Positions 1 through 64,000 of a stretch of 64,000 bases of DNA are shown piece after piece (position 1 is the stretch's first letter; each line of letters opens with the position of its first letter). Where the stretch lies: assembly GCA_003665825.1 (NCBI GenBank), contig QPFY01000005.1:186001-250000 (forward strand), read 5' to 3'. The notes beneath the pieces are model-generated. The model saw nothing but the letters and a program-made list of their open reading frames with translations. It was not told the DNA's origin and made no database searches. This DNA comes from Microbotryum silenes-acaulis. Taxonomy: Eukaryota; Basidiomycota; Microbotryomycetes; Microbotryales; Microbotryaceae. The translations under genes were made by a program, and so were the position numbers.

Positions 1-134
1 TTGGTTGTAGAAACTGTTCATCATATTGCCCCCAATTCTTGGTCCCCTGACCTACGGAAAAACTAGATGGAAGTCGACGATGATAACACAAACCGCCCTC
101 AAGAGGCGAGAAACGGGCCAAGTCCACCAATTCA

Positions 135-2540
135 AAACTTTACGGATTTTTTTTCGCTGATTTTTTGTTTTGGTATGAAATTCATCGCTACTTTGCAAGA
201 CGAGAAAAACCCCTACGTTTTTTTCTTTTCTTTTCTTTTTCTCTTTTTCTCTGACTGGGCTCATACATTGCTATCCTTTGGGCTGGCTGGGACCGCTACA
301 AAAAGAGCTAAAAAGAGGTCATAAAGCAACGACGGCAAGCAATTGGGTGAAAGTCAAACCCCTGCGCGCAAAGAGCGCTGCGCAGATCAAATCCCGCCGA
401 GCACCTAACGCGGACTCCAACGGGCGGTGAGTACTGCTGCCGCTTCACGTCCCAAGAGCGGGAGCGAGGATACTCGAAAACCAGGCAAGAGCGCCTAGAG
501 AAAGAAAAGGGGAGAATATACAGAAAGTGACGACTGGAAGCACGGAGAACCAGGAATACTAAGACAGAGAGGAGGGAGGAGGAGGGGAACACACCCGAGG
601 GGCCAAGGGAGGGGGTCGAAGCCAGAGATAGAGGTCCCCAGGGACTAACAGGGCACAGCCAAGCTCCAGCTACTCGTCACCCCGACAGCGCCTGATATCC
701 TCCCTTGGCTGAGTCTCGAGTGCTGGCTGTTGAGCCGTCGGGGCTGAGCGAAAAAACGATCCAATACAAAGGAACGGGCCTCGCCTTGACGCGAGGATGT
801 TGACCAAAACGGTGACCAACGCGAACGAACGATCCATTCGACGGAATCCAACACACGGCTTAGGAATAAAAGGAGAAGTGGCTGAAGCGTAGTCAACAAC
901 CGAGCAACAGGAACGAAAAGAGGAAGGGAAGGGACAAGGGGGGGGGAAAGGAGAGGGGAGAACTTCACAAAGCCTCCAACGCAAAGACGATCGACCGGGC
1001 TTGCCAATCCATCCAAGAACGAAAACCGCTACTGCGCAAAGTATAGAGAGAGAGAGAGGTGCGCAGCCTTCCACTGCGCAACAAGTTTCAAGACAGTCAG
1101 CTTCTAAAAGAGAAGTCGACGTCCGAAAAAGAAGGGAGGAAAGGAGGGGAGGAAAATAGGAAGGAAGGACTTAACTCGGTCATCATACCTCCCAATCTCG
1201 AGCCCCAGGGACAAAACCTGCTCGAGAGAGAAAGTCTCGCTCGAACGCTCTGAGCGCACTGGGGAGCGAGGGAGGGGCCACGACGTTCTCCCGCTCAAAC
1301 CGCTGATGAACGCGCCAGCGGAGCAGGTGCAGCCGCTGGAAGCCGATCGCGCAGGCCAGCCGAACCTACATCCATTTCGAGGTCGTTCTCCCACGACCCC
1401 GCAAAAGGGGGAGCCCCATAGTCAGCTGCTCCGGAGTGAACGTCGATGGATCGACGTCGGTATCCTCGATGCCGAGCTTGTCGAGCAGAATGCGTAGCAC
1501 CCCACCCCAGAAGCTGGTCAAGTACGCGCACTCGAAAAAGTAGTGCGACACCGTCTCGATGACCGCTGCATCGTTGCCGCAGAATAGACACGTCGGCGAA
1601 GAGGCATGACCCTGAGTATGCTGCCTCTTGCGCGTCGGCGTCACGTCGTACATGAGCCGCCAGTGGGTGTCCTGCTCCACAGCAGACGCGAACCGGTCAT
1701 GAAGCCATCTCCAGAAGCGCTTCCTATCGCTCTGAGAAGTCCCATCACGGAAACGCTTGACACGATCCTCCCTCCCTGGGAACCGCACCTTGTTCACAAG
1801 CCGACGAAGCTTGCGAATAGTGAACGGTCGGGTGAGCCCAAAGAAGTTGAAGCACCGGGGACGGGGAGCCTCCTTGAGAGGTATCCGAGCAGGTCGCAAC
1901 GCGGTCTTGGGCAGCAAGGCTTTCGCCTTGAGCAACTGACCCACGCGCGACCACACGTGCTCGTGCTGTAGGGCGGGTTCCTTAGAGTGCTGCCAGAACC
2001 CGCGTCGATGACCAACCAGAGCCCAGCCCATCCCTTCGTCCCTCCAGTACAGGTCCGCGATCTGCGCAAACTTCGCCACTGCGTCCGCATCGTCATATGC
2101 GTGCTTGGCACCTTCGGCATAGAGTGAAGGGAGGCGAGGCGGAAGCGAGAGCAATTCGGGAAGCGTAAGGAGTTCGGACTTGATGGTTGGAACTGTGACC
2201 CTGGCCGCTGCAGCAACTGCCCCCCAGCGCGTCGAGTCGCGATACAGCTTCTCGACCCGAGCCGTGCTGCTGAAGAACCTCCACGGACTGAAATCGCGGG
2301 TGGCAGCGACGAGGGACCTCCAGCTCTCGCGAGCTAGGGGCGCCCAGATTGCCTCGTCCGAGCCGCCACAGCATCCCAAAATCGAAGCGCCACCGAATGA
2401 ATGATGTCGCCGATCGAAATCAAGCCCAAGCCACCGTCCTCCCGAGCCTGCAACACGCCGCCAGCCAAGGTCACCAAGTGAAGAAAGGACCCGGACATCG
2501 GACACTGGCCGGGTTGTGCGAACGCTTCTTGTTGAAACAC
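135..2540 (-). mobile_element. 5'-truncated Tad1-like LINE, 3' part
   Basis: Non-LTR retrotransposon remnant read on the minus strand. The coding part is the end of ORF2 (see the overlapping pseudogene entry), followed by about 1.1 kb of non-coding sequence and an A-rich end near 135-185. The last 60 bases before the A-rich end closely match a short stretch at 18262-18320, which also ends in an A-rich tail; this marks the 3' end of a shared LINE family. Loss of the 5' part is the usual outcome of incomplete reverse transcription in LINEs. The interval 300-1290 has no convincing reading frame and is interpreted as 3' untranslated sequence; it could instead be unrelated DNA between a coding fragment and a separate tail. 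Confidence 0.6.
1366..2540 (-). pseudogene. LINE ORF2 C-terminal fragment with zinc-knuckle end
   Basis: About 390 codons homologous to the last third of the ORF2 protein of the intact LINE at 19.6-23.7 kb. The start lies in one frame (GGLGLISIGDII..., matching the segment just after the reverse transcriptase domain) and shifts near 2400 into the frame that continues to the end. The C-terminal part contains the CLFCG...H...C zinc-binding motif typical of fungal LINE ORF2 proteins and the preceding TPTRKRQ segment shared with the intact element. The last ~50 residues are shifted again after 1366. There is no endonuclease or polymerase domain, so the fragment is dead. Confidence 0.8.
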
Positions 2541-2870
2541 TTACCCAAGGATAACAACATCCGCCGATCTATGCAAGGGGCCGACGAGTCGCTTCCCCAA
2601 CACTTCGTGGACTATGCCCGGCCGCCCTTGAAGCATACGCTTCGCTGCGTCTTTACCACAAGATTGCCGAGCCACATTCGCGGCCTCTTTCGAAGAACGC
2701 CAATCCACGAGTGGGCACTTGAGTCGCCGTCATGTACGAGTCTGGCTGGCCGATCGCTCGCGGTGTAATCCAGTCCATCGATTCCTCAATTGACTCCTCT
2801 TGCCAACCACCGTCCAGTTTCCATGGCTTCAAGTGGGACAAATCACGTGCTATCTCTTGAATCTCGGCGT

Positions 2871-2984
2871 CTGATTCGAGGTGGTTCAATACGTTAGAAC
2901 GCTCAGTTAACTATTGCAATATGATACCGTGAATACTACTGACCTGATTCGAGGTGGTTCAATACGTTAGAACGCTCGAATCAG
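2871..2984. repeat. 34-bp direct repeat with 10-bp inverted ends
   Basis: A 34-base unit starting CTGATTCGAGGTGGTTC occurs twice without mismatch (2871-2904 and 2944-2977), 39 bases apart. The second unit is closed by CTCGAATCAG (2975-2984), the exact reverse complement of its first ten bases (2944-2953), giving a perfect hairpin stem. No ORF covers it. It may be a small mobile-element remnant or a recombination scar. Confidence 0.85.
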
Positions 2985-3085
2985 AAGGAAGCTAAGAGAA
3001 AGCCCGCGCGCGCTCGCGCTCATGTAGCCTACAGAGTGTACTCCTCACGTGTCAACTCAACACTATCATCGCCATCACACAGATC

Positions 3086-5486
3086 TTGACCCCTGGCGCA
3101 CTGGTTCCTGAACACAACTTTCATCAAGACGGATCTTTCACGCCACAGAGCCTGGCCGACTTGAAGGCGACTTCAACCCATCGGGCAGCCGAGGACACGA
3201 TTGCAGTTGAAGCATCCGCAGACTCCTTCTCTCTGGTACTCGAACTTAGCGCTCTCGTCGTCGACTTGGATGATGCGCCCGTTCCGACCGAAGCACAGTG
3301 GATGTCAAACGTTTCGGCTACGCATGATTCGCATCACGCTTCGGAATTTTTTATTCAAGAAAAGCACTCCGGCGCTGCCGTTTCTGCCACCGCCAACGAA
3401 AGCGATCGCACAGATGATGTGGACGCACAAACAGACGATCACGATAAGGACAGTGAAATGGTTGGGCCTGCAGAGATCGCGCAAGCCCTCCAACTGAATC
3501 GTTGCAAGAAGACTGAAGCAGCTGGCAAAGCTATCTGGGGCAAGGTTGCAACAAGCAAAGGTCGGTTACTACGGACTTGCCCCAGTCCCTGCGCCGGGGC
3601 TGGAGCTGATGTATGTATCTCGAACTATCCCCTTTCACTAGTCCCTTCCTCAGACGAGACCGCTGTGCGGAGTCTAATCGATCTCTGGCATTTCTTTGAC
3701 CGGATCGACGTGTCCAAAAAACATGGCGCTGCCAAAGCCTTAAGTTTGCTCGCGCCTTCTCTGATGCGGTTTTCATCCCGAATGCAGATGATCGACTCCT
3801 GATGGAGGCTCGCCTAGCAAAACTCGGAATGACGTGGGAAGAAGCCGTCCGTTCGCCGGTATGGAATAAGAAGCTTTGGAGACGCGTTCGTCGATGGATT
3901 CCTCCGCCAAGCATTCTCGAGCCTTTGGTCCGGGAGGTCTTTGAGAAGTTCGGACCATTGATCGATGCGAAGTCGAAGCAACCACTTTTCAACAAAGCGG
4001 CGCACGAGGCAGCGAAGAGATGTCTTGAGGTGATTCGGAAAGGCCAAGTCTCGGATCCAGTTGGCATCGAGCTGTACACCGACCTTGGGCCTTGCGGAGG
4101 ACCAGATGGAAAGGCGGATAACGGTCGCCGTTTATATTCCTGCCAGCGTGGCACCAACAGTCTCGAAGGAGGCATCCACCGGAACCTTCGCCAACTATTT
4201 CTCAAGTCTGGTGTTTCTCCGTGCCATGCCAATGCGTGCTTGGCTGACTACGTGCTAGTGCACAATCTCACGGTCAGGCCAACTCCACCATCGCGATTCG
4301 AAGGAGCGGCAATCATTCTCACCCATTATCCCTTGTATTCGTAGGTTCGTGGCGCACTACGACCTCTGGCTCACTGTGGGATTACATCGTCTGAGGCGCA
4401 AGACCTCGGCGTTTCTCCCACGGCACTCAACCGCTGTGTCAGATATAGTCAACCCGCTGCTCTACACCCCATCCACCGAAACATTCGGCATCGTACCTGT
4501 TGTTCAGTCGCCGACAGCGCAAATGCGCTTTTTGATCGAGCCCTATCAAGTCGAGCGCGAGGCTCTGCGTTTGGAGCCCGTCAAGTGGTCGCCACGGAAC
4601 TTGCTGCAAAACAATACGCCGGCGATACAGCATATGCAAAGCCGGCTGCCAATCGATCGTAAGCTTCGCCACGACTGGCTAGCGGAACGTCAGAGTACTT
4701 GATTCGTTGTATTGCATGTCCATACACCTAGCGAACGAGCGCTATACAATACCTCTCAAGCAAGGTACGACTTGGAACTCCTCAGAATCTTCGGATATTC
4801 GAGATTACCGAGCTGTGAAACAAGTATGCCAACGGAGTAGACATTTTTTACAAAGTATGTCGCGTCTGTGTCACATTGAATGGTGATGTTGAGCTGAAGC
4901 GCAATTCTCACACAGATGTCAGAGCACATCAATACATGGGCATCGAGATGGTCCTCGCTGGCAAACGCTCAAGCCACAATGAACATGGGTGGGAACGACG
5001 TCAGAGTGATTCAAGCTTTGCTTACCGACCCCTCCCGCGGTCGTGATATTAGCATGCTAGCGGCTAAGCCATTACTCGGTCACAAACCGCCAGTCTTGGG
5101 GAGGCTTACGGAGGTAGAAATCGATGCCTCGGATCTTCCAACGTCATCCATCCGCTCCTTTGTTGCAACTGCCTCGAGCGACGCTGGTTCGAGCGCGGAC
5201 TTGGGCACGAGCAGCGCTTTGACGCGCGCGGGTACGACAAAAGGGGCAAGGCAGTGTCGATTATGTGGCCAAACTACTTGTCAACGCAAGGGGTCAAAAC
5301 TGAGCGATGACGGATCGGTGACTGGGTGTGACGGGGCGCGCTTGGACTGCGGGAAGCCTTTCGGGCTGACAGACGAGATGGATCCGAACGACCCACAATC
5401 TCGAAGGTTCTGTAGAGGACTGACAAGGGCTGAGATGAATGGTCGAGCTCGGCATCAAAAGAAGTGTCACAACTTTGTAGCTGCAT
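3086..5486 (+). pseudogene. Decayed gene of an unnamed multi-copy basidiomycete family (RGTNS-EGG motif)
   Basis: Four consecutive reading frames read as one broken protein. The middle part has WIPPPSILEPLVREVF, then SDPVGIELY, then YSCQRGTNSLEGGIH; the next frame continues HYDLWLTVGL and ETFGIVPV; a good intron (GTATGT...CACAG, ending at 4915) joins YANGVDIFYK to MSEHINTWASRW. The C-terminus is cysteine-rich (CRLCGQTTC...CDG...DCGK...KKCH), probably zinc-binding. Frames change near 3740 and around 4270-4345 without splice signals, so this copy looks dead. From memory, proteins with this order of motifs are common, repetitive and uncharacterised in Agaricomycotina and are often taken to be transposon-associated; I cannot name a family or function with certainty. 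The first 200 residues (acidic, low complexity) are less sure to belong. Confidence 0.6.
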
Positions 5487-5529
5487 AATACCTGCGTAAT
5501 ACGATGTTTGTTGTCAAAATAATATGTTC

Positions 5530-5766
5530 CGTACCACTTCCTCTCTTTCTCCTTTTCCACCTCCCCCTCCCTCTTCTTCTTCTTTCTCTTCCCCTCCCTC
5601 TTCTCCTTCCCCCCCCCCCCCCCCCCTCCCCTTTTTTTTCTTTCCCTCTCCTCTTTTCTTTTTTTTCTTTCTTCCTCCCCCCCCCCCCCCTCCCCCCCCC
5701 CTTTTTTTCTTTTTTTTTCTTTCTTTTTCTTTTCTTTGCTTTTCCTCTCCTTCCCCCCCCCCCCCC
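5530..5766. repeat. Pyrimidine-rich low-complexity tract
   Basis: About 240 bases of almost pure C/T on the plus strand, including several C runs of 9-18 and T runs of 8-9. No coding meaning; the lysine/glycine-rich frames on the other strand are artefacts of composition. Such tracts can form triplex or i-motif structures and are difficult to sequence, so the run lengths should not be trusted. Confidence 0.95.
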
Positions 5767-6124
5767 GACATGGGTGCGGGCCCAGTCTTCCCAGTCATTT
5801 GCAGTAATCCTAGATACTGATAGGAACCACGCTTTCCAAGGGAAAGCGCGTCGCGTACGAACAGAGATTATCAACCCAGTACGCTGGCACGTTGGGTGAT
5901 GAGGATTGTCTTAGCTCTAGGAGCGAGACGCGGTACTCAATGGCAAGAGGCACGGCTACGCTTGGCAGGCGTAGGGCGGAGGACAGAGGGCAGTTGTCCA
6001 AACAGTCTGGCAGAGACTGATGCGGGTGCGTCCGTGATCGCTGAAGAAGGTCCTTGGCAGGAGGGTGGCAGAAATACATCAGCGATGAAATGGTACCCTG
6101 CAACTTGACTGGCTTCACCGGCTA
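5767..6124. other. No gene recognised
   Basis: Unique sequence between the pyrimidine tract and the left edge of the segmental duplication. Short frames exist on both strands but none shows a motif, splice structure or homologue elsewhere in the window. Confidence 0.5.
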
Positions 6125-6670
6125 ACTTGGTTCCGCTCGCGCGCTCTACGAAGGATTCGAAGGCGACGTCGCGCATCCAGCCATTCGAAACCACCCGCGG
6201 TGCTACACTGCTTCTTCAAGACGAAACGCTCGCGGGCCCGAGGAATCAGAATTCCCGGCGCCCGCGCTTTGTCTAAACGGACATCTATATTGTGATTGTG
6301 GTCATCTAGTAGCTGGAATTACCGCACCGAGTGGATGCGAGGAGTCCTTGAACCTCTCGCTCTCGCCAAGCTCGCGCCCAGACCATTTCGTTGACCAACC
6401 CTTCAGCTCTACCCTTCAGCTCTAGCTGAGAGAGCTCCAGGGATTTCATTAATCATTGTCATTCGTCAGAGTCGTTCATATCAAAAAATTGGACAACCAA
6501 CAACCGACTACTGAGCTAAATTCTTGTTAACTGGCAAGGTGGTAAGACTGAAGAGGGCCCTTCTCCGCTGGGCTCGAGGTGGTACAACCGAGCCATACTT
6601 TGCGGCTCGCCATCGAGAAGCCAATCCTTGCTCGGACGCGCGCCATCGTCGTCGACCACCATGTTCTGAC

Positions 6671-7511
6671 ACAATCGCTTTTTCGACCCCTTTAAATCGC
6701 CCCGTCGATTGCGGGTGGGCCAACCTATTTTTTGTGCCAACTGATCTGAGCGAGCCAGCCGATTGGTTGTGGCACGGGCAGTTTTTAAGGCGCACGTTAC
6801 TCCAAGCTCCAGGAGAATATAATCATATGTTGAGTACGATAGTCGCAACGGCTGTTACGGAGTGTCAACCAAGCCATTCAGTTCCTACAACGCTCTCTCG
6901 CCGGCGATGAAGACGTTCTTCTCCACTCTGACGGCCACGCACTGCACGAGGCCGGCATGTTACGCATCCAATCGCAACGACACGGTTTCAAGCTGCACAC
7001 CGCCTCCCGAGGAGGTCTGGACAACGTGGGCGACCAACTGCGTGCTTCGCACCCGGTCATCCGCACCAGCCCGGCACGGGCTTGAACGGCCTCTTCGTCA
7101 ACCAATACTGCACGACCAAGATTGGCCAACTCACCTTCGACAAATCCAAGGCGTTACTTGCATACCTCTTCATGCTTCGAGCGCAAAGTCACGACGCTCA
7201 ATTTCGCTAGGGATGGAAGAAATATGACCTCGCCGCATGGGACAACCGATCGACCAACCGTGGTGCAGTGAGCAGACCTTTATGCTGACTCTTGATTGCC
7301 CTGGATAGCTTGGAACACTGACGTTGATCTCATCTCTGCCGCCGCTACCTTTGACCGATGAGCTCCAACAGGGCGATCAAGCCGTCTACGGCCATCACCA
7401 CTGGTGGCGGCGGGGGGTGAGTCGCAATTGTGCAGTTGCGACGGCTGCATCCTCGAAGTCCCAGAGGGCAATATTTCTATGTCAGCAATGCTATATTGCA
7501 GGAAATGACAC
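6671..7511. other. Copy-1-specific 0.84-kb insertion
   Basis: Relative to duplication copy 2 (join near 35066), copy 1 carries 839-841 extra bases. They are bracketed by a TGACAC direct repeat (6667-6672 and 7506-7511) that looks like a target-site duplication. No terminal inverted repeats are visible. The cargo is a broken TauD-like dioxygenase (separate entry). Insertion of a gene-carrying element in copy 1 is more economical than an exact deletion in copy 2, but deletion by recombination between short repeats is possible. Confidence 0.65.
6862..7275 (+). pseudogene. TauD/TfdA-like 2-oxoglutarate dioxygenase fragment
   Basis: Three frames together give an ordered match to the C-terminal half of fungal TauD-type Fe(II)/2-oxoglutarate dioxygenases. 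They are, in order: NALSPAMKTFFSTLTATH; then HEAGMLRIQS...ASHPVIRTSPA in a second frame; then TGLNGLFVNQYCTTKIG and LLAYLFMLRAQSHDAQFR; and, after a stop, WKKYDLAAWDNRSTNRGA. In the family the TG-x-LFVN and WDNRS-x-H/N-x-A segments surround the 2-oxoglutarate-binding Arg and the distal metal-binding His; here the residue after WDNRST is Asn-Arg rather than the usual Phe-His. The N-terminal H-x-D half is absent. Frame changes and an in-frame stop make it a pseudogene. The recognition rests on remembered family motifs. Confidence 0.65.
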
Positions 7512-7615
7512 GAGTGTTTCAATCGGAGATAATTGACTATGGGACTCCATCTCGAGATGAAAATACTACCTAAAGCAAAAGTCGTAACTGTGGGTGTCTC
7601 GGGGTCGATCGGCGT

Positions 7616-9955
7616 CTACGGGCCGCGCTGATGTTCATTCACCCCTGTGTTGTTAGACTGCGGAGGAACACGGCCCCAAATTCCATCCATGAATGTTGTA
7701 GAAAACCAAGGTGCATCAAGAGCGCAGCTATGAACGAGAGCGAACTTGCGAAGAACGTGAGTAAGTGAACAGGGAGAGAGTTGCCGTTCAACTTACATTC
7801 GGCCTCCGGCGCGTCCTTCAGGCATAGCAGGCGCCTCGGGGCCCAACAACGCCTCGGGCTCCCCAGCGAATCTGCCCCAGTGATTCTCGACATTAGCGTT
7901 GGTCTCCAGCGACAGTCACATTCGTACCCGCTCCACTCACAAGGCGACCAAACGACCGAGGTTGCTTGTCATTGTTATCACTGCGGCGTCCGTCTCCTTG
8001 GCGGCTAGAACGAGGTCGCGAATCACAGCGCGCGCGCTTGCAACCCGCACTGCTAGTGGCAGATTGTCGAAAGACTTTTGTACAAAAGTATAGTGGGCAG
8101 GCAGGTCGACGTTAGGGGTACGATCAAATATGAAGGGGGCGGCGATGGCGTCATAGGCCATCTGCTCTAGCGCATCGTCCTCGATCGTCAGGAGGATGGC
8201 GCGCGGCTGCTTCTCGATCGAGAAACGACGAGCCGTTGGGGAGAGGGGATAGCAAGGCTTGGCTTGTGACAATGAACAGCTGACCATACGATCGTAGAGG
8301 CCGTGCATAACCTCCAGGTGTGCGCTCAGGTTCCCGCTGCGCGAGGGGGGGGGGCAGGGGTTAAAGAAGGCTAAAAATGTGTGGACAGGCAGTGCCGGGA
8401 TTACTGCCAACCCATCGCTCACAAGGTATTGTTGATGAACCGGGTGCTCCTGTCATATTCTGTCCGTTTGTCGCCCAATCGGACTTGGACCGCGATTGTC
8501 GGGTATTCGCCTCCGATGCGCATCATCGCCTTGACCCTTTCAACGTCGTCCAGTATTGCCGGCACGGGCTTGAGCAGGTTAGGTAAGAGCTTGGCGTACT
8601 CCTCGAAAGCGGGTATCAACGGGCGTGGAAGAGTGTACGAGGGCGGCAACACACTGGGACGGGTGGTGTGATTGAACAGCGCCCGTTGCACCCTCTGCAA
8701 TTCAAAACTCTCCCGTTCGTAGAAGAGCTCATGATCAATGACGTCTGTGCTGTCGTCTATGGAAAACCTGATCCGATCGGCCGTTCTCCAGCCGGGGTTC
8801 CAGGCGGGTATGGCCTTCGTTTCGTCGTACCAGTCTTCCGGGGGAACGCAATCGATTGTGTAGGGCTCGAAGTAGTACTCTAATCGACCATACCCCCTAA
8901 ACGAGTTGAGGTGATTGTGAGCATATCATGCCAGTGCAAGTCAATTTAGCGTGGCAGCAGGTTCTGTGGGCTCGGGTCTTTATCAAGTACGCGCTGTCGC
9001 GGTACAAGTACTCACCATCCATAACTGTTGTCAACCAATAGGGCGATGCCCATTTTTTTGGCAAACATGGCCCCCCGGAGCTGCGGTGTACAGGCAAAGC
9101 AAAGCTGTCGCTATCGTGAGCCTCAAAGCCCGGGGTAGGAATTGTACCTCGCTCAATTGGCCAACCGCGGTACAGCTTGGAGATTGTGCTGGACCGACGC
9201 ACCATGAACAAAAGGTTTGAACCAATACCTCCGCGTCGAAAGGGTGTGAGAATGAAACGTCCGCAAGGTGGAAGACGGCTAGCATCGTCCGAAAGTCGCC
9301 ACACTGCTATGTGCGAATCCTTCGGATCATCCACGGCGAAGGTGGAGCTGTTCGCTGGTGGCGGCGGGCGACGCACCGTAATCGACGCTGGGTACATGTC
9401 CTCCAAGGGTGTGGATGTGCCACCCGCTCTATAGATGCTGTTGGTGGCCGATAGTCTGATCGTTTGGACGGCGAGTGCGATCGTGAGCCCGAGCAGGCTG
9501 CCGTATAGAAGCCCAGGGCGAGAGGGCCTTTCTGGGACAGCCGCATCAGAGAGCCCGCCGTTTCCAGTCCTGCTGTGGAGCCACTTCTGTAGAAATCGGA
9601 ACAAACACAACTGTGAGGAAGGAAAGGAGCCGAAGCGCCTAAGCAGTTCGTTAGCGACGCCGGACCAGGAAACACGCCAATCTGCTGACGGGCTCACCGG
9701 AACAGTCCGGGTCATGCTGTGCGTCCGCTGCCGAACAAGTACTAGCAGACGGCGAACAGATCCACTCCATAACCCGCTTTTCTTGCTTGCTGCGTAGTAC
9801 GGGGACCCGATCCCTTGCCTCGTCAACTCCGTGAGCTCGTCATCTCCTGAGCCCGAGTCCACGCTCCTACGCACACCTTCCTCGACGAGTTCGTACTGAT
9901 CGCCGCTGTCGTCTTGGCAGGGGGGGCCACGATCGCGGGTCGCGTGCTCAACCAT
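7616..9955 (-). CDS. Fucosyltransferase-like type II membrane glycosyltransferase, copy A1
   Basis: Seven exons (9955-9698, 9610-9203, 9080-9016, 8896-8423, 8336-7941, 7871-7797, 7727-7616) give an uninterrupted 595-residue protein; every phase closes. It has a cytosolic N-terminus of about 110 residues, one membrane anchor (LLYGSLLGLTIALAVQTIRL) and a lumenal domain. That domain contains a glycine loop GGIGSNLLFM, RGAMFAKKMGIALLVDNS, IAVQVRLGDKRTE and, near the end, AVITMTSNLGRLVAL and CALDAPWF. A V-x-H/Q-x-R-x-GD loop plus a late Ser-x-x-x-R-L segment is the architecture of fucosyltransferase-fold enzymes using GDP-sugars, so a Golgi glycan-modifying role is inferred. Here Gln replaces the usual His in the R-x-GD motif. 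The ATG at 9955 was chosen because copy 2 conserves the downstream frame, not the upstream one. Donor and acceptor sugars are unknown. Confidence 0.75.
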
Positions 9956-10595
9956 GCTGCCAACGATCGATACAGTGCCAGGTCGTCGAAAGAGTCGATG
10001 CGAACAGGTGGTAAGTGGTAAGCGGTCCAGTGACCAAAAGTGAATTATTTTGGAAGGATAGGGCAACTGCGACTTCCCGAGACAAGCTAGTCTAGCGCCG
10101 AGTTTCAGGCGGTGACTCTACCCGACCTCTAAACAGGAGAACACGCGTAGACAGGCGTAGCCACAACGGACGCCCCCTGAGGCCGGCTCACGAGGACCCT
10201 GCACCGGGGCCGAGCTCCTAGTAGTAGACACGGATCGTGAAATTGCTTACATGAGGATACATGTCGTTTGAAGCAGCAAAACCCGTCACTTTTTCCGGAC
10301 CTAACTGACAAACCAACGGGTAATCCAGTTATTTGGCAAGGTGACCGAGTACCGGACTGTCCGTCCGTTCCGAGACTCTGACCCGCTTGACCCGCTTTCT
10401 CGTCCAAAGAGGACCATCGAAGATTGTCGGTTGCACTTGGTATTTGAATTCGCAATGAACGACAGCTTCTACTTCGTCTAAGATCAACAGGAGTATGTAT
10501 AGAACGGAGCTCGGACACCCGCCGAGAGAAAACATTGCGGTCATGGCCGTTTGATGAGGCATCCCGATCAAGCAGAAGTCAATACAGTGCACTCA

Positions 10596-11933
10596 TCAGG
10601 GCTCGTTTGTCGCCGTTTTCATCTGGACCTCTGGAAAAATTTCGATGATCATTTGCACAAAGTCGACGTTACGACCCGAAGCGAGGACAAGTGAGCGACG
10701 GGTCGAGTCCCGGTACTTGTTCGGCTCATCCGCTCCTTCTACAATTGTTAAGCCTTTCAGAGGGGTGATGAGATGGGCATGTGCACCAAAACTTGACTCC
10801 CCAAGCAAGATGACGTCGTTGTCGGCCAGCGAAAAAAGGCCCGCCAATGAGTTGCCGGTGTCGACGAGTGTGTAGTGCTTAAAGTCGAAAATTCAGAACG
10901 GTCGAGTTGGCGTTCTCCATCACGACCCGAATGTCGAGCTCGGCGAATGCTGCGCGCAGTTTGGAAATGATATCGTTGATGTGGGAGAGCTGCTCAAGCC
11001 GCGGGGTGCTTCCATCGTTCCTTCATACATCGCTGCGTCTCCCCATCGGATATGTACCCCCACAAGAGAGCGCGTTTCGACTCGCGGCATTACCTGGCGG
11101 CAGGGGTCGCTCCAGCCTACGGCCATCCAGGGCGCCAATCCGCTGCCGTACAAATAATATCTTAGTATTGGAGCAGTACTTTATCTTATCTAATGCTCCT
11201 TATAATAACTCACTTCTAGTTCTTAACGCTTCACTCCTTTTTTAAAAATAAGTTGCGGTAACAGTCGTTGAGATCTTCAAAAAGTTCCCTCACAACGTCA
11301 TCAAGAATAATGGCGCGTCCCCGCTGATCCATCCGCCGTTTCACTGCAGGCCCATATTCGTACCTCGAGCCCACTCGACTGCAAGCCCCTCTGACCACGG
11401 CGTCTCGATGAGCTTGGGGCAAGTAGTCCAAACACTCGCAAATGATCAGCTTCATTTACTGTACTCATTGGACAGAGGGATTTGGGATGCGGCGTACCAG
11501 AGATGCGACATATTCTGCCGGCGGGGACTTGCCAAGCCTCGACATCGAGCGCGCCAAATCCTTTGGGGTTCAGGACCTCGTCGTGGTAGTAGCCATGTTC
11601 GGACAGCGTTTCCCCGAGGACAAAGGTCGAGTCAAAAAAGATGGAAAGGATGATGCCACCCTTGATGCGCTGCAGTGTTGAGCCAATGCCCTCCTCGTTC
11701 GCGACGGAGCGGATCCACAAGCGTGACGTCTCGCCGATCTTGGCAGATGGAGAGTGCCCTCCGTCTTTCCATGAATAGGCCATTTGCTCCGATGTTGATT
11801 TATCATGAAGGAAGGTGGCGAGCAGTAAGTTGCTGACAAAACCAGAGACCACACCGACGAGGAGAGCCGCCTTCGCCGTTGGTGGCCACATGCCAACCAC
11901 GTTGCGCACTCGCATCCTGGCCGACCCCCTCAT
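10596..11933 (-). pseudogene. Broken glycosyltransferase B (fucosyltransferase-like)
   Basis: Starts with a clear ATG and a signal anchor (ALLVGVVSGFVSNLLLATFL). A lumenal domain follows with EGIGSTLQRIKGGIILSIFF (compare GGIGSNL of gene A1), later SLVGVHIRWGD, then LVDTGNSLAGLFSLADND and GESSFGAHAHL. VGVHIRWGD is a textbook GDP-fucose-type R-x-GD motif, and the late D-x-x-x-x-GESSF segment fits the same fold. The reading frame breaks at least three times (near 11450, near 10985 and near 10890) and is interrupted by a 94-base AT-rich insertion at 11158-11251. The gene is absent from the equivalent place in duplication copy 2. It lies head-to-tail with A1 and is a distant relative rather than a recent copy. 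Confidence 0.7.
11152..11251. mobile_element. AT-rich 94-bp insertion in glycosyltransferase B
   Basis: An AT-rich block inside GC-rich coding sequence. On the coding strand it splits ...DLNDCYR from LYGSGLAPWMAV. TTATTT (AAATAA on plus, 11152-11157 and 11246-11251) stands at both ends like a target duplication. Inside, GGAGCA (11170-11175) and TGCTCC (11194-11199) form a small hairpin. Too short to classify; it could be a miniature element or a solo terminal-repeat remnant. Confidence 0.5.
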
Positions 11934-12514
11934 ATCTAGTGGACATGTAGTTGAGCTACGAATGCCTTCAGCATCCTATTGCGGCTGCGTATGTGAAGAC
12001 AGAACGTCATCGAGGGTTACGAGGGTAATAGAGTACTGACTGCACGTGTGGCGACGTACCAGCAGTGATTCCGACTCGGCGTGTAAATCGTGCTGACACA
12101 GATCATCGACGTCATCGACTGAGCATCGACACGAATGCGTCTGTTGCAGTTCCATCGACTGTCGGCGGGCGAAAGAGGGTGGAAGGAGACAAGAACCAGC
12201 CTCGGGCTGCGGGTGTGAGACTAGTCCCAACGGTGACGACATGGCTGTTTCTACGGCCCACCTGACTGTGCACGGGCTGTTTCTGATCGTCTATCCTATC
12301 CACGTAAGACAATCCCGGACAGCTAAGGTTCGACGAAGGCTGACACGAACCACGATCCTACTTTATTTGCGGTAGTTGTAAAAAACACCCATATCGAATC
12401 AATCCTCGACGTCATAGAAACAGGTAAAGCCTTAACGTTTTGACCGAATGGCACCTTGTCCTTCTCGACGAACGTCCTTGGCCGACCCCCCAGGCGGCCC
12501 CAGCGCGCCCGTCG

Positions 12515-12748
12515 AGCTATGTGAGGGGTGCGCCCCTCCCACGGGCCCTGCCCACAACTGAGACAACTTGCTCTCCTCTCGTTTGAATAGATTTGTCACA
12601 GTACCTTTGAATAGTCTTCTTTCCTTTAGGCAACTTAGACAACTTAGACGACTTAGAGGAGATCAACCTGGAACGAACCGAACACGTCAACAGTCGATTG
12701 TAGCAGTTCTCGCGACCTTTGAGGGATCGAACCCTTACAAGCTATGTG
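12515..12748. mobile_element. Copy-1-specific insertion with 9-bp direct repeats
   Basis: Duplication copy 2 reads straight through one AGCTATGTG (near 38560), whereas copy 1 has two (12515-12523 and 12740-12748) with 216 bases between them. This is the form of an insertion with a 9-bp target duplication. The insert has a tandem AACTTAGAC-like repeat (near 12627-12657) and, on the minus strand close to its end, GGTTCGATCCC, which equals a pol III B-box consensus. No coding frame or terminal inverted repeat is visible. A SINE-like origin is speculation. Confidence 0.6.
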
Positions 12749-12869
12749 GATCAGCTCGGGCTCGGAGCTCAGAGTGCCGAATGTACGAACACGCAAGGCC
12801 ACGATGTGTGTGGTCAACTGAAATGCATTGCGATGGTTCAGAGCCCAACTTCTTACCCACGCCTTGATC

Positions 12870-15405
12870 CTACACCTCCTTCCGGGCCCAATCGACCATC
12901 CTTTCTCCGACCCCGCCCACGACGCCTCGAACCCATTCCCTCTTCTTCCCTTGTCCACTGAACGTCACCGTCTTGGCCACGACCAAAGGCGTATTGTACA
13001 TGACCCTTTTGATCCCAAGTCTCAACTTTTCGCGCCTCGAAGGCGTGCGAAGGACAATGAAGAGCAGGAAGGCGTAGATGTAGCGGTCAAGATGGGAGAG
13101 GCTATCGAACGCTGGATGATGGGGCACGGCGAATCGGACGGACGGCGGTTTGCCCGCTGACCTTAACCGTGTTGTGGTCGAGCTAGAAGATCGATTCGGG
13201 TTCCCCCTCAGCGTCGATGCCTTCGATGCGTCCAGAGAAGAATCGGCGAAATGCACATGCCCTTCGCGGGTGATCGTCGCCGCCGTCGCTGCCTTCGAGC
13301 TGATCGAGGACTCTAACGTTCTTTCCTTCATCGCCATCCGCGTTTGCGCGACCCTCGGGTTCCTCAAGGTCACCAGCCTCAACAAGACTCGAACGACGAA
13401 CTCGATTCTCGCCTTGAGGTTGCGATGCAAACTCAGGAATCGCAACGCAGCTAGGTAGGTCAACGTGCGAACCAAGTCTCGCTTCCTTCGACGCTCATGG
13501 TGAGGTCGAGGGACTTTGGTCGGATCGACGGAACGGGACGGGACGACGGCGGGATAGCCGTAGTAAGGGTTCGAGATATTGTAAGGGGAGAGATCGGTCT
13601 GTGACCCTCCTAACCGAGCTGAAGACAGACGCGATGCGTGGAGGTACATGTGTCGTCGAGAAGGGGAGACGTCCCTCGAAGCGGCGCGCGAGGAGAAGCA
13701 TGAGGATCGCGCCGAGGTCACCGTCGATCCGATTCGGCTGGCCCCTTCTTCCCCTTCGCCCCCTGCTCCATCTTCCTCTTCACCGACCAAACTTGTCCCA
13801 CCGCTAGACAGAACCGTTTCCGGACCTTCGGTACCCTCCTCCCTGAAACTCGTCTCTTCGGGAATGTCGTCCGCTTCCGACCCGGAATCGTCAGACTGGA
13901 TCGCCGCCTGAGTAGCCGCCAGTCGTTCTTGAAGGTCGGCAAAGCTCGTCACCCTTCGTAGAGCCCCGGCGGCACCGGAAGCGATAGTCGTAGGGGTCAA
14001 AGCCCCCGAGCCCAGACCATTCGATTCGTGTCGAGTCTGTTCAACCGCTTCTCCAGGCGAAGTGTCGCTCGCGAGGGGATCATGGGCAGTCGCTGCAGGG
14101 GTGGCTCGAGGACTCCGTCGCCAAAGGGTCGGAATGAGCAGAGCGAAGCCTCTCAGCCTACTCTTGGTCGGCGTCACGGTCTGCTTCGAAGTCAGAGGTG
14201 TGGTCGAAGTGATGGGTGAAGCTGGTAGCAACTGAACGCCTGGTAGTGGACTTGTCGCTGAGGACGGTGAGCTCGCTTGCGTGTGGGACGAAAGTTCGAG
14301 CGAGGCTTTCTGCAGCGGGGATGCCGGCGTCATGAGCATATTTCTCGGTGCTCGGATCGAAGGGTTCTCGTTCGTGGAGGAGCGACGCGAATGTCCTGGT
14401 GTCGTTGCTCTCAAGTTCGTGGCTGATTGGAAGACGTCAGAATGCAAGGTCGAAGAAGAAGGTGAGAGGGAAGGTGATGGTGAAGGGTAGGCGCTCGTGC
14501 GCGGCGAATTCGGAGCCGAGCGAAGTGCCGGGGCAAGAGGTGTCGGGGAATAAGTGGTGAAGATGGGATTTACCGGCGTGTATTCATAGTCGACCTTGCC
14601 TCCGTGTTCTGAACGAGAATTGTGTTAGTCGTCGTCGGTTTGTATGCTAATTAGTGCAACTCTTGTCAAATTCAGAACTGACCAATTAGTAGATGGTCTT
14701 CGTCAAAAAACTCGAGGAGATCCGTCTTGGTCGGGAACAGGATTCTCTCGAGCGCAGTCTTGGGCAATACGCGCTTTGCGAGCTGCCACATTCCGGCGTA
14801 CATCCAGCCGTAGTTGAGGACAAAGACTGCAAAAGGGACTGAGGTCAGATTGCTCATCGTGCCGCCGAGTTTGGATGGTCGTTCGCGTCACTCACTAGCA
14901 CCGACCATGCCAGGAAAGTGCTGCTTGAGCATGTCCATAAAGAATGGCAGCAGCTCAACTTCCTGTTGGACGACCGCAGACGCGCCACATTAGCCTTGTA
15001 ATAAAAGCCGCCTGGGGAGAGAAGCAGACTTGTTCCTCACCAGATTGGCCATCCCTGCGCCTTCGAGATCGACGATCATCACGATCTGCAACATGACCTG
15101 GTCCTTGCCTTCTTCTTCCTGCCTATCCGCCTCTTTACTGAGTGCGGTCAACCACTTCCGTGCAACCTCCCACCCGAACTTGACAAAGTTCTTGAGCTCG
15201 TCCAGCTGGCCATCCTCGGTCCTCGTTACGCGTCGGAGATTGAGCACCCCACACGGGCGACCGAAGCGGTCCCTCAACGAAGGGTGGAAGAAGAAGAGTG
15301 GCGTTTCGAGGTAGATGGGGTCGATCGATTGGTGGCTCAGCGAGGTGAAGGACGACGACAAGCGGAACGAGAGCGTCGCCTGCAAGAGCTTGTAAGCTGC
15401 CGGGG
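12870..15405 (-). pseudogene. Sec14-like (CRAL-TRIO) gene, 5'-truncated copy
   Basis: Almost identical to the intact gene at 38687-41553 from the middle of exon 2 to the stop codon, with the same introns and an uninterrupted 525-codon last-exon frame. Everything upstream of 15405, including exon 1 and the promoter, is missing and replaced by LINE sequence. A frame runs from the LINE side (about 15556) across the junction into the CRAL-TRIO domain (...DYLRLQAAPAAYKLLQATL), so a fusion protein is formally possible, but it would lack the first ~85 residues and has no recognisable promoter. The few differences from copy 2 include missense changes (for example Lys/Asn in VLPKTA versus VLPNTA). Confidence 0.8.
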
Positions 15406-18260
15406 CCGCCTGGAGACGAAGGTAGTCAGGTACATGAACCGCGTCGATGGTCTGTCTCCCTCTGATGGGGGTGTGAAGGCTGCCGAGGCGGAAAGACAAG
15501 TCCTTGCCAGATCGCGCCAGAACCGCCGAGAAGAACGTCCCAGATCCGTGCCGCAACCGCGTCCACGACGTCCTGCATCCTGATCACCCCCAGTCCCCCC
15601 TTGAGCTTGGCTGTGAACACGATGTCTCTGCCGTAGCTGGTCCTGCCCTTGCCCCCACGGACGAAATCGACGAGCATGTCATCGAGCTTCTTGACGACTT
15701 CGGGCGGCGGGATGTCGGCTGCAAGGAAGTGCAGGATCTTGGGGATGGCGTACCGATTGACGTAAAAGGCACGGGTGTGGTGCGTGAGCCAGCGATGCTG
15801 GACCGCCTCCAGCATTGCCTCGAGGCGTTCGATGAGATTCGCGTAGGCGAGTTCGGTGTCGCCGCTGGGGTCGAAGGGGAGGCCGATCCACTCGAGCGAC
15901 TCGCCTGCGGCCTTGACGACGAGCGGGCGTTCCCCCGGGTCCCAGCGGCGTCCGATCGGTAGGACGACCGTCTTGTCCGTGTTGAGCCGGCCATTCGTTG
16001 CCTGCCTCCAGTCGAGCGCCAGGTCATCGAGCAAGTTGAGTGACTCCAAGCCCGCGACGGCGACGACAACGTCATCGGCAAATGCAAGTGATGTAATGGC
16101 GCGGCTCTGTGGGTACGGATAAAGGGCAGGGATTGCAAGATTCAGCGCGATGTTTCGACGGTGTAGAGCATCCAGGAACGGCTGAAACACGATGTCCCAG
16201 ACCGATGACGACGCCGGGTCCCCTTGGCCGAGCCCACACGTCAGTCGCACCGGCGCCGTCAGGAACCCATTGATGATGTAGCGAGCCGAGGTCGAGTCAC
16301 CCGAGTAGAGCATCCTCAGCACGCGAAGAAAGATGGCAGGAGCGCCCAGAGCGTCGAAGATGGCAAAGATCCAGTCATGCTCGACGAGGTCGTAGGCGGA
16401 TGATTGGTCAAGAGACAAGAGCGCGGCCATGGGGAACTCGGTCCTGCGCGCACCAAGTTCCTCGACCAGGAGACGAAGGTGTAGCGCAGCGTCGGCCGAT
16501 CGGCGGTCCTTGACGAATCCGTGCTGCTGCGGCGGGAGGAGATCGGGCAGAAGGTGGTTGAGTCGGGCGACGTAGACCTTGGTAAAGATCTTGTAATCGC
16601 ACTCGCGCAGGGTGATGGGGCGATACGACGAGAGTTCGGCGCGATCGGCATTCTTTTTGTGGCGCTTGAAGATGAGGCGCACGAGTCCCTGGCCCTGCTT
16701 GGGAGAGAGTGAACCGCGCTCGATCATCGCGTTGTAGGCCTTGGTCAGCACCTTGGACCACGCCTCGGGTGCGGTCTGGTAGAGTTCGTAAGGCACGCCC
16801 GACGGTCCCGGCGATCGCCCCGGGTGCGTCGTCCCGATCGCGGCCACGACCTCGTCCTCGGTGATCGGTCGCTGGAGTAAGTCGATCTGCGATTCCGAGA
16901 GTCGGCGCAGAAAGAGCGGATCCGAGCGCGGGTCGTCGCAAGTCCGCGCCGCCCTGATCGGCGCGAGGAATTCGTCCCGAAGTCGAGCGACGCGGTCCGG
17001 GTCGCGAGGCTCGATGTGGTAGAGGCGCTGAAAATGCGCCTGCGTGTGGTCAAGAGCAATATCAATGTCATGCGTTAGCTCTCCGCTGCTCAAGCGCAGT
17101 GCTGTGATCTTGGAGTCCGAGTTCCGCGCCGCGAGCTTGGCGTGGACCGGCCGCGACAGTCGTTCCTCGGAAGCGATCTCGGGGACGTGGGCTCGGATCC
17201 GGAGTAGGCGCGCGCGCTCCTCGACCGCCCGCTTGAGTTCCTCGGACGTCCTCGTCCATTCTGCCGTTTCCTCCGCCCCCCATACCAGTAACGCCTCCAG
17301 ATCCTGCACCCTCCTCACCAAATACTCCATGCGTTCCGACCGCTCCCAATGCAGCCTCCTCGCCAGCTCACCACCCCTGTCCTTGCACGCCTCCAAAATC
17401 TCCTCGAGCTCCCGCACCGGTTCCTCCCCGCCTGCCCCTTCCAACCATCCTTCCATCATCCGCTGAAATTCCACCGTCTTGAAAGTTGTGGTGTTGATTT
17501 GATGAAGTTGGTTTGATGTGGTAGGTAGGCTACGCTGTGGGAGAGCCGCATCAAGATCGTCTGAGAGAGCCAGCACGATCAGGACCGGCCGGTGATCGGA
17601 GAGCTCCTTGGGATAGTCGTAGATCGTCGAGGCCTGGTCGAGCCTTTTCTGGTGAGTTCGTTGTAGGAGAAAGTAATCAAGCCGGGAAAATGAGTTGGGT
17701 CGCTTGCGATTGGGGTTGGGTCGAGTGAAAGATGGGGTGATGGGGTGCTTGTAGCGGATGCAGTCCGTGTAGGCCGAGTTGAGCTTGCCGATCAGGATCG
17801 GCCAGTGGTGGTGGCGCCGACTTTGGTTCCGCCGATCGACTTCTGGGCGCGGGCAGTCCTTGAGATCGCCGCCAAGGAGTCGGAGGTGGGATTTCTGTGT
17901 TTCGTGGAAGATCACTTTGTCGAAGAATTTTGCTCGTTGTTTTGGTTCAACGGGCGCGTAGATGTTGTTCATTTCGAAAATTTTAGTGTCGCCCCGCAGA
18001 CGAAAGGAGGTGACCAGGATCCGTCCGTTGAGTGCCGAGTGGGTGCGCAAGAGCTCGGCGTCGATCAGGGGGGAGTCAGCCGGAATCAGAGTCAGACAAT
18101 GTTGGTTGATGAAGAGCTTGCCCTCGTACTCGTCCTTGATGAGTTGACAGAGGTGCGGTCTGATGAAGTGCTCTTGTACGAGAATGGCCGATGCTTTGAA
18201 AGTGGATAGGTAAGCGTAAATGTTGCGTCGTTTCTCCGGGACCCCCATGCCCCTCAATTG
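15406..18260 (-). mobile_element. Tad1-like LINE, ORF2 endonuclease and reverse transcriptase, truncated at both ends
   Basis: One frame of about 920 codons covers an APE-type endonuclease ([40 protein letters not shown]) and a reverse transcriptase ([41 protein letters not shown]). The protein is clearly related to ORF2 of the LINE at 19.6-23.7 kb but much diverged. The first residues of the endonuclease (the W-N-V start) are missing at 18257, directly next to another element's A-rich tail. The 3' part after the polymerase is missing at the duplication junction. In the catalytic G-D-x-N motif the Asn is Lys (GGDLKDC), so the endonuclease is probably inactive although FADD is intact. There is no ORF1. 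Confidence 0.85.
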
Positions 18261-18261
18261 A

Positions 18262-18320
18262 TTTTTATTTTTTTTTGTATGAAACTCATCGCTAATTTGC
18301 AAGACGAGAAAACCCTCTAC
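18262..18320 (-). mobile_element. Short LINE 3'-end fragment with A-rich tail
   Basis: On the minus strand, GGGTTTTCTCGTCTTGCAAA...GATGAGTTTCATAC followed by an A-rich stretch. It matches the 3' end of the LINE remnant at 135-215 at most positions. It lies immediately upstream of the next LINE's 5' break, so two retroposon pieces are joined tail to head. Confidence 0.65.
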
Positions 18321-18399
18321 GGAACTAAAGGAGATGCTGCCCAGTATGCACGATGATGACCACAACCGCCGCTCGATGCGTTGTAACTAGCAGAACAGA

Positions 18400-19590
18400 C
18401 CAACCCGATACATCCGAGTTCAAGTCCCCCCACCCACGGTTGCTTCCTCCCAGAGACGAATGAAAGGAAGATTGAAGATAATACACAAGGAATCGGGAAA
18501 CGATGGAGGAATTGTTGGTGGTGGTACATGGGCTGTACAGGCGAATCCGATCATAGTTGTACAGTTGAACCTTCTTCGATCTTTTGACTTCAGACCCACT
18601 CTGAGACCGCCCTACTCCTTGAAGCCCCTTAATTCTTTGACACGCGTCGAACAAGGCCTCCGATGGCACAAACATCCCGCTCAATCCGAATGATTCACGT
18701 GGTCCAAAGGGGGGATGTAACCCCCTGCGACCGCAGCAATCACCTACCCCTTGTACCCAACTGCGCTGGATCTGCACCGCGGATTCCAAACCCCTTTTCG
18801 GTTACCAAAGTCGGCCCCCCCCCCTCGCGACCGCACGACCCCAGATCACCCCTATTCAATGACTGCAACTGCGAAACAGGCCTACTTCGCACAAAAACAC
18901 ACAATCCATAGATTTCCGGGGAAAGTCACGGAGCATGTGACAGTCCATTGGACACGCCTCGGTCTGCAGCGCGGGCGGGTGGCCGACAACACCGGCGCGC
19001 AGCTGGAGACAGGAGGCGGGGTCTACCTTCCGCAGGGGCCTCGCTTCCCTGCGGCGTACTCCCAATCTCGGAACGCACACTCGAGTCCCGTTGTACGTGC
19101 AGGTGGTTCCCAATCACCGCAGATACTGGGGAAAGAAGGAGCATGAGGCCCACGACGGTGATGTCTTTGGGTGGAACCTCGCTCGAGTGTGGATGTGTAT
19201 GGCGGTTCGGTACCCGAGTCACCCGCCGCGCGGCCGCGACTCCGAGCGAGCAGCAAAGCAAGGAGAGGCGAGCCACGCAGGCAGTTTGTGCCGGCCTTGA
19301 ACAGGAGATCACTGAGTCGCTCGACCGAAAGAGAAGACAGACCCGGCCCTTGAGAGGAGTGGAAAACTCACGGCGTAGTCCAGGAGAGGGCCAAGGGGAT
19401 CCGCTTTCGCTGTGTGTCATCGTGATGTGGCAGAAGCTCGAACCAAGGGCGACAATGCCCGCCGGCGCAAAGAACCCGAGGCTCCTGGGGAGTACGGAAG
19501 CCTATGAGGAGGAATGGCAAAAAGAGCGAGAGAAAACAGGTTCAGTATTCTGGCGTGTTTGGGAGACATTTTGGAGATTGAGAAAGAGGG
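18400..19590. other. No gene recognised
   Basis: Sequence between two LINEs. A 305-codon plus-strand frame (18948-19865) runs into the antisense of LINE ORF2, is Arg-rich and motif-free, and is probably chance in GC-rich DNA. This stretch should contain the pre-insertion flank, but no part of the missing Sec14-like exon 1 is found here. Confidence 0.5.
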
Positions 19591-19663
19591 AAAGGGGACT
19601 TGTGATTTTTATTTGGTTTTTGGCTTGTGGTTCTTGGCTGGGTAGGGAGGAGCGCCGTCTACT

Positions 19664-22600
19664 TCATCGTGCCAATCTGAGCTCCAACCTCTCCTTCAGT
19701 CCCGCCATCTCCTTGTCCATGCTCGACATCGCTCTGGCGTGGCGATGGAGATCCCAGCGTCGGTTGCTGAGAGTGTCGAGCGCCAGCGCAATGAAGGCGC
19801 GGATTGGGCGCTTTTTCGACGTCGGAAGGCGAGCGCGCAGTCGAGGGAGGCCGTGCTCGATCTGAAGTGCCGTGTAGTCGAGGTCGAGGATCGACACGAC
19901 CCCCAGCGCGTCGCAGAGAACGGACCTAGCTGCTTGCCAAAATTGAGAAGAGTCAGGGCAATCATGCCAAAAGTGAGTAAAGTCATCCTCCACCCCTGCC
20001 AGGCTGCATGCCTGCACGAGGCAGCAGGCTGAGTCGCCATGCCGCTGCACAAACTGGCGCTTCCGCGTTGGCGTGAAGTGGTACGCCAGCTTGAAGTGCA
20101 CCTCGCGCTCGCGGGCCGTGGCGGGCCCGGTGTGGAACCACACCCAGAAGAGTCGCCTTTCTTTGGGTGTGGCGAGTGATCCAGGGCGTTGTGTGTGGTC
20201 GAAACGTCGATGGTTGATGACGCGTCGAAGTCGCGCAATGGTGTAAGGTCTGTCCAAGTTCAACATTCTCCACTGATCAGCACACAAGGGGCCGGAGGGG
20301 AGGGGAAGTTTTTGATCAGGCATGCCGACCGGAGTCGCTCTGGGCAAGATGTGCTCGAGGGGACCGCCGGGCCGGACTCCAGGTGCTCCAACAACACGAA
20401 TGACGGGTGGTCGACGTGCGAGGACGGGAACAGGAGGCGGAAGCGGCGGGATGAGGCGATCGCCTGCGACCTGGATCCACGCCTGGACTTGATCGCGCTT
20501 CCATTGCCAAAGGTTGGACAGCTCCGAGCCGTCGCCTTGGGGATGCTTCTCAGGGGTCCAGGGCACCGTTGGAGCTGCGGGGTATTGGGCTCGCGCATAG
20601 ATGTCAGCGATGGTGCGTTCGAAACTGAAAAGCTTCGCCAAACGCTTATCCTGCTCCGAGAACGCCCGCGAGTCATGCAGACCAGGTTGGAGAGGAGAAA
20701 GAGAAAGAAAATTGGAGACCGAAAGTTTGGCAGGATCGACGACGGCAGGGTAGCGTTCAGCGACCGAGAGCACCGCTCGCCAGCGGGGATGTAGCTCCCG
20801 GGGTGCGTCGGCGTTCCTCCACGTCCACAGATCCGTAGCAAAGTCAAAGGTCGGAAGCGCTCGCCGGATGGAACTCCGAGCCAGATCGCTCCAAATCGCA
20901 GTTGACCCGCCGGCCAGCACGTCCCAAATCCGTACCGAGACTGAATCCACCACATCTTGGATGCTCACGACGCTGAGACCACCTCGCGCCCGTGTCGTGA
21001 AGACGACCGATTGCTTGTAGTCACTGCGCCGCGGTCCTCCCTTCACAAAGTCGGCAAGCTTGCGCTCGATCGCCTTGATCACGTCGGATGGCGGTACGTC
21101 GGCGGAGAGAGAGTGCAGCACCTTGGAGATGCCGTAGCGGTTGAGATAGAAAGCCCGGGTATGATGCGTCATCCATCGGTCGCGCACCGAGAGAATCACT
21201 CGATCGACCCTTCGCTCAAGATCATGGAATCCCAGCCTGTTGTTGCCGTCAGGCGCAAACTGGAGACCGATCCAGGGAAGAGACTCGTCCGGTGCCACGA
21301 ACGACAGTTTGGACAAGTCCGCGCGATCCCACAACGTCGCGCCCAATGGCATCACCACGGTTTTGTCGGTGTTTAGACGGCCGTTCGTCGCGAGTCGCCA
21401 ATCCCGAGCTAACGCCTCGAGCGAAGCAATAGCTTCCGGTCCAGCGACAGCGACGACGGCGTCATCCGCGAACGCCAAATCGGTGATGCATCGAGTCTGC
21501 GGACGAGGAGCCAGCTCCGGAAGAGTGATAGTCAGCGCAATGTTGCGTCGACTGAGAGAATCAAGGAAGGGTTGGAATACCACATCCCAGACAGAAGAAG
21601 AGAGAGGATCGCCCTGGCCAAGACCGCACAGGAGTCGCACCGTCTCGGTAAGGAAACCGTTGACAATGTACCGCGCTGTGGACGTCTCGCCGTTGTAGAG
21701 CATCCGCAAGACGCGCTGGAAAGATTCCGGCGCGCCGAGAGCCTCAAACACCGCAAAGACCCAGTCGTGCTCGACCATGTCGTAAGCCGAGCTCTGATCC
21801 AGGGAGAGGAGCGCTGCTGTCGGGAACTCTGCCCCACGACCCCTAATCTCATCGATCAGGAGCCTCAGATGCAAAGCCGCGTCCGCTGGTCTTCGCCCTT
21901 TGACGAACCCATGCTGTCCGGCCGGAAGAACATCGGGGAGGATCCGGTTCAGACGAGCCACGTAGACCTTGGTGAAGATCTTGTAGTCGCATTCCCGCAA
22001 GGTGATCGGACGATACGATTTGAGGTCGCACCGCGCTGCACCAGGTTTGTTGTGTTTGAACAAGAGGCGCACATTCGCCTGGCTCTGTTGTGGAGTAAGG
22101 GAGCCTCGAGTAATCAGCTCGTTGTAGGCTCGAGTCAAGAGAGGGGCCCAAAGCAAGGGGCAGGTTCGATACATCTCATAGGGGACCCCTGAAGGACCCG
22201 GAGATCGACCTTCGTGCGTGGTTCGAATCGCTGCGAGCACCTCGGCCTCGCTGATGGGCTCGGCAAGAATGTCGACGTGCGAATTCGAGAAGCGCCGAAG
22301 GAAGCGAGCGTCGGAAAGCGGGTCGTCACAAGGTCTTGCTGATCTGATGGGTCCCAAGAGCTCATCCCGCATCGTCACGACCTGTTCCGGATCCTTCGCT
22401 TCGACAAGGTAGTGCTGCTGGAAATGAGAATGGGTGTGCTCGAGCGCGCGCTCAATGTCAGTGGTGAGCTCGCCATCAGCGAGCCGGATACTCTGAAACT
22501 TCACATCCCGGGACCGAGCAGCCAGTTTGGCATGAACCGGACGACTGAGACGTTCCTCGGATGCAATCTCGGGAACGTGCGCCCTGATCCGGGACTGCCT

Positions 22601-23704
22601 TGCTCGCTCGTTCACAAGTTTGGTGAGAGCGTCGTGGGTGTTCGTCCAGTCGATGATGTCAAAGGGACTCAGCACCCGACGAGACTCAATGTCCTGCAGT
22701 CGAGATACCAGCATCATCTCGAGGGCGTTGCGCTCCCGAAACAGACGCCGAGACAGCTCGAGAGCTTGGACCCGAGACTCCGAGAGTACGCGCTGAAGGT
22801 CCGCGACCGGATCCCCAGACGGTGCTTGCTCAAGGAGAGGAGTGACGAACTCCTTAAACTCGGCGTGTTTGAAGGTCGACGAGTTGATGCGGGTCAGAAA
22901 ATGAGCCGCCTGGGGAAGGCAGAGCTCCGCTTCGACCTCGGCACCACTTGCGCGCAGCCTAAATGTGACCGTAACCGGTCGATGATCCGACATGGATCGA
23001 GAGATATTGTACAGAGTGGAAGCAGAAACGATCCGTCGCTCGTGTCGCCGCTGCACCAGAACAAAGTCGATGCGCGCGCGCGAAATGAGCCGGCCGTCCT
23101 TGCTGAGATGCGGGCGCGTGGTCGCCGGCGACAGTGGGTGCATGAGCCGAATGGCATCCGTGTACGCCCCGTCGAGCCGAGACATAAGCGCGGGCCAGTG
23201 GTGGGTGTTCGGGCGGTCCACCTGTCGCACTCGATCCACCGCGGGGATAGGGCAGTCGTTGAGATCGCCCGCGATGACCCGAATGTGAGAGGAGACGGTC
23301 GCCCGAAAGTGAAGGGAGGTGAAGAAGAGGAGGCGCTCGGCGGGTTGAACCGGAGCGTAGATATTGTTGAGTTCGACGACGTCCGTCGAACCCCGCACAT
23401 CGAAGGTGGTCACGAGTAAGCGCCCGCCAAGAGACTGACGCGTGCGACGATGACCACCGAGAAGAGGAGAAGAGCTTGGAATCAAAGTGAGGCAGTGTTG
23501 AGAAAAGTAGGCCTCGCCCTGGTGGGACTGGGCGTACTCGTGGCGTATGTGAGATTGTCGTGATTTAGGAACATTGTGTTCCTGGAGAAGGATAGCAGAA
23601 GGGGGAGGTGTGAGCGAAGTGAAATACGAAAGAAGCAGACGACGTCGTTCAGGGGTATTGAAGCCCCTGTTGACGTTCCAGGTCATGATGATGAAGTCAA
23701 TCAT
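19664..23704 (-). CDS. LINE ORF2: APE endonuclease, reverse transcriptase, zinc-binding end
   Basis: 1346 residues. The APE-type endonuclease occupies about residues 1-250, with TWNVNRGF (Asn), LLQEHN (Glu), IYAPVQP, AGDLNDCP (Asp and Asn), ARIDFVLVQ and SDHRPV (His), so all expected catalytic residues are visible. The reverse transcriptase follows at about 450-800: [64 protein letters not shown] and the FADD active site in LAFADDAVVAVAG. The C-terminal third ends with TPTRKRQF and a Cys/His cluster (CCLVQAC...HFWHDC) like the nucleic-acid-binding end of fungal LINEs. It nicks target DNA and copies the element RNA by target-primed reverse transcription. Its ATG overlaps the ORF1 stop. Confidence 0.93.
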   Translation of the reverse strand: MIDFIIMTWNVNRGFNTPERRRLLLSYFTSLTPPPSAILLQEHNVPKSRQSHIRHEYAQSHQGEAYFSQHCLTLIPSSSPLLGGHRRTRQSLGGRLLVTTFDVRGSTDVVELNNIYAPVQPAERLLFFTSLHFRATVSSHIRVIAGDLNDCPIPAVDRVRQVDRPNTHHWPALMSRLDGAYTDAIRLMHPLSPATTRPHLSKDGRLISRARIDFVLVQRRHERRIVSASTLYNISRSMSDHRPVTVTFRLRASGAEVEAELCLPQAAHFLTRINSSTFKHAEFKEFVTPLLEQAPSGDPVADLQRVLSESRVQALELSRRLFRERNALEMMLVSRLQDIESRRVLSPFDIIDWTNTHDALTKLVNERARQSRIRAHVPEIASEERLSRPVHAKLAARSRDVKFQSIRLADGELTTDIERALEHTHSHFQQHYLVEAKDPEQVVTMRDELLGPIRSARPCDDPLSDARFLRRFSNSHVDILAEPISEAEVLAAIRTTHEGRSPGPSGVPYEMYRTCPLLWAPLLTRAYNELITRGSLTPQQSQANVRLLFKHNKPGAARCDLKSYRPITLRECDYKIFTKVYVARLNRILPDVLPAGQHGFVKGRRPADAALHLRLLIDEIRGRGAEFPTAALLSLDQSSAYDMVEHDWVFAVFEALGAPESFQRVLRMLYNGETSTARYIVNGFLTETVRLLCGLGQGDPLSSSVWDVVFQPFLDSLSRRNIALTITLPELAPRPQTRCITDLAFADDAVVAVAGPEAIASLEALARDWRLATNGRLNTDKTVVMPLGATLWDRADLSKLSFVAPDESLPWIGLQFAPDGNNRLGFHDLERRVDRVILSVRDRWMTHHTRAFYLNRYGISKVLHSLSADVPPSDVIKAIERKLADFVKGGPRRSDYKQSVVFTTRARGGLSVVSIQDVVDSVSVRIWDVLAGGSTAIWSDLARSSIRRALPTFDFATDLWTWRNADAPRELHPRWRAVLSVAERYPAVVDPAKLSVSNFLSLSPLQPGLHDSRAFSEQDKRLAKLFSFERTIADIYARAQYPAAPTVPWTPEKHPQGDGSELSNLWQWKRDQVQAWIQVAGDRLIPPLPPPVPVLARRPPVIRVVGAPGVRPGGPLEHILPRATPVGMPDQKLPLPSGPLCADQWRMLNLDRPYTIARLRRVINHRRFDHTQRPGSLATPKERRLFWVWFHTGPATAREREVHFKLAYHFTPTRKRQFVQRHGDSACCLVQACSLAGVEDDFTHFWHDCPDSSQFWQAARSVLCDALGVVSILDLDYTALQIEHGLPRLRARLPTSKKRPIRAFIALALDTLSNRRWDLHRHARAMSSMDKEMAGLKERLELRLAR

Positions 23705-23706
23705 TA
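23702..23706 (-). promoter_or_regulatory. TAATG stop-start between LINE ORF1 and ORF2
   Basis: The ORF1 stop TAA (23706-23704) and the ORF2 start ATG (23704-23702) share one A. UAAUG overlap is the arrangement shown to support coupled termination-reinitiation in the insect LINE SART1, so the same mechanism is inferred for making ORF2 protein from this bicistronic RNA. The two frames are otherwise unrelated. Confidence 0.85.
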
Positions 23707-25704
23707 CGATCGCGCCTTCGTTGCAGCAGCAGCTCCCTTGATGGACAACATAGGTCCGAATGTGGGTGAGGGGAGCGGGTCCGCAGCAGTCGATTCGTTC
23801 CAGTCCGATGTGCGCGCGACGCTGGTGAGACGCTGGATACGCTCGGACCGGCGAAGACCCTGGGAACTTCCATCGTCCACCTCCTGCTTGGGCTTGGGCT
23901 CGGGCTCGGGATCAAACACTGGACCTGGAGACGGCGAAGGCATCCAACCGGTCACAGACGGGGTGCGGTCCAACTCGGTGATCTCATCGTATAGACCAGC
24001 ATCCTGTTTGCGCTCGCGATCCGACACACGATTCATCCAGTCGTCGGGAAGGCCGTCCATATCAAGCTGATGGTGACTGGCCGATCGGGAGCGCGTCAGC
24101 TCAGGGGTATGCTCAGGAGTCGTCGAAACAATCTCAGGCACAGACCCCGTCTCGGCCGACTGCGATTCCCCTTCTTCCGCGTCACTCGTCTCCGTGTGTT
24201 CCTCCTGGTTCCCCTCCGCTCCGCGGTCCTGCAGATCCGACAGATCCGAAGGCTCCAGCGGCGGCACCTCCTGCTGTTGTTCCAGCTGTGCCTCGACTAC
24301 GCTCATCGCGTCCTCGTCGTCCTCGAGGGCCTGAGCGGGCTCCTCCTGCGCCTCCTCGGCTACGTCGCCGGCCAGACTTGCGAATGGGTTTGCGGCGACG
24401 ATGAAACCGCGAGGGGCGGATGCTATGGGTGTAGAGCTTTGTGAACGAGTAGGGTAGACTCGTGGTGAGTTGTTAGTGTCCCTTGTGGGAGATGCGTTCT
24501 TCTTTGAACGCTTGGACGCGACAGGAGACATTGGGGGAGAGTGAGAGGCTACATCACCTCTGCGTTGTTTTTGGGGGGTCGAGGTTTGCTCGATGTTGCT
24601 TTGGGGCTCGGCCTGGGGCCTTTGGTTGTTGTTGTTTTTCTGGGAGGCCTGCTGACGCTGGACCGGCTTTTGAACGCAGTTGTCGGAGTGGCCTACAAAG
24701 CCGCATCGGCGGCACGAGGCTTCGGCCTCGTAGTCGTGGCGAAGGGGCGTGAGTGTTGCGAGTCGTCCCCGAAGGTCGATCCTCGTCGGTAGAACCTGCC
24801 GAAGTTGAGCACCGTTGTTCTTGAACAGGTCGTCGTCGTCGAACTGGACGATGGCCGCGTAGTTTCCTCGAGCGACGAGGTACGAGCCTTGAACGACCGT
24901 TAGAGGCTGCTGGAGTTGGAGCAAGTCGCACTTGTGGCCGTCCCCGGTAAGCTTGGCGACGACGCCTTGCAGTTTGTTCCAGAGGTCGTCGTTCGTGTAT
25001 TCGGCCTCAGGACTGATAACGAAACGCAGTTCGACGACGTTTTTGACGAACGCCAAGCGCTTGCGGACTTGGGCAAAGGAGCGTTTCCACTCGATCTTGG
25101 TCGCCGCGTCGTGGACTTGGTCGAGCGCCGCTGCGCTAGCGCAGCGCACCACGAACTTGAACCGGGTGTTACCGCTTTGGATGATCGATTCCGGTGCGAC
25201 TCCATGGATGATTGGAGCGTATTTCTGGAGCTCGGGCGGGAGGACAACTCCTGCGGGCAGGTTAAAACACAACGACGTGTCGGGCGACAGGGTACGGAGC
25301 ACCTTCGAGTACAACTCGGACTTCTCGCGTTCGGTGGCCACGCCGGTGTGTTCGAACGTGACTTCCAGAACGGCACCAGACGTGTCGGTAATTGGTTTCG
25401 TTGCATTGAGTGCGCTGAAGCGCAGGGAGGTGGCCCGGTCCTTGCCGAAGCCGAGTGCGTCTTTGAGCACAAGGATGCGGGTGCCCTGGCGTGTGCCATC
25501 TTCGACACTGATCATCTTCAGGATTCTCGCGACATCCTCTTTCCTCTTCTTTTCTTCATCACGCTTTTCCTGGTACAGCGCTAGGCCGGGGTTCGCTGGT
25601 CCCTCGGCGGCATCGGCTTCCGCCCCCGCGTCACCACGTGGTTGTCCCGTCGCTGCCGGCTCCGGAGGGCCGCGGCCCGGATCAGGCGGTGCCTGGTCGG
25701 ACAT
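23704..25704 (-). CDS. LINE ORF1: gag-like RNA-binding protein
   Basis: 666 residues from MSDQAPPDPG; the frame stays open upstream to an ATG at 25875, which would add 57 Ser/Thr-rich residues. A coiled-coil-like charged segment near residue 45 (EKRDEEKKRKEDVARI) precedes a folded domain (about 70-340). A Cys/His knuckle then follows (CRRCGFVGHSDNC, about 340), after which comes a long Gln/Pro/Ser-rich and acidic tail with RSK/SPT-type clusters. This is the layout of Tad1-clade ORF1 proteins, which coat element RNA. I chose the internal start because upstream sequence is low complexity and probably the 5' leader. The next ORF overlaps by one base. Confidence 0.85.
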   Translation of the reverse strand: MSDQAPPDPGRGPPEPAATGQPRGDAGAEADAAEGPANPGLALYQEKRDEEKKRKEDVARILKMISVEDGTRQGTRILVLKDALGFGKDRATSLRFSALNATKPITDTSGAVLEVTFEHTGVATEREKSELYSKVLRTLSPDTSLCFNLPAGVVLPPELQKYAPIIHGVAPESIIQSGNTRFKFVVRCASAAALDQVHDAATKIEWKRSFAQVRKRLAFVKNVVELRFVISPEAEYTNDDLWNKLQGVVAKLTGDGHKCDLLQLQQPLTVVQGSYLVARGNYAAIVQFDDDDLFKNNGAQLRQVLPTRIDLRGRLATLTPLRHDYEAEASCRRCGFVGHSDNCVQKPVQRQQASQKNNNNQRPQAEPQSNIEQTSTPQKQRRGDVASHSPPMSPVASKRSKKNASPTRDTNNSPRVYPTRSQSSTPIASAPRGFIVAANPFASLAGDVAEEAQEEPAQALEDDEDAMSVVEAQLEQQQEVPPLEPSDLSDLQDRGAEGNQEEHTETSDAEEGESQSAETGSVPEIVSTTPEHTPELTRSRSASHHQLDMDGLPDDWMNRVSDRERKQDAGLYDEITELDRTPSVTGWMPSPSPGPVFDPEPEPKPKQEVDDGSSQGLRRSERIQRLTSVARTSDWNESTAADPLPSPTFGPMLSIKGAAAATKARS

Positions 25705-25884
25705 CGGGTCGATAGCTGGTGTAGCAGTTGATGTATTCGATGTATTGACGTTTGCAGAGGTAGGGTAGTGCGATTGGGATGAAAGATGAAAGATGAAAGA
25801 TGAAAATTGAAACTTGTTCCAAAAAGTTGGTTCTGTATACATCAAGCGCGACGCTCTGCGATACTGATTTTGCATCGCAGAAAG

Positions 25885-26015
25885 GCTGAGATGGTCGAGT
25901 GGTCTAAGACGGAGGACTTAAGGTAGTTTCTCTGGTTCACTCGTGTGTTCCATTGAATATAGCTTTCAAGCAACCCTCTCCGGAAACGGGCAAGGGTTCG
26001 AACCCCTTTCTCAGC
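25885..26015 (+). tRNA. tRNA-Leu(UAA) with intron
   Basis: Acceptor strands GCTGAGA (25885-25891) and TCTCAGC (26009-26015) pair fully. The D arm GGTCGAGTGGTCTAAGAC, the anticodon loop CTTAAG with TAA at 25919-25921, a class II variable arm TCCGGAAACGGGC and the T arm AAGGGTTCGAACCCCTT are all present. The intron is about 50 nt (25923-25972), starting one base 3' of the anticodon as expected. The top pair of the anticodon stem reads A-C, so the exact intron edge may be off by a base. Confidence 0.88.
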
Positions 26016-26019
26016 AAAA

Positions 26020-27715
26020 TAGAATTTTGCCACTCGCCTGGTTTTTCTTTTGGGTTTAACAACAAAGTAGAGATGGCTTCTCTCCTTTCTTTTTATAGTC
26101 ACTCGGCGGCTGCTTGCCGACGGCCGGAGAAGCGATCGACATTCCAGTACGGTTAGTCCTCCGCAAACAAAGAAGAGGACACCAGTCGGAGCCGCTGTGC
26201 GACGCCGTCTGATACGTGCACGTGAGAAAAAAAAAAAGCAAACACAGCGAAACCCCAAACATCCCCACTTCTTCTCCATCATCTTCATCTTCGAGTCTGA
26301 CCTGTCCCGCCGCGCTGCCAGTTGAAGCAGCGGGTGACGATGTTAGCCGCAGCTCGCAACTTCATGTTCGAGCAGAGGGAACTACTAGTAGGTAGTCACA
26401 AGTGGTGGGCATGAAACTCACTTTTTGTGGACAAAGTTGTTGATTCATTATTGATGCCGGTCATGACGTCTTGCACTGCCGATTGGCGGACAAGGAAAAC
26501 CCCCTCTAACGCCAAATCCCGAGGTGGAGGTGGATGACGTACGCAAGAGGTTGACGGTGCGGTGAAGGGGAGGTTGACGATCAAGATCAAGGTCAAAGGA
26601 AAAGCAGCATGAAATGAGGGCACGTCGAAGGTGGAGGAGCACTGGGGAGGAGCAGACGTAGAGGTGAAGACAAGGGATCAAAGTGGAGGTGGAGGTGATT
26701 TGAGGTGGAAGCGAACGTGATGGCGATGGGGAAGGGTGAAGGGTGAAGGTGAAGACGAGAATAGATGTAGAGGTGATGGAGGTGAAGATGGTGTGATGTA
26801 AAGGTAGATGAAGATGAACGGGCATGCAAAGGTAAAGGTGAGAGCAAGGTCAGCCCAAGTCCGTCGTACGAGGTCGGGTCCGGCCGATGATGGCAGCTGC
26901 GGTGGCGGTGGCGGTGCATGCTCGGAGGTGTGCACAAGCGGCACTAACCCGATACAGTGACAACCAAAAACCTCTCCCAAACTTTTTGCCTTGCAAGACG
27001 ACCAGGACTGCCGTGGGCCCCTCTTCGATCAAGAGCGTGCGATCGGAGGCTGGTGACGATCCGAGTCAAGACGAGGAGGGCAGTGGTCAAGTCAGCGACG
27101 GTGGTACTTGCAACGAGTGGGAGGGATGAACTCGCGGTGGCTGATGGTACACTACTGCCGACTTCCACCACCTACCGCCTCGGTGCTGCGTCGATGCGCT
27201 AGTCGGTTACGGCCCATTGGTGTAGGAGCCATATGAGAGGTACTCGTCAAAAAATAAGAAGGAAGGAGAGAGAGAAAGGTGAGGGGGGGGGCGCTTTTAT
27301 ACTCGCGCCCAGGCCAGTCTTGGCACTTATCAAGCGACTCTAGGTAGGATTGATTCTGACTCAGGGTCAATGAGTCCTTCACTACTGACCTAGCCAGTGT
27401 GCTTAACTGCGTTTCCTCTGACTTTTCCAGAGATTTCTAGGTATTAGGATATAGCGTGCGGCTGAGAACCTTATTTTGGGGTGCATTCTTTTATGTAGTA
27501 GAATATAGTGTCATTTTGAAATGATAAATGATCAACAAAGATGAGATCCTATTCGAGTCCATTTCACTTTGAAAAGGCTCGTTGGCGCTCTTAACCTCTT
27601 GGTGCGCACGCGCAACCTTTCCCGCCCGCGCGCGGCGGGAATGCAGTCTGCGCGTAGCGCAGAAAAAATTCTGAGCGTTGTACAGCTCGTAGAGTAGTTT
27701 TGAGAAATTATTCAA
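26020..27715. other. No gene recognised
   Basis: Mixed low-complexity sequence with AGGTGA-type purine repeats (26640-26840) and short frames on both strands. None has family motifs or a convincing exon chain. A small spliced gene near 26850-27240 cannot be excluded. Confidence 0.45.
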
Positions 27716-27718
27716 CAC

Positions 27719-27812
27719 TAGGCGGCCCTCATATTTGGACATTTTCAGTCAGAATCCGGGAAAAATGTTGGACATTTTGCCTCGAAAAAGGCCGTTTTTA
27801 GAGGGCCGCCTA
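27719..27812. repeat. 94-bp element with perfect 12-bp inverted ends
   Basis: TAGGCGGCCCTC (27719-27730) is the exact reverse complement of GAGGGCCGCCTA (27801-27812). The 70 bases between hold two copies of TTGGACATTTT (27735-27745 and 27768-27778). Nearby DNA is AT-rich. The form suggests a miniature inverted-repeat element or a large hairpin; no target duplication is obvious. Confidence 0.75.
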
Positions 27813-27947
27813 TGGCTGGGCTTTCGGGGGTCCTCTCTAGGTCAAGCTATACGAAATTGCTTCATCCGTGCTAATGATGCTAGCCCGCGCCCCCGCCGCT
27901 CGGCATCGCAGCTCCCTCGGCGCTGCGGTCTTCCGAAAGGAGACCTC

Positions 27948-28440
27948 TCAGTCACCCGAGGTCACCAAGTCGACCTGATTTGGATAGGGTTCGAGTAGCG
28001 AGACATGGAAGACGGGATGAATGCGCATCGTCGAGGGAAGGTCCAACTCGTAGGCGACGAGATTGACGATGCGCTTGATGGCAAAAGGTCCGAGTTTGTT
28101 GGAGTCGAGCTTCGAGGAAGGCCGAGTGGTGCGAATGTTGTGTCGGTTGAGCATGACCTTTTGAACGAGCACGAGAGGAGGCGTGGGATTACGACGAAGG
28201 TTGGCGTAGCGAGCATGAGTCTCCTGGGAACGACGGATCTGATCTTGCGCAAATTGTTGAGCATCGCGAAGACCAACGAGGTGTTGTCGAACGTCGGGGA
28301 CAGGAGTCTCGTGCAGGGTAACTTCGAGCCTTGGGTAGTAACCGCGAGAGGCGAAAAAAGGAGTCATCCCTATGCTCGAGTGAAAGGAATTGTTGTAGGA
28401 GAACTCAGCTAGGGGGAGCAAGTCATGCCAATGCAGCCTG
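27948..28440 (-). pseudogene. Ty3/gypsy integrase C-terminal fragment
   Basis: About 160 codons without interruption: [19 protein letters not shown] and [14 protein letters not shown] (end of the integrase core), then a basic linker, then [20 protein letters not shown] and [15 protein letters not shown] (GPF/Y module). The core DDE residues, reverse transcriptase and LTRs are absent. The homology starts abruptly at about 28440, roughly 95 bases upstream of the next gene's start codon, and runs antisense to it. The intact frame suggests a fairly recent fragmentation. Confidence 0.9.
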
Positions 28441-28535
28441 AGTTTGAGGCGAAACAGAAAAGGATCGGCCGACAGCAGCTCTTCGCTTCCCGTTCGCGAC
28501 CACATGACTCGACGAACACCGACCCAGCAACCGAC

Positions 28536-29697
28536 ATGAGCTCGCACAGTCCGACTCCTTCACGCACTGCAGCCGCCCACCTAGTGAAAGCCACCTCGAC
28601 CTCGGCTCCCAACGATCTCGTAGCTTCTCCCTGCACGTCCTCCTCTTCGACGACGGACGATTGCGAATCGTTGTACCTCGTCGCGCAATCCCTGTTGGCA
28701 CAGGTGGTGACGCTCTTGGAGGATGTTGTCGTATCGGATCAACAACTGACTACGGCCAGCGAGTACGTTCCGGGCAGTACGATTGGGAAACACCTTAGGT
28801 CAGTACAGGTACAGCAGCCAGCGCTTCTCCGATGCTCGCCGACAATGGGCTGCGAACGCGAGAGAGAGAGAGAGAGGATGACGTCGCTTGCGAGGGCAAA
28901 GAGCAACATCATGACTAGGATGTGACGCGGCACGTTGGCTGATTCAAAGCCTGATCCTGATCCTACAGACACCTGCATGATCACTACCGACTCTTATTGG
29001 ACTCGTTACTCCTCGCAACGCCACACGACGCGTCGTCCTCCTCGTCCTCGCCGTCCCCAGTCGAGCTCTCCTACGACGTTCGATCGCGCAACATCGCTTC
29101 CGAGACCTCCCACAAAGCCGCACTGGAGGCCTTCATCCAGCTCCAACACCGTCTCGAGACCGAGACGAGGAGTGGCACCGCGATCGAGCCCGATCGGACG
29201 ATCCGGTTGGAGGCGGTCACACCGTTCAAGGTTCGCGTCGAGTCGAGTTGGGCTAGGGAGGTGAATTGCTTCTCTCTCGGATCGAAGAAACATGTTGTCC
29301 ATTGACCGAGAATGCTGATGTGGTCAGTCGGGTTCTGTCACCACGCACTCTGTCCCTCGCAGCTCTGGTTCGTGAGCTTGCATGCGACACATCATTTGGC
29401 GCTCGTGAGGGTGAGTTTTCTCAATTCAACCCAGATTCAAATCATGATCCCACAACTTGGCCTTGACCTTGACCTCGACTTTAAAACCCATTCCAGGTCG
29501 TAGCGACCGAACTAGGCCTCACCGTCCGGGACGAGTTTGGAGTGGCCCCTTCGACGCTGGTCGCACGGACCCAAAAGCACGACGACGAGACGCAGACCCG
29601 ATCCGAAGCGGAAGACAAGGTCGAGCACAAGATCAAACGCGATGAGCAGAAGCACGAACCGGGAAGAAGTGCCAAGAGGAGGGAGTCCAAGTTGTAG
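28536..29697 (+). CDS. DinB-like superfamily protein
   Basis: Four exons (28536-28798, 28969-29260, 29363-29410, 29497-29697), 267 residues, all phases close. A Ser/Thr-rich start is followed by helices typical of the DinB/YfiT-like four-helix fold: [39 protein letters not shown] (first His), then [16 protein letters not shown] (H-x-x-x-H). The three histidines are the expected metal ligands of this superfamily, whose bacterial members are thiol-dependent transferases. The fungal branch has no established function that I know. The basic Lys/Arg-rich C-terminal tail is probably disordered. The promoter side abuts a gypsy fragment. Confidence 0.75.
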
Positions 29698-30167
29698 GAT
29701 AGATTTCGCCTCGGCGATCGCATCGCTGTCGAGATCATTAGAGGGCCACTGGAATGATATTGCATCGTGGCTATTCGCTGATGAGAAGTATGGAGACATG
29801 TAGGACCGACAATAGTCAAGTGAGCTCGTCGAGAAAGTAACAAGGAAGAACACTCCGGCTTAAGCTGGGTCCCTCGTGTGTACGGTCACTCTACGATACA
29901 GGGGCCAACACTACCTGGGCTCGATCATGGAAAGTGATACAAGAGGTGGTGCTTTGCTTCTTTCCCCGCTTGTTACGGTGAGGAGAGAGGCGAAAAGCTG
30001 TGGCGATCGAGAGACGAAGCGATCCTGACCGAAGTCGCGGATGCTCGTGCGAGAGAGAAGAGGAAAGGAAAAGGGCGTCGCTTCGCTGGCGCGTCCGGGT
30101 TGCGCGCCGCGTCTAATTGGGCATTAGGACTGCAAGTGATCTAAAGGGGAACTGGGCCGTGAAAGGG

Positions 30168-30213
30168 ACGCGTCGCGCGGTTCACTATACAATTTGGGCT
30201 CGCGTTGACGCGT
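30168..30213 (+). promoter_or_regulatory. Two ACGCGT (MCB-like) boxes upstream of RFC3
   Basis: ACGCGT occurs at 30168-30173 and 30208-30213, 66-106 bases before the RFC3 start codon. In ascomycete yeasts this MluI box is bound by MBF and drives G1/S expression of replication genes, including clamp-loader subunits. The hexamer also occurs elsewhere in this GC-rich window, so function is inferred from the pairing and position only. Confidence 0.45.
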
Positions 30214-30278
30214 CGGCACAAGTCAAAGCTCGCGCTCAGTCGTCATCGCACTCCCTTCCCCTACGAGTACACCCAGTC

Positions 30279-32045
30279 ATGGCAGCTACTCTAGATCATC
30301 AAGATGACGACACCCCCATGCTCGATGTCCCCCACCCGGCATTGGATAAGGGCAAGTCGAGAGCGAGCGCGAGTGCGAGCAGCGGTCTGGACGCGTTGGC
30401 GATGGATGTCATGCCCTGGGTTGAGAAGTACAGGCCGGTCACGTTGGACGATGTGGTGGCTCACAAGGATATCATCTCGACTAGTAAGTTCTCAGCCCGA
30501 GGGTGCCTTCACCCGACGAGCAGGAGAGCCTTGGACTGGCGAGGACAACCCAGCACGGGCCAGCCATATCAGACGAGACTGAGTTGTGTTCTAACACCCA
30601 CTTTACCCCTTGACGCAGTTGATCAATTCATCTCCAAATCGAGGGTACCCCATCTCCTTTTTTATGGCCCCCAGGAACAGGCAAGACCTCGACGATCCTC
30701 GCCGTAGCGCGAAAGATCTATGACGGTAACGAAGCGAGCATGAGGAACAACTGTCTAGAGGTCGGTTTCACTCGATTCCATAGAAACCGTTTGAGGGACT
30801 GATTTTGTGCTCTTGGGTAACGGCAATCTCCACAGTTGAACGCTTCGGACGATCGTGGTATCGATGTCGTACGAGAGCAGATTAAAAACTTTGCCTCGAC
30901 GAGAATGTCCAATGCTGGAACGCGAGTCCGAAAACCCACCTTGTTCCCTCGGCCTATTCAACCCTTGCTAACCTGCGCGCTTCTTCGATGAGGACAGTGC
31001 CGGATTCAAATTGATCATTCTTGACGAAGCCGACCAGATGACCTCGGCCGCTCAATCCGCCTTGCGACGAGGTGAGCTTGCTCAAATCTCCCGAACCGGA
31101 AGAGGGGATTTTCCACTGACCGAGTCTTTCTCCTCGCAGTCATTGAACAATACACCAAAAATGTCCGCTTCTGCATCATCTGCAATTACGTCAACAAAAT
31201 CATCCCCGCTGTGCAATCGCGATGCACTCGCTTTAGGTACCAATGTTTTTTTGGGATTTTGGTCCGTCCGCGGCAAGCAATGCTGAATAATGTCTGGTGA
31301 TCCTGCAGGTTTGGTCCTCTACCCCGGTCCGAAGTGGAGAAGCGACTGAATCATGTTGTTGATGCTGAAAAGTACGTTTCGTCGATGGCTCGGACATATA
31401 AAGTTGGGGGCTGATGCTGTTTTCCTCTGCGGTTACTTTCTTAGGGTCAATTTGACCAAGGACGGACGGCAGGCACTGCTGAAGCTCTCGAAGGGGGATA
31501 TGCGACGCGCTCTGAACGTACTGCAGGTCAGTGTTCGGGCTCTGTTGAGTTGGGGCGTGTGCCGCGCCAGTACTGAAACCTCGTTCTTGCCGCTCCCATA
31601 ATAGGCATGCCACGCCGCATACGACGTCACGGACGAAGCCGCCGTCTACAATTGTACCGGCAACCCCGATCCAGCCGACATCGAAGCCATCATGCAATCG
31701 ATGATGAACGAATCCTTCGAGACGTCATACCGACGCATCTCGTCCCTCAAGATGGAAAAGGGTTTGGCGTTGCAGGATATCATCCAAGGGTGTTTTGATT
31801 TCGTCGCGACGGTCGAGTTCCCGAGGCAGACGAGGGTCGTCTTGTTGGATCATTTGGCGCAGGTCGAGTGAGTGATTGGTTCCCACATCGGATGGTCGGA
31901 AAGCGCTTTGGGGTATGTCGCTGATCCTCCTGAATTCACTCTGCTGATCAGGCATCGCTTATCGACCGGTGCGAGTGAGAAGTTGCAGTTGACGGCCCTG
32001 CTGGGAGCGACCAAACTCGCTATCGAACTCAGTCAGAACAAGTAA
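30279..32045 (+). CDS. RFC3: Replication factor C subunit 3 (clamp loader)
   Basis: About eight exons encode a ~360-residue AAA+ subunit of the RFC complex, which loads PCNA at primer-template junctions in the nucleus. Order of motifs: MPWVEKYRPVTLDDVV (RFC box II), PHLLFYGP and the P-loop, LELNASDDRGIDVVR, KLIILDEADQMTSAAQ (Walker B), RVIEQYTKNVRFCIICNY (sensor 1), IIPAVQSRCTRFRFGPL (SRC Arg finger) and LSKGDMRRALNVLQ (sensor 2). The pattern is closest to yeast Rfc3 / human RFC5. Introns include 30484-30618, 30761-about 30836 and 31862-about 31951; the one near 30910-31000 could not be resolved. One C is missing in the P-loop (30668-30673): GGCCCCCAGG should have one more C to read GPPGTGKTST. 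As written the frame breaks there, probably a sequencing error. Confidence 0.9.
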
Positions 32046-32691
32046 AGAGCTATACCAGCGTGTACTGTAATGTTACTGTAGACTTCTCAGGACCACTTTC
32101 GAGACGAGTGTGATGATCGCGGACCGTGCGGCGAAGCACTTGGTCGGATTATTCTGCTCATGCGCTGGACATTCGCCGGGCGCGTTAAAAGCAGCAGATC
32201 TTGGCAGGCAGAGGTGACCGTCGTCCGGAGTCCGGACTGAATCCTCCGAGCCGTGGCATTTGAATCAACAGTTCGGAATAACACAAACTCGGTACCTACT
32301 GCTGCTGTTGCGAACGATGGATCCGGATTCTGACCAACTTCAACTTCGTCACCTTTGAGCTCGCTGCCGATCGCGCTCGCGGTGGGCCTGGCGCGAGCCG
32401 ACATCGATCTCTCTTCGTAGGGACCTACCTCGGTTAAGATATTCTTGATTTCGGGTCATCGTAAGCCTTTCTTTCCGCTCTCCTTGAACCAAAGCTAGGT
32501 TGACTCAATCTGGTGTAGTCTGGTTGTCTACTTCTACCATATCGTTTTCTGTGCCTTGATCCTTTCGCGCTTGTTTCCCGGACTGGTTCCCGGTGGTCGC
32601 AGGCAGGTGTAGTGGGGTGCCGTGGCGCGTCAGGTTTAAGGTATAAGCTACATAGCATATTTTACAATTACCCACGGCGAAGTAACGATTT
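32046..32691. other. Intergenic, convergent 3' ends of RFC3 and a glycosyltransferase
   Basis: No supported gene. Short frames lack motifs; the sequence is expected to hold the two 3' untranslated regions. Confidence 0.5.
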
Positions 32692-33938
32692 TCACGCGAG
32701 ACTCCGGCAACAGTCCACCAGTTCGCGGTGGGCTGGCTCTAGCTTCAGACAGAACACGCCGCATGTCAACTTTTTACAATCGCCCTGCATATGGAGCGCC
32801 CACAGCACCTCCTCAGTCGCCTCGATACGCAAACGTCGGTCCTGCGTCTCGTCCGTCATCCATCTCGCATGCGCCAGGAATTTCTCGGGCGAGAGGCACG
32901 CATCGTCACCCATGACGCGCGGTTGCACGACCGTGGCGAGCAGTTTCGGGTTCACAGGCTCGTACTTGATGACGGGCGTGCTGGAATAGACGCGTTGGAA
33001 CTCGACGAAGAGGAACATATCGCTGATTTGTTTGGGTTTTTGTTCGCCGCAATCGACGAGCTGCTTCTTGACCCATTCGTCGTCCCACATCGGAACGTCG
33101 TAAATGCCCCCGATGGCATCAATATCGGCGCAGACGGATCGTGCTGGTCGATCGTAGAAGCTGTTGATGTAATAAACGAACGCGCCCATCCTTGCGCGCG
33201 ACCAGAGTGACATGTACACGCCTCGCTCTTCCGGGAGCCAATCTTTGTAGGGGAAGCGTGTAAGGATGTTGGTCATGGGGAAGAGGTCGGCGTCCAAGAC
33301 GAGCACACTCCGAATTGTGGCACGCACAAGGTCAGCGCAAACGCAAGACAGAAACGAGCATCCACAGTTTCTGTGCTTCCTCAAACGCACCTGTCTATCT
33401 GCTGCGTGATCAGGTATTGGTGGAGTGTCGCCCATCGCTGAAAGCAGAACAGCTCGTAGGCAACCGGGTTCAGCGACGAGTGCTTGTACGTGCGCGCGAG
33501 TTGTCGATGCGAATCTGTATTCTCCTCGACCCAAACGACCTTCACGGCCGCGACTCGGAAGAGCGATGGCCAATCGACCTTGATATCGTCCACGACCTTG
33601 TCGTCCAGCGGATTCCGGAGCAGGTGGATCGTCGCGTCCGGGTGCGAATAGCGCGTGTACAGCAGCGCGATCGCCTGCCAGTCGAGCATGTGCCCCGATT
33701 GCACGAATGCGATGTCATTCGTCGTAGTGTTGTAGTTGGTTTGGTTGAGGTTGGGAGGCTGCAGGCTTCCTCCAGATGACGAGAACGACCTCGACACTCC
33801 GAACAGGAGCAGCAATGCGAGGGCCGTCGCGGTCGCGACAATCACTGGCTTCACGTATGGCCGGGAAGCGCCCTGGGGCCGTGTCGGCACATCACTGTCC
33901 GATATTTGAAGCGGGATATAACCCCCTCTTGTCGTCAT
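32692..33938 (-). CDS. DXD-type type II membrane glycosyltransferase (C)
   Basis: Two exons (33938-33391 and 33307-32692; intron 33390-33308), 387 residues, frame closes exactly. It has a short cytosolic tail, a membrane anchor (VIVATATALALLLLFGV), a stem with N-glycosylation sequons (NQT, NTT), then WATLHQYLITQQID joined by splicing to SVLVLDADLFPMTN. The D-A-D is the metal/nucleotide-sugar-binding DXD of GT-A-fold enzymes. Later Cys-containing segments (GGIYDVPMWDDEW, VVQPRVMGDDACL) probably shape the acceptor site. A Golgi enzyme is inferred; the sugar and family number are not known to me. It is unrelated in fold to the A/B enzymes nearby, though all are membrane glycosyltransferases within 26 kb. 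Its start lies about 100 bases from the left edge of duplication copy 2. Confidence 0.75.
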
Positions 33939-34404
33939 GTCGGCGGGCACACAGGGTGCACAGCTACTCGTGAAGGAGCAGGCTGCTGGCGGAGTCTGAG
34001 ATCGCGCGACCGCGCACCGCGATTAACTTTGGGCCACCTTGGTTGATCGAGTAGACGTCGCGCGTTTGGCAGCCATTCTAAACCACCCGAGGTGCTACAC
34101 TGCTTCTTCAAGACAAGGCGCTCGCGGGCCCGAGGAATCAGGATACTCGGCGCCCGTGCTTTGTCTAAACGAGCATTATATTGTGTTTACTAGCTGGAAT
34201 TACCGTACTGCGTGGCGGCGAGGAATCAATGAACCTCACTTGCTCGCGCCAACTTAGCTCGCGCCCCGGCCATTTCGTTGACCAATCCTGCAGGTCTTAG
34301 TAGCTGAGCTGAGAGCTCAAAGGATTTTATTTGTCGGTCTCATTGATAAGAAGTCGTCCATCTCAAACAATTGGGACAGCCAATAACCGAATATTGAGCT
34401 AGAT

Positions 34405-34915
34405 TCGTGTATAACCTTCGTCTAAAAAAATGGTGGCAGGGAACGGCGGGAAATAGACAGATCTGCCAAGGACTGGCCACGCTACCTTTTTCATGAACTT
34501 GAAGACGAAACTGCCTTCTTCAAAACGTATCAAAGCCCTCGTAATATCAGCTTCTTCAGTTACATGATACCTCGTCAAAGCGACTTTACATCCAAAATTC
34601 GCCATGGCTGCGGGCGTGTGATTCGGTGCCACTGGTGACCGGGCGGATTCTCTACTTAGGGACTAAGTTCGGCTGGAACTCGGCCACTACTTCCGCTGAG
34701 AACACAACGTAGAACTTACAAGCTGCAGGTGTTTAATGAGTCCGAAGCCCTACCCGGGAGTCATCTTTCAATTTGGCTTCGCCGCCCATCTCTATGTGGG
34801 TTTTTGGTAGCCTGGACTGCGAGTCTCCTGAGTCCTCGAGAATTCCGCTGACCTACTGCAATGCCAGCCAAACGAAGCCTCAGGCTCAATTTGTGCAGCC
34901 GAGTCGAACGAGCCC
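34405..34915. other. Copy-2-specific extra sequence
   Basis: Copy 1 passes from a segment matching 34390 to one matching 34920 within about 45 bases, so roughly 0.5 kb is inserted here or deleted there. It includes a 77-codon minus frame (34399-34632; MANFGCKVALTRYHVTEE) of unknown nature. No terminal repeats were found. Confidence 0.5.
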
Positions 34916-35232
34916 CTCCGTACAGCGGCAAGGTTGCGAGAATGAAGAGGGTCCCTCTCCCCTGGGCTCGAGGTGGTACAACCGAGGCATACTTTGCCGC
35001 TCGCCGTCGAGAAGCAAATATGTTGCCCCGGCCGGACGCGCGCCATCGTCGTCGACCACCATGTTCTAACGAGTGTTTCAATCGGAGAAAATTGACTGTG
35101 AGGCTCCATCGCGAGATAAAAATACCACCTAAAGTCAACCGAACTCGTGGGTGTCTTGGGGTCGATCAGCCCGCGCTGATGTACAATCACCCCCAGTACC
35201 ACGCTGTTAGACTGCGGAGGAACACGGCGCTG

Positions 35233-37541
35233 TTATACTTTCGGAGGAACACGGGCCCAGATTCCATCTAGGAATGAGGTAGAAAACCAAGGCGCATCAA
35301 GAGCGCAGCTATGAACGAGAGCCAAATTGTGAAGAACGTGAGCAAGTGAGCTGGAGAGAGTTGCCCGAGCCGTTCAACTTACATTCGGCCTCCGGCGCGT
35401 CCTTCAGGCATAGCAGGCGCCTCGGGGCCCAACAACGCCTCGGGCTCCCCAGCGAATCTGCCCCAGTGATTCTCGACATTAGCGTTGGTCTCCAGCGACA
35501 GTCACATTCGTACCCGCTCCACTCACAAGGCGACCAAACGACCGTGGTTGCTTGTCATTGTTATCACTGCGGCGTCCGTCTCCTTGGCGGCTAGAACGAG
35601 GTCGCGAATCACAGCGCGCGCGCTTGCAACCCGCACTGCTAGTGGCAGATTGTCGAAAGACTTTTGTACAAAAGTATAGTGGGCAGGCAGGTCGACGTTA
35701 GGGGTACGATCAAATATGAAGGGGGCGGCGATGGCGTCATAGGCCATCTGCTCTAGCGCATCGTCCTCGATCGTCAGGAGGATGGCGCGCGGCTGCTTCT
35801 CGATCGAGAAACGACGAGCCGTTGGAGAGAGGGGATAGCAAGGCTTGGCTTGTGACAATGAACAGCTGACCATACGATCGTAGAGGCCGTGCATAACCTC
35901 CAGGTGTGCGCTCAGGTTCCCGCTGCGCGAGGGGGGGGGGGGCAGGGGTTAAAGAAGGCTAAAAATGTGTGGACAGGCAGTGCCGGGATTACTGCCAACC
36001 CATCGCTCACAAGGTATTGTTGATGAACCGGGTGCTCCTGTCATATTCTTTCCGTTTGTCGCCCAATCGGACTTGGACCGCGATTGTCGGGTATTCGCCT
36101 CCGATGCGCATCATCGCCTTGACCCTTTCAACGTCGTCCAGTATTGCCGGCACGGGCTTGAGCAGGTTAGGTAAGAGCTTGGCGTACTCCTCGAAAGCGG
36201 GTATCAACGGGCGTGGAAGAGTGTACGAGGGCGGCAACACACTGGGACAGGTGGTGTGATTGAACAGCGCCCGTTGCACCCTCTGCAATTCAAAACTCTC
36301 CCGTTCGTAGAAGAGCTCATGATCAATGACGTCTGTGCTGTCGTCTATGGAAAACCTGATCCGATCGGCCGTTCTCCAGCCGGGGTTCCAGGCGGGTATG
36401 GCCTTCGTTTCGTCGTACCAGTCTTCCGGGGGAACGCAATCGATTGTGTAGGGCTCGAAGTAGTACTCTAATCGACCATACCCCCTAAACGAGTTGAGGT
36501 GATTGTGAGCATATCATGCCAGTGCAAGTCAATTTAGCGTGGCAGCAGGTTCTGTGGGCTCGGGTCTTTATCAAGTACGCGCTGTCGCGGTACAAGTACT
36601 CACCATCCATAACTGTTGTCAACCAATAGGGCGATGCCCATTTTTTTGGCAAACATGGCCCCCCGGAGCTGCGGTGTACAGGCAAAGCAAAGCTGTCGCT
36701 ATCGTGAGCCTCAAAGCCCGGGGTAGGAATTGTACCTCGCTCAATTGGCCAACCGCGGTACAGCTTGGAGATTGTGCTGGACCGACGCACCATGAACAAA
36801 AGGTTTGAACCAATACCTCCGCGTCGGAAGGGTGTGAGAATGAAACGTCCGCAAGGTGGAAGACGGCTAGCATCGTCCGAAAGTCGCCACACTGCTATGT
36901 GCGAATCCTTCGGATCATCCACGGCGAAGGTGGAGCTGTTCGCTGGTGGCGGCGGGCGACGCACCGTTATCGACGCGGGGTACATGTCCTCCAAGGGTAT
37001 GGATGCGCCACCCGCTCTATAGATGCTGTTGGTGGCCGATAGTCTGATTGTTTGGACGGTGAGTGCGATCGTGAGCCCGAGCAGGATGCCGTATAAGAGC
37101 TTAGGGCGAGAGCGCCTTTCTGGGACTGCCGCACAGAGCGAGCCTTTTCCAGTCCTGCTTTCGAGCCACTTCTGTAGAAATCGGAACAAACACAGTTGTG
37201 AGGAAGGAGAGGAGCCGAAGCACCTAAGCAGTTCGTTAGCGACGCCGGATCAGGAAACACGCCAATCTGCTGCCGGGCTCACCGGAACAGTCCGGGTTTT
37301 GCTGTGCGTCCACCGCCGAACCGTTACTAGCAGACGGCGAACAGATCCACTCCATAACCCGCTTTCCTTGCTTGATGCGTAGTACGGGGACCCGATCCCT
37401 TGCATCGTCAACTCCGTGGGCTCGTCATCTCCTGAGCCCGAGTCCACGCTCCTACGCACGCCTTCCTCGATCTCGATGAGTTCGTACGGATCGCCGCTGT
37501 CGTCGTGGCAGGGGGCCACGATCGCAGGTGTGCTCAACCAT
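35233..37541 (-). pseudogene. Glycosyltransferase copy A2 (probably damaged)
   Basis: Same seven-exon plan as A1 at 7616-9955. Exons 2-6 (about 37195-36791, 36668-36604, 36484-36011, 35922-35527, 35457-35383) are nearly identical, but exon 1 and the last exon are diverged. The C-terminus is shorter and different (...GIWARVPPKV). Two lesions: exon 1 has two fewer C in a homopolymer just after the start (7 in A1, 5 here), which breaks the frame before a well conserved stretch; and the intron-1 acceptor CACAG of A1 reads CACAA. Another AG 24 bases downstream (CTACAG) would keep frame and remove eight residues before the membrane anchor. The R-x-GD motif reads VRLGDKRKE. If the homopolymer is a sequencing error, this is a working gene. 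Confidence 0.6.
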
Positions 37542-38686
37542 GCTGCCAACGATCGATGCCGGGTCGTCGAAAGAGTCGATGCGAATTGGTGGTAAGTGGT
37601 AAGCGGTCCAGTGACCAAAATTGAATTGTTTTGGAAGGATAGGGCAACTGCGACTTCTCGAGACAAGCCATTCTACGCCGAGTTGCAGGCGGTGACGCTA
37701 CCCGACCTCTAAACAGGAGAACAGGCGTAGACAAGGCTAACGGACGCCGCTGACGCTGGCTAACGGACGCGCCCGAGGTCGGCTCAGGAGGACCCTGCAC
37801 CGGGGCCGAGCTCCCGACCTAGTAGTAGACACGGATCGTAATCTTTTTTACATGAGGATACATGTCGTTTGCAGCAGCAAAACCCGTCACTTTTTCCGGA
37901 CCTAACTGACAAACCAACGGGTAGTCCAGTTATTTGGTAAGGTGACCGAGTACCGGCGGACTGTCCGTTCGTTCCAAGGACTCGGACCCGCTACCACGTC
38001 CGGAGAGGACCATCGGCGATTATTGGTCGCACTTGATTCTTGTATTCACACTGAGCGACAGCTTCTAGTCCGTGTATGATCAACAGGATTATGTAAAAAA
38101 GGGGGCTCGGACACCCGCCGAGAGAAAACATTGCCGCCATGGCCGTTTTACGAGGCGTGCAGAAGTCGATGCAGTGCAATCATGCTGACATAGACCTTCG
38201 AAGTCATCGACTGAATACCGACACGAGTACGCTGCTGCAATTCAATCGACTGTCGACGGGCGAAAGAGGGTGGAGGGAGACAAGAACCAGCCTGGGGGGG
38301 GGTGAGGCTACAGTAGTCCCAACGGTGACGACATGGGTGTTTCGAGGGCCCTCCTGACTGTGCACGAGCTGTTTCCGATCGTCTCTCCTATTCACGTAAG
38401 ACGATTCGGACTGCTAAGGTTCTACGAAGGCTGAACACGGAACCGCGATCCTACTTTATTTGTGGTACGTCGAAGAAATTTCCATATCGAACCTCGACGT
38501 CATAGAACAGGTAAGGCCTGAACGTTTTTTTGACCGAACGGCACCTTGTCCGTCGAGCTATGTGGATCATCTCGGGCTTCGGAGCTCGGAGTGCCGAATG
38601 TACGAACACGCAAGGCCACGATGTGTGTGGTCAACTGAAATGCATTGCGATGGTTCAGAGCCCAACTTCTTACCCACGCCTTGATC

Positions 38687-41553
38687 CTACACCTCCTTCC
38701 GGGCCCAATCGACCATCCTTTCTCCGACCCCGCCCACGACGCCTCGAACCCATTCCCTCTTCTTCCCTTGTCCACTGAACGTCACCGTCTTGGCCACGAC
38801 CAAAGGCGTATTGTACATGACCCTTTTGATCCCAAGTCTCAACTTTTCGCGCCTCGAAGGCGTGCGAAGGACAATGAAGAGCAGGAAGGCGTAGATGTAG
38901 CGGTCAAGATGGGAGAGGCTATCGAACGCTGGATGATGGGGCACGGCGAATCGGACGGACGGCGGTTTGCCCGCTGACCTTAACCGTGTTGTGGTCGAGC
39001 TAGAAGATCGATTCGGGTTCCCCCTCAGCGTCGATGCCTTCGATGCGTCCAGAGAAGAATCGGCGAAATGCACATGCCCTTCGCGGGTGATCGTCGCCGC
39101 CGTCGCTGCCTTCGAGCTGATCGAGGACTCTAACGTTCTTTCCTTCATCGCCATCCGCGTTTGCGCGACCCTCGGGTTCCTCAAGGTCACCAGCCTCAAC
39201 AAGACTCGAACGACGAACTCGATTCTCGCCTTGAGGTTGCGATGCAAACTCAGGAATCGCAACGCAGCTAGGTAGGTCAACGTGCGAACCAAGTCTCGCT
39301 TCCTTCGACGCTCATGGTGAGGTCGAGGGACTTTGGTCGGATCGACGGAACGGGACGGGACGACGGCGGGATAGCCGTAGTAAGGGTTCGAGATATTGTA
39401 AGGGGAGAGATCGGTCTGTGACCCTCCTAACCGAGCTGAAGACAGACGCGATGCGTGGAGGTACATGTGTCGTCGAGAAGGGGAGACGTCCCTCGAAGCG
39501 GCGCGCGAGGAGAAGCATGAGGATCGCGCCGAGGTCACCGTCGATCCGATTCGGCTGGCCCCTTCTTCCCCTTCGCCCCCTGCTCCATCTTCCTCTTCAC
39601 CGACCAAACTTGTCCCACCGCTAGACAGAACCGTTTCCGGACCTTCGGTACCCTCCTCCCTGAAACTCGTCTCTTCGGGAATGTCGTCCGCTTCCGACCC
39701 GGAATCGTCAGACTGGATCGCCGCCTGAGTAGCCGCCAGTCGTTCTTGAAGGTCGGCAAAGCTCGTCACCCTTCGTAGAGCCCCGGCGGCACCGGAAGCG
39801 ATAGTCGTAGGGGTCAAAGCCCCCGAGCCCAGACCATTCGATTCGTGTCGAGTCTGTTCAACCGCTTCTCCAGGCGAAGTGTCGCTCGCGAGGGGATCAT
39901 GGGCAGTCGCTGCAGGGGTGGCTCGAGGACTCCGTCGCCAAAGGGTCGGAATGGGCAGAGCGAAGCCTCTCAGCCTACTCTTGGTCGGCGTCACGGTCTG
40001 CTTCGAAGTCAGAGGTGTGGTCGAAGTGATGGGTGAAGCTGGTAGCAACTGAACGCCTGGTAGTGGACTTGTCGCTGAGGACGGTGAGCTCGCTTGCGTG
40101 TGGGACGAAAGTTCGAGCGAGGCTTTCTGCAGCGGGGATGCCGGCGTCATGAGCATATTTCTCGGTGCTCGGATCGAAGGGTTCTCGTTCGTGGAGGAGC
40201 GACGCGAATGTCCTGGTGTCGTTGCTCTCAAGTTCGCGGCTGATTGGAAGACGTCAGAATGCAAGGTCGAAGAAGAAGGTGGGAGGGAAGGTGATGGTGA
40301 AGGGTAGGCGCTCGTGCGCGGCGAATTCGGAGCCGAGCGAAGTGCCGGGGCAAGAGGTGTCGGGGAATAAGTGGTGAAGATGGGATTTACCGGCGTGTAT
40401 TCATAGTCGACCTTGCCTCCGTGTTCTGAACGAGAATTGTGTTAGTCGTCGTCGGTTTGTATGCTAATTAGTGCAACTCTTGTCAAATTCAGAACTGACC
40501 AATTAGTAGATGGTCTTCGTCAAAAAACTCGAGGAGATCCGTCTTGGTCGGGAACAGGATTCTCTCGAGCGCAGTGTTGGGCAATACGCGCTTTGCGAGC
40601 TGCCACATTCCGGCGTACATCCAGCCGTAGTTGAGGACAAAGACTGCAAAAGGGACTGAGGTCAGATTGCTCATCGTGCCGCCGAGTTTGGATGGTCGTT
40701 CGCGTCACTCACTAGCACCGACCATGCCAGGAAAGTGCTGCTTGAGCATGTCCATAAAGAATGGCAGCAGCTCAACTTCCTGTTGGACGACCGCAGACGC
40801 GCCACATTAGCCTTGTAATAAAAGCCGCCTGGGGAGAGAAGCAGACTTGTTCCTCACCAGATTGGCCATCCCTGCGCCTTCGAGATCGACGATCATCACG
40901 ATCTGCAACATGACCTGGTCCTTGCCTTCTTCTTCCTGCCTATCCGCCTCTTTACTGAGTGCGGTCAACCACTTCCGTGCAACCTCCCACCCGAACTTGA
41001 CAAAGTTCTTGAGCTCGTCCAGCTGGCCATCCTCGGTCCTCGTTACGCGTCGGAGATTGAGCACCCCACACGGGCGACCGAAGCGGTCCCTCAACGAAGG
41101 GTGGAAGAAGAAGAGTGGAGTTTCGAGGTAGATGGGGTCGATCGATTGGAGGCTGAGCGAGGTGAAGGACGACGACAAGCGGTACGAGAGCGTTGCCTGC
41201 AAGAGCTTGTAAGCTGCCCGGGCCGAGAAGCGCGCTCGTCGGCAGAAGCGAAAGACCGTATCTGCACAAGAGATAGGAGGTCGAGCGAGTGTCAGTCTTA
41301 ATCTGAGGGATGGGCCCCGATGAAGTGGGCATACTCCAAGGTGCAGCAGGTGTGACTGACAGGGGTCATTCAGAAAGGCCTTGGCTGCCTTGATCGCCTC
41401 GTCCGAGAGGTCGAACTCGGCGCTCAACGACGCAACCAGTTCGTCAAGACAGTCGTTCTGGACCTGGTGCACAAGTGGGAGATGCTCGTGGTACTGCTGC
41501 GTGATGGCATCGTGGCGGGCTCGCAAGGATTCGACGGTCGCACCGCCGGTCAT
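38687..41553 (-). CDS. Sec14-like CRAL-TRIO protein with long disordered C-terminus
   Basis: Five exons (41553-41361, 41261-40858, 40779-40713, 40643-40500, 40425-38687), 848 residues, frame closes. Residues about 20-90 form the CRAL-TRIO N-terminal helices (LVHQVQNDCLDELVASLSAE, TVFRFCRRARFSARAAYKLL). The lipid-binding CRAL-TRIO domain follows to about 265 (IYLETPLFFFHP, VMLQIVMIVDLEGAGMANL, VFVLNYGWMYAGMWQLAKRV, DLLEFFDEDHLL, GGKVDYEYTP). It should exchange phosphatidylinositol or another lipid between membranes. The next ~330 residues are Ser/Thr/Pro-rich. A basic hydrophobic region near the end (TYLAALRFLSLH, YIYAFLLFIVLRTPSRREK) may contact membranes. The truncated copy at 12870-15405 is nearly identical, yet only this one has exon 1 and a promoter. 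Confidence 0.85.
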
Positions 41554-42617
41554 ACCGGCCCGAATAGATCGCCGGAGACGTCAGATCCGATCAGAGCACA
41601 GCGTAACGCAGGGTCGGATCGGGTTCTGAGCAAAGGGAGCTTGGTCTCGTCGGGCGTGCGAATGACTGCGGTAAGCAGCTTTGACCTTGTCGGGTATCGA
41701 GCTCGCACAGAAAGCGTGAGCGTATTGAGCCTTGGACAAGCTGAAGGAGAGGCTCGTAAAGCGCTCGCCGCCGCCCGCCCCCACACGCAGCGCGCGGTTC
41801 TACTTTGATATAGTCGGATCCAAACGGCGCGCTTCACGACTTGTCGCGTCTTGTAATGGCAATTTACTAATGGATTTTAAGTCGCGCACGGGTTCTGGCA
41901 GTCGCGCTTGCCCTGAATAGACCCCCCGCGCGAGAACAACGTCTGAGCATGAATTCACGTTGATCAAACCGTGCGTCACGTTGCGGTTACGGACGCTACC
42001 GGCCTCCCGGTCGACTCTGGCAGAAGTCCAGGGCCCGGGGCTCGGGGCGGCGCCAGGCTTCGAGCCTACAAGCCTACTTCAGCATGATAAAGCGCTACCC
42101 AAAGTAATACTCCTTAGTCATGGTCTGGTGATACCGTCATGTTGTCTCGCATCGACGCACGTTTTCCGAATCCGAGTCGGTCTTTTGCGGAAAATTAGAT
42201 CGGCGTGGCAGACTTTCAGCCTCCGAGTCACTGTGGTCGCGGACCAGGAATTGTTGGGCCTGCTAAATGCTGGGCTAGGTTAATGGCATATTAAGACTGG
42301 CTCGCTCAATCGGAAGGATTGGCCCCGTAATGATAGGCACTCAAGTCACAGTGATATTACGGACACCTGGAAATTCTGACGCGTCGACGCGCGCGAGTCG
42401 CGCTGACGGCTTATAGGACGACAGCTAATTTGCGCGCGAGAGGACCGTGCGAGTCGTGACCTGTCGTTAGCACCGGAATCTCACCAAACACTGATCGAGC
42501 GCCCCCTCTCTTTCTGGTGCCAACGCTCACCCCACCTTTCCTTTTTTACCCGCCGTCTGCTCATCAGGTCACGTTCGTACTTCAGAAGTTGCGAGGCCGA
42601 GGTCGAGGCGTGCTGTA
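41554..42617. other. Divergent promoter region
   Basis: About 1.06 kb between the start codons of the Sec14-like gene (minus) and the RhoGEF gene (plus). No gene or recognisable element seen; both promoters must lie here. Confidence 0.5.
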
Positions 42618-45600
42618 ATGGAGTACAAGAACGAGTCGCCGCCTCCTCCCGCACCTCCGCCCAAGCCCAAGTGGATGCCTCAACATGGTCGCACCTCGTC
42701 CAGTTCCGCATCCGCGTCCGCATTTGCATCCACTCCCGCCTCGGCCACGGCTTCGACATCGTGCTATGCATCAACCTCGTCGACCACGCCACAGGTGTAT
42801 CCGTCGCGGGCGGTAGCTTCTCCCACCACGGTAACCCGATCGCCGACGGTGACTCGCTCGATCCAACCGGCAGGCACGGCCGCTCACCAGCGCCAAGTCG
42901 AGCGCGCCAATTCGTCATCGACGACCCCGACTCGCTCGCCGCTCAACTCGATCATCCGCAAGAGGAGTGCATCCAACGCGAGTGCGACGACCCTCTCGTC
43001 GTCCGTCATGGAGGCAAGCAGAACTATGGCTGGTGCATCGGTGTTTTGTGACGTCGTCGTCGATCAGCTTCGAGTCGACGCCGGCAGCGGAGAATGTGTA
43101 GAGCCAGAATGTGAGTCCTCGCGACCTAGGGCCCCTGATCTCGCGCTAGAGCTCACGCTAGAAGATGAGCCCCGCACAGTCTCCTCTTCCTTTCTCAACG
43201 GTCTCGGCTCCCTATTGCCCTTTGAACAAGGCGATGGCCCCGGTCTTGGCACCTCGAGCTCGTCGCGACCCCCGTCCCCTCGCAAGCCGGCCAAAGTCGA
43301 CCTCGAGATGGTGCGCAGGATGCTGATCGAACTCGCCCACACCGAAGACAATTATTACAAAAAGATCAAGTCACTGCATGAGGTAGGTTTGATTCGTCGA
43401 GTTACAGTGTCGGTGATCGGTGTACTCATTCATGTCCACCGATTATGCGATCTAGGACTTTGAAAAACCTTTGCGCAAGTTCGCCAAGGTACCGACGACG
43501 GCCATCATCGGCGAGCGAGCCGTCGCTGGTCTGTTCTCCAACTTGCAGTACTTGGTCCCGATCGCGCACATGTTCAATCAAGACTTGCAGGCCATGTTGG
43601 GCGAGATGACTCGGGAACGAAGGGTGTTGCCGACCGAGTTTGGGCCCATGATTCGACATCATGTACGTTGTTCTCGAGCTGCAATACCGTTTTCGTCCAG
43701 ATTGCCCACGGCTAACGTGATGTACTTATCTCCTTATGATAGATTCGAGGAATGCGACCTTTCGCCGAATACCTGAACGACCATCGAGCCGCAGATGCTA
43801 TTCGTCGAGCCCTCGACTCCAAAGTGTCGGGCTTCCGTACCTTCATCGAACGGCAACAAGTCACGTCGCGCGAAAAGACGCAGCAGACAGGAGGGTTCAA
43901 AGAGTTTTTGGCTGAACCGTTTCAGCGGATAGCGAGGTACCAGTTGATGCTCGAACGTGAGTGTGTACTTTCACTGAATGCTCTTAATCGAACCACGATT
44001 ACTGACCGTTCGCCCTCGATACTGCAGCTATCCTGCGACATCTACCCGAAGACGACCCCAATGTCGAGCCCTTACAACAAGCGCTGGACACGTTGATCGA
44101 TATCTGCAGTATGCGAATCGACACCTCGAAACACCACCCCGCAATTCAATGGGCCCTACGAACGTCGATTGACTCCCTCCCCTCCCCATCCCGCGGCGGG
44201 AAATACCTCGCCTCGATCGATGTCGACGAAACGTACGAAGCCGAACTGGGCGCCAAACCCACCACGCTCCGGTGCACCTTGTTCTTATTTGAGAACGAAC
44301 TCGTGTTCGCCAAACGTCCTTCGGGCAACACGAAAACGGGGTCGCAGTTGCTGGGCTTGAACGATTTGGAAGAGCTGCTTGTGCAGTACAAGGTCCAGGA
44401 AGCAGTCATGTACTCCGGCAACGCTGGAGGAATCCCTTCGTCTCCTACCAAAAGATCAAAGGGTGGGTTGGGAAGCACGACTGTGATGGGCTACAGAGGT
44501 CGCGTCGATGTATTGGACAGTGAGCCGCGCAACTTTTCAGTCGATGGGCAACCGGGCTTTGCACTCGTGCTGGATCCACCGCCAATGGACCAAAGTGAGC
44601 GATGGAATGGGCGCGGGATCAGAAGATACACTATCGCGAGCACGTACTCGAGTGACGCCAAGAAGTTATCGGAGAAGAACGAGTTTCTGAGTCGCTTGGC
44701 CGAGGCCAAGGCGAGGAGATGGCTTGGGAAGGGTGCGCAGGCCGTGCGGAGGGGCGGTAGTGGGCAGAATCAGGTCTATTGGGTGCTCTGGGGGACCAAA
44801 GAATGGGAGGATCTGGCGGGGCAGAGACGCGTGAGTTCAAGTTTTTACGAGTCTGCGCAGACCAAAGCGTGATCACGTGAAGCTGACTCCAAAATCTGGA
44901 CCGGCACAGGGAAAACTCGCGCTCTATGTCGACGATGTCGGCAGTGGCACCAGTCGTGAGATCCTTCGAGGCGTCGATGGGCATCCCATCGAAATGGCTC
45001 GTGCTACTTTGCTTAGCGCGAACCAATGTCGCTTCTCTGTTCGGTCGATTCGCGACAACGCCTTTCCGAGAGGTGAGATCATCGAATTGGGGCGGATTCC
45101 GGCGGTCATCAGTGAACTGGGGACGAGTCAGAGCATGCTCGACGTGCCCGTGCCTCGACCGACGACGCCGGGTGGTTCGGCACGCAGGACTCGATCTGGT
45201 CTCATGGATGCCGCTCTCAACGTCTTTGGTGGTGGATCGGGTGGTGGTGGAGGTGCGAGCTCGACCACGTCGTCCTTGTTCAAAGGAGGTAATTCGACGG
45301 CAAGTCGAACATCGACTGGGTCGATGTATGCCACACGCGTCTCTTCTTCCAGTGGATTGGAAGGCTCCTTTGCCCCACAGTCGCCGAAAGAGTCATCCAT
45401 CGCGTCGCGGGATCGTCCGAGGAGTGGCTTGTTCGGCAACAGGAAGCGATCGGAACCGGACCTTCCGTCTCGCCGACGGGCAGATTCGACGTCCGAACAG
45501 ATCTATAGCCTGGGCAAGTACGACCTCGGGACATCGTCGACGCCTCCCGTGCAGAGCCCGGCCTCGACGACGCCCAACGCTTCCGTCGTCTCTCGAGACT

Positions 45601-47862
45601 CTCGACCGAGACATCGTCGTTCGTCTTCGTTACCACCACCGCTCCACGCTCGGTTCGACTCGACATCCTCAGCGATGGATGTCATCGTCTCCTCGGCAAA
45701 GATCGAGGACGAAGCTGCTGCATCATTCGCCAGCCGAAGGCGCTCCCTCACCGAGCCATCGGAGCAGCTATTGTACTCCATCCCGCCGATTATCCCGCCC
45801 ACGCCTGTCGATTCGTCGTGGATCCGTTCAGAACCTTCGGCACCCGCTTCGTCACCGATGGAATACCGCCCCCCGAGTCGACGTCGAATGATGGGCCCCC
45901 GGGCCCCCGGCTCGACACCAGGAGGTACTCCGGGCAGTGCAGGCCCACACGAGTCGCGATCCCAGCCCGACGGTTCGCCGTCCAATACCGACATCCTGAT
46001 GTCATCTCCGACGAGAAGTCCCGAAGCCGATCGTGTCGTCCGAGCAGTTTCCCGCACTTCTACCCATTCGTCCGTCCTACTCTCCAACGCTCGCGATGAG
46101 AGCCCTTCGCCTACCCCAACCCTCACGCCTGCGTCAGCATCAGCTACGATGTCGGACCCCAATCCTCGGTCACCCACACCTTCCGCAGCAGCAGTATCCG
46201 CCGTCCCGCCCCACATTGTAGCTGTCACGTGCCCACCTAGTCCTCTGCGTCATTCCATCTCGCGGCGTGATTCAGATGCAGAGTCGATGTCGCCCCCGAC
46301 GACGAAGCGTCCGCTCGCTCGCAACGACGGCTCAGTACCCAATTCGCCCGCACGTAAACGCCCTTCGCTCGGGGACGCATCGGACACACTTTCAAACACC
46401 AAAGTCCGCGGCCCTCGTGGTCCCGCTTCGGGGATCAATCGCCCTCGCTTTGGTGCCCAGTCCGTCACTTCCTCATCTGAGAACAGCACCGACGGACGAT
46501 CGGCGTCACCCCCTCCTCGCAAAGTCTCAGCCAGTCAGATCAAGATCCGCAGCCGACGAGTAACGTCTGGAGCTTCGATCGGTTCTGGGACGTCGACGAT
46601 TCGCGGATGCTCGCCGCCTCTACATCGCCATGCTACACCTCCTCTTCCTCTGAGTGAAGCCGATGCTCAAGATGTCTTTGTCGCGCGTGAAGCGAGCCCG
46701 GCCCCTCTAGAGCTCAAGCGCGTCGCTTACAACCCCGACGACTCAATGGATGACGACGACACTGCCTTGAGTAAGATTGAACGCATCAGAAAGCACGTTC
46801 GGTTGATGAGGAGTCGCCTCTTGAAGGAAATGGCGAACGCGTCCTCGTACAACAAGGAGAATGATCGCAACGTCCCTTCGCCTGGAGGGATGACGAGGAG
46901 TCCGCATACTCGGAATGTCGCTGTAAGTTCTGAGATGGCCTTCTTGTTGGCATTTGGACAGCGACATGCGCTGAAAGAAACTTCTCCGTTTACTGCAGAT
47001 CAAAGCCAATACTCCCTCTTCGGCCTCTTACGCTTTATCTCTTGCGAGTGGTCGACTCGCAGCAGGAATGATCGATATCCACCACCTCACCCAATGGCTC
47101 GACCAGCTTGACGACCTCGTTGCCAAGTTGGAGGAACTCGAAAAGCTCGCCCCGAATGTCGCGACACCACCAAAACCGGTCGTGTCGCAGAGCATCTCGC
47201 CGACCGAAGCCGAGTTTGCGATGCTCGAAGCGGAACGGGAACTCATCTCGGCTGAGTTGGATGCGTTGAAACATGAATTATCGATGGTGAGTACTTGTTC
47301 CGTTATCATAATGTGACCAAGATCACGTAGCTGACTGTTTGGCGACGCTTGTTGCCCATTCCAGCGCGTGACGGACGACGCACGAAGCGCCGCAGAAGCA
47401 GAACGACTGGGCAGGGAGAACACCACTCTGCGGACGGCGTATCAGGACATTCTGAGCGAAATTGAAGCGCTCTACGAGGTGAACTCAAGCGATCTCTCTC
47501 TGTTCGTCTTTCGTAAATGACAAGGCTGACAACGCGTCTGTTGATTCGTTCTGCGCAGCAATTCAACACGCGCCTCGGCGAAGGTGAACGACTTGTGACC
47601 TCTGACGGAAGCAAAGATCTGGTACTGACATGCTCTCGATATACCCGCAGTTGTAACAGCGATACAAATTGATCCCGCGATTGGTGTATCGGACAACACG
47701 TACATCATCCTTACCAGCCAACTGCGCGAGGCCGTCCTGGCGCGATCCGACGCCGAACACACGCTAATGATCGCGCAACACCGCTTGCAGCGTGAGCTGG
47801 ATGAGAAGGAGGAATGGAGGAAGATATTGGTTACGCATGGGTTGTTGCCCGTTCCGATCTAA
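42618..47862 (+). CDS. Rho guanine nucleotide exchange factor (Dbl homology)
   Basis: Nine exons (42618-43382, 43456-43662, 43743-43956, 44028-44830, 44910-46922, 46999-47286, 47365-47478, 47559-47583, 47651-47862) give 1546 residues with closed frames. After a Ser/Pro-rich start, a Dbl-homology domain spans about residues 230-430: VRRMLIELAHTEDNYYKKIK (CR1), FSNLQYLVPIAHMFNQDL (CR2) and FKEFLAEPFQRIARYQLML (CR3). These helices catalyse GDP release from Rho-family GTPases. A PH-like module follows (about 450-660; TLRCTLFLFENELVFAKR). The next ~650 residues are disordered and Ser/Arg-rich with many SP/TP sites. The end is a coiled coil (LDQLDDLVAKLEELEKL, TSQLREAVLARSDAEHTL). It probably acts at the cell cortex in polarity or septation; which GTPase cannot be told. 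Confidence 0.9.
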
Positions 47863-48313
47863 GGATCACTCGCCTCACGGTGCGTTCCGTCGCTTTGAAC
47901 GTGTGTTTCCATCAGTAGAGAGCCCCCTTTTGTGTCGTCGCGCATGCTCTGTTGAGGTACATCGCATCTGTCTTTTTCTCTGTCTTTGTTTCATGCCCAT
48001 ATCATACTCAAGCCTGCCCTGAAATACTTAACAACGCGTTGCGCTACCTCAGCGGGTAACTGGCCCTCCCCTCGGGCTTTCGGGTGAATGGACGGCCGAT
48101 TCGGCCGATGCGAGACTGTTTCGACCGGGTCGGACTTATTAGTTGGGCAATCCGTCGGTCTCGCGCTGCAGCAGCTCTCCCCGATCCCCTCTCCGCTGCA
48201 GTTGCAGACCAGAGCGAGCGCTGTGCACCATTCTTCGTCGTCTCTACCTCTTCTGCTCCCCGTTCGACCGTAATCATCCCTCCCCTCCCCTCCTCGGTCC
48301 GTGCTTCCGCCCA

Positions 48314-50651
<2,338 letters not shown>

Positions 50652-50821
50652 TAAGGGTAAGTGAGCTTGCACGTTATAGTGTTCGACGAGCCTTGGACCG
50701 TGCAACAGACTTTTCGAAGATAATTCCGAGCGAGTAGTTCCATTCCAATAGTTGCCCTAGCTTGTATGAGAAGCTACTCTATGAAATCTATTCAGCCTGA
50801 GAAGTTCGCCAAAAATGACCG

Positions 50822-52795
50822 TCAGAGGGAATGATTGTGGTGTGTGACCCTCAAAGTACTCACCTGGACTGTAAGATCGACTGGGGCATCGAAATCGATG
50901 AAATCGTCCGTGAAGCGTTCGAGGCTCTCGGTCTTGGTCTTTCCTCCATCTTCAAAGACGAACCAGCTCGGCTTCTTCGAGTCGAAAGGTTGCCAGGCCT
51001 CGACGGGCTTGCCATCAATGGCAAACCGACTCCAGTTCTCGCCAAAAACAGCGGCCGAAGCCTCCTCGTGGGACCCTTCGTCCCAGCAGGGCTTGGTGTT
51101 GAAGATGAGCGGCAATTCGATCATGTGCCTACGCAGAGGGTAAAGAGATACCATCAACCTCCGATCGCCAGGCTACGATAAGAGTTGAAACCCACATGGA
51201 TCCGAGTTTTAAGGGTCCACGAGTAACGCTGTCGATCTCTGCGCGGCAGCGGTAGAAGTAGACGGTGCAGGGCTTGCCACTTGTGGCGTTGGGCTGACTC
51301 GCCATCGCCTTGGCCTGATCGTAGGCCGGCTGGGAGAAGATCTGATCGTGTAGGAGGCGGGAGGCAGGCGCTTCGACGAAGGACACTTCTTCCGGGTGAG
51401 GCGCACCCTTGAGATACTTTTTGTTGATCTGCGCTTTGTATCTCGGCAGGACATTCGCGACATATCCATCGAACGCGGCGGGTGTGTGCAACTTTTCGGG
51501 TGGAGGCGGGCCAAAGACAGAACCAGCGTTAGTGGGAAGATAGTCGATGGTGTGTGGGGTTGCTCACCTTCATGCCAGCAGTGAACATGGTCCCTTCGTC
51601 CTCGTTCATCCCCAGAATGACTCGCTCGATCCAAGGGTCCCACTTCCCGTCCCTGAGTTTGTCTACGACTTTGCGATCCCACGTGGCGTTCGGACCTTCC
51701 TCGATCGAAAAGCCGACACCAGCGAACGTCTGGGACGCCGTGTGCGCAGCCAAGATTTGCTCCATCGGCGCCTTCTTCAACGCCTCCACCCTTTCAGCCG
51801 CCGTAGGCAGTCTGTCGGCGCCGATGGCGGCCAAGATGGCGGCGTATGCAGGGAACGCTGTATCGACGGGACGAGTTGACAGCGTTCCAGCTGCACCGGA
51901 TTGCATGATCGCTTTTTGGAACAACCGGCGACCAGAGCATAGCAGAGTGGATACCATCCAACATCCTGCCGACTCTCCAAAGCACGTGACGTTGTCCTTG
52001 TCGCCACCAAAGGCACCGATGTTCTCTTGCACCCATTCGAGCCCCTTGACGCAGTCGTAGACGCCATAGTTGCCACTCAGCCCATCCTTGTCAACCTCTT
52101 GTAGGTCTTTGGAGCTCAAGAAGCCAAATGCGTTGACCCGGTAATTGACCGCGGCAACGACGAACTTTCGACCGAGCTTGGCCTGATCACGAATCCAGTG
52201 CGACGATCGTAGATGATCCGCGAGGTCGAGCCGGTGTTGAGCGCCCCTCCGTAGATCCAGACCAGGCAAGGGAGAGCATCGCCTGCCTTAGTTCCTTCGG
52301 GCGTATATACATCGATCGTATGCGATGCCTCGGATTTTGCCACGAAGTCGCGACGATAGTCACCCAGGCGCGCCTGGTAGAGCGCTTCCGAGGCCCCAAC
52401 AGGCTGGGGAAACTTGGTGCCGAACTCAAAGCACTCGATAGGCTGGGTCCAAGGATCCGGTGAAGTAGGTCACTCGAATCGACCAGCTTTTGCAAAAGGG
52501 ATGCCCTGCAACGAGGGCCGGCGGATTGGGGAATCGTATCAGCGGGTTCCGATCAAGTGGGGATGCGCCGGAGCCTCGGCAATCATAAGCAACCGGACCG
52601 ACTCTGGCGAGTAGCTACAGCAGTTGTGTTTGGGCATGTCTGCTGCTGTATCTGCGTACTTACAAGCCATTTATATATTGGTGCTTCTGTACCACTTTTC
52701 AGAGCTGCACTGCTTGCATTGCGCAACGGGTGCGCATCCTCAAAGCCTTGGACTGGACCAGCGGAGGTCTGTACGAGAAGCGTAGGCGAGGCCAT
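50822..52795 (-). pseudogene. Type-B carboxylesterase paralogue with nonsense and frameshift
   Basis: Same plan as the convergent gene at 48314-50651: MASPTLLVQTSAGPVQGFED, LPCLVWIYGGALNTGS, VVAAVNYRVNAFGF, GLSGNYGVYDCVKGLEWVQE, VTCFGESAGCWMVSTLL, ILGMNEDEGTMF, HMIELPLIFNTKPCW. Two separate lesions: an in-frame TGA (52472-52470) in RFE-stop-PTSPDPWTQP where the paralogue has Arg, and loss of one base near 52201-52206 between RIIYD and SHWIRDQ. A 34-base intron hiding the TGA is conceivable but unusually short. Catalytic motifs downstream are preserved, so decay is recent. The exact 3' end is uncertain because a donor-like GTGAGT occurs near 50870. Confidence 0.75.
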
Positions 52796-53367
52796 GCTTT
52801 CTGATGTTCGTTACGGCCTAGGTCGGGAGAGGGCGAGAGGAAGAGAGTGGGCGTTGTAAGAGCGTGGCCACAAATCAAGAGGCCCCGCTTTGAGCGCTTG
52901 AGAGCTTGAGCGGCGACCCGATTCAGAGCGAGTGCTGCTCTAAGTGATGCTGTGTGGGGGTTTGCGCGCTTGCCACAAGTGACTACACACCTCCTGCCCC
53001 AAGCGACTTCTGACGCGGGCAACTCCTGACGGATAGCCCGGGCAATACGGGTGATTGATCTAGCTTGTAGCCTCTTATCTGACCGAGAAGCTGATCCTTG
53101 GCGGTGCCGCAAAAAATGCCAGGCCTGATGATAGTTCTTTCGAAATACGTGGGGGGCCAAACTCAGCCCCTTCGACGAAGTTATGACGTGATATTGTATT
53201 ATAGTAAATATATAGATGTAGATCACAGGGCATTCAATTATGTGGAGATTAGAGAAGAAAAAAACAGTTGAATGAATGAGCAACGGAAAACGGAAACAAG
53301 AAAATGCAGAAGTCTATAATGATGTCTGAAAGTTGGAGTCGATCGAAACAATTTTGTTACCGCACAA
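52796..53367. other. Intergenic
   Basis: Between the esterase pseudogene start and the ABC transporter stop. An AT-rich stretch (53190-53240) probably belongs to the transporter's 3' end. No gene seen. Confidence 0.5.
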
Positions 53368-56300
53368 TCAGAGCGGCAAGACTCGGGGACCGCTTCCTTC
53401 GGCTTCCTCCACCTTTTCGGCATCTTGCTTCTGGGGTTCTTGGGTCTTCTTCCCCTTCTTGGAGAAGAAGGAAGCTGACATCTTGAAGTCGGCGATGCTG
53501 AACTGTGGACGAGAAAGGTGAGAGGAGATCAGTGCTCGGAACATTTACCGGGAGCTCTGTAGTCGACGGTGCGCGCTTACAATGTAGGTCAAAGCAAAGA
53601 CGGCGAAGTAGTTGAAGCAGATGTAAGCGCAGAAGATGCCGACATCGCGCCATCGATGGCTGTACTTCATGCCGACGGTGGCCAAGAACTCGTCACCGTT
53701 TCGGTAGGTGCAGAAACCGCACGATCCGTTGTCGAGGACCTGGGCGTAACCGCCAGCACGGGAGGTGTAGGCCGACAGGTAATCGACGCAGCCTTGGCCA
53801 GCAGGTGGGACAACAACTTGGAACTCTTGCTGGCCGCAAGTGACGGTCTTGCCACCGATAGCGTTGACCACGAGACCTTCAATCAAGTAGGTGAAAGGCG
53901 TCAAGTGATACATCCACGAGGACCAGAACTTGGGCAGTTGGGCGACCGGTTGGACAACACCTAGAGGGGGATAGCAGGAAATCAACTCCTTGCTGCAAGA
54001 GCCTTTGCAATGTTGAGGCACTAACCGTTGAAAATGATGACGAAACTGAAGAAGCAACTGAACAGAACGGACGCGATCATGCTGTTGGCCGACATAGCGG
54101 CAACGAACTGGGCGAAGGAAGCGAAGTACAGCTCAAACAGAACGGCGTAGAGCAAGTAAGCGTAGCCGGCGCGATCAGGGCTCGAGTCGAAGCCGCAGGT
54201 GAAGTACCAGCACAAGAAGAAGAGCGTTCCGGCGAGGATGTTCCACGGGATCTCGGCGACGATGTTGGCAAAGACCATGACGGGCCAATTGTACATCCGC
54301 GAGGGGCGCTCGCGGGCAAGGTAGAGCGTGCGGAGACCGATGAACTTGGGCTGGAGCTGCTGCGACAAGGGGGCTGCCAGCACGACGGCCATAAAGACGG
54401 CGAAGAGGTTGTTCTGGAGACCACTGAGCGACATGGGCGTCTTGTAGAAACTGAAGCCGATGAACAGACCGGCGACAATGTTCAACATGATCTTGGCAAC
54501 TGCGAGCGTTCATGGAAACGAAGATGTTAGCATCCTGGATCGTATGGCCGCCGTGCGCGACAGGCCTCGGAAATTTACGTACTGAGGTAAGTGCTGTCCC
54601 TGTAATAGTTGGCAAACACTCTCTGGCAAACAATCTTGAGCTGGGTTCCAGTGTGCGCAGCGTAGCCTCGGCCGGAGTCGGGGTCGGCGGAAGCAGCTGA
54701 TTCTTTGTTGGCATATCCGCGGTGGTATTCCTCGATCTCGCGTTGAACGGTCTTGTTCCTGAAGCAAAATAGCAGAAATCGCGTAAGCTCAGGCTATCTC
54801 TGAAAGTCAGAGGAGATCTTTGCGACTTACTCGTCAGACTCCTTCCAAAGCGCGTACCAATCTTGCTTGGTCTTGGCTCCCGCACCGGCTCCGATGACTG
54901 GGCAAGTCGATCAACACCGTCCGTCAGCCTTCATGATTTTCTGGGAGAATTGGAAAACGAGCTCACCTTCGAGAATGTACTCGGCAGGGTTGTCCGACTC
55001 CTGGCACTTCATGTCGGATCGATCACCAAAGTACTTGATGAGCGTTTCCGAGTTCTCACCGAGGTCACCAAAGTAGACGGTCTGGCCACCCTTCTTGAGC
55101 AGGAGCAAGCGATCAAAAACCTGGAAGAGTTCGGACGACGGTTGATGAATGGTGGCGAGAATGGCTTGGCCGTGATCGGCGAGCTTGCGAAGCAGTTGCA
55201 TGATAGACCACGAGGACTGCGAGTCGAGACCCGACGACGGCTCGTCGAGGAAGATGAGCAGCGCCGGCTTGGCAGCGAGCTCCACACCGATGGTGAGACG
55301 CTTGCGCTGCTCGACGTTGAGACCCATACCGACTTCACCAACCAGTGCCTCGGCGTAAGCCTCCATCTCGAGGAGCTTGATGATCTCTTCGACGTAGGCG
55401 TCCTTGTCCGCGGTCGAAACCGAGGCGGGCTGACGAAGGCGGGCCGAGAACTGCAACGCCTCGCGGACAGAAGCAGTCGCCAAATGCGTGTCTTGCTGTT
55501 GGCAGTAACCGGTTTCGCGTTGAAAGGAGATGGGGAGAGGCTTGCCGTTGACGCACATGTCACCCGTGACGACACCGGTCGTGACGCGCTGAGCGAGAAC
55601 GTTGAGTAAAGTCGTTTTACCAGCGCCGGATTCGCCCATCAAGCAAGTCATCTTGCCCGGTTTGACGTAGCCCGCGACATTGTCGAGCAAGCGGCGCGTC
55701 TCGCCCTTGATATGGACATCGTAGCAAACATCGCGCCAAGTGAAAATGTCGGTCGCCGCCTTGAGTCCCTCGGCGGCTTTCTCCTTTTCCTCGTCAGACA
55801 ACTTGTGCTCCTCGACACGTTCGGCCGCAGAGCCGGCCTCTTCGTCGCTGCTATCGGAAACACCTTGGAGGGCGTTTTTGAGCTCCTTGGGTGCCGCTCC
55901 ACGCTTGAAGATCATGACACCACCGGTGGCGGACTCATCGGGCTGGAACTCGGACGAGATCAAGTTGACCGCGAGCCAGAAGACGAAGTAACCGAGGACG
56001 ATGCCCAGGTTGCGCCAAGTGTGGGCGTAGGTGTAGCCAAAGGACGCCTGCAAGTAATCCGCACCAATGACGATCGATTCACCCGTGCGCGAGCCGGCGA
56101 CGGTGCAGACTTGGTTGGCGAGGGCGACGTTTGCGTAGCCCGCTCCGCTGGGGACGAGGCCGGCACAAGGGACGTCGAGGGTTCGGACTACGTGAGAAAA
56201 ACAGGCCAAGAATCAGCTTGCCGAGCTTTAGCGGCAGCCCAGGTGATGGATCGCATGGCGCGGCTCGACTTACATTCGTTCGCAATGAGGGCCTCGAATC

Positions 56301-58776
56301 CAAAAGAGACGGGCTGCGCATACGACAGCCAACGGAACCAAGGCTTCATGCTGGGGCGAGGGATCGTGTAACCGACGTAGATGGCGATAATTAAGACGAG
56401 AATACCGGCCATCATGGTGGCAGGAGGCTGTCAAAGTAGCGTAATGAAGTGTGCAGGTCAGCTCAGGTCCATTCAAACCCCATAGACTGACAAGATGCGC
56501 GGACGAACCTCTTTGCGGTTGATGGAGGCGAGCGAACGGAAGAGCGCGAGCATGGCTAGATTGGCAGCGAAGGTGAAGAGCAAGAAGACGAAGAATTGTG
56601 ACGCCGAGTTCTGCAGACCACTCATGAAGTAGAGAATGACGTCGAAGAAGAAGATGGTGACGAGTTTAAAGGGGATGTCGACCAGGTTGAGCGCAAACAT
56701 ATCGGCCGAAGGATGCAACATCGCGTACTGGCGTTGGCGGACAATGATGGGACGCTGACTGAAGGCGGTGGTGATCTCGGCCATGCCGGTGAACGAGTTG
56801 TACAGGATCGCGAAGAAGATGACACCACCGCGTGAGAAGAAGCCGGAGGTGTTCTTGGGCATTTGGAAGTAGACCGAACCGATGATGAGAGCTTGGAAGA
56901 TAGCGGCGATGGTCGTGACCATGAGCGTTGAAAGTTCACCCATCTGTAGCTGGTATCGACGCTTGCAGGCGAGACGGACTTGCATCGGGTACGAGATGAG
57001 GTACTTGGAGTCCTTGCTGAGGTGCTTGGCCTTCTCGAGCTTGGCCGACTCGCGGAATGCCTCGAGCTGCTCGTGGGCGCCGTCTGATTCGTGATGCTGG
57101 AGCGCCTTCTCGACTTCGGCGAAGTTTTGCTTGCCGAGCTTGCTCTTGCGCCAGTGCTCGGCGAACTCGTCCGCCGTCCTGGGCACACGACCTTCGAAGC
57201 CCTTACGGACGAATCGACCCTTGGGGTCAGTAACGGCGACACAGAAGTCGGCCGACGTCTGACGAGGCTGAGGCTCGTAGCCCATGTCGACAAAGTATTG
57301 CACCGCGTCTCCCCTGCAAATAGGCAAAGAACAAGGCAACGCAGTCAGCTCCAATTGAAATCAGCCGACCGCCGTTGCCAGTATCGCAGCGCGACTCACA
57401 TCTTGCCGAAAAAGGCCATGCGACCGTCGTAGATAATGCAGACCTTGTCGAACAGCTCGAAGATGTTTTGACCGCACTGGTAGATCGACAAGATCGTCGT
57501 CAAGTGCGAGATGTCGGTCGCGATGCGCAAGGCGCGCGTGTACTCGAGAGCGGTCGAGGCATCGAGACCTCGGGTCGAGTTGTCGTGACAGCCAATCTTG
57601 CAGCCCGTCATCAACAGCTCGGCGATCGAGACACGTTTTCTCTCACCTCCGGAGACACCACGAATGATGTCGTTTCCTACTTTGGTGTTGAGGGTGTGTC
57701 GCAGACCAAAGAGGGTGACAAGCGTGTCCTTGATAAGGTTGGATCGCTCGTCGCGAGAGCCCAAGCGGGCACCACTGGCGGGCGTACGCGTCTTGGCGGC
57801 AAAGTCGAGGGTTTGACCGACCGTCAGACTGGGAAGATGATGGTCGTCCTCAGGGAGGTAGGCGACGTCGCCGGCGTCTATGCGGGGTCAGGGAGAGATC
57901 GTCAGCTCCAAGAGGATCAGAGACAGGGGCTTCGCACGAGAATAGGAGCGAAATGATAATACTCACGATGCTTGCGCATCTCGTCGGCTGAGGCACCATC
58001 AAACGAGATGGCACCTTCGACCGAAGTGAAAGCCTCAGTATTGTTGGACAGCGTCTTGAGGAGCGAGCTGCAACCACTCCCAGGTCTATGGACGAATAAC
58101 GGGATGGGGGTTTCAGAACGTCAGCGTCAACGTTGAGAAAATCTCGAAGATCGCGACCCGCCAATAGTGCTTGTGCAAAGCAGCAAGTCACTCACCGTCC
58201 GAGAACGAGTAGCATCTCTCCGGGCTTGACCGTTCCCGTGAAATCGACGAGGATGTTCTTGCGCACGGGGTGGCGCATCGACTTGATCATCGAACCCAGA
58301 CGGAGCGGCGCCGAGAGCAAGCTACCGAGGGTGTCGCCGTAGCTGAGGCCACTTCCTTCACCGGTGACGTGGAGATCCTTGAACGTGACACCGATCTCGC
58401 GACGCTGAAGGCCTTGGCTATCGGCCTTGCGGATGAGGTGCTTGAGGTGGATCTCAAAGTCAAAGTCTTCGGCGGTCGGGTCCTGCGTCGTGGTGCTATA
58501 CGAGCTCTGGACTCGCGACAGTCGACGTTCGAGCTCGGCGGCACCTTCACGGTCAAAGTAGTTGAATGGTTCGTGTCGGGTCGCGGTCGTGGTGCGTTGC
58601 AACTCGTTGCGCTGGCCGACGGTCTTGAGAGGGGCGGCGAGGTTGCCCGGCCCACCTTGCGCGGCTCCGTTGGTGGTACGCTTGTCATGCGCATCGGCGG
58701 CGGCGGTCGGGCTCGCATACTCGGCGGGGGTGTTGGGAGCGCGCGTGTCGTCTGAGGACGAGGATGATCGCGACAT
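53368..58776 (-). CDS. PDR-type (ABCG) multidrug efflux ABC transporter
   Basis: About ten exons encode a full-size transporter of some 1,450 residues in the (NBD-TMD)x2 order of the pleiotropic drug resistance family. NBD1: LLVLGR joined over an intron (58195-58086) to PGSGCSSLLKTL (degenerate Walker A, normal for PDR), signature VSGGERKRVSIAE, and DNSTRGLDAS. TMD1 has GFFSRGGVIFFAILYNSF and HPSADMFALNLVDIPFKL. NBD2: CLMGESGAGKTTLLNVLAQR (canonical), LNVEQRKRLTIGVELAAKP and FLDEPSSGLDSQSSW. TMD2 includes FIGFSFYKTPMSLSGLQNN and a Cys-containing loop before the last helix (NGSCGFCTYRNGDEF). It is a plasma-membrane exporter of hydrophobic compounds. The start MSRSSSSSDD was chosen because the frame upstream has only a TTG. 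The C-terminal tail is Lys/Glu-rich. Confidence 0.93.
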
Positions 58777-60328
58777 AATCACAGGTGGTGAATACAAGAG
58801 GGGAAAGGTTGGAGTAGGTCAAGCACGGGTGATTGGGCGGATTGACGGAGCGAGGGTGCGATTGCGAGGGTCCGGTTCGACGCGAGGCTGAGCAGGCCCA
58901 CGGCGCAAAAAGTAGGAGGCTTCGGTGACGATCGAGCTGGGGGCTAGACGGACACCGACGAGCGACCTCGCACGGCGACTGGCGGAAGACTCAATCACTC
59001 GCAACGACGGCGATGCAGTAGAGGCAAAGCAGGTGTTGACACACTTGCAAGCTGATTAGAGGTAGATCGGGTGCTTGGTTGGGAGGTGAAAGGTGTGCAA
59101 CAGAGCAAGAGGCAAGAGGGACGGACACTGGCATCTGCGGTCGTCTAATCCGCCGAGATGAGTCCGAGCTGGGGACGGGCACGCTGGTGGCGCCGTGCCT
59201 GACCTCGGAGATGCTTGCTCGGAGTTGTCGAAAGCTCGGCCATGACGTCCTCGGACGCGAGCAAAACACCCGCGCGCGGGCATTCAGATCTACAGTTTTT
59301 TGAAGGGCAGCTGCAGGTGCCATACGTCGCACCTAATTTAACGAGGCACTTCGACATTTTGGGCCCTTCCGTTCATTAGAGAGGTAGAGTAGGGCTCGTG
59401 AGCTGGGCTGCCGGTGCCGGCTGACAGCTTACGAGTCGCTGCGTTCAAACCGAACCTGGAGAAGCCAGCTGGCTCCAAATGGTCGCCGTTTATGTTGCCC
59501 TTTTCAACGCAGGCTGCAATCCAACAGCCGACCCGCGCCGGACATTCCGGAAGCATCTGCATTCGCTACCTAGTCATTGATCATCGGCGTCATTACCTGT
59601 GTACATCCAACTTGCTGCGATATAAACACTACGACAACAAAGTGATAATACTGTTTTGCACCAGCGTAAGCGCCTGCCTGCGGATCTGCCTCGACCTTCG
59701 CAGTGGACCACCGACGACGACCTGCGCGCCGCGCGGCCCTTCAAGCAGTTGCACGCCGAGGTGCCGACTCGGAGACGTTGACGGGGCGCTAGGTGCCACC
59801 TCTTGGCGCGGCTGGATTCGTCATCCCCTCCACTTCACAGTTCCTGTGCAAGCCAGGTTTCGCCGAAGCATGGCGAACTGGCGACGTGGCCATCGGGTAC
59901 GCTTCATTATCGGACGGCGTTCGCGATCAAAACTTCCTCACCTAGGTATCCAGGCACAGACAGGCATCTTCGATGTGCATGTACTCAGATAAGTAAATTG
60001 GCCTGGGCGCCCTCTGCAGAAAAGTCAATTGACGGCTCTCGATTTCAACGGGCAGCTTCACAGTCCAATGAGTCCATGCCCACGCATACAGTAAACGCGA
60101 CGTGGCAGTAGTATCATATTGACCTCTTATGAAAAAAGTTTACCAAGGTTCCTTTACCGACGACTCGACATAGCACGATGCGGAATCGCACGAGGTATTA
60201 TGGGGACAGGGCAGTGTCGCTGGCCGGATTCAGAATTACACGAGGGATGAATCAAACTTCCGCAAATTAGGATTAAATCAAAAGCCCAAGAAGCCTTGTG
60301 CTGTAAGAGCTTGCCTCCCGCACACAAT
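58777..60328. other. Promoter side of the ABC transporter; no gene seen
   Basis: About 1.55 kb between the ABC transporter start and the acetate transporter stop. Small frames (for example 59414-59992) lack motifs and splice logic. A canonical yeast PDR element (TCCGCGGA) was not seen. Confidence 0.5.
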
Positions 60329-62074
60329 CTAGTCCCGCTTGCCGAGGGGGCCAGTGGGGAGGATAAAAAAGGACGTGTCGGGCGTCAACAAATTGGCCGC
60401 AGCGACGTACCAGGCATTCTATGGACGGGGAGCCAAGCACCAGTGTTCAGCTACGTTTTCATGCTAAGAACGTCTTGGGTTGGAGAGCCAACTCACGAAA
60501 GCCGTGATAAGGCCGAATGCACCACCCGCAATCTTGATCGTGGCCGCGTGCGCGACACCGAGTTCAGCAACACCGAGAAGGAGGAAAGTGACTACACGAG
60601 AGAGGGTACCAAGATGGGTCAACGGCTTTTCAAGGCTTTGTTGAAGCTCGGTGAAGAGCTCACTCGTCAAGAAGAAGAAGACGCCGGTAAGGGCCACAGA
60701 CGAACGAAGCGAGGCGATGAACACTGCAGATGGCATCGGAGAACCATAGTCAGTGATGGGCCACTTATGACAAGTGAAAAAATCTACAAACTGACTGATG
60801 AAGGTGAAGATGAACCAGCCCCAAAGGAAGAAGGCAACACCGGAACCAAAGTCGGCCTCGACCTTGTACGACGACGCGATCGAGGACCAAGGCGAGACGA
60901 TGAACGCGTACGAGAGCCAGAAACTGAGCAGGTGAACCCATAGGGAGACCGATCAGTTGAGATTATGTATCATGACCAGTAGCCAAGAGAAGCGCGCTTA
61001 CGCTCCGTAAGAAGAGAAGGCGGTGGCACCGAAAGTGTTACCGACGGCGAATTCCCACATGCCGGCAAGGAGTTGCGCGAGACCACCGTAGAAGAGAGCG
61101 GGGCCGACAACGACATTAGGCGTGGCGACACCACGGGCACCAACTAGAGGTAGGACCAAAATAGACCAGGTCAGCATTGCAGCGCACTAAAGCACTGCAC
61201 CGCACTAGCCCTCGGGAGGGGAGCCAATAGCGACGCAGAGAAAAAGTGCAAGCCAGGACCTCGGAAGGGATAGGAGAGGTTCGTTACCGTTGATCAAGGA
61301 CAGCATGAAGGTGGTAAGAGCGAAGCCGCACAATCCAAGAGGAGCTATGTGCCGGACATTTAAAGACGAGTTAGTCAAGCCTTTTACGCTAATATGTCCC
61401 CCGGGCCTCGAAAGCCAGCGGGTACAAAGCGACGACACCCTCGCGTTCGATGATCAACGACGTAGAGCTTGAGCTCCGCCATCGGACACGACTTCGTGAT
61501 GGAATAAGTGCTTACCAGGGTTGGCAAATTTCCGGTGGCTGTGGGGTACATGATGAAGAACGGTCAGCTCCGTTGCTTGAGACCCCTCTCAAACAGGCCG
61601 AGGCCGGATGACACTCACTAGACAGGGAACGCGGGCTGGGTCTGATCGAGAGGGTGACCTCCGGGAGTAATGTTGCCTGAGACATGGCGAAACACACGAG
61701 GATAGACGCACGTGACGAAAGGAGCGTCGAAGCCAGAGTGAAGCGCGATGCCGGGCCGGGGACGAGGCAGGTGAGCAGGCGCGCGAGGTCACGAGGAGCA
61801 CCAAACGAATGGACCGAGGTGGGGGAAGCGAGCAACGACGTCAGCACTGCAGCAAGAACTCGGCGGACTTGCTCCTGATCCTTTCGGGTCCGAAGAGCAG
61901 CTAGCATGAAGCTATTGCCATGGCGGATATAGGGTACAGCGGCACTCTCCCACGCAGCCAGAACCAAGCGCCAGTGGCGACATGTGACTTACGGTTACCA
62001 AGGTTGGCGCCTCCTTCGTGCGAGAACTTGTAGCCATTTCCGGCCTCGACATCGGATTGGGAAGGGTTTGACAT
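60329..62074 (-). CDS. GPR1/FUN34/YaaH-family acetate transporter
   Basis: A multi-exon gene of about 280 residues. Exon 1 (62074-61993) encodes [18 protein letters not shown]...ANLGN; then exons with [93 protein letters not shown] joined to [15 protein letters not shown], and finally [18 protein letters not shown] ending KRD. The split N-P-A-P-L-G-L signature (FANP + APLGL) and the GMWEF/F-G-x-T-A-F-S-S-Y-G segments identify the family; yeast Ady2/Ato and Aspergillus AcpA import acetate with protons through six membrane helices. Exon phases checked for the first four exons close. It lies upstream of the PDR transporter on the same strand. Confidence 0.9.
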
Positions 62075-64000
62075 GGTCGTAGTGGGTGAGTTGTAGTGTT
62101 TGGGTGGGCTGTGGGAAGCAACGGAGCTGGTCTGTGAAGGCAGAGTAGAACTCGGAGTGGACAGCAAGAGGGAGAGGAGAGGCGCCGTTTGGGAGCAGAG
62201 GGGAGGCGCTAGGACCGGAAAAGGTCGAACGCGGTCGAAATGAGCCGAGCCGGGGGGCACCGCGGAGCTCCATTCGGCCCGCGCCGCTCGCGCTGAATCT
62301 GTGGCTAGCTGGGGCCTGGCTGGCCCAAGCTCCCGCGCCCCGCTTGTTCAGAAATGAAGAGAGCTAAAAAAAGCTACACCCGATCGCGGGAGTCGAGGAC
62401 GATCGTCCTCGCGGGCCATCTCTCCGCTTTCACGCACACCACTTCTGCGACATCACCCGACGCTCGACGATCTACATTCCTCCGTCGAGGACGGGGCCCC
62501 GCCCTAAGCAGGGCCAGCCAAAATGATCGCCTGCTGGGAGTTGGAACTTGGCAGCCCAAGCGAATAACATTCTCGGACAGGGGTTGCTACATAGTTTTCA
62601 GCACCTGTGAATTTCTCATATCTCATGGTAGGTAAGGCCGCCTACCACACTCTACCTGCCCAGACGAAAAAAATGACATCTACATCACAATGTCATTTCA
62701 GCTGCTCTCTTCTGCCAAGACCCAAGCCTGCGAGCAGCTGTAGAATCCCTCCGGAGAGCGCATGCATCACGGCTTTAACCCCGAGCACCCCACGCCTCGA
62801 TCGGGGTCGAAGCTCACGCTGTTCTGCTTTTCGAACGTGCTGCACTACTGGTCCTCGGTCAGCGTTAGCACGTCAGCCGCCTGCCAAGTCGGCCGTACCG
62901 AACGGGGGAACCGCGATTGGCGCCTGCCGCTCGTCGCGCGCGATAATCTCCGACGATTCTGCCCCGCTTTGTGGCCAGATCCATCGCGAAGCTCATTCGA
63001 CGATTTCGCCCGATCCACCCCGTCTCGCTCCACCTGGTGGAGAACCTGGGGGTTCCCACCAAGATGAGCTGAAGTCATGTGTAAGCAGGGTTCCCTGTTT
63101 CTGGATTCACCTTCAAGTTCGTTGTCACAGCTGACAAATCGTGTATCCGACTAGGGCCAAATTGTCGTCATTCAATCAAGCCCCGTCAAAACGTCTGAGG
63201 CGGCCGCTCAATTGCTTGCACTGCAGTTGGCGTTGATTTCATTCAAAGCGTCACGCGTCTCGCGTCACGAGCCATTCGAACACTTCAACCCTACCTGACA
63301 GCAGGCGTGCCCTACCAGGCTCCCAAGGTACCTGGCTCGGCGTCATTTAGCTTCATCCCCGGAGGTGGCCTACGCAATTGAGAAAATCGATCGAGCGAGC
63401 GGCGAAAGCTTCGAGTCGCCGATTATAGCGATCGTGGTAGCAGTCCGGCTGCTCAAACTCCACTGGAGATGCTGGTACTTTATCCAGTCAACAGAAAGCC
63501 GCTGAACCCCTCCCTTAGCCTCTCCGAAGGATTTAACAGTTTCAGTATATACAAGCTGAGATTAGCCTGCCGGTCAAGACGGCAGCCTCATGCTGGAAAC
63601 AGCTTCGATAGATACCATCCTCATACTTGTCATTGACGAATTACAAATCATGCCGCATTGTTCAAATGCTCGACTCGTCATCTCACGAAGGCAAAAGGCA
63701 GTCTGACGCAAGGGTAAAGTGAAGGGGAGCTTTAAAATGTGAAGTTGATGGATCGGGGTGTTGAGAGGGGAACATGGACCATCATATGAATTGGATTGCG
63801 AGTCTCGATCTGACCTATTGCAGAGAGCCTTCAAAGTCACGATGCGATATGAGGTTATCAATACAAGAGAGAAAGGTAGTGACAAGGTAGTGAAAACAAG
63901 GTGGATATGTAGGTATGGGAACCGGGGGTAGGAGCTGCACAATGCGATGCTGTGCGGGCGATGCGAGTGCAAACAACGAAAGGGGCCAGAGAATGCCTGC
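62075..64000. other. No gene recognised at the right edge
   Basis: The first few hundred bases should hold the acetate transporter promoter. Frames beyond that are short and motif-free; a 132-codon minus frame (63574-63972) is Ser/Leu-rich and could be part of a neighbour cut by the window end. Confidence 0.45.

What the first reader, a model, noticed from the sequence alone, without database searches (positions are those of the whole stretch)
6125..15405. Segmental duplication with near-identical tracts inside diverged flanks: a gene-conversion signature
Copies 6.1-15.4 kb and 34.0-41.2 kb are direct repeats. Within A1/A2 exons 2-6 (about 1.7 kb) and across the Sec14-like gene (2.6 kb, no length change) they are almost identical. 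The spacer between these tracts, exon 1, the last glycosyltransferase exon and the outer flanks differ by roughly 10-20% and by several insertions. A single recent duplication cannot give sharp identity steps; an old duplication followed by conversion of two tracts can.
Basis: partly seen in the sequence, partly recalled or inferred. Interest (0 to 1): 0.75.

Follow-up and report, generated by a model that had tools for sequence, protein, structure and literature searches.

The report
Old duplicated genes partly re-copied recently
In an anther-smut fungus, two old copies of a gene pair lying about 28 kb apart have recently had two stretches overwritten from one to the other, so that a gene copy that has lost its beginning still looks almost perfect inside; this is a clean case of a well-known process, ectopic gene conversion.

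Summary
Copy A (6165-15408) and copy B (34054-41225) are direct repeats with sharp identity steps. A two-state model gives 0.26% versus 12.9% difference. The near-identical tracts are T1 (A 7787-9375, 6 differences) and T2 (A 12776-15317, 5 differences). The genome is a Microbotryum species (Sec14-like protein 95% identical to M. lychnidis-dioicae).

Three results support ectopic gene conversion. T2 has diverged, collinear homology on both sides, so it is not a later pasted copy. Synonymous and non-coding sites are homogenised too. In the glycosyltransferase-like gene, A and B agree against M. silenes-dioicae far more often inside T1 than outside it.

Copy A's Sec14 gene is 5'-truncated and fused to a truncated LINE, yet over 99.7% identical to intact copy B within T2. 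T2 fills 95% of the homology left between an LTR-like repeat and that LINE junction. A second tandem pair of the family, on contig C10, hints at the same process.

Direction is unproven; B to A is likelier for T2. No reads were available. This is a good instance of a known process.

The parts
6165..15408 (.). Copy A of the segmental duplication (collinear with B 34054-41225, interrupted by indels)
34054..41225 (.). Copy B of the segmental duplication
7783..9379 (.). Tract T1 in copy A: 5 substitutions and one 2-bp indel against B 35369-36967
35369..36967 (.). Tract T1 in copy B
12772..15301 (.). Tract T2 in copy A: 4 substitutions, no indel, in 2530 bp against B 38589-41118
38589..41118 (.). 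Tract T2 in copy B
15302..15408 (.). Diverged right shoulder of T2 in A: 6 substitutions in 107 bp, ungapped, before homology ends
12740..12771 (.). Diverged left shoulder of T2 in A (2 substitutions, 1 indel) between the LTR-like repeat and the tract
9380..10367 (.). Intermediate tier in A, 7.3% different from B, between T1 and an 18.9% zone (10368-10596)
7616..9955 (-). Glycosyltransferase-like gene, copy A; exons 9955-9698, 9586-9203, 9080-9016, 8896-8423, 8336-7941, 7871-7797, 7727-7616 (start and end inferred)
   Evidence: model guided by sister proteins
35233..37486 (-). Glycosyltransferase-like gene, copy B; exon 1a to 37283, then 37171-36791, 36668-36604, 36484-36011, 35922-35527, 35457-35383, 35308-35233; start codon uncertain (37486 is only where the codon comparison with A begins)
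12870..15402 (-). 5'-truncated Sec14-like (CRAL-TRIO) gene copy A; exons 15402-15041 (broken), 14962-14896, 14826-14683, 14608-12870
38687..41553 (-). Intact Sec14-like (CRAL-TRIO) gene copy B, 848 aa; exons 41553-41361, 41261-40858, 40779-40713, 40643-40500, 40425-38687
12520..12739 (.). LTR-like repeat in A only (TG..CA ends, 220 bp, AGCTA on both sides); a 49-bp A-only insert lies at 12462-12510
15409..18255 (-). Truncated LINE (endonuclease + reverse transcriptase) joined to the broken Sec14 exon 2; internal deletion near 15488
10597..12085 (-). A-only block with a second glycosyltransferase-like gene (HIRWGD motif), absent from B

Best explanation
A segment holding a glycosyltransferase-like gene and a Sec14-like gene was duplicated in direct orientation around, or slightly before, the split from M. 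silenes-dioicae. The copies diverged by point changes, indels, an LTR-like insertion, a LINE and loss of the 5' end of copy A's Sec14 gene. Much later, non-allelic homologous recombination without crossover (ectopic gene conversion) replaced two stretches, T1 and T2. T2 was most likely copied B to A, overwriting the inside of the truncated copy. The T2 ends lie close to the LTR-like repeat and the LINE junction, as expected if strand exchange is stopped by non-homology. Shown: tracts, steps on both sides, homogenised silent sites, changed clustering. Inferred: the conversion mechanism, the direction, and the order of truncation and conversion.
For: Two-rate structure, 0.26% vs 12.9%, 2dlnL 528, significant in each large block alone. 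T2 interior 4 of 2530 vs right shoulder 6 of 107 (P=7e-7) and vs left shoulder 3 of 33 (P=7e-5): both T2 ends lie in collinear diverged homology. Synonymous sites: Sec14 shoulder 3 on 24.8 vs tract 0 on 566; GT exon 1 Ks 0.085 vs tract 0.007 (P=7e-5 and 6e-4 on rounded counts). Non-coding DNA in the two tracts: 1 difference (an indel) in 729 bp. GT vs M. silenes-dioicae: outside the tract A=B against it at 11 sites and one copy agreeing with it at 19; inside, 35 and 3 (P=1.3e-6). A-B protein difference outside the tract (19 of 134, exon 1) is like B to M. silenes-dioicae (18 of 134); inside it is 3 of 396 vs 37 of 396 (from one search counts). The four T2 changes polarise as two on A and two on B, as expected after a recent common source.
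Against: No reads and no sister DNA, so an assembly effect is argued against but not excluded. The right T1 step is to 7.3%, not the full 13-20%, so that end is less sharp. In the clustering test most B-with-sister sites may be changes on copy A alone; of the listed sites only one (A in copy A and all four distant paralogs; T in B and M. silenes-dioicae) is a clean shared derived state. All four T2 substitutions are amino-acid changing, odd for a gene kept by selection, though four is few. The shoulders of T2 are short (32 and 107 bp).
Confidence: 0.87

Rival explanations
1. T2 is not a conversion but a second, recent duplication: a 2.6-kb Sec14 piece was pasted next to copy A during repair of a break and joined to the LINE.
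For: Copy A's Sec14 is truncated and abuts a LINE interior, as a one-sided copy-and-join event would give.
Against: The last 107 bp before the LINE junction carry 6 substitutions while the 542 bp before them carry none; a single pasted piece would be uniform. In the shoulder A also keeps states found in other species (P at one site in all three, H in M. lychnidis-dioicae). The left end runs collinearly into the 83% block once the LTR-like repeat and the 49-bp insert are skipped.
Confidence: 0.05
2. Purifying selection or low mutation rate keeps the tracts alike; nothing was exchanged.
For: Most of both tracts is coding by my models (1187 of 1597 bp and 2211 of 2530 bp).
Against: Synonymous sites (0 differences on 566 in T2, 2 on 284 in T1) and non-coding DNA are equally homogenised. 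The same T1 exons differ by 9% in protein from M. silenes-dioicae, and the copy A Sec14 gene has lost its start.
Confidence: 0.01
3. Assembly or polishing artefact (collapsed or cross-mapped repeat, or two haplotypes joined in one contig).
For: Near-identical repeats 26-28 kb apart are where assemblers fail; no reads could be examined.
Against: The tracts still differ by 9 substitutions and one indel, each copy has its own insertions, and the outer flanks are unrelated. Cross-mapping is not expected to erase about 13% divergence with ends inside homologous sequence. Flanking DNA is not duplicated as alleles would be.
Confidence: 0.04
4. The exchange was not paralog to paralog within one lineage: one copy's tracts came in from another strain or species by hybridisation and allelic recombination.
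For: Introgression in Microbotryum is mentioned in a passage of PMC10502011.
Against: In Sec14, A and B share 36 residues that differ from M. lychnidis-dioicae, 6 of them against one state common to all three other species, and in T1 they share 35 GT residues against M. silenes-dioicae, so neither copy's tract comes from one of those species. A close unsampled lineage is not excluded.
Confidence: 0.03

Closest known systems
Ectopic (non-allelic) gene conversion between duplicated genes, as in concerted evolution of tandem gene families (general knowledge, recalled)
   Same: Discrete near-identical tracts inside diverged paralogs, silent sites included, ends near large heterologies, clustering of paralogs within a species in the tract only.
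   Different: Here one recipient is very probably a truncated pseudogene, and the converted block is most of the homology left between two transposable-element boundaries.
Conversion among Copia/Ty3 LTR copies in Microbotryum (PMC10502011, passages seen)
   Same: Same genus, question of conversion between dispersed copies; the passage infers that conversion events are rare there.
   Different: Retroelement copies, not a duplicated cellular gene block; inferred from LTR divergence.
CRAL-TRIO / Sec14-like protein MVLG_05937 of M. lychnidis-dioicae
   Same: 95% identical to the copy B gene over 848 aa; a GT-like gene MVLG_05940 is numbered three genes away, with the same listed contig length.
   Different: One such protein entry was listed for each of three Microbotryum species; clustering at 90% could hide a second copy.

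Membership tests
Ectopic gene conversion tract | Sharp identity steps more extreme than a uniform rate allows | tested here: met
Ectopic gene conversion tract | Tract ends lie within collinear, more diverged homology on both sides | tested here: met
   T1 (13.0% left, 7.3% right) and T2; shoulders of T2 are short (32 and 107 bp)
Ectopic gene conversion tract | Silent and non-coding sites homogenised as well | tested here: met
Ectopic gene conversion tract | Paralogs cluster within the species in the tract but not outside it | tested here: met
   GT protein vs M. silenes-dioicae, P=1.3e-6; protein only, one sister sequence, counts include the sister's own changes, one clean shared derived site; no tree was built
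Ectopic gene conversion tract | One-way transfer (donor unchanged) and identified direction | tested here: inconclusive
   B intact and A truncated favour B to A for T2; nothing decides T1
Ectopic gene conversion tract | Not an assembly artefact | not testable with these tools
   no reads held
Sec14-like (CRAL-TRIO) protein | CRAL_TRIO domain PF00650 above its cut-off | tested here: met
   66.6 bits vs 22.6 for the first 293 aa of copy B
Glycosyltransferase (O-fucosyltransferase-like) | Match to a glycosyltransferase domain or solved structure | tested here: not met
   no relevant Pfam family in 9 of the 10 proteins, nor in window exons; no PDB sequence match; AlphaFold model too poor to use, mean pLDDT 36. 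The label rests on recalled motifs (VQVRLGDK, GGIGSN)
Solo LTR | TG..CA ends, multicopy, 5-bp target duplication | tested here: inconclusive
   12520-12739 has TG..CA ends and AGCTA on both sides, 18 further match rows. Of 8 other copies read by eye a 5-bp duplication was clear in 3, two of which have the same flanks; the ends are also inverted repeats, so a short DNA element is possible. No internal retroelement was sought

The most novel reading that the evidence does not exclude
In Microbotryum this glycosyltransferase-like family undergoes recurrent conversion of its central exons between live and dead copies. The shared core is kept uniform while the N-terminal stem and last exon vary, giving chimeric enzymes; the blocks that can be exchanged are set by transposable-element insertions.
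Probability: 0.2. Interest if true: 0.55.

Novelty: new member of a known kind. Interest (0 to 1): 0.33.

Why it matters
It is a compact natural record of one locus's history: duplication, transposon insertions, truncation, then conversion, each with its own divergence. It shows a truncated gene copy kept near-perfect inside by copying, which can mislead dating of duplications and gene annotation. If the pattern recurs in the family, it would link conversion to diversity of enzymes in a group of fungi whose glycosyltransferase set is reported as expanded (PMC4469406, passages seen).

Tried and rejected
Considered and rejected: uniform recent duplication, selection, later insertion of the Sec14 piece, alleles placed in one contig (outer flanks unrelated). 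I first took a stop codon in B's GT exon 1 as decay (note); distant paralogs align across that place as if an intron were removed, so B's GT is not shown to be broken, although its start codon is uncertain. I first took the 220-bp insertion for a tRNA-derived element with a 9-bp target duplication (notes); its TG..CA ends and 5-bp repeat make an LTR likelier, not certain. A plasmid search was empty. AlphaFold of the GT family failed (mean pLDDT 36), so no fold search was run. Linkage to mating type: three STE3 match rows lie on contig C6, two homeodomain rows on C6 and C10, none listed on the window's contig C5, so no mating-type explanation was pursued. Literature: 'Microbotryum' with 'gene conversion' 39 papers (15 listed), with 'ectopic gene conversion' 1, with 'segmental duplication' 8, and a wider search 24 (10 listed); no title or abstract start among those listed describes this locus.
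Full report
What was given.

Observation. Self-BLAST finds five collinear A/B blocks at 77, 85, 92, 83 and 99.5% identity; the only other pair longer than 80 bp (E 1e-10) is two LINE copies at 66%. The 100-column profile shows 98-100% at A 7801-9398 and 97-100% at 12761-15360, with about 74-96% in the other homologous windows and none in the rest. On 6607 aligned columns with 332 differences the longest identical run is 1365 bp; 20000 random placements never exceeded 280. A two-state model finds T1 at A 7787-9375 (6 differences in 1590 columns) and T2 at A 12776-15317 (5 in 2542), rates 0.26% and 12.9%, 2dlnL 528. Each large block alone also rejects uniform spacing. By exact differences T1 is 7783-9379 (5 substitutions, one indel) and T2 is 12772-15301 (4 substitutions). 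Their divergence does not differ significantly (6 in 1597 vs 4 in 2530, P=0.20), so they may or may not be of one age.

To the right of T1, 9380-10367 differs by 7.3% (71 of 973) and 10368-10596 by 18.9% (40 of 212); P=1.5e-6, with the boundary chosen by eye. The first zone includes 405 aligned columns upstream of the inferred start, 7.4% different. An older conversion would explain it; I have no independent test of that.

Organism. The Sec14-like protein of copy B (848 aa, five exons by my model) is listed as 95% identical to MVLG_05937 of Microbotryum lychnidis-dioicae, 91% to M. saponariae and 86% to M. intermedium. The M. saponariae entry carries what look like retained introns; over aligned residues copy B differs from M. 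lychnidis-dioicae at 43 of 848 and from M. saponariae at 42 of 848. It has a CRAL_TRIO domain. The window is therefore from a Microbotryum (anther-smut) species, by inference none of these three; I cannot name it. It lies in a 1.73-Mb contig of a 29.85-Mb, 88-contig assembly.

Genes. The first gene is called glycosyltransferase-like on recalled motifs only. Relatives occur in M. silenes-dioicae, M. lychnidis-dioicae, M. saponariae and M. intermedium (10 proteins), but no relevant Pfam family or solved structure matched the 9 that were tested. T2 covers the Sec14 gene from within exon 2 to its stop.

Copy A's Sec14 is truncated. A/B homology stops at A 15408 inside exon 2; exon 1 is missing. 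From 15409 the sequence is the inside of a LINE. 24 matches at 95-97% spanning the whole LINE stretch 15497-18255 were listed (40 of 184 candidates were scored), and many LINE rows lie in 1354-aa open frames. Against them the copy here appears to lack its 3' end and has an internal deletion near 15488. The first methionine left in frame lies well inside the domain. I infer a pseudogene; expression was not tested.

Why conversion. (i) Both ends of both tracts lie in collinear but diverged homology. For T2: 3 differences in 12740-12771 on the left, continuing into an 83% block once the 220-bp LTR-like repeat and a 49-bp insert are skipped, and 6 substitutions in 15302-15408 on the right. A recently pasted piece would not have diverged ends. 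(ii) Silent sites: Sec14 0 synonymous differences on 566 sites in the tract against 3 on 24.8 in the shoulder; GT 2 on 284 in the tract against 8.3 on 103 in exon 1. Non-coding: 0 differences in 319 bp of T2 and one indel in 410 bp of T1. (iii) Clustering with M. silenes-dioicae (P0047), gapped columns dropped: exon 1 outside the tract, 134 sites: A=B against the sister 11, B=sister 12, A=sister 4, all different 3. Last exon, 23 sites: 0, 2, 1, 1. Tract, 396 sites: 35, 1, 2, 0. Outside versus inside P=1.3e-6. Limits: one sister sequence, protein only, no tree; the 11 and 35 include the sister's own changes; alignment near the sister's internal repeat is doubtful; P0048 was not used in the count, and P0049 (M. 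lychnidis-dioicae) starts inside the tract and says nothing about the outside. (iv) Of seven Sec14 residue differences between A and B, the four in T2 polarise two to A and two to B (at one of them M. intermedium has a third state); the three in the shoulder include a P in A shared with all three other species, where B has R, an H in A shared with M. lychnidis-dioicae, and an F seen in A only.

Relative order (inference). A-B protein difference outside the tract (19 of 134) is like B to M. silenes-dioicae (18 of 134), so the duplication is about as old as that split or a little older. The LINE beside A is about 3% from its nearest listed relatives. The tracts differ by 0.16-0.4%. So conversion is most likely the latest of these events. 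T2 occupies 2530 of the 2669 bp of homology left between the LTR-like repeat and the LINE junction, which suggests those boundaries limited the exchange; with one locus this is suggestive only.

A second case. On contig C10 a tandem pair of the same family shows 11 of 313 differences in exon 3 against 50 of 414 in exons 1 and 2 (P=2e-5), with 27 of 144 in the two introns between; the exon 1 region of copy 2 shows stops and a frame change. Selection on exon 3 could explain part of it, but copy 2 looks dead. M. silenes-dioicae has two proteins alike over long stretches, and in M. intermedium one sequence carries two locus names; these may be recent duplicates or redundant contigs.

Against my reading. 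No reads; no sister DNA; the right T1 step is partial; all four T2 changes are non-synonymous; direction is undecided for T1. Only one site is a clean shared derived state of B with the sister.

Known or new. Ectopic gene conversion between paralogs is long known (recalled). In this genus, a passage of PMC10502011 says conversion among retroelement copies appears rare, and passages of PMC4469406 report an expanded glycosyltransferase set and a candidate fucosyltransferase in M. lychnidis-dioicae. My searches listed no account of this locus. I rate it a new member of a known kind.

Noticed in passing
G000:C10:231598-235087 (L043 3599-4987 vs 5691-7088): Tandem pair of the same GT-like family, 83.8% overall but 93-99% over about 300 bp of exon 3; copy 2 shows stops and a frame change in its exon 1 region. 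Candidate second conversion.
   Followed up: partly
15409-18255 and 19664-25917, minus strand: Two LINE copies (endonuclease + reverse transcriptase) between the duplicated segments; the second has long open frames of 1346 and 723 aa. The first belongs to a family with 24 listed matches spanning the whole stretch.
   Followed up: partly
12520-12739: Short 220-bp LTR-like repeat, TG..CA, with 18 further match rows in the genome; the full element was not sought.
   Followed up: partly
G000:C21:139158-142376 and 149380-152598 (L016, L015): Two copies of this repeat with the same flanks in the 320 bases shown, about 10 kb apart: another local duplication.
   Followed up: no
9380-10367: Intermediate tier of 7.3% A-B difference between T1 and an 18.9% zone; perhaps an older conversion.
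   Followed up: partly
10597-12085: A-only gene with an HIRWGD motif, 48-49% identical to proteins of M. saponariae and M. intermedium; lost from B or gained in A.
   Followed up: partly
6885-7390: 506-bp stretch in copy A without a counterpart in B, 85% identical to a place on contig C4 (repeat of unknown kind).
   Followed up: no
G000:C6:95k and 824k; C10:888k: Pheromone receptor (STE3) and a homeodomain match on contig C6, another homeodomain match on C10; C6 may be the mating-type chromosome.
   Followed up: no
54914-57360, minus strand: PDR-type ABC transporter gene (PDR_CDR, ABC_tran, ABC2_membrane); a carboxylesterase gene lies at 51532-52287.
   Followed up: no
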